Assembly: GCA_937873425.1 (NCBI GenBank)
Contig: CALMYE010000089.1
Location: forward strand, 1-40,728
Direction of reading: 5' to 3'
DNA: 40,728 nucleotides
Source: an uncultured Sphingopyxis sp.
GTDB taxonomy: Bacteria > Pseudomonadota > Alphaproteobacteria > Sphingomonadales > Sphingomonadaceae
The notes under the pieces are model-generated. The model was not told the origin of the DNA and ran no database searches. It saw only the letters and a program-made list of their open reading frames with translations. Every line of letters starts with the position of its first letter. The stretch's first letter is position 1. Made by a program: the position numbers and the translations under genes. Of this stretch, positions 1 through 40,728 are shown in pieces.

Positions 1-58
1 GTTCGCATTATGTCTGCCAAATCGTTGTCTGGCGCACAAACCTTGAGGTGACGCCCAG

Positions 59-2605
59 TTGGTAATTGTGGAATCGCCCGCAAAGGCGAAGACGATCGAG
101 AAATATCTGGGACGCGATTTCAAGGTGCTGGCCTCTTATGGCCATGTCCGCGACCTGCCACCCAAGGATGGGTCGGTCGATCCCGACGACGGCTTTGCCA
201 TGCAGTGGTTGCTGTATCCGGACAAGGCCAAGCGCATGAAGGAAATTCAGGACGCCGCCAAGGGCGCCGATCGACTGATCCTCGCGACTGACCCTGATCG
301 CGAGGGTGAAGCGATCAGCTGGCATGTGCAGGAATTGCTGCGCAGCAAAAAGGCGCTGCCGGCCACGGTCGACCGGGTGACGTTCAACGCGATCACCAAG
401 GATGCGGTGCTGACCGCGATGGCCAGTCCGCGCGCTCTCGACGAAGATCTGATCGACGCTTATCGCGCTCGCCGAGCGCTCGATTATCTGGTCGGCTTCA
501 CGTTGTCCCCGGTGCTGTGGCGCAAGCTGCCCGGCGCCAAATCAGCGGGGCGCGTCCAGTCGGTGACGCTGCGCATGATCGTGGAACGCGAGCGCGAGAT
601 CGAAGCCTTTGTTGCGCAGCAATATTGGTCGATCACCGGGCTGTTCGAAATGTCGGGAACGCCGTTCAAGGCGCGCCTCGCGCGCTGGCGCGGCGACAAG
701 ATCGAGCGGCTGACGATCACCAACGAAGCCGATGCGCGCGCTGCGGAAGCCGATGTGAAGGCGGGCCATTTCACCGTCGATCTGGTCGAGACCAAGCCGC
801 TGACGCGCAACCCGCCGCCGCCGTTCACGACGTCGACCTTGCAACAGGAAGCCGCGCGCAAGCTTGGCTTCTCGGCCAGTCACACGATGCGGATTGCGCA
901 GGGGCTGTATGAGGACGGCGCAATCACCTATATGCGGACCGACGGCGTCCAGATGGACGGCAGCGCGATCAGCGCGGCGCGCAAGGCGATCGCGACGCGA
1001 TACGACGGCGGCTATGTCCCCGACCAGCCGCGCCAGTATCAGACCAAGGCAAAGAATGCGCAGGAAGCGCATGAGGCGATCCGTCCGACCGATTTTTCGA
1101 AGGATAAGGTTGGCGGAGGCGACCATGCGCGGCTCTACGAGCTCATCTGGAAGCGCGCGATGGCGAGCCAGATGGCCTCGGCACGGCTCGAACGCACCAG
1201 CATCGACCTGACCGACGGCACCGGCAAGACGATGCTGCGCGCCACCGGACAGGTGATCAAATTCCCCGGTTTCCTTGCGCTCTATGACGAAGGCCGCGAC
1301 GACAGCGAGGATGAGGACGCACGTCTGTTGCCCGCGATGGCCAAGGGCGATGCGCCGGCCAAGACCGGCGTCGAAGTCGAGAAGCACGAGACCCAGCCGC
1401 CGCCGCGTTATTCGGAAGCGAGCCTCGTCAAAAAGATGGAGGAGCTCGGCATTGGGCGTCCGTCAACCTATGCTTCGATCCTCCAGGTGCTCAAGGACCG
1501 TGCCTATGTGATGGTGGAGAAGAACCGCTTCATTCCCGAAGAGAGCGGACGGTTGCTCACCGCCTTCCTCGAACGATTCTTCACCCGCTATGTGCAATAT
1601 GACTACACTGCCGGCCTGGAAGAAGAGCTCGACGATGTGTCGGGCGGCCGTGCGCAGTGGCAGGCGGTCCTCGAACGCTTCTGGCGCGATTTCAAGCCGC
1701 GTACCGGTGAGGTCATGGAGCAAAAGCCCTCTGAGATCACGGCGGAACTCGACATATTCCTCGGCCCGTATCTCTTCCCCGACAAGGGCGACGGCACCGA
1801 CCCGCGCATCTGCCCCAATTGCGGCACCGGCAATCTGGCGCTGCGCGGCGGGAAGTTCGGGCCGTTCATCGCGTGCAGCAATTATCCCGACTGCAAATTC
1901 ACGCGCAAATTCGCGCAGCCGGGCGGCAGCGACGGCGCCGATACCGGGCCGGAAACGATGGGCAACGATCCCGACAGTGGACTGGAAGTCACCAAGCGCA
2001 GTGGGCGCTTTGGCCCCTACATCCAGCTCGGCGATGGCAAGGAGGCAAAACGCTCGTCGATCCCGAAAGATATCCCCGGCGAGGATTTCGATCTCGACTA
2101 TGCGCTGCGGTTGCTCAGCCTGCCGCGTGAGGTCGGGACGCATCCGGAAAGCGGCAAGGTCATCATGGCTGGGCTGGGACGTTACGGCCCGTACCTGCTC
2201 CACGACGGCAAATATGCCAAGCTCACGGGCACCGCCGAAATCTTTGACATCGGCATGAACGCCGCAGTCGTCCGGATCGCCGAAGCGGCAGCCGGCGGCG
2301 GGCGCGGGCGCACCAAGGCCGAACCGCTCAACACCTTCGGACCGCACCCGACGAGCGGCGGCGAGATGAAGCTGATGGAAGGACGTTTTGGTCCCTATGT
2401 GACCGACGGCACGACCAACGCCACCTTGCCCAAGAGCAGCGATCCGGCGACGCTGTCGCTGGAGGAGGCGATTGCGTTGATCGATGCGCGCGCAGCAAAG
2501 GGTCCGGCGAAGGGAAAGAAGAAGGCAGCGCCCAAGAAGGCTGCCGCCAAGAAAGCGCCCGCCAAGAAAAAGGCGCCAGCGAAGAAGAAGGCCGCCGCCG
2601 AATAG
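59..2605 (+). CDS. topA: DNA topoisomerase I (type IA)
   Basis: TopA relaxes negative supercoils by cutting and passing single strands. The 848-aa protein opens with the Toprim signature (VIVESPAKAKTIEKYLG). The catalytic tyrosine is Y291 in ITYMRTD. A Cys4 zinc-ribbon begins at C585 (CPNC, then CSNYPDC), and further topo C-terminal repeats (GRFGPY, GRYGPY) follow. The end is a Lys/Ala/Pro-rich basic tail of about 35 residues, usual in alphaproteobacterial TopA. I chose the TTG start at 59 because an in-frame TGA lies at 44-46, no ATG or GTG lies between, and a GAGG Shine-Dalgarno sits at 45-48. Family members commonly start two residues earlier (MQLVIVE or similar), so this start is slightly odd. 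A terminator-like hairpin follows the stop. Confidence 0.97.
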   Translation: MVIVESPAKAKTIEKYLGRDFKVLASYGHVRDLPPKDGSVDPDDGFAMQWLLYPDKAKRMKEIQDAAKGADRLILATDPDREGEAISWHVQELLRSKKALPATVDRVTFNAITKDAVLTAMASPRALDEDLIDAYRARRALDYLVGFTLSPVLWRKLPGAKSAGRVQSVTLRMIVEREREIEAFVAQQYWSITGLFEMSGTPFKARLARWRGDKIERLTITNEADARAAEADVKAGHFTVDLVETKPLTRNPPPPFTTSTLQQEAARKLGFSASHTMRIAQGLYEDGAITYMRTDGVQMDGSAISAARKAIATRYDGGYVPDQPRQYQTKAKNAQEAHEAIRPTDFSKDKVGGGDHARLYELIWKRAMASQMASARLERTSIDLTDGTGKTMLRATGQVIKFPGFLALYDEGRDDSEDEDARLLPAMAKGDAPAKTGVEVEKHETQPPPRYSEASLVKKMEELGIGRPSTYASILQVLKDRAYVMVEKNRFIPEESGRLLTAFLERFFTRYVQYDYTAGLEEELDDVSGGRAQWQAVLERFWRDFKPRTGEVMEQKPSEITAELDIFLGPYLFPDKGDGTDPRICPNCGTGNLALRGGKFGPFIACSNYPDCKFTRKFAQPGGSDGADTGPETMGNDPDSGLEVTKRSGRFGPYIQLGDGKEAKRSSIPKDIPGEDFDLDYALRLLSLPREVGTHPESGKVIMAGLGRYGPYLLHDGKYAKLTGTAEIFDIGMNAAVVRIAEAAAGGGRGRTKAEPLNTFGPHPTSGGEMKLMEGRFGPYVTDGTTNATLPKSSDPATLSLEEAIALIDARAAKGPAKGKKKAAPKKAAAKKAPAKKKAPAKKKAAAE

Positions 2606-2613
2606 CGTTCATC

Positions 2614-2635
2614 CGCGGCGTTTTGCGACGCCGCG
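2614..2635 (+). terminator. Hairpin after topA, terminator-like
   Basis: An 8-bp perfect inverted repeat, CGCGGCGT (2614-2621) against ACGCCGCG (2628-2635), with a 6-nt loop, lies 9 bases after the topA stop and before the next gene's ribosome binding site. It has no T-tract, so it is a stable hairpin that may end or attenuate transcription, not a textbook intrinsic terminator. Confidence 0.5.
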
Positions 2636-2671
2636 AAGCCGTGTTAGGGTGACGCATCGGGGAGACCGTCG

Positions 2672-3796
2672 ATGCGCCACTTCTACGCCGCCGTTTTGAT
2701 CGCCATCCTGTCGGTGCTCACCGTGCCGGCCGCGGCGCAGCCACCCCGGTATCTGATCTCCGCTCAGCCGATGCCAGAGACGCCACCCGGCGTGCAGGCG
2801 TGGCGCGTACAATATTGGACGACGAACGGGAGCGGTGCGCGTTTCGCGGTCACCGGCATCGTTGCCGCGCCGATGGAGGCCATTCCGCCGCGCCCGCGCC
2901 GCGTCATCGCCTGGACCCACGGCGCGTGGGGTGTCGCAGAAAAATGCGCCCCGTCGCTCAGCCTGAATTTCTTTGCGGCGACCGCCGGGATCGACGCGGT
3001 CAGCCGCGGTTATGTTGTCGTCGCGCCCGACTATATCGGCCTCGCCAACCCGACAATGCACCCATTCCTTGTCGGCGCCGACACTGGACAGGCGGTGCTC
3101 GACGGCGTGCGCGCGGCGCGCGAAATTCCCGGCGCTGCAGCGGGCAGTAGTTTTGCCGTTTGGGGCGAATCGCAGGGCGGTCATGCCGCGCTGTGGACCG
3201 CGATGTCGGCGCGCTCCTACGCCCCCGACCTGACTCTCGTGGCGACGGCGGCCGCAGCTCCGCCTACCGACCTCGCCGCAAATTTGCGCGACGGTAGCGA
3301 CAAGAATGCGCGCGCACTGCTGCTCTCCTTCGCGCTGCATAGCTGGTCGACGCTCTACGGCTTTTCGATGGATGGCGTCGCCAACCGCACGAACCAGGGA
3401 ATCATTACGCGGCTGGCGCAGAATAATTGCGTCAGTCTCGACAAGAAGCCCAAGGTCGGCACGATCCTTGGCATCCTGACCATCGTCCGCGCGACGAAGA
3501 ACAAGGATATCGCGAAGATCGAGCCGTTTGGCAGCTTCGCGCGCGCCAACAGCGTCGATGCGGCGCGGGTGCCGGGGCCGCTGCTGATCGCGCAGAGTCG
3601 CAACGACACGATCGTCGCGTCCTCGGTGACGCGCAAGTTCGCCAAGGCGGTTTGTCGGCGCGGGACGGGTGTCCGCTGGATTGATATGACCGGCGACCAT
3701 GGCAACAGCGCGCGCGAAAGTGCGCAGGAAACGATCGGCTGGATCACGTCACGCTTTGACGGCAACCCAGCGCCGAATGATTGTCGGCGGGTTTAG
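2672..3796 (+). CDS. Secreted alpha/beta-hydrolase (secretory lipase-like)
   Basis: This 374-aa protein begins with a signal peptide (hydrophobic AAVLIAILSVLTV, then AAAQ as a likely cleavage site near residue 22), so it should act in the periplasm or outside. The nucleophile elbow GESQG places the catalytic serine at S167. A likely acid lies in SRNDTIV and the catalytic histidine in GDHGN near the C-terminus, which completes a triad. The stretch around VAPDYIGL is typical of the secretory lipase (LIP-like) hydrolases. GGGAG at about 2658-2662 supports the ATG. The substrate cannot be told from sequence. It ends 6 bp from the convergent membrane-protein gene. Confidence 0.85.
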   Translation: MRHFYAAVLIAILSVLTVPAAAQPPRYLISAQPMPETPPGVQAWRVQYWTTNGSGARFAVTGIVAAPMEAIPPRPRRVIAWTHGAWGVAEKCAPSLSLNFFAATAGIDAVSRGYVVVAPDYIGLANPTMHPFLVGADTGQAVLDGVRAAREIPGAAAGSSFAVWGESQGGHAALWTAMSARSYAPDLTLVATAAAAPPTDLAANLRDGSDKNARALLLSFALHSWSTLYGFSMDGVANRTNQGIITRLAQNNCVSLDKKPKVGTILGILTIVRATKNKDIAKIEPFGSFARANSVDAARVPGPLLIAQSRNDTIVASSVTRKFAKAVCRRGTGVRWIDMTGDHGNSARESAQETIGWITSRFDGNPAPNDCRRV

Positions 3797-3801
3797 GCTG
3801 C

Positions 3802-4242
3802 CTAGTCGAAGGTTCGAGGATCGACCGAGTCTTTTCCGAACCAGGCGCGGGCGTCGGGTCGGAACAAGAAAAAGATCGAAAGCGCCGTCAGCGTAGTGCT
3901 GACAAGCGAAATTGCGAGCGCAAGCCCTGTCGGCGACCTCGGATCGTTGAGTGACGTAAGCGTCGAGACGGCGCCAAATCCCATGACCGCTACATAGATC
4001 CATTTGGCGATATTGCTCGCCTTTCGGGCAACGAAATACCAGAGAAGGATCGATATTGCGAAGCCAAATCCCAGTGCGATGCCGACGAAGATTGCCGCCG
4101 ACCCGACCATCGGTGCGGTAGCCGGATCGCTTCTCAGCGAGGCGATGATCGTTGGCCAATGAAGCGCCAAACTTCCGACGCCGAGCAGCATGGAAGCCCA
4201 GAAACTGCGCTCGAAGTTTATGATGGATGCCGGACGTGCCAC
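3802..4242 (-). CDS. Small four-helix membrane protein of unknown function
   Basis: The 146-aa product has four hydrophobic segments: around ASMLLGVGSLAL, a Gly/Ala-rich one ending in ISILLWYFV, one around WIYVAVMGFGAV, and one around VSTTLTALSIFFLF. The C-terminus is short and polar. I recognise no catalytic motif. It follows era closely on the same strand and is likely the last gene of the lepB operon. The frame is open to a TTG at 4269 inside era. I prefer the GTG at 4242, just after the era stop, because the product then begins MARPASI and does not need to overlap era. Function is unknown. Confidence 0.7.
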   Translation of the reverse strand: MARPASIINFERSFWASMLLGVGSLALHWPTIIASLRSDPATAPMVGSAAIFVGIALGFGFAISILLWYFVARKASNIAKWIYVAVMGFGAVSTLTSLNDPRSPTGLALAISLVSTTLTALSIFFLFRPDARAWFGKDSVDPRTFD

Positions 4243-4252
4243 GGTTTGCCGC

Positions 4253-5146
4253 TCAATCCACCCAATCAAGCCCCATGTCGCGATAGACGCTGCGATCCTC
4301 GTCCCAATTCGCTTTGACCTTCACATGCAGGAACAGGTGAACCGTCCGCCCCAGCAGTTCGGTCAGTTCGGCGCGCGACTTGCTGCCGATCTCCTTGATG
4401 CGTTCGCCCTTGTGGCCAAGGATGATCGCGCGCTGGTTGTCGCGCGCGACGAGGATCTGCTGATGGATTTCCGCGCTGCCGTCCTTGCGCGTCGTGAATT
4501 TCTCGGTCTCGACGGTTGATTGATAGGGCAGTTCCTCATGCAGCTGGCGATAGAGCTGTTCGCGGGTGATTTCGGCGGCGAGCATGCGTTCGGGCGCGTC
4601 GCTGACCTCGTCTTCGGGAAAATGCCAATGCCCCTCGGGCATCAGCGCCGACAGCGTCGCCTTCAGTTCGGGAACGCCGTCGCCCGTGCTTGCCGAGATG
4701 AAGAAGGTTTCATCGAAGGCGACGCGCTCGTTGAGCGTCGTCGCGGTCGTCAGCAGCTTGTCCTTCCGGGTCAGGTCGACCTTGTTGAGCACGAGGAACT
4801 TCTTTTCGGGCCGCCCTTCGATCCCCTGCAGCACGCGCTCGGCGCGTTCGCCGAGTTTTGCCGCAGCATCGATCATCACCAGGATCGCCTCGGCCTGGTC
4901 GAGGCTGTTCCACGCCGCAGCGACCATGGCGCGGTCGAGCCGACGGGTGGGGGCAAAGATGCCCGGCGTGTCGATCAATATGATCTGCGTGTCGCCATCC
5001 ATCGCCACCCCCATCAGCCGGGTGCGCGTCGTCTGCGCCTTGGGGCTGACGATTGCGACCTTCTGGCCGACCAGCGCGTTGACGATGGTCGATTTGCCCG
5101 CGTTGGGCGCGCCGACGACGGCGACAAATCCGCAGCGGTGGGTCAT
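4253..5146 (-). CDS. era: GTPase Era
   Basis: Era is a Ras-like GTPase that binds 16S rRNA and helps mature the 30S subunit. The 297-aa protein shows G1 (GAPNAGKST), G3 (DTPG) and G4 (NKVD) in the first half. The C-terminal half is a KH RNA-binding domain containing [12 protein letters not shown]. Length is normal for the family. Its ATG overlaps the rnc stop as ATGA, so the two are probably translationally coupled in the lepB-rnc-era operon seen across alphaproteobacteria. Confidence 0.97.
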
Positions 5147-5823
5147 TCTTTAAGTCCTTCGAGTTCGGCGAGCAGGGCTGCCGCTGCGGCCTTTTCGGCC
5201 GCCTGTTTGCTGGTGCCTTCGGCCTCTGCGCGTGCAAGCTTGCCGACGCTGACGGCAACGCGGAAGCGCGGTGAGTGGTCGGGGCCTTCGCGGGCGACGA
5301 TTTCATATTCGGGGGGGCGGCGTTTGCGCGCGAGCGCCCATTCCTGCAGCGCCGCTTTGGGATGTTTGGGTGCCTCTACCTGTCCGTCCACCATGTCGCC
5401 CCAATGGGCGAGGATGAAAGCGCGGGCGGCGTCGATGCCCTGATCGAGATAAAGCGCGCCGATCAGCGCCTCGATCGCATCGGCCGCGATATTGTCGCTA
5501 TAGCGCCCGCCATCGTTGCGCGCCTGCGCGCCGAAACGGATCAGGTCGGTGAGGTTCAGCCGCTGCGCAATCGCGGCGCAAGTCGCGCCGGATGCCAGCA
5601 CATGCAGCCGCGACGACATCTCGCCCTCGCTCGCGGTCGGATAGCGCGCGTAAAGTTCGGATGCAATGACCAGGCCAAGCACGCGGTCGCCCAAAAACTC
5701 GAGCCGCTGGTAATCGGCGCGCCCGGTGCTGCCATGGGTCAGCGCCAGTTCGTACAGCGCCAGATCGTCCGGGGTGCTGCCGAGGATTTCGGCGAGCGCC
5801 CCGGTGTCCAGCTTATCGGTCAA
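5143..5823 (-). CDS. rnc: Ribonuclease III
   Basis: RNase III cuts double-stranded RNA in rRNA and mRNA processing. The 226-aa protein has the signature [12 protein letters not shown] near residue 43, the second acidic site DAIEALIGA, and a C-terminal double-stranded-RNA-binding domain ending in [13 protein letters not shown]. The frame stays open far upstream inside lepB, but that part is only lepB read out of frame. The start I support is the TTG at 5823, which overlaps the lepB stop as TTGA and has a GGGGATGG stretch just upstream. This gives a normal length. Rnc, Era and LepB form one coupled operon. Confidence 0.94.
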
Positions 5824-6713
5824 AAACCATCCCCGATGCGGCTCCAGCGCGCCGCAGTGAACCAGCTGATCGGGTTGATCCAGCTTGCTGATCCGTCGGT
5901 CGAGAACATGCCGACGAGCGCTTTGCCGACGAGGTTCTCCTCGGGCACCAGGCCGATGCCCTGATTTTCCATCGCAGGAAAACGGCTGTCGGCACTGCGG
6001 TCGCGGTTGTCGCCCATCATGAACAAATGGCCTTCGGGAACGACGACCAGATCCGTGTTGTCCTCGGCAATCGTGGTTATATCGAGGATATTGTAGCTTT
6101 TGCCGCTCGGCAGCGTCTCGCGGAACTGCTTGTAGCGGCATTGGCGCTGACCGTCGGGAGCGACTTCCTCAAACTCCATCGAGTAGCAGGGCAAGCTTCC
6201 CATTGCGCGCGATGCGTCGACCATGTTCGGGGTCACCGGAATAACAAAATCGGCGATCGGCTCGCGCTTCAGCGGCTTGCCGTTCAGCCACACGATGCCG
6301 TCCTTCACCTGCACGCTGTCGCCCGGCAGGCCGATGACGCGCTTGATATAATCATTGTCGGCAACCGGCGGCGCCTTGAACACTGCGACGTCGCCGCGCT
6401 CGGGGGTGCGCGCGAACAGGCGGCGCGGGATCAGCGGCACGCTGAACGGCAGGCTGTACTTCGAATATCCGTAAGCCATCTTATTGACGAGCAGATAGTC
6501 GCCGATCAGCAGCCTGGGCTGCATCGATTCCGAGGGAATGTTGAACGGCGACAGGAAAAAGCTGCGGAAAACCAGCACCGCGATCGCGAGCAACGCGAGG
6601 AAGCGGACGGTGTCGACCGCCTCTTCCTTTGCCGATACCGGTGCGGGGGTCGGCGCGGACGGGGCGGGCTGGCTGGCTGGCCCGTTATCGACGGTAATGC
6701 TGGCTTCGGTCAT
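5820..6713 (-). CDS. lepB: Signal peptidase I
   Basis: LepB removes signal peptides from exported proteins at the outer face of the inner membrane. The 297-aa product has a Pro/Ala-rich N-terminal cytoplasmic stretch of about 30 residues and one transmembrane helix ([16 protein letters not shown]). It has the catalytic serine in PSESMQP and the catalytic lysine in [11 protein letters not shown], and the late conserved box [12 protein letters not shown]. It is the first gene of the minus-strand operon with rnc and era. Its promoter must lie in the 197-bp gap before pgi, which also carries a REP-like inverted pair. Confidence 0.96.
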
Positions 6714-6813
6714 GCCGCGGCATTGGCGATGAATAGGTTACCACGTCAAGCAAATATCGGCGGATGGCGCTGGTGTCGCGAGGGGCGTGGACGTATGGAA
6801 AGGCCAGTCAATC

Positions 6814-6893
6814 CCGTTCGCATCGAGCGAAGTCGAGATGCTCCTTGGCAGCACATGTCCTCGCGGTGTCTCGACTTCGCTCGACACGAGCGG
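6814..6893. repeat. Inverted pair of REP-like elements
   Basis: Two copies of a short repeat face each other. The left arm is about 6814-6840, with core CGAGCGAAGTCGAGA. The right arm is about 6866-6893, with core TCTCGACTTCGCTCGA. The cores are near-perfect reverse complements separated by about 25 nt. From memory, this GTGTCGAGCGAAGTCGAGAC family is a widespread intergenic repeat in sphingomonads. The pair ends about 6 bp before the pgi Shine-Dalgarno, so it may fold as a hairpin in the pgi leader or insulate the divergent lepB and pgi promoters. Confidence 0.75.
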
Positions 6894-6910
6894 ATTTTAG
6901 AGGATTTTCG

Positions 6911-8416
6911 ATGACGACAGCCGATCAAGCCTGGCGCGCGTTCGCCGACTGGCAGCCGCATAAACTGACCGACCTGATCGCCACCGATCCCGACGCGCGG
7001 TTGCAGGCTCTGGTGCGCAGCGTTGCCGATATTCGCTTCGATTTTGCCAAGACGCATCTGGATGACGCTGCGGTCGCGATCCTGTCCGACCTTGCCGCCG
7101 CGCAGGATTTCGACGGGCGCCGCAAGACGCTGTTTTCAGGCGGCATCGCCAATCCGACCGAGAACCGTGCCGCCGAGCATAGCGCCGAACGCGGCGACGG
7201 CGCCCCCGATTCGGTCCACCGCGCGCAGGCGCTGCATCAGCGGATGCGGATGATGATCGATGCGATCGAGGCGGGTGCATTCGGCGAGATCCGCCACCTG
7301 CTCCACATCGGCATTGGCGGATCGGCACTCGGCCCCGACTTGCTCGTCGATGCGCTGGGTCGTCACAGCAACCGCTATGACGTCGCTGTGGTGTCGAACG
7401 TCGATGGCGCGGCGCTCGATGAGGTGTTTGCAAAGTTCAGCCCCGAACATACGCTGGTTGCGGTCGCGTCGAAGACCTTCACCACCACTGAAACGCTGAT
7501 GAACGCCAATTCGGCGCTGCAATGGCTCGACGAAGCTGGCGTCGACGATCCGCTCGGGCGCTTCATCGCGCTGACCGCAATGCCCGATCGCGCAATTGAA
7601 TGGGGCATCGACGAAACGCGAATCCTGCCGTTCAACGAGACGGTGGGCGGGCGCTATTCTTTGTGGTCGTCGATAGGCTTTCCTGCCGCACTGGCGCTCG
7701 GCTGGGATGCGTTCGAGGATATGCTCGAGGGCGCAGCGGAGATGGATCGCCATTTCCGCCTCGCGGACGGTGCGGACAATATCTGCCTGCTCGCCGCCTT
7801 CGCCGATCAACTCTACGCCAATCGGCTCGGCTGCCAGACGCGCGCGGTGTTCGCCTATGATGAGCGGCTGCGGCTACTGCCGAGCTATTTGCAGCAGCTT
7901 GAAATGGAATCGAACGGCAAGTCGGTGACCCTGGCGGGTGAGGCGCTAGGCCGCCACAGCGCCGCGATCACCTGGGGTGGGGTCGGCACCGACGCGCAGC
8001 ACGCCGTGTTCCAGCTGCTGCATCAGGGCACCAATCTGGTCCCGGTCGAATTTGTCGTAGCGCGCGAGCCCGACCATCTGCTCGACGACGCGCATCACGA
8101 AACGCTCGTCGCCAACTGCATCGCGCAGGGCGCGGCGCTGATGGCGGGACGGGCGAGTGAAGATGGCGCGCGCAACTATCCGGGCGACCGTCCGTCGACG
8201 ACGATCCTGCTCGATCAGGTGACACCGCACGCGCTGGGCGCGCTGATCGCCTTTTACGAACATCGCGTGTTCGCCAATGCCGTGCTGCTCGGGATCAATC
8301 CGTTCGACCAGTTTGGCGTCGAGTTGGGCAAGGACATGGCAAAGGGGCTGGCCGAGGGAACGATCGACTTCGACCCGGCAACGCAGGCGCTGATGGCGGC
8401 TGCGCTCGGCGAATGA
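6911..8416 (+). CDS. pgi: Glucose-6-phosphate isomerase
   Basis: Pgi interconverts glucose-6-phosphate and fructose-6-phosphate in the cytoplasm. In sphingomonads this feeds the Entner-Doudoroff and pentose-phosphate routes and polysaccharide precursors. The 501-aa product has the sugar-phosphate site GIGGSALGPDLLVDAL, the family box ESNGKSV and the C-terminal signature GINPFDQFGVELGK. The frame is open further upstream, but that part crosses the REP pair. The ATG at 6911 has AGAGGA at 6899-6904 as ribosome binding site and gives a family-like N-terminus. Confidence 0.96.
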   Translation: MTTADQAWRAFADWQPHKLTDLIATDPDARLQALVRSVADIRFDFAKTHLDDAAVAILSDLAAAQDFDGRRKTLFSGGIANPTENRAAEHSAERGDGAPDSVHRAQALHQRMRMMIDAIEAGAFGEIRHLLHIGIGGSALGPDLLVDALGRHSNRYDVAVVSNVDGAALDEVFAKFSPEHTLVAVASKTFTTTETLMNANSALQWLDEAGVDDPLGRFIALTAMPDRAIEWGIDETRILPFNETVGGRYSLWSSIGFPAALALGWDAFEDMLEGAAEMDRHFRLADGADNICLLAAFADQLYANRLGCQTRAVFAYDERLRLLPSYLQQLEMESNGKSVTLAGEALGRHSAAITWGGVGTDAQHAVFQLLHQGTNLVPVEFVVAREPDHLLDDAHHETLVANCIAQGAALMAGRASEDGARNYPGDRPSTTILLDQVTPHALGALIAFYEHRVFANAVLLGINPFDQFGVELGKDMAKGLAEGTIDFDPATQALMAAALGE

Positions 8417-8525
8417 GACAGCGCCACTGTCTGTGATGGCAAAAATCGATTGGCATCGCGGCACCGCGTAACCACATAGGCGCCGGCTGCGAATGCCAGC
8501 CAATTCTATTGCAAGGGTCTCCCAC

Positions 8526-9872
8526 ATGAGCAATTTCGACTTCGACCTGTTTGTCATCGGCGCCGGGTCGGGCGGCGTTCGCGCCTCGCGCGTGGCTGCG
8601 TCCTATGGCACGCGCGTAGCGGTGGCCGAAGAGCATCGCGTCGGCGGCACCTGCGTCATTCGTGGCTGCGTGCCCAAGAAATTGCTCGTTTATGGCGCGC
8701 ATTTTGCCGAGGATCTGAAGGACGCCCGCCATTTCGGATGGGACGTTCCCGACTGCAAATTCGACTGGGACCGGCTGCGCGACAATGTGCTGGCCGAGGT
8801 CACCCGGCTCGAAGGACTGTACGGTCAGACGCTCGAAAATCACAAGGTCACGCTGTTCAAAACGCGCGCGACGATCGTCGGGCCGCAAAAGGTGCGGATG
8901 GCCGATGGAGAGGAAATCACCGCCGAGCGCATCCTGATCGCGACCGGCGGCTGGCCTTTCGTTCCCGAATTTCCGGGCAGCGAGCATGCGATTACCTCGA
9001 ACGAGGTGTTCCACCTCGACAAGTTGCCGGGTCGCGTCGTGATCGCGGGCGGCGGCTATATTGCCAACGAATTCGCCGGCATCTTCAACGAATTCGGCAG
9101 CAAGGTAACGATCGTCAACCGCGGCGACACGATCCTGCGCGGGTATGATGAGCAGATCCGCGACCGGCTGCTGCAGATCTCGATGACCAAGGGCATCGAA
9201 TTCCGCTTCAACGCGCCGTTCGAGTCGATCGAGAAGAAGGAGGACGGTTCGCTGACCGTCCATCTAGGCAATTGCGATCCGATCGATGCCGACATCGTGC
9301 TGGTCGCGGCGGGCCGGGTGCCGAACACCAAGGGGCTGGGGCTGGAAGAGGTCGGCGTCGAGCTCGACAAAGAGGGCGCGATCAAGGTCGACGAGACCAA
9401 CCAGTCGTCGGTTCCCAGCATCTATGCCGTCGGCGACGTCACCAACCGCATCCAGCTGACCCCGGTCGCGATCCGCGAAGGGCAGGCCTTTGCCGACAGC
9501 GTCTTCGGCGGCAAGCCGACGGTGGTCGACTATGCCAATGTCCCGAGCGCGGTGTTCAGCCACCCACCGATCGGCGCGGTCGGGATGACCGAAGCCGAAG
9601 CGCGCAACAAGCTGGGCACGGTGCGTGTATACACGAGCGATTTCCGCGCGATGAAGAATGTTCTGGCGGGCCGCAACGAGCGCGCGCTGTACAAGATGAT
9701 CGTCAATGAGGCGACCGATCAGGTGGTCGGGCTGCACATGATCGGGCCCGATGCGCCGGAGATTTTGCAGGCGGCAGCGGTTGCGGTGAAGGCCGGGCTG
9801 ACCAAGGCCGATTTCGACGCGACGGTGGCGCTGCACCCGAGCATGGCGGAAGAGTTGGTGTTGCTGAAATAA
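8526..9872 (+). CDS. gor: Glutathione-disulfide reductase
   Basis: Gor reduces oxidised glutathione with NADPH. The 448-aa flavoprotein opens with an FAD-binding GAGSGGVRASR motif and carries the redox-active disulfide CVIRGCVPKK near residue 43. It has a second Rossmann motif GGGYIANEFA for NADPH, the FAD box YAVGDVTNR, and the C-terminal dimer-interface histidine in LHPSMAEE. The ATG at 8526 gives the normal N-terminus; an upstream in-frame ATG at 8493 would add 11 unlikely residues. It stands alone, 109 bp after pgi, and points toward the scfR-like gene with a REP-like hairpin between them. Confidence 0.95.
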   Translation: MSNFDFDLFVIGAGSGGVRASRVAASYGTRVAVAEEHRVGGTCVIRGCVPKKLLVYGAHFAEDLKDARHFGWDVPDCKFDWDRLRDNVLAEVTRLEGLYGQTLENHKVTLFKTRATIVGPQKVRMADGEEITAERILIATGGWPFVPEFPGSEHAITSNEVFHLDKLPGRVVIAGGGYIANEFAGIFNEFGSKVTIVNRGDTILRGYDEQIRDRLLQISMTKGIEFRFNAPFESIEKKEDGSLTVHLGNCDPIDADIVLVAAGRVPNTKGLGLEEVGVELDKEGAIKVDETNQSSVPSIYAVGDVTNRIQLTPVAIREGQAFADSVFGGKPTVVDYANVPSAVFSHPPIGAVGMTEAEARNKLGTVRVYTSDFRAMKNVLAGRNERALYKMIVNEATDQVVGLHMIGPDAPEILQAAAVAVKAGLTKADFDATVALHPSMAEELVLLK

Positions 9873-9881
9873 GATCATTGC

Positions 9882-9897
9882 CCCCGCCTTCGCGGGG
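9882..9897. repeat. REP-like hairpin between convergent genes
   Basis: CCCCGC-CTTC-GCGGGG forms a 6-bp perfect stem with a tetraloop in the 32-bp gap between the ends of gor and the convergent regulator gene. It matches the CCCCGCCTTCGCGGGG intergenic repeat I know from many alphaproteobacteria. It may serve as a bidirectional transcription barrier; there is no T-tract. Confidence 0.6.
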
Positions 9898-9904
9898 ACG
9901 ACGG

Positions 9905-11314
9905 TTAGCCAATCCGATACGGCACGACGTCCCGCCGATCGGGATCGACCAAGATCGGCCGATCGCTCGGCGGAAAAGCGCGTTGGTCGCAGTCGTCGCG
10001 CGGGCAGATGCGGCACGACAGGCCGATGCGCGTCGCCGCCTGTGGGGCGGTGACGTCGACTCCGTCGGCATAGACGAAATCACCCGCATATTGCGCCTCG
10101 CACCCGAGCGCGACGGCGTAGCGCCGAGGGCTGCGCGCGTAGCTGCCCGACGGCTTCACCAACCCCTTCGCCATCGACACATAGCGCAGCCCGTCGGGTG
10201 TCTCGGCCAGCTGAAACAGGATGCGGTCCGGGATCGCCGCCGCTTCATGGACGATCCACAGCGGGCAGGCGCCGCCGAAGCGCGCAAATTGGAGGCGCGT
10301 CGCGCTGTGCCGCTTGGTGATATTGCCCGCCATGTCGACGCGGCAGAAAAACATCGGAATGCCGCGTGCGCCGGGCCGCTGAAGGGTCGAGAGGCGGTGG
10401 CACGCCTGTTCGAAGCTGACCCCATAGTCCATCCGCAGCCGGTCGATGTCGTGGCGCACGGCGCGCGCGCTGGCGCGGAAGGGGACGTAGGGCATCAGCA
10501 CCGCGCCCGCAGCATAGTTGGCGAGGCCGACGTGGAGCAATTGCCGCGCGGCGGCTGTGCGTAGTGGACTGGCCTCCACCACCGCCGCGATTTCGCGCGC
10601 CAGCGCTAACGCTGCGAGTTGGTGCGCCAACTGAAAACGGCGGCTCTCGGCGGGCTGCGACGGGTCGATCACCAGGTGGCGCATCGTCGCGTCGAAATCG
10701 CGAAGACTTTGCGTCTGGGTGTAAACGATCGAAATGCCGAGCGCGTCGCGCAGCCGTCGTTCAATCGTCTCGATGGTTGGGGAAGGGTCTTTGCCGCGCA
10801 ACTGCCCAGCCAGGGTTTCGGCGGCGCGGTCGATGCTATCGACATAGTTGCCCGCATCGTGAAACCAGTCGCGTACCTCTTCCCACGGCAGGCGGCTCCC
10901 CTCGGCGGTGCCGCCGGTCAGAGCCTCGTCGATGATCTGGAGCCGCTGCCCCGCGCGGCGATAGGCGGCATGGAGCGTGACAAACTGGTCGGTGAGCTGT
11001 GGCTGTTGCAGTGCCGCGCGTTCGAGCTGTTCGGGGGGCAGGGGCGCGGCAGCGAAGAGCGGGTCGGCAGCGGCTTCGCGCAGTGCTCCGGCGCGGCGAT
11101 CACCGGCGTCGGCGGCGACCTCCTCCCATTCGAGCGGAAACAGCTTTTGCAGCCGGTCGAGGAGTACAGGGGTCAGTGGCCGGTCGTCATGCTCGATCTG
11201 GCTGAGGTAGGAGGCCGAGATCCCGAGTTTTGTCGCGAAGTCCGACTGACGGAGGTTGCGGGAGTCCCGAAGTTGGCGAAGTTGCCGCCCGGCGTAGAGT
11301 CGGTTTTGCACCAT
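9905..11314 (-). CDS. XRE-family ScfR/PccR-type transcriptional regulator
   Basis: The 469-aa protein starts with an XRE helix-turn-helix ([20 protein letters not shown], about residues 22-41). A long middle region is of the IrrE/ImmA-like (DUF955) type, but its HExxH motif is reduced to LAHQLA, so no protease is expected. The C-terminal domain carries CRICPRDDC. This layout is that of short-chain acyl-CoA-responsive regulators (ScfR, PccR, RamB). Related PccR controls propionyl-CoA carboxylase. The gene is divergent from a carboxylase beta gene, and TTTGCAA-type repeats lie between them, which fits that role. Start: ATG at 11314; upstream open frame is intergenic. The ligand is inferred. Confidence 0.88.
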
Positions 11315-11328
11315 CGGCGGCACTTTAT

Positions 11329-11371
11329 TCTGCAAACTAGCACTTTGCAACTTTGCAAATTCGCATTTGCC
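11329..11371. promoter_or_regulatory. TTTGCAA repeat cluster, likely ScfR/PccR operator
   Basis: The divergent promoter region holds TCTGCAAAC (11329-11337), CTTTGCAA (11343-11350), CTTTGCAAAT (11351-11360) and GCATTTGCC (11363-11371). Published PccR and RamB sites are built on TTTGCAA half-sites. The two central copies lie 8 bp apart and AACTTTGCAAA matches the RamB core. I infer that the regulator at 9905-11314 binds here and controls both itself and the carboxylase/kinase ORF. Confidence 0.65.
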
Positions 11372-11423
11372 TGCGCGGCTCGAAGCGGGCAGACGATATT
11401 CTGAAGTGCGTTGGGAGAGCCGA

Positions 11424-14400
11424 ATGTCCGCCAATATCGCCGAAATGGAACGCCGCCGCGCCGCCGCTGTCTTGGGCGGCGGGCAAAAGCGCATCGATGC
11501 GCAGCACAGCAAGGGCAAGCTGACCGCGCGCGAGCGAGTCAATGTGCTGCTCGACGAAGGCTCGTTCGAAGAACTCGACACCTATGTCGAGCATAATTGC
11601 GTGGATTTCGGCATGCAGGACCAGAAGATCCCGGGCGACGGCGTGGTGACCGGATCGGGGACGATCAACGGGCGTCTCGTTTATGTTTTCAGCCAGGATT
11701 TCACGGTTTTTGGCGGCGCGCTGTCCGAGCGTCACGCCGAAAAGATCATGAAGGTCATGGACAATGCGATGAAGGTCGGCGCGCCGATCATCGGGATGAA
11801 CGACAGCGGCGGCGCGCGCATCCAGGAGGGTGTGGCATCGCTTGGCGGCTATGCCGAGGTGTTCCAGCGCAACGTGCTCGCGTCGGGGGTGGTGCCGCAG
11901 ATCAGCCTGATCATGGGGCCGTGCGCGGGCGGCGCGGTTTACAGCCCGGCGATGACCGACTTCATCTTCATGGTCAAAGACAGCAGCTATATGTTCGTCA
12001 CCGGCCCCGATGTGGTCAAGACCGTGACCAACGAGGTGGTCACGCAGGAAGAGCTCGGCGGCGCGATCACCCACACGACCAAGAGCTCGGTCGCAGATAT
12101 TGCGTTCGAGAATGATATCGAGGCGCTCCTCGCAACGCGCGATTTCTTTGACTTTCTGCCCGAAAACAACCGCAGCGGCGTCCCGGTGCGCCCGACGAGC
12201 GACCCCTATGATCGCGCCGAACCGAGCCTCGACACGCTGATCCCGCCCAATGCGAACCAGCCGTACGACATGCACGAGCTGATCAGGAAGACCGTCGACG
12301 AGGGCGATTTCTTCGAGGTGCAGCCGGCGCATGCGGGCAACATCATTTGCGGCTTCGGGCGCATCGAGGGCCGCACGATCGGCATCGTCGCGAACCAGCC
12401 TTTGGTGCTCGCGGGGGTGCTCGACATCAACTCTTCGAAGAAGGCGGCGCGCTTCGTGCGCTTCCTTGATGACCTCGGCCGCCAAACGATGTTGAGCACC
12501 GATGCCGACGAGATATTGGCAACCACCACGCGGATGGTCGGCGAGGAACTCGGCGTCTCGATCTGTGCCTATGCCGACATGGACGAGGATGGCGACGGCT
12601 TCACGATCCGCGGCGACTGGGCGGCCGAAGGTTCGGCATCGATCGTTGGCCATTACCGCCTCTCGGCTTTCGGCGAACTGGCGGTTCGCTATCTGCATGC
12701 GGGCGATCCGCTCGTCATTCACGATAATGGCAGCGAACTTCCTGCGGCGGCGGCGGCGACCTTTCGCGACATCGGCATCGCCGCGACGATCTGCATGCCC
12801 CTGGTGAAGGAGGGGCGGCTCACGGCGCTGATGGCGATCCATCACCGCGAGCCGCATGTCTGGAGCGATTATGAACTCGCGTTCATCCGCGACGTGGCCG
12901 ATCGCAGCTGGGCGCATATCGAACGCGTCGGCACCGAGGAGGAACTGCGCAAGACCGCCGAACGGCTGCGTGATCTCAACGAGACGCTCGAAATGCGCGT
13001 AGCCGACCGCACCGCTGCGCTCGATCGCAGCCAGACCCAGTTCCGCCTGCTCGTGCAGGGGGTGACCGACTATGCGATCTATATGCTCGACGGCGAAGGC
13101 CGTGTCTCGAGCTGGAACGCGGGAGCCGAGCGGATCAAGGGCTATCGTCCCGACGAAATCATCGGGCACCACTTTTCCGCCTTCTACGAGGAGGCCGACC
13201 GCGCGGCGCTGGAGCCGCAGCGCGCGCTCGAGACGGCGCGGCGCGAGGGCCGCTTCGGCGCCGAAGGCTGGCGGATCCGCAAGGACGGAACGCGCTTTCG
13301 TGCGAGCGTCGCGATCGAGGCGATTCATGGCGACGACGGCGCGCTGATCGGTTTTGCCAAGATCACCCGCGATATGTCGGAGCGCGAGGAAGTGCAGCAG
13401 GAACTCGAGCTCGCCCGCGAGGCCCTGTTCCAGTCGCAAAAGCTTGAGGCGATCGGCCAGCTTACCGGCGGGATCGCGCACGACTTCAACAATCTCCTGA
13501 TGGCGATCCGCAGTGGCCTCGAACTGCTGCGCAAACGCCCCGGTCTCGAACCGCAGGCGGCGAAGCTTCTCGACAATTGTCTCCAGGCGACCGATCGCGG
13601 CGCCGCGCTGACCCAGCGCATGCTTGCCTTCGCGCGGCGCCAGGAACTCTCGACCGAGGCGGTGATCCTCGCCCAGCTCGTCGGCGGCATGATGGAACTG
13701 CTGCAGCGTGCGCTCGGACCCGCGTTCGTGATCGAGACGCGCTTTCCTGCCGCGCTCGCGGCGGTTGCGGCCGACGTCAACCAGCTCGAAATGGCGCTCC
13801 TCAATCTCGCGGTCAACGCGCGCGACGCGATGCCCGGCGGCGGCGCGATCGCGATCGGCGCCGTGGAACAGGATGTCCGGCCCGGCGCGGTCGCCGACCT
13901 CGCGCCGGGCCGTTATGTGCGGCTGTCGGTCACCGATAATGGCGCGGGCATGGACGCCGCAACGCTCGCCCGCGCCGCCGACCCCTTTTTTACCACCAAG
14001 GGCATCGGCAAGGGCACCGGCCTCGGCCTGTCGATGGTCCATGGGTTTGCGCAGCAGCTCGGCGGCGCGCTGCAGATGGAGAGCGAGGTCGGGCGCGGCA
14101 CGAGCGCGCATATCTGGCTGCCCCTGAGCGATGCGCAAACCGGTGCAGCGGTTCCCGACACCGAGCCCGTCGAGGCGGCCAGCACCGCATGCCGGCGCAT
14201 CCTCGTCGTCGACGACGACGCAATCATTCTGATGAACACCGCGGCCCTGCTCGAGGATCTCGGCCATCAGGTGATCGAGGCGGGATCGGGCGAGGAGGCG
14301 TTGGAACTGCTGCGCGCGCATCCCGATATCGCGATCCTCATCACCGATCAGGCCATGCCCGGCATGACGGGCAGTGAGCTGATCGCCGCCGCGCGCGCCG

Positions 14401-14537
14401 AGCGCCCCGCGCTCCCGGTCATTCTTGCCACCGGCTATGGCGAGACCCCGGCCGATGTCACGCAGGGCCTGCAGCGGCTCGGCAAGCCCTTCGGGCAGAA
14501 GGATCTTGAGCGCGCGGTCGCGCAGGCGGCGGCGTAA
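11424..14537 (+). CDS. Chimeric ORF: acyl-CoA carboxylase beta N-half fused to GAF-PAS hybrid histidine kinase
   Basis: One uninterrupted 1037-aa frame joins two unrelated families. Residues 1-347 are an acyl-CoA (propionyl-CoA type) carboxylase beta subunit, with [35 protein letters not shown] and [14 protein letters not shown]. The family normally runs to about 510 aa, and the whole C-terminal carboxyltransferase half is missing. From about residue 348 (LDDLGR) a hybrid sensor kinase follows: GAF about 352-510, PAS about 535-660, HisKA with phospho-acceptor H686 in GGIAHDFNN, HATPase to about 905 (NAVNARD-type N box, [10 protein letters not shown]), then a receiver with D975 in TDQAMPG. There is no output domain. 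GGGAGA at 11413 supports ATG 11424. Carboxylase activity is very unlikely; the kinase part looks complete except perhaps its first residues. This is either a true deletion fusion or a contig chimera. Confidence 0.85.
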
Positions 14538-14570
14538 GGAACGGGTGCGGCGGCAAGGAGACGATCCTGT

Positions 14571-14726
14571 ATGTTCCGCCGCTTGTTTATCCCGGCCGCC
14601 GAACCGATCGAGCCCGGAGAGGCGGAGGCATTTGCGAAGCTCCCCCGAGCGCCACTTTACGGCCTTTGCCGCGTCTCCAAGGACGCCGCCGCCCTTGCGT
14701 ATTGCCTGTGGATATCGACCGCATAA
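14571..14726 (+). CDS. Possible 51-aa ORF of unknown function
   Basis: A short frame from ATG 14571 has AAGGAG about 10 nt upstream and encodes 51 residues, with an acidic middle (EPGEAEAFAKL) and a hydrophobic end (ALAYCLWISTA). I recognise no family. It sits between the kinase and a decayed oxidoreductase gene, so it may itself be debris. Only the ribosome binding site supports it. Confidence 0.3.
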   Translation: MFRRLFIPAAEPIEPGEAEAFAKLPRAPLYGLCRVSKDAAALAYCLWISTA

Positions 14727-14756
14727 CAGATTTCGATTCCACGACCGCCGAAGTCA

Positions 14757-15398
14757 CCAGCGAGATCTACTGTCTCGTCGTTGGCACGGCCCCGCTGGCC
14801 TCACCGCTGCAATATATCTTGCGCGTAGGCGCTCGGCGGCGGTCGGGAAAGCTGAGCAAGCCGAAGCGCTAGCCGACCGGCGGCTTTGCTAATGTCCGAT
14901 CTGCACGGGCTGCGGTGACCGATCTAACTATTGCGGTTCTGGGCCCGCGCGAGCGCGGCTGCAACGAAGCTGTTTTTCTGCGAAGCTTTGCCGCCGATAT
15001 CACGCTGGTGTCGCCGGGGGCTCGTGATGAGCTTTCGGAAGCGAAACGCCCGAAGTTGCGCGATGCCGGTGTGGCACGGAGAGGGCACTGCAACGCGAGC
15101 GCGCTTGCCGAGGGTGACTGTGCTTGAGGCCGATGGCCGACCAGCTTGTTTCGATTGTCTCTTTCCCGCGCCGGGCTCGGCCATTTGTTCGGTGCTCGCG
15201 GCCGAGGTTGGAGCCGCCGTGACCGCGGCAGGCTGTCTACGCCTTCACGGCGATCAGCGCACCGATGCGCCAGAACTCTATGCGGCGGGCGACGTCATCC
15301 TCGGCTTCGGCCGGATCAGTCACGCGATGGGGGCGGGCGGCGTCGCCGTGACCACGATCGGAATCGACCTGGCCCAGCAGACGCCGCTTCGCCGCTAA
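14757..15398 (+). pseudogene. Decayed thioredoxin-reductase-like FAD oxidoreductase
   Basis: Pieces of a TrxR-like NAD(P)/FAD oxidoreductase appear in order but in different frames: LVVG, then a shift to GPAGLTAAIYLARRR (FAD site, near 14785-14835), then VLGPRERGCNEAVFLRSFAADITLV, another shift to ADGRPACFDCLFPAPGSA, then LYAAGDVILGFGRISHAMG (C-terminal FAD box) ending at a normal stop at 15398. At least two frameshifts are needed. The span of about 640 bp is short for a family of about 300 aa, so part of the middle, including the expected CxxC region, has been deleted. It ends 2 bp from the convergent catalase gene. It cannot encode a working enzyme. Confidence 0.8.
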
Positions 15399-15399
15399 C

Positions 15400-17634
15400 T
15401 CATGCCTTGGGTGCGGGAGCTGCGTCGAGATCGACGTGCAGTTCCCGCCTCCAGAAGCGCAGCGCGCGCGCGGCCTCAACGAAGGGTGCGGCATCGCTGG
15501 CCTTTTCAAGAAGCATGCAGGCGTCGTCGAGGTCATCGGCCAGCCCGACCGCCGCGAAAATCGCCGCAGCTTCGGCGGTCATGCCGATAAACTTGCAATG
15601 GGCGAACGCGTCGCTCACGAAGTCTTTCGCCGCGGCGTCGGCAGCCAGCTCTGCGGCGCCTTCCTCGGATACGATGATCGCGACGGCATCGAAGAGTACC
15701 GAAGGCCCGCCGTCGATCTTGTGGCGCGCTGCGACCTTGGTCCCGTCGGCGAGCGTCACGCCGCCGATTTTGGGCGCGACAACCTCATAGACGGCGCCTT
15801 CGGCATCGAGCGCCTTGACGAGCGCCTTGAAGATCGTCGGATTGGCGCCGTCGCTCATCAGGATGCCGAGCTTGCGGCCCTTGAAGCTGTCGGGGCCGTT
15901 TTTGAGGATGCTGAGCGCATCCGAGGGGGGCAGATCGGTAATCGGCTTGCGCGCCGAGACCGCAGCGTCGGGCAGGTCCATGCCGAGACCGTCGGCGACA
16001 GTTGCGGCCAGCGTCTCGTCGATGTTGCGCAGATGCGAAACGGTGCGCGAGCGGATGTCGGGGCGTTCGACCTTCGACAGCTCGAATACAAGCGCGTCGC
16101 CGATATGCTTCTGCTCGATCGGCGTCTGGCTGACGAAAAATTGCCGCGCCTGGCTATAATGATCGGCGAAGCTTTCCGATCGCACCCGCTGCTTGGGTCC
16201 ATCGGCCTCTTCCTCAAAGCTCCGGAAGCCGCGCACCGGATCCTCGCGCGGGCCGCCTTGCGCGGGGCCCCAGCTGTTCGGCTCGTAATTCACGCGGCCA
16301 ACCGGATTGCGCATCGCCATATGTCCGTCCTGCTGGAAATGCGCCATCGGGCACTTGGGCGCGTTGATCGGGATATGGGTGAAGTTGGTGCTCCCCAGGC
16401 GTTTGATCTGCGTATCGAGATAGGAGAAGTTGCGGCCCTGGAGCAGCGGATCGTTCGAGAAATCGATGCCCGGCGGCACATTCTGGGTCATGAAGGCGAC
16501 CTGCTCGGTTTCGGCGAAGAAATTGTCGACCACGCGGTCGAGCACGAGGCGGCCGACAATACGGATCGGGACAAGTTCTTCGGGGATCAGCTTGGTCGCA
16601 TCGAGCACGTCGAAGTCGAAGCTGTCAGCGAAATCATCGTCAAACAGCTGGACGCCGAGCTCCCACTCGGGAAAGTCGCCACTGTTGATCGCATCCCACA
16701 GGTCGCGACGGTGGAAATCGGGATCGGCACCATTGATCTTGACCGCTTCGTTCCAGACCACCGACTGCAACCCCTGCTTGGGCTTCCAATGGAATTTGAC
16801 AAAGGTCGACTTGCCCTTGGCGTCGAGCAGGCGGAAGGTGTGGACGCCGAAACCTTCCATCGTCCGGAACGAGCGCGGGATCGCGCGGTCGGACATCGTC
16901 CACATGATCATGTGGAAGCTCTCGGGCATCAGGCTGATGAAGTCCCAGAAATTGTCGTGCGCCGAGGCTGCCTGCGGAAAGGCGCGGTCGGGTTCAGCTT
17001 TTACCGAATGGACGAGATCGGGGAATTTGATCGCGTCCTGGATGAAGAAGACGGGGATGTTGTTGCCGACGAGATCCCAATTGCCCTCCTGCGTGTAAAG
17101 CTTGACCGCGAAGCCGCGAACATCGCGAGCGAGATCGAAGCTCCCCTTCGAACCGGCGACAGTCGAAAAGCGCACGAAGGCGGGGGTGCGTTCGCCTACG
17201 CGCTGAAAAACATCGGCGCGGCTGACATCGGACAGGCTGTCGGTGAGTTCAAAAAAGCCGTGCGCGCCATAACCGCGTGCGTGGACGACACGCTCGGGAA
17301 TACGCTCATGGTCGAAGTGGAAAATCTTCTCGCGGAAGTGGAAGTCCTCGATCAAGGTCGGGCCGCGCGCGCCCTGCTTCAAGCTATTCTGGTCGTCGGC
17401 GATCGGAGCGCCGTGCTGTGTCGTCAGCGTCGCGACATCGCCTTCGGCGACCTGGTGCGTCTCGCCGCCTTCGCTCAACGGCCCGTCGAACGCAAAGCTG
17501 ATCGCGGCGTCGCCGGGAATGGCCGGGGCTTTGTGCGGGCTTTCGCCGCCGATGTCGGCGCCCGCAATGTCCGCCGGGGTCATGGTGGACCCTGACCGGC
17601 CGGAGGGGTTTTTCGAAGAAGGTTTTTTGGCCAT
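15400..17634 (-). CDS. katE: Large-subunit catalase, KatE/HPII type
   Basis: This 744-aa monofunctional haem catalase breaks down hydrogen peroxide. The distal histidine is H118 in PERVVHARG, the conserved asparagine is N191 in [10 protein letters not shown], and the proximal haem-ligand tyrosine is Y405 in RNFSYLDTQ. After the catalase core, about residues 590-744 form the class-I-glutaminase/DJ-1-like C-terminal domain found only in large (clade 2) catalases, which fits the length. No signal peptide is seen. It is divergent from the Crp-like regulator across 228 bp. KatE-type enzymes are usually stationary-phase or general-stress genes; I found no clear EcfG-type promoter just upstream. Confidence 0.95.
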
Positions 17635-17862
17635 GGTGCACTTTTGCCGATCATTTGGAGGAAGCAGGACGCCCCGGGATGCTCCAAGCGAGCGACGAGG
17701 CGGCGGTATAGGCTTAACCGCCAGATGCCCTGCAAGTTGCGCCGTTTGACGCGAAATTAATCTGCATCATCACGATTGCGGGTCGCTGCGTGCAACGCGC
17801 TGCCGCATCGACCGTTGGGAGACAAGACAAGTCATCCCGCAAGACCCTGAGGTTCGTCATTC

Positions 17863-18612
17863 ATGTTCACCGAACGCTTTTTGAGAGACAAGCGCGGCGC
17901 GAGCCTGACTGGCGAGGAGCGGGCACGGATCGAGGGAGCGATCGGCGAAGTGAAGACCCTCGCGCCGCGCAAGATCATCGCGCGCGCCGGCGAGCCGCTC
18001 CACCAAAGCACGTTGCTCATCGAAGGCGTGATGTCGCGCTATCTCGACGACCGCCAGGGCCTGCGCCAGCTCGTCGCGATCCACCTGCCGGGCGATTTTC
18101 TCGACCTCCATGCCTTTCCGCTCAGGGTCCTCGATCATGACGTCGCGACGCTGACGTCCGCAACCGTTGCGACGATTTCACATGCCCAGCTTGAAGCGAT
18201 CACTCAGGATATGCCTGAACTCACGCGCAAGCTGTGGTTTGCCACTCTCCTGGACGCGGCGATCCATCGCGCCTGGCTGTTCAGGCTCGGGCGTCTCGAC
18301 GCAACCGGCCGCATCGCGCACTTTTTGTGCGAGACCAACGCGCGGCTCTTCTCCGCCGGACTGAGCGACGGCCGTCGCTTCGCGCTCGCACTCACCCAGG
18401 CCGATCTTGGCGAGATCTGCGGCTTGACGACGGTTCATGTGAACCGCGTGATGCGTCAGCTGCGCGAGAAAGGGCTCTGCAGCTTTCGCGCTTCGCTCGT
18501 CGAGATTCCCGATCCCGTGGCGCTCGCGGCACGGGGTCAGTTCGATCCCGACTATCTCTATATGGAAACGATCCCCGATTTTCTCTCGAACGTAAAAAGG
18601 CCACGATCATGA
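17863..18612 (+). CDS. Crp/Fnr-family transcriptional regulator
   Basis: The 249-aa protein has a cyclic-nucleotide-binding-like beta-roll at about residues 25-120 (GEPLHQSTLLIEG, LVAIHLPGDFLDLH) and a Crp-type winged helix at about 150-225. The recognition helix region is TQADLGEICGLTTVHVNRVM at 179-198. There is no N-terminal cysteine cluster as in FNR, and the cAMP-contact residues of CRP are not evident, so the signal is unknown. A TGAGGT ribosome binding site precedes ATG 17863. It is divergent from katE, so local control of the stress genes is plausible but inferred. Its stop overlaps the next gene's start (ATGA). Confidence 0.9.
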   Translation: MFTERFLRDKRGASLTGEERARIEGAIGEVKTLAPRKIIARAGEPLHQSTLLIEGVMSRYLDDRQGLRQLVAIHLPGDFLDLHAFPLRVLDHDVATLTSATVATISHAQLEAITQDMPELTRKLWFATLLDAAIHRAWLFRLGRLDATGRIAHFLCETNARLFSAGLSDGRRFALALTQADLGEICGLTTVHVNRVMRQLREKGLCSFRASLVEIPDPVALAARGQFDPDYLYMETIPDFLSNVKRPRS

Positions 18613-18803
18613 CGCCAGATACCGCCGGGCCGCAGCCCGAGACCGAACCCGGTACCGCCACCGCCGAGGGTGGCCTTGTCTTTCTCGAGGGTCCCGACGG
18701 AGTCGCGGCGACCATGACGGCGGACGCGGCCGCCCGGACAGGTCAGCGCCTGATCGATGCCGCTACGGTAGCGGCGACGCAGCAGACGTCCCACAGCGAT
18801 TGA
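18609..18803 (+). CDS. 64-aa protein coupled to the Crp-like regulator
   Basis: This short frame begins with an ATG that overlaps the regulator's stop as ATGA, a strong sign of translational coupling. The product is soluble, with a Pro/Glu/Thr-rich N-terminus (PQPETEPGTATAEGG), a short conserved-looking core (VFLEGPDGVAATMTADAAA) and an Ala-rich helix at the end. I recognise no named family and see no signal peptide or membrane segment. It may be an accessory of the regulator or an unrelated stress protein. Confidence 0.6.
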   Translation: MTPDTAGPQPETEPGTATAEGGLVFLEGPDGVAATMTADAAARTGQRLIDAATVAATQQTSHSD

Positions 18804-18885
18804 GCCTGGAGTTGGGCCGCGGGCGGGCGCTTTTGCGGGTGGGTCACCGGCTCGCGCATCCGGGCCGCAGTAAAGGAGAGGTACA

Positions 18886-19515
18886 CTGGAGGACAGCGCG
18901 GGTCTGATTGCCGCCATCGCGACCATGATCGCCGCGATGATGACCGCCTCCAACCTTGGTGCGCGCATCACGGGCTGGGGCTTTGCCGTCTTCACCATCG
19001 GATCGATTTGCTGGTCGCTCGTCGGGTTTTGGTCGGGACAAACCCATCTCGTTGCAACAAATGTCTTTTTGACTTTGGTGAACCTCGTCGGCATCTGGCG
19101 CTGGCTCGGGCGGCAGCGCGCTTATGAAGAAGGCGCGCAGGCAGCGACGCGGGCAAGCCGCAAAACGGCGACGCCGACGCTGATCGCGGCGACAGGCGTG
19201 CCGGGCATGCAGGTGATCGATGTGCGGGGCGAGGCGCTGGGCCACGCGGTCGATGCGCTGATCGAATGCCGGGCCGGTCATATCAGCTATATCGTCGTCG
19301 CAACGGGCGGCATGGCCGGTATCGATGAGAAGCTGAGAGCAGTCCCCATGGCAGCAGTCGATTGTCGCGCCGATGGCTTCGTGGTGCTCGAAACGTGCGC
19401 AGAATTCGAGCAGCGCCAAATCCTTGAGCCGGGGCAATGGCCAGGCCGCGAACCGCCCCCCAAGCGCGCGACGGCCACGCTGTCTTCACGCAGCGCAGCG
19501 CCGCTCTTGATATAG
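18886..19515 (+). CDS. PRC-barrel domain membrane protein
   Basis: The product has two N-terminal transmembrane helices (GWGFAVFTIGSICWSLVGFW and VFLTLVNLVGIWRWL), a linker, and a PRC-barrel-like domain at about residues 100-180 (GMQVIDVRGEALGHAVDALI, ISYIVVATGG). PRC barrels occur in photosynthetic reaction centres, RimM and many stress proteins. I chose CTG 18886 as start because AAGGAGAGG lies at the ideal distance (GGAG 7 nt upstream), while the first ATG (18925) has no ribosome binding site. This gives 209 aa. The last 25 or so residues (from about PGQWPGR) read across the antisense of the neighbouring decayed manC and are probably not native, so the gene's 3' end may have been replaced by a deletion. 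Confidence 0.72.
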   Translation: MEDSAGLIAAIATMIAAMMTASNLGARITGWGFAVFTIGSICWSLVGFWSGQTHLVATNVFLTLVNLVGIWRWLGRQRAYEEGAQAATRASRKTATPTLIAATGVPGMQVIDVRGEALGHAVDALIECRAGHISYIVVATGGMAGIDEKLRAVPMAAVDCRADGFVVLETCAEFEQRQILEPGQWPGREPPPKRATATLSSRSAAPLLI

Positions 19516-19820
19516 TCAAAACCTGTGCCGGGCCGATCCGGCGCAATGCCGAAGGGGACGGGCCGGTTTTCGCGCGCCAGCGGCGCGCCTCGGTCGATGG
19601 CAATGTGAAAGGCCGGCACATCGGGGATGACATGGCCCGATCAGCAGACGACGAGCGGGTCGGCGAAGGCGCGTCCCGCGACCCGCGCCAGCGTGCCGTT
19701 GCAGAGGCTCGCATCGTCGACAATGTCGAGGAATTGCTTGGCACGCTCGCCGCGGGACGCAGGCTACAGGCGGCCTCCGGCGCCACCGCAAAGGACCACG
19801 GGCTGTACCGCGCCGTGCAA
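19456..19820 (-). pseudogene. manC: Remnant of mannose-1-phosphate guanylyltransferase
   Basis: On the minus strand, 6 bp after the glycosyltransferase stop, one frame reads the nucleotidyltransferase start VVLCGGAGGRL, then a TAG where the family has Trp (RLWPAS), then PASRGERAKQFLDIVDDASL (the pyrophosphorylase PKQFL box) and FADPLVVC. A TGA follows, and then, still in frame, SGHVIPDVPAFHIAIDRGAP and FGIAPDRPGTGFDYI, which belong about 60 codons later in intact ManC/AlgA. So the remnant has a nonsense mutation, an internal deletion and a missing C-terminus, its homology ending near the PRC-barrel gene. ManC makes GDP-mannose, which fits the adjacent glycosyltransferase. No working product is expected. 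Confidence 0.78.
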
Positions 19821-19825
19821 ATGGC

Positions 19826-22171
19826 TCAGCCGGCGAGCTCGGGCACCGAGGTGGAGAGTCTCCGCGCGCCAACCTCGGGCATCGCTTCGCGCCAGAATTT
19901 CGCGGCCATCGTCTGCGAAGCGAGCTGATAAGCGAGGACCGATTCCGCGCCGCTGTTGCTGTTGACCCCGTGTGGAGTCAGGCCGTCGACGCAGCGTCCG
20001 GAGTTGGGGTCTGCCAGAGCAATAGCGCGATCATTGCGGCCAAAAAACCAGGCATAGGCGGTCTCGGCATGGGCGCGCCATGCCTTGCTCCGCGTCGCAT
20101 CGAATGCCGTTGCGCAGGCGTCGATCGTCGCCCAGGCTTCGAGCGGCTGCTGGTCGAACGGAAAGCTTTCCCCGGCCCGGTCGAAGCTGTCCGACCCTAC
20201 CGGACGAAAATGACCCTCGCGAGCGGTCTGGAAATCTGCGAGCCAGTCGAGCGCGGCGAGACCGGCTTCCTCGAGCGGGAGCGAGCGGAGCCGCTGCCCC
20301 GCGCGGATCAGCGCTTCTGCCAGGCGGGCATTATCGTAGGAAAGCCCGGCTTCGAACCAGTCCCAGCCCGGCCGGCGTGCAGCTTTCCACAACGCGCACA
20401 AAAACGCGCCGCCGCGCTCGACGATCGCGTGCGCCCGGGCGTTGCCAGGTTCATGCGCGAGCCGCGCATCGGCGCCGAGGACCGCAAAGGCGACCGCGCG
20501 CAGACTCTTGAACCGCTCGGCCATCGGTGCGGCGAGATCGAACAGGTCGGCGGCCCAGTCGCGCATCGCGGGCGAGGCGGCATGCGCTGCGGCATGACCG
20601 AGCGCCCAGAGCGTGCGCCCGTTACTGTCCTCCGAGCCTTCATCCTCGAGCCAGCGGCGGTCGTAACCCATGAAATTGCGAAACACGCGGCGATCGGGAT
20701 TCCAGCCATGTTGGATAAAGCTGGCGAAGGAAAGCGCGCGCGATTGCGCCAGTACCTGCCCGCGCGCTGGCAAGCCGTGCACAAGCATCAACGCGCGGGC
20801 ATTGTCGTCGATGCAATAGCCGTGGCGGCGATCAGGAACGCGATGAATACTGTGCTGGAACATGCCGACATCGTCGCAAAGCGCCCAGGCGCCCTCGATC
20901 GCGGGCATGCGGCGCGTGCCCGCGGGGGGCTCGGGCAGGGCGACACCATCGACCAAGGTCGCGCAGGCGCGCGCGATCACGTTCCATGCGGTGCGGCGTC
21001 CCCGGGCATAGGCGCGCCGCTGAAATGTACGGCGTTCTTCGGGAACCGCGAGCAGCAGGAGCACGGCTTCGGCGATCGCATCGCTGTCGATTCCGGGGAG
21101 CAGGATGCCCACATCGTCGGCAAGCAGTTCGCGAGCGTGAACAAAGGGCGTCGAGACTACGGCGCGGCCGAGCGCCACCGCATAGGCGAGCGTTCCCGAC
21201 GTGATCTGTTGCAGATTGGGATAGGGTGCGAGGTAGATGTCGCAAAGCTCGATCTGGTCGAGCAGTTCTTCGGTGTCGAGAAAGCGGTTCTCCCACGCGA
21301 CATTTCCCGCGACGCCGAGGCTTCCCGCGAGCTGCTCCAGACTTTCGCGATAGGCCTCGCCTTCGGCTGCAACGAGATTGGGATGGGTCGCGCCCACGAT
21401 CCGGTAGAGGACGTCGGGATATTGTGCGACGATCGAGGGCAGCGCCCGGATCGCGGCTTCGAGGCCTTTGCCGGGCCCGATCAGGCCGAACGTCGAGATC
21501 ACGGGGCGATCGGCGATGCCGAGCGCCTCGCGGAGCGGCGCGATATCGACAAAAGGCCGGTCGGGCGTCCCATGCTCGATATGGACGATCTGAGCGGCGC
21601 TCGCGCCATACACGTCGCGCAAGGTTTCTCGACCATAATCGCTCATGACGACAAGCTTGCTGGCGCGCGCAACGAGCCGGTCCATCACGCGGCGTTGATC
21701 CGCACTGGGAGCGGCGAGAACAGTATGCAGCGTTACGATCAACGGCGCAGCAACACGATCGACCAGTTCGAATATCATTTCGCCGGCGGCGCCGCCGTAA
21801 ATGCCGAATTCGTGTTGAAGCCAGATGGCTTGTGCGCCGCTAGCGTTGATCGCCTCGGCTGCGGCCCGATAATCTGCCGGCGCCTGTTCGTTAATCGCGA
21901 GCGAAACCTCGCTGCCCATATCCGGATCGGTGCGGCTGCGCATCGCATAAATGTCGATCGCCAGATCGCAGCGCGCAGCGCGAAGATGATCGTAAGTGTC
22001 GGCCGTGAAGGTCGCGATCCCGCATTGGCGCGGCCGAAAGCAGCCGATGAGGGCGAGCCGGTGTGCCTGGCGGATCGGCGGTGCCGTATCGGCAGGAAGG
22101 GAGACCGGGGAGGAAGAAAGATCGTCGAGGGAAATATCGCGGAAAAACCGGTCATCGCTATCGTACTTCAT
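19826..22171 (-). CDS. Two-domain glycosyltransferase (GT4-like plus alpha/alpha-toroid C-domain)
   Basis: The 781-aa protein has an N-terminal GT-B glycosyltransferase of GT4 type: an acceptor-side start CGIATFTADTYDHLR, then STFGLIGPGKGLEAAIRALP and the donor-binding region DIYLAPYPNLQQITSGTLAYA at about residues 205-345. From about residue 420 the C-terminal half is a helix-rich domain (YCIDDNARALM, GRTLWALGHAA, PFDQQPLEAWATIDA) that resembles six-hairpin glycosidase folds. Such fusions occur in polysaccharide and mannan-type clusters. It is followed by a manC remnant, which supports a mannosyl donor. Several starts are possible; ATG 22171 has GAGGA 5 nt upstream. There is no signal peptide. 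The exact sugar and acceptor are unknown. Confidence 0.82.
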   Translation of the reverse strand: MKYDSDDRFFRDISLDDLSSSPVSLPADTAPPIRQAHRLALIGCFRPRQCGIATFTADTYDHLRAARCDLAIDIYAMRSRTDPDMGSEVSLAINEQAPADYRAAAEAINASGAQAIWLQHEFGIYGGAAGEMIFELVDRVAAPLIVTLHTVLAAPSADQRRVMDRLVARASKLVVMSDYGRETLRDVYGASAAQIVHIEHGTPDRPFVDIAPLREALGIADRPVISTFGLIGPGKGLEAAIRALPSIVAQYPDVLYRIVGATHPNLVAAEGEAYRESLEQLAGSLGVAGNVAWENRFLDTEELLDQIELCDIYLAPYPNLQQITSGTLAYAVALGRAVVSTPFVHARELLADDVGILLPGIDSDAIAEAVLLLLAVPEERRTFQRRAYARGRRTAWNVIARACATLVDGVALPEPPAGTRRMPAIEGAWALCDDVGMFQHSIHRVPDRRHGYCIDDNARALMLVHGLPARGQVLAQSRALSFASFIQHGWNPDRRVFRNFMGYDRRWLEDEGSEDSNGRTLWALGHAAAHAASPAMRDWAADLFDLAAPMAERFKSLRAVAFAVLGADARLAHEPGNARAHAIVERGGAFLCALWKAARRPGWDWFEAGLSYDNARLAEALIRAGQRLRSLPLEEAGLAALDWLADFQTAREGHFRPVGSDSFDRAGESFPFDQQPLEAWATIDACATAFDATRSKAWRAHAETAYAWFFGRNDRAIALADPNSGRCVDGLTPHGVNSNSGAESVLAYQLASQTMAAKFWREAMPEVGARRLSTSVPELAG

Positions 22172-22597
22172 ATCCATCCTCATCGTCAAATGCCACGCGC
22201 ACGCTTTCGGCCGCGCGTGTGGGCACGCGGGTCCGAAACCGGGCGTTCGACCGGCCTAGCTGTCAGTTTGATCGTATGCCGGAGCAACGCGCCTCCCGGC
22301 TCCGGGTTGCAGTGCAACAAGCGAGAATGCGTTTCGATTAACACAGGTTATGCCGATTTTTAACGAAGCCGGAAAAATGCCGCAATATCGGTCCCACTCG
22401 CGCGCGCCCCGTCCGCCGAAGGTGCCGATGGATGGCAACTGCCCGGCTTCCGCCGGAACTATTGGACCGCGCGTGCGTCCCTTTGCCATCGGCTGCGCAG
22501 CTGTACGAAAATCCTCAACACCACTCGAGGTACCGGCATTCCCGGCGTCTCGTCGACAAATGCACGTTGGTAGATCTCGGCGGGCAAGGAGATGTCT
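22172..22597. other. 426-bp divergent intergenic region
   Basis: This gap separates the glycosyltransferase from the SRPBCC gene. It holds an EcfG-like promoter match (listed separately), a small hairpin (GTTGC-AGT-GCAAC near 22305-22320) and a GC-rich palindromic stretch near 22285-22305. I see no credible gene; short frames here lack both family features and ribosome binding sites. Confidence 0.6.
22455..22479 (+). promoter_or_regulatory. EcfG-like (general stress response) promoter
   Basis: GGAAC (22455-22459), a 16-nt spacer and CGTC (22476-22479) match the alphaproteobacterial EcfG consensus GGAAC-N16/17-CGTT with one mismatch. It lies about 120 bp before the SRPBCC start and points the right way to drive the SRPBCC, alcohol dehydrogenase and SDR genes. 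The assignment is from motif only. Confidence 0.45.
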
Positions 22598-23281
22598 ATG
22601 CGTATGTTCACCGACCGTTTTGCCGGCAGAGGCAAGCCTGATCCCTTCGCAATAGCCGTTGCCGGCGCGGGCTTGGCCATTGCCGGAATGGGCTACGCGT
22701 TCTGGCGGCGTCGGCAAAAAAGAGGGGCCGAGCCCGAACGCATCGCCACTGACGCACCCCACTGGACGCTCGATAAGCCGTCGGCGCGTGCGCTCTTCGG
22801 CAAGTCGGTGCTGGTCAATCGGCCCCGCGAGGAAGTGTTCGCGGCGTGGAAGGTCGAACGCTTCCCCGAATTCATGGAAAATGTTGTCGCGGTCGAGCCG
22901 CTGGGCGGCGGGTCCGCGCGGTGGACCATTAAGGGCCCGGCGAGACGCGACGTCCATCTGGTCAACAGTATCACCGAGAGCATCGAGAATGAGACGATCA
23001 GTTGGCACAGCGACGCCGAAAGCGAGATCGCGAATAGCGGCGAGGTCCGCTTCGCCGATGCCCCCGCCGGGCGCGGCACCTATGTGACCCTGATCCTCGC
23101 CTACGATCCCCCCGGGGGCAAGCTTGGCCGTCTCGGCGCAAAACTGCTCCAGCGCGAACCCGAGGTGCAGGCGCGCCGCGATCTTCACCGCTTCAAGCAG
23201 CTGATGGAGACCGGCGAGGTGGCGAGCAATGCCTCGCCATCGGCGCGAAAGTCCGAATCCTCCGTCGAACCCCATATCTGA
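22598..23281 (+). CDS. SRPBCC-family protein with N-terminal membrane anchor
   Basis: The 227-aa product has one N-terminal hydrophobic helix (FAIAVAGAGLAIAGMGYAF) followed by basic residues RRRQKR. A START-like SRPBCC (polyketide cyclase/dehydrase-type) domain at about 60-200 follows: SVLVNRPREEVFAAWKVERF, then WTIKGPARRD, then ENETISWHS. This fold binds hydrophobic ligands; the substrate is unknown. I prefer ATG 22598 because AAGGAG (22586-22591) is 6 nt upstream; the earlier ATG at 22592 abuts it. It is the first gene of a likely operon with the zinc dehydrogenase, 10 bp downstream. Confidence 0.82.
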   Translation: MRMFTDRFAGRGKPDPFAIAVAGAGLAIAGMGYAFWRRRQKRGAEPERIATDAPHWTLDKPSARALFGKSVLVNRPREEVFAAWKVERFPEFMENVVAVEPLGGGSARWTIKGPARRDVHLVNSITESIENETISWHSDAESEIANSGEVRFADAPAGRGTYVTLILAYDPPGGKLGRLGAKLLQREPEVQARRDLHRFKQLMETGEVASNASPSARKSESSVEPHI

Positions 23282-23291
23282 GGACCAGTTC

Positions 23292-24515
23292 ATGCGAGCA
23301 GTCACCTGGCAAGGCCGCCACAAGATCAGCGTCGAGACGGTGCCCGATCCCGAGATCGTCAATCCGCGCGATGCGATTCTTCGTGTTACATCGACCGCGA
23401 TCTGCGGTTCGGACCTTCACCTTTATGATGGCTTTATTCCTGGCATGCGCGCCGGCGATATTGTCGGTCATGAGTTCATGGGCGAGGTCGTCGAGGTCGG
23501 TTCGGGATCGACCCTCAAGAAAGGGCAGCGCGTTGTCGTACCCTTCACGATCAGCTGCGGCTCCTGCTTCTTTTGCGAGAAGCAGCAATATAGCGCCTGC
23601 GACAACAGCAACCCGTCAGAGACGCGCGATGCGTCAGAGCTGTTGATGGGGCATGCAATGGGCGCGGCCTTCGGCTACGCGCATTTGACCGGCGGCTATG
23701 CCGGCGGACAGGCCGAATATGTGCGTGTGCCCTATTCGGACGTCGGCCCGGTCATCATCCCCGATGACCTTCCTGACGACGATGTCCTGTTCCTCTCGGA
23801 CATTCTGCCGACCGGCTGGCATGCCGCGGTCAACGCCGATATCGAGCCCGGCGACACCGTCGCGGTGTGGGGCTGCGGACCGGTCGGACTGTTCACGATC
23901 CAGTCGGCCTTGTTGCTAGGCGCCGGACGCGTGATCGCGATCGATCATTTCCCCGCGCGCCTGCGGCTTGCAAGGCAGCTCGGCGCCGAGATCCTTGACT
24001 ACACGCAGGTCGACGTTCGCGAGGCGCTTAATGAGATGACCGGAGGGATCGGGCCCGACGCGTGCATCGACTGCGTCGGCATGGAGAGCCACGGCTTCAC
24101 CCCTGACAACATACTCGATCAGGTCAAAGTCCAGATTTATTCGGTTACCGAGCGACCGCATGCGCTGCGGCAGGCTATCCTTGCGTGCCGCAAGGGCGGA
24201 CGTGTTTCGATCCCCGGTGTCTATGGGGGCTTCGCTGACAAATTCCCGTTGGGACAGCTGATGGAGAAGGGGCTCACCGTTAAGAGCGGCCAGACGCCGG
24301 TCCAGAAATATAGCGGGGAGCTGCTGAAGATGATCCAGGACGGCAAGTTCGATACGACCTCGCTCGTCTCGCATCACGCCGCGCTCGAGGATGCCGCCGA
24401 GATGTACCGCCACTGGCACGGCGAGCAGAACGACTACACCAAGATCATTTTGAAGCCCGGGCTCGAGAAAGGCGCGGTGCAGGCTCGGAAGGAGAGCGAA
24501 CATGCCGATGCGTAA
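23292..24515 (+). CDS. Zinc-dependent alcohol/aldehyde dehydrogenase (MDR, formaldehyde-dehydrogenase-like)
   Basis: This 407-aa medium-chain dehydrogenase has the catalytic zinc ligands in ICGSDLHLYDG and GHEFMGEVVEVG and a structural-zinc cysteine cluster (CGSCFFCEKQQYSAC). Its NAD(P)-binding motif is WGCGPVGLF near residue 197. The long insert after the cysteine cluster (DASELLMGHAMGAAFGY) is typical of the glutathione-independent formaldehyde dehydrogenase-like subgroup. The true substrate is unknown. GAGGA at about 23280 supports the ATG. Its end overlaps the SDR gene by 14 bp, so the two are co-translated, a pairing that suggests linked redox steps or co-regulated stress enzymes. Confidence 0.9.
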   Translation: MRAVTWQGRHKISVETVPDPEIVNPRDAILRVTSTAICGSDLHLYDGFIPGMRAGDIVGHEFMGEVVEVGSGSTLKKGQRVVVPFTISCGSCFFCEKQQYSACDNSNPSETRDASELLMGHAMGAAFGYAHLTGGYAGGQAEYVRVPYSDVGPVIIPDDLPDDDVLFLSDILPTGWHAAVNADIEPGDTVAVWGCGPVGLFTIQSALLLGAGRVIAIDHFPARLRLARQLGAEILDYTQVDVREALNEMTGGIGPDACIDCVGMESHGFTPDNILDQVKVQIYSVTERPHALRQAILACRKGGRVSIPGVYGGFADKFPLGQLMEKGLTVKSGQTPVQKYSGELLKMIQDGKFDTTSLVSHHAALEDAAEMYRHWHGEQNDYTKIILKPGLEKGAVQARKESEHADA

Positions 24516-25284
24516 ACTCGCCCTCATCACCGGCGCCTCGAGCGGTATCGGCCGCGAAATCGCCAGGCTCGCCGCCGCCGATGGCTATGACCTTGTCGTC
24601 GCGGCCGACGAGCCCATCGTCGACGCCGCGGCGGGACTTCGCGGCCAGGGCATCGAGGTCCAGACGGTCGAGGCCGACCTCGCCACGCCCGCCGGCGTCG
24701 AGAAACTGCTCGCCGCCGCGTCGGGGCGCCAAATTGATGTGCTGGTCGCCAACGCGGGCCATGGTCTCGGCCGCGGCTTTCTCGATCAGGATGTTGCCGA
24801 GTGGCGCCACGTCATCGACACCAATATCACAGGCACCCTGCTACTGCTTCAGCCGGTGCTCAAGCAGATGGTTACGCGCGGCGAGGGCAAAGTGCTGATT
24901 ACCGGCTCAATCGCGGGCCATCTCGCAGGCTCGTTCCAGGCGGTCTACAATGGCACAAAGGCGTTCGTCGACAGCTTCGCCGCGGCGATCGGGAATGAGC
25001 TGAAGGATAGCGGCGTGACCATCACGTGCCTCAAGCCTGGCGCCACGGAAACGAATTTTTTCGCGCGCGCGGGTATGCTCGATACCAAGGTGGGACAGGC
25101 GAAGAAGGACGATGCTGCCGATGTTGCGGTTACCGGTTGGGTGGCAATGAAGAACGGCGAGCACTCGGTCATCCACGGCCTCAAGAACAAGGCGCAGGTG
25201 CTGGCTTCGGGCGTCCTCAGCGAAGCGGCGACCGCCGAGATGCACCGCAAGCAAGCCGAACCCGGCTCGGCCGGTAAGCGCTGA
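24502..25284 (+). CDS. Short-chain dehydrogenase/reductase
   Basis: A classical SDR of 260 aa, with the cofactor motif TGASSGIGREIA at about residues 10-21, the NAG box in LVANAGHG, the serine in ITGSIAGHLAG, and the catalytic YNGTK (Tyr and Lys four apart) near residues 151-155. The acidic residue after the second strand (VVAADEP) hints at NAD over NADP, which is a weak inference. AAGGAG 8 nt upstream supports ATG 24502. It overlaps the zinc dehydrogenase gene. The substrate is unknown. Confidence 0.9.
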   Translation: MPMRKLALITGASSGIGREIARLAAADGYDLVVAADEPIVDAAAGLRGQGIEVQTVEADLATPAGVEKLLAAASGRQIDVLVANAGHGLGRGFLDQDVAEWRHVIDTNITGTLLLLQPVLKQMVTRGEGKVLITGSIAGHLAGSFQAVYNGTKAFVDSFAAAIGNELKDSGVTITCLKPGATETNFFARAGMLDTKVGQAKKDDAADVAVTGWVAMKNGEHSVIHGLKNKAQVLASGVLSEAATAEMHRKQAEPGSAGKR

Positions 25285-25452
25285 CGGGGAGGTTTTCGTC
25301 GTAAACGTTGCCAAGCTGCCCCCGATCGCCGTCGAGAAGTCGTGGGGCGTCGAGGGGCTTCCTGAACCTTTTGTGTCTGCAGTGGCTGCCCGAGAGCAGC
25401 CTCGACGTGACCCAGGTTTATGGCAATCCACCGGCCAGGGAGCGCTTGCGCT

Positions 25453-25872
25453 ATGAGCGAAAACGAAGGCGTGGAGCGATTCGTTGCCGCGCAGGAAGAA
25501 ACCTATCCTCGCGCGCTCACCGAGATCAAACGCGGCGCCAAGCGCTCGCACTGGATGTGGTTCATTTTCCCGCAGCTCGCCGGTCTTGGTCGAAGCGCTG
25601 CTGCGCAGCGTTTCGCAATCCATTCGGCGGACGAGGCGCGAGCCTATCTGGCTCATCCGTTGCTCGGCGCGCGCTACCGCGAATGCGTCGCGGCGCTCCA
25701 GAAACTGGACGCGAGCGACCCTGAGGCGGTGTTTGGCAAAATCGATGCTGTGAAACTGGGCTCATCGCTGACATTGTTCGAGGCGGTCGATGGCCATCCC
25801 CTGTTCGCTGCCGCGCTCGATCGCTGGTTCGGGGGCGAACGCGACGCGCGAACGCTGGACTTGCTCGGTTAA
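25453..25872 (+). CDS. DUF1810-family protein
   Basis: The 139-aa product matches the DUF1810 (calpastatin-like) family: VERFVAAQEETYPRALTEIK at the start, then the hallmark SHWMWFIFPQLAGLG, AYLAHPLLGARY and a late KLGSSLTLFE. The molecular function of the family is not established. The start at ATG 25453 puts the family's usual N-terminus first; the frame is open 33 nt further upstream. It runs 168 bp after the SDR and converges with the YCII-like gene, overlapping it by 4 bp at the stops. Confidence 0.85.
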   Translation: MSENEGVERFVAAQEETYPRALTEIKRGAKRSHWMWFIFPQLAGLGRSAAAQRFAIHSADEARAYLAHPLLGARYRECVAALQKLDASDPEAVFGKIDAVKLGSSLTLFEAVDGHPLFAAALDRWFGGERDARTLDLLG

Positions 25873-26219
25873 CGACCGCTTTGATGTCCGCTGTTTTCGA
25901 CAAGCGGCCAGACCTCGATCACGCCATGCGCCACCGCGCAGGGCGAATGCTGCGCGAGCTGAATAGCTTCGCCAAGATTGGCGGCTTCGATGAGCGCGAA
26001 GCCAGCGACCGGGAGCGAGGACGACAGATAGGGACCAGTCGTGGTCTGCACGCTATCGCCTTCGGGATTGCGGACCTGGATCGGCAGGCCAGCGATGCCC
26101 ATGACCGCACCGCTTTCCTTCAGTCGATCGTCATGGGCGTGGGCCGCGTCGCGAATGTCTTGCGGGGTCCGCTGATAGCCCGCTTCGTCGCCATAACCGA
26201 TCGTCACGAATTTGGGCAT
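25869..26219 (-). CDS. YCII-related (DGPF-like) protein
   Basis: A 116-aa YCII/DGPF-domain protein with a ferredoxin-like dimeric alpha-beta barrel. It begins MPKFVTIGYGDEAGY and continues with AHAHDDRLKESGAVM, TTTGPYLSSSLPVAGFALIE (the family's usual 'dGPf...e.l.Gf.li.a' stretch) and AIQLAQHSPCA, ending in a branch typical of sigma-factor-linked YCII proteins. The family's activity is largely unknown. GAAGGAGAAGGAG just upstream is a strong ribosome binding site for ATG 26219. An EcfG-like promoter lies about 25-50 bp upstream. Confidence 0.85.
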   Translation of the reverse strand: MPKFVTIGYGDEAGYQRTPQDIRDAAHAHDDRLKESGAVMGIAGLPIQVRNPEGDSVQTTTGPYLSSSLPVAGFALIEAANLGEAIQLAQHSPCAVAHGVIEVWPLVENSGHQSGR

Positions 26220-26241
26220 GTCGCACTCCTTCTCCTTCCAC

Positions 26242-26266
26242 AACCGGGGACGCGCCTTGTCGTTCC
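26242..26266 (-). promoter_or_regulatory. EcfG-like promoter before the YCII-like gene
   Basis: Read on the minus strand, GGAAC (26266-26262), then 17 nt, then GTT (26244-26242) fits the GGAAC-N16/17-(C)GTT consensus, with G where the consensus has C. It lies just upstream of the YCII-like gene's ribosome binding site. This is motif evidence only. Confidence 0.45.
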
Positions 26267-26606
26267 ATGACGCAGGCGCGGGATCGTTTATTGTTCCGCG
26301 GGAGCGAACCGCAGCGGAGCGTCGCGAGTGCGACGCTTTCGCGCCTATTTCAGAATGTCTCATGGAGGTCCGGCGTCTGTGTTTTTCCAGCTGCGGCCAG
26401 TCCTATTGCCTCCGGGTTTATCGGCTTTGTCGGCTTGGCGCGTGCTTTGGCAGGTTTCGAGCGCGCGGTGTGCCCGCAAAATCGGGCGGGGCGCCTTTGA
26501 GGACACGGCGTGCGGACGCTGCCGGGCTGATCGACGCAAGCCCAATAGATCCGGATGTGCGTGAAATGGCCTTTCCTACAATATTTCGCTGTGCCATTCC
26601 TGCTGC

Positions 26607-26729
26607 ATGGATAGCGAACCGAACTGGAAAACCCGCGCAATTGCGGGCGAATATTGGCTCGCGGCTCTATTGGTCGCGGGATCCTTCCTTGCCGGACTGA
26701 TCGGCGCCATCCGCTCTATGCTCGGCTGA
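26607..26729 (+). CDS. Possible 40-aa single-span membrane peptide
   Basis: The frame from ATG 26607 encodes 40 residues: a polar start (MDSEPNWKTR), one hydrophobic helix (YWLAALLVAGSFLAGLIGAI) and a short tail. Its composition is that of a genuine membrane peptide, which is notable for a random frame, but no good ribosome binding site is seen and I know no family for it. Confidence 0.35.
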   Translation: MDSEPNWKTRAIAGEYWLAALLVAGSFLAGLIGAIRSMLG

Positions 26730-26817
26730 AAAACGGATTTGATTTGCAGCATTCGCTGCGACGTCGGCGGCTCGAGGGGCATGAACGGATGGCCACGCGG
26801 CAAGAAGGAGGGGTTTG

Positions 26818-28125
26818 ATGACGCTTCGAAACTGGTCTGCCGCGCTGCTGCTCGGCACCGCCGCGCTGGCTGCCACTCCGGCGATGGCGGATGACGTCGC
26901 TCCCAGCGCGCGTGTATCAAGCGCCGTTCTGGTGCGCGAAGGCCCGTCGACCAACACCGCCATTCTCGCGCGCTTGCGCCCCGGCGACAGCGCTACACTC
27001 GTCGGCGAAGTCAGCGGCTGGTACATCGTTGAACTTCGGGGCGGTACGCGAGGCTATGTGAGCAAGGCGTGGACGATTGTGCGCGCCGCCGACGGCGATG
27101 CGGCGAGCGCGGCAGGGCGTCACACGATCCATGTCATCGATGTCGGCACCGGGCTAGCGGTGTTCGTCGAGGGGCCAGGCTTCGCGCTGCTGTATGACGC
27201 CGGCAGCCAGGACGACCTGCACGGCGGTGAAGAGAACCGGGTGGTCGCCTATATCCGCGCGGCGCGCCCCGACCTCACCCGCCTCGACCACCTCATCCTC
27301 AGCCATCCGCACAAGGACCATCTCCAACTGATGCCTGCGGTTTTCGAGACGTTTCAGATCGACCACGTCTGGGAATCGGGCCGCGTCAACAAGACCGACG
27401 GCTATTGTCATTTTTTGAAAGCGGCCATGGCGGAGCCCGGTGCGCGCTATCACGACGCGATCGCCGCGAATACCACGCGCAGCGTGACCTTCACCGGCAG
27501 CGGCTGCAACGGAACCGTGACCGTGAATCAGGCCGACATGATGACCGAAGCGCCGGTAGCGCTCGGATCCGGTGCATCGATGCACTTTCTTTACCGCGAC
27601 GCGCATCCCTATTCCGATCCCAATGAGAACAGCGTCGTCGTGCGGCTCGATCTCGGCGGCAAACGCGTCCTGCTGACCGGCGATGCCGAAGGCGGCGGGC
27701 GCGAGCTTCCGGCAATGCCGCCCAGCCCGCGCAGCATTGAAGGACAATTGATCGCCTGCTGCGCTGCCGAGCTGAAGGCTGATGTGCTGGTGGTCGGCCA
27801 TCATGGCAGCCTGACCTCGTCGCGTGCGGCTTTCCTCGATGCGGTGGGCGCGTCGATTTACGCGATATCCTCGGGACCCTATCCCTATCATCGCGTCCGA
27901 CTGCCCGACGCCGAGGTGGTCGCCGAACTTGCTACGCGTGGCCAGCTGCTGCGCACCGACCGCGAGGATGGCTTTCGCCTCGACGACGATGCGCGCTCCT
28001 GCGAAATGCGTCAGCGCAAGGTCGGGCCGGATGCCGACGAGACACCGGGTGGGTGCGACAATATCCTGATCGTGATCGAGCGCAATCAGCCGATCGACGC
28101 AGCTTATTCGGCTCTGGTCGACTGA
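26818..28125 (+). CDS. Secreted SH3-domain metallo-beta-lactamase-fold hydrolase (ComEC-C-like)
   Basis: The 435-aa product starts with a signal peptide (AALLLGTAALAATPAMA, cleavage near residue 22). A bacterial SH3-like domain follows at about 30-90 (LVREGPSTNTAILARLRPGD, GWYIVELRGGTRGYVSKAW). From about residue 103 there is a metallo-beta-lactamase fold with the HxHxDH zinc motif in LSHPHKDHL, then LTGDAEGGG and VVGHHGS. This order matches the hydrolase domain of ComEC/Rec2 but without the membrane channel, so it is a stand-alone exported relative. The substrate is unknown; nucleic acid or a phosphodiester is a guess from the fold. AAGGAGGGG precedes ATG 26818. It ends 36 bp from the convergent hutU. 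Confidence 0.85.
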   Translation: MTLRNWSAALLLGTAALAATPAMADDVAPSARVSSAVLVREGPSTNTAILARLRPGDSATLVGEVSGWYIVELRGGTRGYVSKAWTIVRAADGDAASAAGRHTIHVIDVGTGLAVFVEGPGFALLYDAGSQDDLHGGEENRVVAYIRAARPDLTRLDHLILSHPHKDHLQLMPAVFETFQIDHVWESGRVNKTDGYCHFLKAAMAEPGARYHDAIAANTTRSVTFTGSGCNGTVTVNQADMMTEAPVALGSGASMHFLYRDAHPYSDPNENSVVVRLDLGGKRVLLTGDAEGGGRELPAMPPSPRSIEGQLIACCAAELKADVLVVGHHGSLTSSRAAFLDAVGASIYAISSGPYPYHRVRLPDAEVVAELATRGQLLRTDREDGFRLDDDARSCEMRQRKVGPDADETPGGCDNILIVIERNQPIDAAYSALVD

Positions 28126-28161
28126 CGCGGCCGGCGCTTGGAGGGCGCTATCCTCGCCTCG

Positions 28162-29829
28162 TCACCCCAAGCTCGGCAAATCCAGCCCCTTGTCGCGCGC
28201 GCAGTCGATCGCGATGTCGTAACCCGCGTCGGCGTGGCGCATCACGCCGGTGCCGGGGTCGTTCCACAGCACGCGCTCCAGCCGCTTAGCTGCTTCGGGA
28301 GTGCCGTCGGCGACGATCACCATGCCGCTGTGCTGCGAATAACCCATGCCGACTCCGCCGCCGTGGTGGAACGACACCCAGGTCGCGCCGCTTGCGGTGT
28401 TGAGCAACGCGTTGAGCAGCGGCCAGTCGCTGACCGCATCCGATCCGTCGCGCATCGCTTCGGTTTCGCGATTGGGGGAGGCGACCGAGCCTGAATCGAG
28501 ATGGTCGCGACCGATGACGATCGGGGCTTTGAGCTCGCCCGATGCCACCATCTCGTTGAACGCGAGGCCCAGCCGGTGGCGGTCGCCGAGCCCGACCCAG
28601 CAGATACGCGCCGGAAGCCCCTGAAACCGGATCTTCTCGCGCGCCATGTCGAGCCAGTTATGAAGGTGCGTGTTGTCGGGCAGCAGCTCCTTCACCTTGG
28701 CGTCGGTCTTGTAGATGTCCTCGGGATCTCCCGACAGCGCCACCCAGCGGAACGGGCCGACCCCGCGGCAGAACAGCGGGCGGACATAGGCGGGGACAAA
28801 ACCCGGGAAGTCGAAGGCATTTTCGACGCCTTCATCCTTTGCGACCTGGCGGATATTATTGCCATAGTCGGTGGTCGGCACGCCCGCGGCCTGCATGTCG
28901 AGCATCGCCCGGACATGCGCCGCCATCGACGCCTTGGCGGCTTTCGCGACCGCGGCGGGGTCGCTCTCGCGCTTCGCAAACCACTCTTCGAGGCTCCAGC
29001 CAGCGGGAAGGTATCCGTTGACCGGATCGTGCGCCGAGGTCTGGTCGGTGAGCAGGTCGGGGAAGACGCCGCGGGTGACCATTTCGGGGAGGATTTCGGC
29101 GGCGTTGCCGAGGAGGCCGACCGAGACGGGCTTGCCCGCAGCGTGGCTCGCTTCGATCATCGCCAGCGCCTCGTCGATGCCGGACGCCTGCTTGTCGAGA
29201 TAGCCGGTACGCAGGCGCATCTCGATACGGCTCGGCTGGCATTCGATCGCGAGGCAGGAGGCGCCCGCCATCACCGCCGCGAGCGGCTGCGCGCCGCCCA
29301 TGCCGCCAAGCCCGGCGGTGAGCAGCCAGCGGCCCGCGAGACTGCCGCCATAATGCTGGCAACCCATTTCGACAAAAGTTTCGTAAGTGCCCTGCACGAT
29401 GCCCTGGCTGCCGATATAGATCCAGCTGCCCGCGGTCATCTGACCGTACATCATCAGCCCTTTGCGATCGAGCTCGGAGAAATGCTCCCAAGTCGCCCAT
29501 TGCGGCACCAGGTTGGAATTCGCGAGCAGCACGCGCGGCGCATCGGTGTGCGTACGAAAGACACCGACGGGCTTGCCCGACTGGATGAGCAGGGTTTCAT
29601 CGTCATTGAGGCGCTTCAGCGTCTCGACGATCTTGTCATAGCTTTCCCAGTCGCGTGCGGCGCGTCCGATGCCGCCATAAACCACCAGCTCGTGCGGCGC
29701 TTCGGCGACGTCGGGGTGCAGGTTGTTCATCAGCATCCGCATCGGCGCCTCGGTGAGCCAGCTTTTCGCGCTGATCTCGGTGCCGGTTGCCGGGCGGATC
29801 ACGCGGCTGTTGTCGAGGCGGGTGGTCAT
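28162..29829 (-). CDS. hutU: Urocanate hydratase
   Basis: HutU adds water to urocanate to give imidazolone-propionate, the second step of histidine breakdown. It uses tightly bound NAD as an electrophile. The 555-aa length is typical. Visible hallmarks are [11 protein letters not shown] near the start, the NAD-binding [13 protein letters not shown] around residue 160-175, and the catalytic region [18 protein letters not shown] in the C-terminal part. It is last of the hutI-H-G-U operon; its ATG overlaps the hutG stop as ATGA. Confidence 0.97.
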
Positions 29830-30629
29830 GATTTTCCTTTCGCAAAATCGAGCGTTGCGGCGATAACTTGTTCCAGCACGGGCTGGATCGCGGGGTTCGG
29901 GTCGATGGGGGAGGGCCAGTTGACGTAGGTAATATCGGCGGGCTCAACCATGTAACCGCGCTGTGCGAGCTCCATCTGGATCGCGTGGATGCCGCCGTCG
30001 GGCCGGCCATAATGACGCGTTGTCCAGCCGCCCTTGAAACGGCCGTTGACGACGTGGCTCTCTCCGCTGGCAGCGCAGATATTCGCGACAATGGTTTCGA
30101 GTTCAGGCGCACAGGTCGCGCCGCCGTTGGTACCGATGTTGAACTGCGGCAGTTCGCCATCGAACAGCCGCGGGACATGGCTGCGGATCGAATGCGCGTC
30201 GTAGAGGACGACTTTGCCGTGCAAGGCTTTCAGGCGGTCTAGCTCGCCCGCGAGCGCGTCGTGATACGGTCGGTGGTACGAATGCAGCCGCTGCATGATC
30301 TCGGCTTCGTCAGGCTCGCCGAAGCGGTACAGCGGTTCGCCGTCGAAGGTTGTCGTCGGGCAGAGTTCGGTGGTCGCCTGCCCGGGGTAGAGGGACGCTC
30401 CCGACGGGTCGCGGTTCATGTCGATCACGCTGCGTGAAATATCGGTCGCGACCAATGTCGCGCCCAGACCGGCGGCGAAGGCATAGAGATCCGCGATCCA
30501 CCAGTCGGTGTCGAGCTGCGCGCGCCAGGGCGACACGAACTGGTCGTCGAGCCCGGCAAGGTCCGTCCCGCCGTGCGGAAAAGCAATGACCAGCGGCGCG
30601 TCGCCGCAATGGACGCGCAGCCAGTCCAT
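29826..30629 (-). CDS. hutG: N-formylglutamate deformylase
   Basis: HutG hydrolyses N-formylglutamate to glutamate and formate, the last step of the five-step hut route. The 267-aa protein belongs to the FGase family: [13 protein letters not shown] near the start, then the zinc-binding region [17 protein letters not shown], and [12 protein letters not shown]-like residues [12 protein letters not shown]. The presence of hutF nearby confirms that this organism uses the formylglutamate branch and not direct formamide release. The start overlaps the hutH stop by one base (TGATG), consistent with coupled translation. Confidence 0.95.
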
Positions 30630-32158
30630 CAGGCGAGGCCCGGCAGGTCTGCCGGAACCGCCGCGACCAGGCTGCCTGAGCGAACCATCGCGGTGGCAGC
30701 CTCGATATCAGGGTAGATATGCCGATCGTCTTCGAGCGTCGGCACCGCGGCGCGCAGATGCTTGTGCGCGGCCTCGAGCGCGTCACTCGACGACAGCGGC
30801 GCGTGGAAGTCGATGCCCTGGCACGCGGTGAGATATTCGATCCCGATCACCGCGCTGACATTGTCGGCCATCTCGAGCAGGCGGCGGGCGCCATGCGCTG
30901 CCATCGACACATGATCCTCCTGATTGGCCGAGGTTGGAATCGAATCGACGCTGGCGGGATAGGCGCGCTGTTTGTTTTCGCTGACCAGCGCTGCGGCGGT
31001 AACCTGCGGGATCATGAAGCCCGAATTGAGGCCGGGACGCGGGGTGAGGAAGGCGGGAAGGCCCGACAGCGCCGGATCAACGAGCATTGCGATGCGGCGC
31101 TCGGCTATCGAACCGATCTCGCACAGCGCCATCGCGATAGTGTCGGCGGCAAAAGCAACGGGTTCAGCGTGGAAATTGCCCCCCGATAAAGCTTCGTCGG
31201 TGTCGGCAAAAATCAGCGGATTGTCCGAGACGCCATTCGCCTCGACACCGAGGGTGGCTGCAGCTTGGCGCAGCAGGTCGAGGATCGCGCCCATCACCTG
31301 CGGCTGGCAGCGCAGGCAATAGGGATCCTGCACGCGCGGATCATCAACGGCGTGCGAGGCGCGGATCGCCGATCCCGCCATCAGGCCGCGCAACGCATCG
31401 CCGACCTCGCGCTGCCCGGCATGGCCGCGCAGCGCGTGAATGCGTGGGTCGAATGGCGCGTCGGAGCCTTTGGCGGCCTCGGTCGACAGCGCGCCAGTGA
31501 TCAGCGCCGATTGGAACACGGTTTCGGCGCGGAACAGGCCGGCGAGCGCATTGGCAGCCGAAAACTGCGTACCGTTGAGCAGCGCGAGGCCTTCCTTCGG
31601 CCCGAGTTCGAGCGGCGCGAGGCCCGCCTGTGCCAGAGCCTCTGCGGCGGGCCGGGTCTGCTCGTCGAACGCAATCGCGCCGACCCCGATCATCGCCGCT
31701 GCCATGTGCGACAGCGGCGCAAGGTCGCCGCTTGCGCCGACCGATCCCTGCGACGGAACGACGGGGGTCAGGCCTTTGGCCAGCATCGCCTCAAGCATCG
31801 CCACCGTTTCGCGCCGCACCCCCGACGCGCCGACGCCGAAGCTCGCGAGCTTGAGCGCCATCATCAAACGGATGACGGGGGTGGGTGAGGGCGCGCCCGT
31901 TCCCGCCGCGTGGCTGAGCACGATATTGCGCTGGAGCGTCGCCAGATCATCGTCGGCGATGCGGACGCTCGCCAGCTTTCCGAAACCGGTGTTGATGCCA
32001 TAGACAGGATCGCCCTTGGCGACGATCCGCGCGACCGCGGCGGCGCTTGCGTCGATCGCACCCCATGCCGCGGCATCGAGCGCGGCGCCCGCGCCTTCAT
32101 AAATGGCGCGCCAGTCGGTCAGCGTCATTGCGCCCGGGGTGATCGTCACAAATGTCAT
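30629..32158 (-). CDS. hutH: Histidine ammonia-lyase
   Basis: HutH removes ammonia from L-histidine to give urocanate, the entry step. In the 509-aa protein the Ala-Ser-Gly at residues 142-144 ([14 protein letters not shown]) would cyclise to the MIO electrophile. Other family boxes are [11 protein letters not shown] near residue 53 and GNFHAEPVA in the middle. Length is normal. The start ATG overlaps the hutI stop as ATGA. Active as a cytoplasmic homotetramer in the family. Confidence 0.97.
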
Positions 32159-33339
32159 TGGCCGTCCTTGATGCGTTGGTAAAGCGGGTTGAAACCGATG
32201 CGATAGACAAGCTCGGCGGGGTCGCTGACATCCCAGATCGCGAGGTCGCAGGCCTTGCCTGGCTCGAGCGTGCCGATCTCAGCGCCAAGACCCAGCGCCG
32301 CGGCGGCGTTGACCGTCACACCGCGCAAAGCCTCAACAACGGTCAGCCCGAACAGCGTCGCACCCATGTTGAGCATCAGCAGCAGCGACGTCGTTGGCGA
32401 GGTGCCGGGATTGCAGTCGGTCGCCAGCGCAATCCTCGTGCCGTGGCGGCGCATCGCCTCAATCGGCGGCAGCTTCGTCTCGCGCATGAAATAATAGGCA
32501 CCGGGCAGCAGCACCGCGACCGTCCCGGCCTCCGCCATCGCGCGGACATCGTCGTCGGTCGCATGTTCCAGATGATCGGCCGACAGCGCCCCATGCCTTG
32601 CCGCAAGCGCACTGCCGTGCAGCGCCGACAATTGTTCGGCGTGGAGCTTCACCGCGAGGCCATGCGCTTTCGCCGCCTCAATCACGCGCTCGCACTGCGC
32701 GGGCGAAAAGCCGATGCCCTCGCAAAAGGCGTCGACCGCGGTCGCGAGCGGCGCCGCGGCCGGGATCATCGCGTCGACGACAAGGTCGATATAGGCGTCG
32801 CTATCGCCCTTATATTCGGGGGGAAGCGCGTGGGCGCCCAGAAAGGTCGGCGCGACCCGGACCCGCCGCTGCTCGCCAAGCGCGCGCGCTGCGCGCAGCA
32901 TCTTGATCTCGTCTTCCGTCGACAGGCCATAGCCCGACTTGATCTCGATCGTCGTGACACCTTCGGCGAGCAGCGCGTCGAGGCGCGGCAGCGCGCTATC
33001 GATGAGCTCGGCCTCGCTCGCGTTGCGCGTCGCGCGCATCGTCGACACGATCCCGCCGCCGGCGCGGGCAATATCCTCGTAGCTCGCGCCGTCGAGCCGC
33101 ATCGCCCATTCGTTCGCGCGATTGCCGCCGTGGACGAGGTGCGTGTGGCAGTCGATCAGCCCGGGGGTGATCAACCGGCCGCCGCAATCGGTGCTGTCCG
33201 CCGCCTTGCCCGGCGCGCCGTCGGCGGGTCCGGCATAGACGATGCGCCGGTCCTCGGCCGTGACCACGCCATCGTCGATCAGCCCGAGGCCGCTATCGGT
33301 CATCGTCGCGAGTCGCGCGTTGGTCCAGCTATGCTTCAT
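32155..33339 (-). CDS. hutI: Imidazolonepropionase
   Basis: HutI opens the imidazolone ring to give N-formimino-glutamate. This amidohydrolase shows the metal-binding [10 protein letters not shown], the box [16 protein letters not shown] and [11 protein letters not shown] place the start at ATG 33339, 394 aa, because GGGAG lies 9 nt upstream and the product then begins [10 protein letters not shown]. The alternative ATG at 33366 would put the first codons inside the palindromic operator, leaving no room for a leader. It heads the minus-strand operon hutI-H-G-U. Confidence 0.95.
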
Positions 33340-33364
33340 CTGGACAACATCTCCCGAATGGGTC

Positions 33365-33382
33365 ATTATGTCTAGACATAAT
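33365..33382. promoter_or_regulatory. hutC operator: Perfect 18-bp palindrome, likely HutC operator
   Basis: ATTATGTCTAGACATAAT is its own reverse complement over all 18 bases and lies in the short gap between hutI and hutF. HutC-type GntR repressors bind palindromes with a TGT-N4-ACA core, as here (TGTCTAGACA). One dimer bound here would block both divergent promoters, and urocanate would release it. The binding protein is inferred from the neighbouring hutC. Confidence 0.8.
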
Positions 33383-33395
33383 ATGAAGGTTGATG

Positions 33396-34745
33396 ATGAT
33401 GGCTTATTGGTTTCAGCGCGCGTGGATCGACAATGGCTGGCAGCGTGATGTGCGCCTGACCGTCGAAGATGGGCGGATTGCAGCGCTTGAAACCGGGGTC
33501 GAAGCGGCGCAGGACGACGAGCGCCACGAGGCGGCGCTGCCCGGTTTGTGCAATGTCCACAGCCATGGGTTCCAGCGCGGCATGGCGGGGCTTTCGGAGC
33601 GCCGCAGCCGCCCCGACGATAATTTCTGGAGCTGGCGCGAGATCATGTACCGCTTCCTCGACCGGCTGACGCCCGAGGATGTCGCGGCGATCACCGCGCA
33701 GGCCTATGTCGAAATGCTCGAGGGCGGGTTCACTCGCGTCGGCGAATTCCACTATCTGCACCATGACCCGGCGGGCGCGACCTACGCCGACCCAGCCGAA
33801 ATGGCGGGCGCGATCGTCGAGGCCAGCGCGGCGACCGGCATCGGCCTGACCCTGCTCCCGGTATTCTACGCGCACGGCAATTTCGGCGGCGCTGCGCCGA
33901 GCCCCGGCCAGCGCCGGTTCCTCTGCGACATCGACGGTTTTGCGCGGCTGCTCGACGGCGCGCGCACCAAGCTGGTCGGTGACACCAATATCGGCATTGC
34001 GCCGCACTCGCTGCGCGCCGTGGGACCCGAAGAGCTGGCGGCGCTCCTCGCCATGTCGCCGACCGGTCCGGTCCACATCCACGCCGCCGAACAGGTGAAA
34101 GAGGTCGAGGATTGCGTCGCGTGGAGTGGTGCGCGGCCGGTCGAATGGCTGCTCGACAATGCCGGGGTCAACGAACGCTGGTGCCTCATTCACTCGACGC
34201 ATCTCGATGCGCGCGAGGTGCCGCGGCTCGCCGCCGCGGGGGCGGTCGCCGGGCTTTGCCCGATTACCGAGGCGAACCTTGGCGACGGCATCTTCCCCGC
34301 GATCGACTATCTCGCGGCGGGCGGCGCTTTCGGCATCGGTACCGACAGCAATATCCTGATCGATGCAGCGGGCGAGCTGCGCGCGCTCGAATATTCGCAG
34401 CGGCTTGCGCATCGTGCGCGGGCCTTGCTGGCGGGCGAGGCGTCGCCATTCGTCGGCGCCAACCTCTACGCCCGCGCGCTCGCTGGCGGCGCACAGGCGC
34501 TGGGGGTCGAAGCGGGCTTCGCGGTCGGCCAGCCCGCCGACATCGTCTCGCTCGACCTCGGTCACCCGAGCTTTGCAGGGACCGACGATGCGACGCTGCT
34601 TGATCGCTGGATTTTTGCGGGCGGGGCAGGGGCGATCGATTGCGTCTGGCGCGCCGGGGTGAAGCGCGTCGTGCAGGGGCGCCATGTCGATCGCGCCGCC
34701 ATAGCCGCCGCTTATCGCAAAAGCGTCGAGCGGATCGTCGCGTGA
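33396..34745 (+). CDS. hutF: Formimidoylglutamate deiminase
   Basis: HutF converts N-formimino-L-glutamate to N-formylglutamate with loss of ammonia, feeding HutG. The product of about 449 aa is an amidohydrolase: metal-binding [14 protein letters not shown] near residue 50, the following [25 protein letters not shown] in the middle, and the late metal-binding aspartate in [11 protein letters not shown]. Three ATGs in a row open the frame (33393, 33396, 33399); AAGG at 33386 is 6 nt before the second. Its stop overlaps the hutC start, and the operator lies just upstream. Confidence 0.94.
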
Positions 34746-35446
34746 CGCGCGCGGCGCCGAACCCCGCGCGCCGGATCCGCGAGGATATTGAGGGCCGCAT
34801 CCACTCGGGCGAATGGAAACCCGGCACGCGCATCCCGATCGAACAGGAGCTCGCGGCACGCTACGGATGCGCCCGCGCAACGGTCAGCAAGGCGCTGGGC
34901 GAGCTCGTCGCGGCGGGACTGGTCGAACGGCGGCGCAAGGCGGGCACGTTCGTCGCGCATCCGCCGGTGCATTCGGCGGTGATGACCGTACCCGACCTTG
35001 CCGAGCTGATCGCCGCGCGCGGTGAATCCTATCGCTGGGAAGCGCGCGCGATCCTGCGCCGCAAAAATGCAGGCGGCGCCGACACGCTCCAGATCGACGG
35101 CATTCACTTTGCCGCCGACGAACCCTTTGCGCTCGAGAATCGCACGATCGAACTCGCCGAAGTGCCCGCCGCAGCCGAAGCGAACTTCGCCGCCGAGGCG
35201 CCCGGAACCTGGCTGCTCGCGCATATCCCCTGGACCTCGGCCCGCCATATCGTGCGCGCCGTCGCCGCTACCCGCGCCGAAGCCGCGGCGCTGGCGACCG
35301 GCAGCGGCGCCGCCTGCCTCCAGCTCGAACGCGATACCTGGCGCGGCGACCGTCCGGTCACCCATGTCCGCCAGCTCTTCCGCGGCGACCGCTTCGATCT
35401 GGTTGCGGAGTTTCAGGCGGGAACGGGGAAGCGCGAGGGCAATTGA
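34742..35446 (+). CDS. hutC: GntR-family histidine utilisation repressor
   Basis: The 234-aa protein starts with a GntR winged helix (IREDIEGRIHSGEW, then YGCARATVSKALGELVAAGL) and continues with an UTRA ligand-binding domain (RHIVRAVAATRAEAAAL, CLQLERDTW), the HutC subfamily layout. In this family urocanate releases the repressor from DNA. The start is a GTG at 34742 overlapping the hutF stop as GTGA; the frame is open further upstream, but only inside hutF. It is likely autoregulated through the palindrome before hutF. Confidence 0.93.
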   Translation: MTRAAPNPARRIREDIEGRIHSGEWKPGTRIPIEQELAARYGCARATVSKALGELVAAGLVERRRKAGTFVAHPPVHSAVMTVPDLAELIAARGESYRWEARAILRRKNAGGADTLQIDGIHFAADEPFALENRTIELAEVPAAAEANFAAEAPGTWLLAHIPWTSARHIVRAVAATRAEAAALATGSGAACLQLERDTWRGDRPVTHVRQLFRGDRFDLVAEFQAGTGKREGN

Positions 35447-35507
35447 GCCCAGGGTCGCAACACTGCTTGTTTTCGTCCCGACACGCTGTTAGAGGCGACG
35501 CCTCGTT

Positions 35508-35582
35508 GCCGCTTTAGCTCAGTTGGTAGAGCACATCATTCGTAATGATGGGGTCACAGGTTCGAGTCCTGAAGCGGCACCA
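35508..35582 (+). tRNA. tRNA-Thr (anticodon CGT)
   Basis: A full cloverleaf is seen: acceptor GCCGCTT pairing with AAGCGGC, D-arm with AGCTCAGTTGGTAGAGC, anticodon stem CATCA/TGATG around loop TTCGTAA (anticodon CGT, reading ACG), and T-arm ACAGGTTCGAGTCCTGA-like with GGTTCGAGTCC. The CCA end is encoded. It reads toward the recombinase cassette. Confidence 0.96.
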
Positions 35583-35792
35583 CCCAGTCCTTGGCATTGT
35601 GTAGCAGAGAGCCGTTTAGGCGCTGTTGCCACTATTGTCGGGATATTCCCGGAGCTTGTCGGTAAAGGTTTCAGCCGAGCGGTATCCAGAGACGCACGTG
35701 GCGCAGATGAGGTGGCACATTTGGGCGCCGCGTCTCACACCCCCGATTTCGTGGATTCCAGTTGCAGATGCGATGCTTGGCGCGGGTTTCGC

Positions 35793-37391
35793 CTAGGCAA
35801 ACCCCAGCAGTCGGCGCTGCCCCGCCCAGTCGAGCGGGATGTTGGTCGCACGCAAAAGCTTGCGCCCGGTTAGATCGGCGGGATGCCGTCCATCGACGAT
35901 GGCAGCGATGATGTCGGGGGCGAGCCAAGCGATGCGCAAGAGCTGCCAGAAGTGCCGCTTGCCGTAGTGGGCGACAAGAGGATGCGGCCTGCCGCTTTCC
36001 ACCATCAACTGTGCAGCCCGGGCATGGGCGATGAGGCGGAGAAGGACCGGATCTGGCTCTCCATTCATTTGGTCTCCGGCTGGCAATGCCAGCCGGACAT
36101 CGCTGCCGCGCCGGACCAGCCGGGCGGGGATTGTCACTTGATGAGCTTCGAGCTTGTCGAACGACAAGCTGATGCTCTCTGCGCCGAGCTGCACCTTGAC
36201 GCTGAGATCGAGGAGAGCCCGGCGCTGTTCGGTAACGGCATCCTTCAGCAATGTGTCGGCCAGCGCGGCACAGCGATCCGTCTCCGACACAAGCTCTTGG
36301 GCGATTGCACTGGTGACATTGGCATGGTCCCGCAGTTTTGCGACCAATGCGTCGATGACTATCCGCTCGATCTCCCCTGCCGGCACCCGCCATGCTATTT
36401 GCTTGTCTTCGCCGGCAGCAAGACGGCTGACATAGTAGCGATACTGCTTCTCCTCGCGCCGCGTATGCACCGGGGTCATTGGCCGTCCATCGGGGTCGGT
36501 AATCAAGCCTGCCAGCAAGCTCGGGTTGCGCGCCTTGCGCCCAAGCTTGCGGTCGCGGCCATTGTCGCGGGCGATCGCCTGCGCTTTCATCCAAAGCGCT
36601 TCATCGACAATGGCTTCATGCTCACCCGCATAGAGCGCATCGCGGTGGCGGACCTTGCCGATATAGACTGGGTTCTTGAGCAACTGTGCCAGCGGCCCCT
36701 TGCTGAAGGCGATACCGCCGCGGTGGCTTCCATCCCTATAGAGACGCAGCTTGGTTTTGACGCCGCGCTGGTGCAGCTCATCAACAAGTGCTGCGATCGA
36801 GCGCAGTTCAGCATAACGTTCAAAGATCAGTCGCACCGTCGCCGCCTCGCTCGGCTCTATGATCAGCTTGCGGTCTTCGAGCCGATAGCCGATCGGGACT
36901 GGCCCGCCCATCCACATGCCCTTGCGCTTCGATGCCGCAACCTTATCGCGGATCCGTTCGCCTGTGACCTCGCGTTCGAACTGCGCAAAGCTGAGCAGCA
37001 CATTGAGCGTGAGCCGGCCCATGCTGGTGGTTGTATTGAACGCCTGGGTCACGCTGACGAACGAAGCCCCTGCCCGATCGAGGACATCGACGATCTTCGC
37101 AAAGTCTGTGAGCGCGCGGGTCAGGCGATCAACTTTGTAGACGACAATGACATCCACCTTGCCCGCTGCCACATCGGCAAGCAGCTGCTGGAGTGCTGGC
37201 CGCTCCATCGATCCGCCCGACCAACCGCCATCATCATACTGCTCAGGCACCAGCTCCCAGCCTTCATGGGTCTGGCTCATGATATAAGCAGCGCAAGCCT
37301 CGCGCTGGGCATCGAGGCTATTGAACGCTTGTTCGAGCCCTTCTTCAGTGGACTTGCGCGTATAGACCGCGCAGCGCTTGCGCTCAGCCAC
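35793..37391 (-). CDS. Large serine recombinase
   Basis: This 532-aa site-specific recombinase has the resolvase catalytic domain with nucleophile S14 in YTRKSTEEG and the catalytic arginines in YKVDRLTRAL (R89, R92). The recombinase domain at about 165-270 (GPVPIGYRLEDRKLII, LLKNPVYIGKVRHRDALY) is followed by a ribbon-like segment (RPMTPVHTRREEKQYRYYVS) that lacks the zinc cysteines. The end is LDWAGQRRLLGFA. Length and order suggest an intact protein. The start is GTG 37391, overlapping the DUF2924 gene by 8 bp. Such recombinases integrate or excise phage-like elements; its target site is not visible. Confidence 0.92.
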   Translation of the reverse strand: MAERKRCAVYTRKSTEEGLEQAFNSLDAQREACAAYIMSQTHEGWELVPEQYDDGGWSGGSMERPALQQLLADVAAGKVDVIVVYKVDRLTRALTDFAKIVDVLDRAGASFVSVTQAFNTTTSMGRLTLNVLLSFAQFEREVTGERIRDKVAASKRKGMWMGGPVPIGYRLEDRKLIIEPSEAATVRLIFERYAELRSIAALVDELHQRGVKTKLRLYRDGSHRGGIAFSKGPLAQLLKNPVYIGKVRHRDALYAGEHEAIVDEALWMKAQAIARDNGRDRKLGRKARNPSLLAGLITDPDGRPMTPVHTRREEKQYRYYVSRLAAGEDKQIAWRVPAGEIERIVIDALVAKLRDHANVTSAIAQELVSETDRCAALADTLLKDAVTEQRRALLDLSVKVQLGAESISLSFDKLEAHQVTIPARLVRRGSDVRLALPAGDQMNGEPDPVLLRLIAHARAAQLMVESGRPHPLVAHYGKRHFWQLLRIAWLAPDIIAAIVDGRHPADLTGRKLLRATNIPLDWAGQRRLLGFA

Positions 37392-37827
37392 CCAAGCTGC
37401 TCCTTCGTTTGCGCAGGCCGAAGAAGCGCGGACCCGACCAATGAGCGCCCGTTATCGCCCGAGCGATCTGGCTCAGGCTCTCGTAGCGGCGTCCATCATG
37501 TTCGAACCCACCATCGAGCACCAAGACATGATAGGTCTTGCCTTGCCATGACCGCACCAGCCTTGTGCCGGTCTTGATAGCTAGATCGCGCGGGCTTCCG
37601 ACCTCCCCTGTCCTTTCCAGCTGCGTCAGGCATTTGTCGACGGCGCGGCGTGTGGCGACGGTTAGCCCGCCATGCACCCGCGCCTGCATCCGCCACGCGA
37701 TACCGCGGCGGAGCAGGTCGGGGCCGATATCTGGCGCGAGCGAGCGATATTGCTCGCGCCATAGGGCTCGCAGCTCGGCCGGTGACATAGTCGCCAGCGC
37801 CGCAATTTGATCGTCGAGCGAAGTCAT
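37384..37827 (-). CDS. DUF2924 protein of the recombinase cassette
   Basis: The 147-aa protein has an N-terminal helical part (LRALWREQYRSLAPDIGPDL, RGIAWRMQARVHGG) and a C-terminal part GTRLVRSWQGKTYHVLVLDG with SLSQIARAITG and SGPRFFGL. The C-terminal part resembles the RAMA-type DNA-binding-associated domain, by my reading. DUF2924 genes commonly sit beside this recombinase type. Its role is not established; a DNA-binding helper or directionality factor is a reasonable guess. It is coupled to both neighbours: an ATGA overlap upstream and an 8-bp overlap with the recombinase. Confidence 0.85.
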   Translation of the reverse strand: MTSLDDQIAALATMSPAELRALWREQYRSLAPDIGPDLLRRGIAWRMQARVHGGLTVATRRAVDKCLTQLERTGEVGSPRDLAIKTGTRLVRSWQGKTYHVLVLDGGFEHDGRRYESLSQIARAITGAHWSGPRFFGLRKRRSSLGG

Positions 37828-38123
37828 GATGCTACCGTCTCGGCTACAATGTCAGCAACGGCGATCCGATAGGCAATTGCTCCATCTTTTCGCTGCTTCT
37901 TGACCAGCACCTTCCCCCGCTTGCGCAGCCCAGTCAGGAACGCACGGCAGCTGTGCGGCTGCCAGCCGGTCGCTTTGGCGACCTCACTCAGCGTCGCACC
38001 TTTGGTGCGCGACAGCAGCTTGACAACGATGGCTGACTTGGTGGGCTCGGCTTTGACAGTAGGGGCAGGTGTACCGGCTTGGCCTCGGACTTGGCGGGAA
38101 GGTGAAGTTGCTTCAATCGTCAT
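37824..38123 (-). CDS. DUF3489 protein of the recombinase cassette
   Basis: The 99-aa product has a disordered start (TSPSRQVRGQAGTPAPTVK) and then a winged-helix-like core: IVVKLLSRTKGATLSEVAKA, HSCRAFLTGLRKRGKVLVKK and a strand AIAYRIA. This is the DUF3489 pattern, and it looks like a DNA-binding regulator. The start at ATG 38123 leaves a family-like N-terminus; the longer frame upstream is not convincing. Its stop overlaps the DUF2924 start (ATGA). It is probably the first or second gene of the cassette's single transcript. Confidence 0.82.
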   Translation of the reverse strand: MTIEATSPSRQVRGQAGTPAPTVKAEPTKSAIVVKLLSRTKGATLSEVAKATGWQPHSCRAFLTGLRKRGKVLVKKQRKDGAIAYRIAVADIVAETVAS

Positions 38124-38266
38124 CTCGGGTCTCCGCGGGACACTCAGCACCATGCCGCGTCCCACTGACCCGAGCCCCGGCAACCCGCGTTCCAAGGCTT
38201 GCCGCGCCCTCGCCCGGCAACGCACCAACGCTCTATTGAAGAGCGAAGTCCAGTCTATTCTGCAGC

Positions 38267-38491
38267 CTAGCCGTCTTTCGGGCGCATCAAGGCACAGGCT
38301 GCGGAAGCCAACGCCGCTAGGTCTGCCGCAACCTGCCTCAGCCGCGCAATCCGGATCTTCAGCTCGGCATCGCCGTCCTTAGCAGGCAGTCCCAATATCA
38401 GCGCTGGGCTCTCGTCTTCCATCATCGCGCCAGCCTGCACCAGCAGCGCCAGCGCCAAACTGGTCTTCTCGTCTTTTCCTCGATTGGCCAT
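38267..38491 (-). CDS. 74-aa protein at the head of the recombinase cassette
   Basis: From ATG 38491 the frame encodes a small soluble, helix-rich protein: MANRGKDEKTSLALALLVQA, DESPALILGLPAKDG, ELKIRIARLRQVAADLAALA. The amphipathic last helix suggests dimer formation. I recognise no named family. It lies 143 bp before the DUF3489 gene on the same strand and may be the first gene of the same operon. The frame continues upstream to about 38638, but that part is a poor N-terminus. Confidence 0.6.
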   Translation of the reverse strand: MANRGKDEKTSLALALLVQAGAMMEDESPALILGLPAKDGDAELKIRIARLRQVAADLAALASAACALMRPKDG

Positions 38492-38723
38492 GCCCGGCAC
38501 CAATGCGTGGCGCGCCCTGGAAGTCCATATGCAGCTTTGCGCCTTTCCAGCCGCGTCGATGCACAAATGGCGGCTTTGTTGGACAGAGGCGACAGTCCGG
38601 TTTTGTGCCCTGCAGGCTGATTGGTGCCGTTCATTCACGAAATCGATCCGCGGCAGCCTTGTGCATCAATTTCGTTCGTTTGAAGCCTAAAGCCACCGTT
38701 AGACAACCGAAATGTGAGCGAAA

Positions 38724-40728
38724 TCAGCAATTTTTCCGGATGATCTCTGTCGTTGTGCTTCGTACCCTTTCTGTGTCTCGCGCGGTGAGCCAGCCCTTCG
38801 TTAACATGGTTGCCCAAACGGCGTCGCCGCGGCGTGCAGCTGAGCACGCCGCGACTTCGCGACCGTTACGAGCGAGCTGTTCGGCAAGTGCGGTATAGGC
38901 AACTGCCATGTCACGATTGGCCTGCTGGCCCGTCGGGTTGCGGCGCAGTCGGGCTTCGCGGATGGCGATATAGCGCTGCTGACGCGCCAAAGCCGCGTCA
39001 ATTTGGCCCAGTTGCTCGAGCACCAGCGATTCCTGGCCAAGCAGCGAGGTCAGCCGTTTTTCAATCGTTTCGTCAAAACCGAGCGCGAGCCGCGCTTCCA
39101 TCGCTTCGCGGCCTCGCCTCGCTGCCGCCAACGCCGCTCCGCGTTCGGCAGGAATCTCCATTAGGCTTCCGCTCAGGTTGTATTGCGCGTCGCCATAACG
39201 GTCCCACCAGACTTGGGTGGGGTTGCGCGCAAGTTCGGCATCGACCAGCGCTTCGGCCCGCCGGAACCAAGTCAGCGATGCCGGGACATCTTCCGCATAA
39301 TAGTAGGAATCGCCGATTTGAGCGAGGAGCACATATTCCAGAGCACGCGCCGGGCGGGTCCATTCACCGGTCCAAGCGCGCGCGCGCAGCCGCCCCAGCG
39401 TCGCTTCGAGCATCTTAGCCGCATCAGCAGGGCGGTCGGCGTTCCACAACGTCATATAGCCACGGTTCTTTTCGACCTGAAGCAGCCCTAGCCGCGCGCC
39501 CATGCGTGTTGGGTCCGTCGCCAATGCGGCACCGAAATGTTGTTCGGCGGCATTGCTGACCCGCTGCGACTCGGTATCGTCAGCAAGTGTGTTCCAGCGC
39601 ACCACATTAACCCAACCGCGCTCCTCAGCGATCGCTGCTCCTTCCCCGCTGATTGTCGCCAACGTCGCGTCGGCGCGGTCAAGCAGCGCCTTGGCTTCCT
39701 CGGTACGGCCCAGATTGGATTCGCCGGCAGCCCCCATCACGGTAGCAAGGCGACGAAAGCCGCGAGCTGTATCAAGCCGCAAATCCTCGGGCGCGTCACG
39801 CATTTGCGCCAATCGGTCCAGATATCGCCCCGCTGTCTCGGCTAACTCGGCCCGCGCTGCTGTTGTGCCGGGCGCATCGGCCAGCCGATCATAATGCGGG
39901 AACAGCATGAACCGGGCGAGGTCGCGTACTTCGTAGAAGCGCGACTCTGCGGCATCGCGCGCACGTTCGGCGCGGACATATTGGACAGTGCTGATCGCCG
40001 CCGCTGCGATTAGCAAGGCGCCGACTGCTGCTGCAATCCGCTGACGCTTGAAGAACTTCACGGTGCGTTGGTGCCATGGGGTCGGTCTGGCGCTAATGGG
40101 TCGATGCCCCGCTCGCGCATCCAAGTCAGCCAGCAAAGACGGAACATCTGGATAGCGTTCCAGCGGGTTAGCAGCCGTTGCGTGGGCGATGATAGCGCCA
40201 AGATCGTCTTCTACGACCGGCCCGACCAGTTCCCGCAGCACCATGCCAAGGCCATATACATCGCTGGCAACACTGGCTGGTACCCCGGATATGCGTTCAG
40301 GCGCAGCATATTGGCGGGTGAGCGCGCCTGATCCCGGATCTTCGCTATTGTCGCTGCTGTCGATCAGCCGCGCAATGCCAAAGTCGAGCAGCTTCACCTT
40401 GCCGTCGGCATCGACCATGATGTTTGAAGGTTTAATGTCAGCGTGAATGACGAGGTTGCGGTGCGCAAAGACCACTGCGGCGCAAGCCTGTTGAAATAGC
40501 GCCAGCCGCGCATCGAGGTTCAGCGCAGCGGCGTTAGCATATTCGGTGATAGACCTGCCCTCAATCAAGTCCATCGCCAGCCAAGGTGTTCCGTTTAGAC
40601 TGCCGCCATCCAAGATCCGAGCTATGCCCGGATCGACCAGCCGCCCGAGAATACGTCGTTCAATCAGAAAGCGCTCCAGCGCGCCGACCGACGTCAGACT
40701 ACCGCGCATCAGTTTGATGGCCACTGCT
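38724..40728 (-). CDS. Eukaryotic-like Ser/Thr protein kinase with TPR-like C-terminus (5' end outside window)
   Basis: The gene runs off the window's right edge; the visible part begins at the VAIK lysine strand. The kinase domain shows IHADIKPSN as catalytic loop (Asp, Lys and Asn kept, but Ala replaces the usual Arg of HRD), LDFGIARL, AAPERISG and SDVYGLGMVLRELVG. One transmembrane helix follows near residue 240 (AAVGALLIAAAAISTV). An extracytoplasmic region of about 400 residues rich in TPR-like helices comes next (LDRLAQMRDAPEDLRLDTAR, AYTALAEQLARNGRE), ending in IIRKNC. This is a membrane-bound sensor-like kinase, possibly of the non-RD class. It is upstream of the recombinase cassette on the same strand, with 232 bp between. 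Confidence 0.88.
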   Translation of the reverse strand, partial: AVAIKLMRGSLTSVGALERFLIERRILGRLVDPGIARILDGGSLNGTPWLAMDLIEGRSITEYANAAALNLDARLALFQQACAAVVFAHRNLVIHADIKPSNIMVDADGKVKLLDFGIARLIDSSDNSEDPGSGALTRQYAAPERISGVPASVASDVYGLGMVLRELVGPVVEDDLGAIIAHATAANPLERYPDVPSLLADLDARAGHRPISARPTPWHQRTVKFFKRQRIAAAVGALLIAAAAISTVQYVRAERARDAAESRFYEVRDLARFMLFPHYDRLADAPGTTAARAELAETAGRYLDRLAQMRDAPEDLRLDTARGFRRLATVMGAAGESNLGRTEEAKALLDRADATLATISGEGAAIAEERGWVNVVRWNTLADDTESQRVSNAAEQHFGAALATDPTRMGARLGLLQVEKNRGYMTLWNADRPADAAKMLEATLGRLRARAWTGEWTRPARALEYVLLAQIGDSYYYAEDVPASLTWFRRAEALVDAELARNPTQVWWDRYGDAQYNLSGSLMEIPAERGAALAAARRGREAMEARLALGFDETIEKRLTSLLGQESLVLEQLGQIDAALARQQRYIAIREARLRRNPTGQQANRDMAVAYTALAEQLARNGREVAACSAARRGDAVWATMLTKGWLTARDTERVRSTTTEIIRKNC

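Follow-up and report, generated by a model that had tools for sequence, protein, structure and literature searches.

The window considered here is the whole of contig C89 (40,728 nucleotides, 0 N by base count), one of the 337 contigs of a metagenome bin that is listed as 92.05% complete and 2.38% contaminated. Its left part (237-12464) carries topA, a lipase gene, era, rnc, lepB, pgi, a pyridine nucleotide-disulphide oxidoreductase gene and the start of pccB. To the right lies a kinase-led block (12465-28136) with genes for a catalase, a CRP-type regulator, dehydrogenases and a metallo-beta-lactamase-fold protein, followed on the - strand by hut (histidine degradation) genes encoding urocanase, N-formylglutamate amidohydrolase, an aromatic amino acid lyase and an amidohydrolase (28162-33366).

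The two parts meet inside a single open frame (11424-14537, + strand), which translates into 1037 aa. Pfam assigns residues 27-350 to Carboxyl_trans (PF01039), 360-495 to GAF, 551-653 to PAS_9, 678-741 to HisKA, 784-902 to HATPase_c and 926-1029 to Response_reg; the HisKA, HATPase_c and receiver domains each score above the Pfam cut-off, making the right-hand part a hybrid histidine kinase. Together with a reading of the frame, these matches agree with a preliminary description of the same DNA, which saw a carboxylase beta subunit up to residue 347 and a GAF-PAS-HisKA-HATPase-REC kinase thereafter.

Both genes are truncated at the joint

The carboxylase part (residues 1-347; 11424-12464, + strand) comprises the 5' two thirds of pccB. 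It covers positions 2-327 of the 493 in the PF01039 profile, short of a complete carboxyltransferase with both repeated halves. Residues 5-347 align without a gap to residues 26-368 of PDB 3n6r chain B, the best solved relative, right up to the joint; however, compared with PccB as solved in 3n6r chain B and 6ybp, the window protein lacks the last 163 residues, which make up most of the second half. In all 26 relatives examined (loci L011-L036) pccB continues in frame beyond the joint site and reaches the C-half motif GGAYDVM, with a stop 163 residues after RFVRF in 25 of them, the 26th locus ending before the stop. The first-half motif GGARIQEG is retained in the window and is also found in the 26 relatives. 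The early estimate that about 160 carboxylase residues are absent is thus borne out, as is the statement that they do not occur elsewhere in the window, where the 160-residue tail of a complete PccB from contig C225 of the same bin has no match.

The carboxylase is an internal repeat: residues 21-270 of the C225 PccB score 67 against residues 271-end, while the best of 200 shuffles scored 48 and none reached 67. The second repeat unit begins near residue 290 in the repeat alignment, so the joint at residue 347 keeps only some 60 residues of that half and cuts the protein in mid-domain. PccB is a hexamer with its active sites between N- and C-domains.

On the kinase side (12465-14537, + strand) the usual N-terminal ~180 residues are missing. 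The hybrid histidine kinase of Sphingopyxis sp. Root154 (870 aa; L037:5542-8154) shares 91% amino acid identity with the window over 685 residues from the joint, and has GAF, PAS, HisKA, HATPase and REC domains in the same order; it differs at its start, where the carboxylase fragment of the window stands in place of its first 180 residues. Intact kinase frames measure 862 aa in genome G010 and 870 aa in Root154, and the cut falls just before the GAF domain. The region ahead of GAF is PAS-like: the first 180 residues of the Root154 kinase, the one N-terminal region scanned with Pfam, gave a PAS_4 match that, at 20.8 bits, lies below the cut-off of 23.1. This region is present in Root154, G010 and G020 and absent from the window, whose kinase on this feature falls outside the subfamily.

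The joint itself is placed at 12457-12464 (TGCGCTTC, + strand), bases that are pccB by sequence and possibly common to the kinase. In DNA alignments, identity to Sphingopyxis-type pccB loci ends at 12463-12464 in nearly all rows (in four, L027 and L114-L116, it extends to 12477) and identity to the Root154 kinase begins at 12457, which together set these limits. At this site 26 relatives read RFVRF-CDAF on the pccB side and the closer kinases ESEARLRF-LD. An R-F dipeptide was proposed from the outset as a short match common to both families; this is true of the proteins, but in the DNA the exact run common to pccB, counted backward from the joint, measures 3, 8, 0 and 3 bases among four relatives of the kinase; counted forward, it measures 0 bases in five pccB relatives. 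As these relatives stand in for the window species' own kinase sequence before the joint, the true overlap may lie anywhere between 0 and about 8 bases.

Searches in other genomes returned no second case. With a 105-aa query across the joint, at least 357 of 397 family genomes (own included) gave a match and, among the matches listed, only the own genome spans positions 1-105; the best other genome among them, G111, matches positions 4-104 at 60%, and its DNA there encodes a kinase N-terminus and not pccB. Nor was the fusion seen in 59 other near genomes, 58 of them with a match to a 225-aa query. Kinase matches that reach past the joint onto the carboxylase part were read in three genomes (G010, G012 and G020) and proved to be the kinase's own N-terminus. 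Two weak ones, at 28-29% identity, lie in G032 (from residue 38) and G008 (from residue 31), and both of these genomes have an intact pccB elsewhere. The check first proposed, for the same fusion in related genomes, therefore found it in no independent genome among the 397 and the 59, as far as the matches listed go. Among the papers listed on the subject, judging by title or abstract start, none reports a carboxyltransferase-kinase fusion.

Second copies in the bin and the origin of the flanks

The left block of the window has a second copy in its own bin. C225:1-10842 aligns with window 237-12464 in five blocks, in the same order and at 77-88% DNA identity, with no counterpart on C225 of the window lipase. 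The C225 block (L117) continues into a complete pccB frame, and a pccA-type gene with a PCC_BT domain then follows on that contig. The earlier statement that, were the fusion real, the cell has lost this carboxylase was therefore unfounded, and the search of the assembly recommended at the time, for the pccB 3' half and for pccA, finds both on C225. For window proteins identified by Pfam, amino acid identity to C225 is 90% for topA, 84% for era, 66% for rnc, 73% for lepB, 88% for pgi and 87% for the oxidoreductase, and for pccB it is 93% over residues 1-349. The 237-12464 block has a match in each of the 80 genomes of the genus that were searched, its own among them. In bacteria topA, era, rnc, lepB and pgi are as a rule single copy. 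With diverged second copies of such once-carried genes on C225, the bin is most likely a mixture of two related Sphingopyxis species, although a single organism with a transferred second block may be an alternative. Two diverged copies of the topA-era-rnc-lepB-pgi-pccB block (66-93% amino acid identity) are a sign of a mixed bin despite the listed contamination of 2.38%.

GC and tetranucleotide profiles did not separate the left flank, the right flank and C225. Queried with the C225 160-residue tail, the bin yielded, besides C225, only two distant carboxylases (33-37%). The kinase N-terminus was not found in the bin with a query that included ten residues past the joint, an empty answer which, coming without a positive control genome, shows nothing alone; DNA upstream of the Root154 kinase found only weak matches there (66-77%). 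The hut copies on contigs C135 and C248 were considered as a second-species copy, and this was dropped since two hut operons (86% and 78%) occur in relative G034 and a paralogue is possible.

In a pccB tree of 34 sequences the window groups with G098, G034, G010, G086, G011, G021 and G031 (1.00), and C225 with G012 and G032 (0.995); the left flank, by its sequence, belongs to a species other than that of C225. In a hut tree of 29 sequences (the window and the loci of 28 relatives chosen from many matched) the window is nearest to G029 and G030 (1.00), then to G072, G086, G021, G010 and G034 (0.979), and far from G012. A shorter hutU-hutG alignment (30 sequences) places it with G021 and G086 (0.999) and with G072 (0.999). 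Four genomes (G010, G034, G086 and G021) fall into one clade with the window in each of the two trees, pccB and hut. The hut genes are a poor species marker, as they are duplicated or strongly diverged in some genomes and as G029 and G030, the window's nearest hut relatives, fall outside its pccB clade. The hut operon of the right flank is probably not from the species of C225 either, and it is likely that both flanks come from one species. We dropped the stronger claim that this is proven, given the value of 0.979 for the large hut clade and the position of G029 and G030 (1.00) outside the pccB clade. Identity profiles across 26 relatives gave weak values, 0.28 for window pccB versus window hut and -0.21 for C225 pccB versus window hut. 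A third locus of the bin, accA on contig C79, has its closest relatives, along most of the locus, in G081, G032 and G026 (87%); G012 also reaches 87%, but along less of it, and G027, G009 and G100 match in part at 90-91%. This is compatible with C225 representing the main species of the bin, as that contig probably does.

Gene order in relatives bears on the right flank as well. Window 15409-25372 is collinear with the Root154 genome (G077), and G010 has the order kinase to catalase as in the window. The DNA upstream of the kinase is partly common to G010 and Root154 and would be expected to the left of 12465. About 350 kb separate the hut block of G029 (C1:361803-368138) from its pccB (C1:721528), and in G030 and G010 hut and pccB are on different contigs. 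The preliminary description held that, if the joint is not real, everything to the right of it belongs elsewhere; the gene order of relatives fits this, but the right side too is Sphingopyxis-like. Near 28136-28162, between the convergent metallo-beta-lactamase-fold and urocanase genes, the gene neighbourhood departs a second time from that of other Sphingopyxis, which looks like ordinary genome plasticity.

Origin of the joint

Selection on the half of pccB that is left bears on how long the gene might have been broken. Against the seven clade members its omega is 0.048-0.057, above the mean of 0.014 that these seven show among themselves. Such a difference could point to a break that is older and real; a wider sample lends this no support. 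Set against 19 other loci, the window's near-neighbour omega of 0.074 sits in a range of 0.008 to 0.127, its count of 4 unique residues is like that of L095 and L111, and two neighbour genes behave alike. With the window thus unexceptional, relaxed selection was dropped as evidence of an old break. The pccB half is under strong purifying selection, within the range of other Sphingopyxis and no less constrained, with no clear sign that it has long been freed of function, and the joint is on these grounds recent or false.

We consider that the joint is probably that of a chimeric contig and not a biological fusion. Both genes are truncated, the joint is private as far as the listed matches show, and the bin is most likely mixed; the undiminished constraint on the pccB half is also what would be expected of a recent or false joint. 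The metagenome would hold at least two Sphingopyxis species, and the left part of the window would derive from one of them, X, other than that of C225, and would have been binned together with C225. The pccB locus of X would then have been joined at 12457-12464 to a kinase locus, from X itself or some other Sphingopyxis, both genes being truncated, during library preparation, assembly or gap closing, and the frame across the joint would be open by chance (1 in 3). What the data show is that both genes are truncated, that no other genome searched has the joint among the matches listed, that the bin carries the left block twice, and where the left flank falls in the tree; we infer that the second block stems from a second organism, that the right flank too would be from X, and that the joining took place outside the cell. 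Chimeric contigs of short-read metagenomes, as PMC7881036 describes them, are comparable in that the joint here occurs in no relative examined and the bin most likely holds more than one related species, and different in that the present case is known from assembled sequence alone, not from reads. Between the two options originally put forward, a real fusion or a wrong join, the private joint, the mixed bin and the cutting of both genes give the wrong join the better support, and the real fusion has little.

Several points argue against a chimera. The end of C135 and the start of C248 (L149, L150), inside hut genes, have exactly 55 terminal bases in common; in this one contig pair, such an overlap is what we take to be the mark of contigs from a k=55 graph assembler. 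A join made by k-mers alone on 0-8 shared bases is therefore unlikely. The joint is probably spanned by reads or pairs, and these would come from chimeric library molecules, from paired-read gap closing, a feature of SPAdes, or from a real rearrangement. Neither a second pccB tail nor the kinase N-terminus was found in the bin, where X may be poorly represented, and the frame is open across the joint. An 8-base match at a random joint has a chance of about 0.0004; if the kinase of X shared 8 bases with pccB, an event guided by similarity would be favoured, whether in the cell or in the tube.

Some of the same evidence suits a real rearrangement that is private to species X, an origin which we regard as possible but doubtful. 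Illegitimate recombination of distant loci at a short similar stretch would have broken pccB and removed the kinase N-terminal region, leaving a by-product that is probably non-functional or unstable. The 55-base contig overlap and the failure to find dangling halves in the bin are in its favour, and gene order in this region is plastic, as the hut genes, too, have a neighbour other than in relatives; both flanks are Sphingopyxis-like, with the same four genomes in the window's clade in both trees. However, the joint was not seen elsewhere in the 59 near genomes or, among the matches listed, in the 397 family genomes, the strong purifying selection on the pccB half means that the break would need to be recent, and each flank has nearest relatives of its own, with full support.

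It is quite unlikely that the fusion is functional, with the N-half of the carboxylase serving the kinase as a sensor (e.g., of acyl-CoA) and the whole expressed from the pccB promoter, for while the frame is intact over 1037 aa, the kinase part retains its HisKA, HATPase and receiver domains and the carboxylase part occupies the usual sensor place, that of the relatives' PAS-like region, the fusion is in no other genome searched (same scope) and the joint leaves a fragment, cut in mid-domain, that should neither catalyse nor assemble normally given the hexamer and its shared active sites. Very unlikely indeed is a real, transcribed Sphingopyxis fusion in which the N-half of PccB replaces the PAS-like sensor and its acyl-CoA-binding fold provides the signal input; if true, this would be a rare instance of a kinase that has taken over a domain from a metabolic enzyme as its sensor. 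The relatives examined have both genes whole and apart, and what looks like a fusion is most likely no new protein but the result of a false or one-off join. A mixed-species bin can make one contig look like a striking gene fusion and suggest that a gene has been lost; checked against relatives and the other contigs of the bin, both impressions become weaker or disappear.

At the right end of the window, DNA common to three relatives ends at 35436-35585, just before a gene for a large serine recombinase (Resolvase and Recombinase domains; 35793-37824, - strand) with an adjoining DUF2924 gene, which suggests an integrated mobile element. A protein-kinase-like gene (38724-40721, - strand; Pfam Pkinase, profile from position 28) is cut by the contig end.
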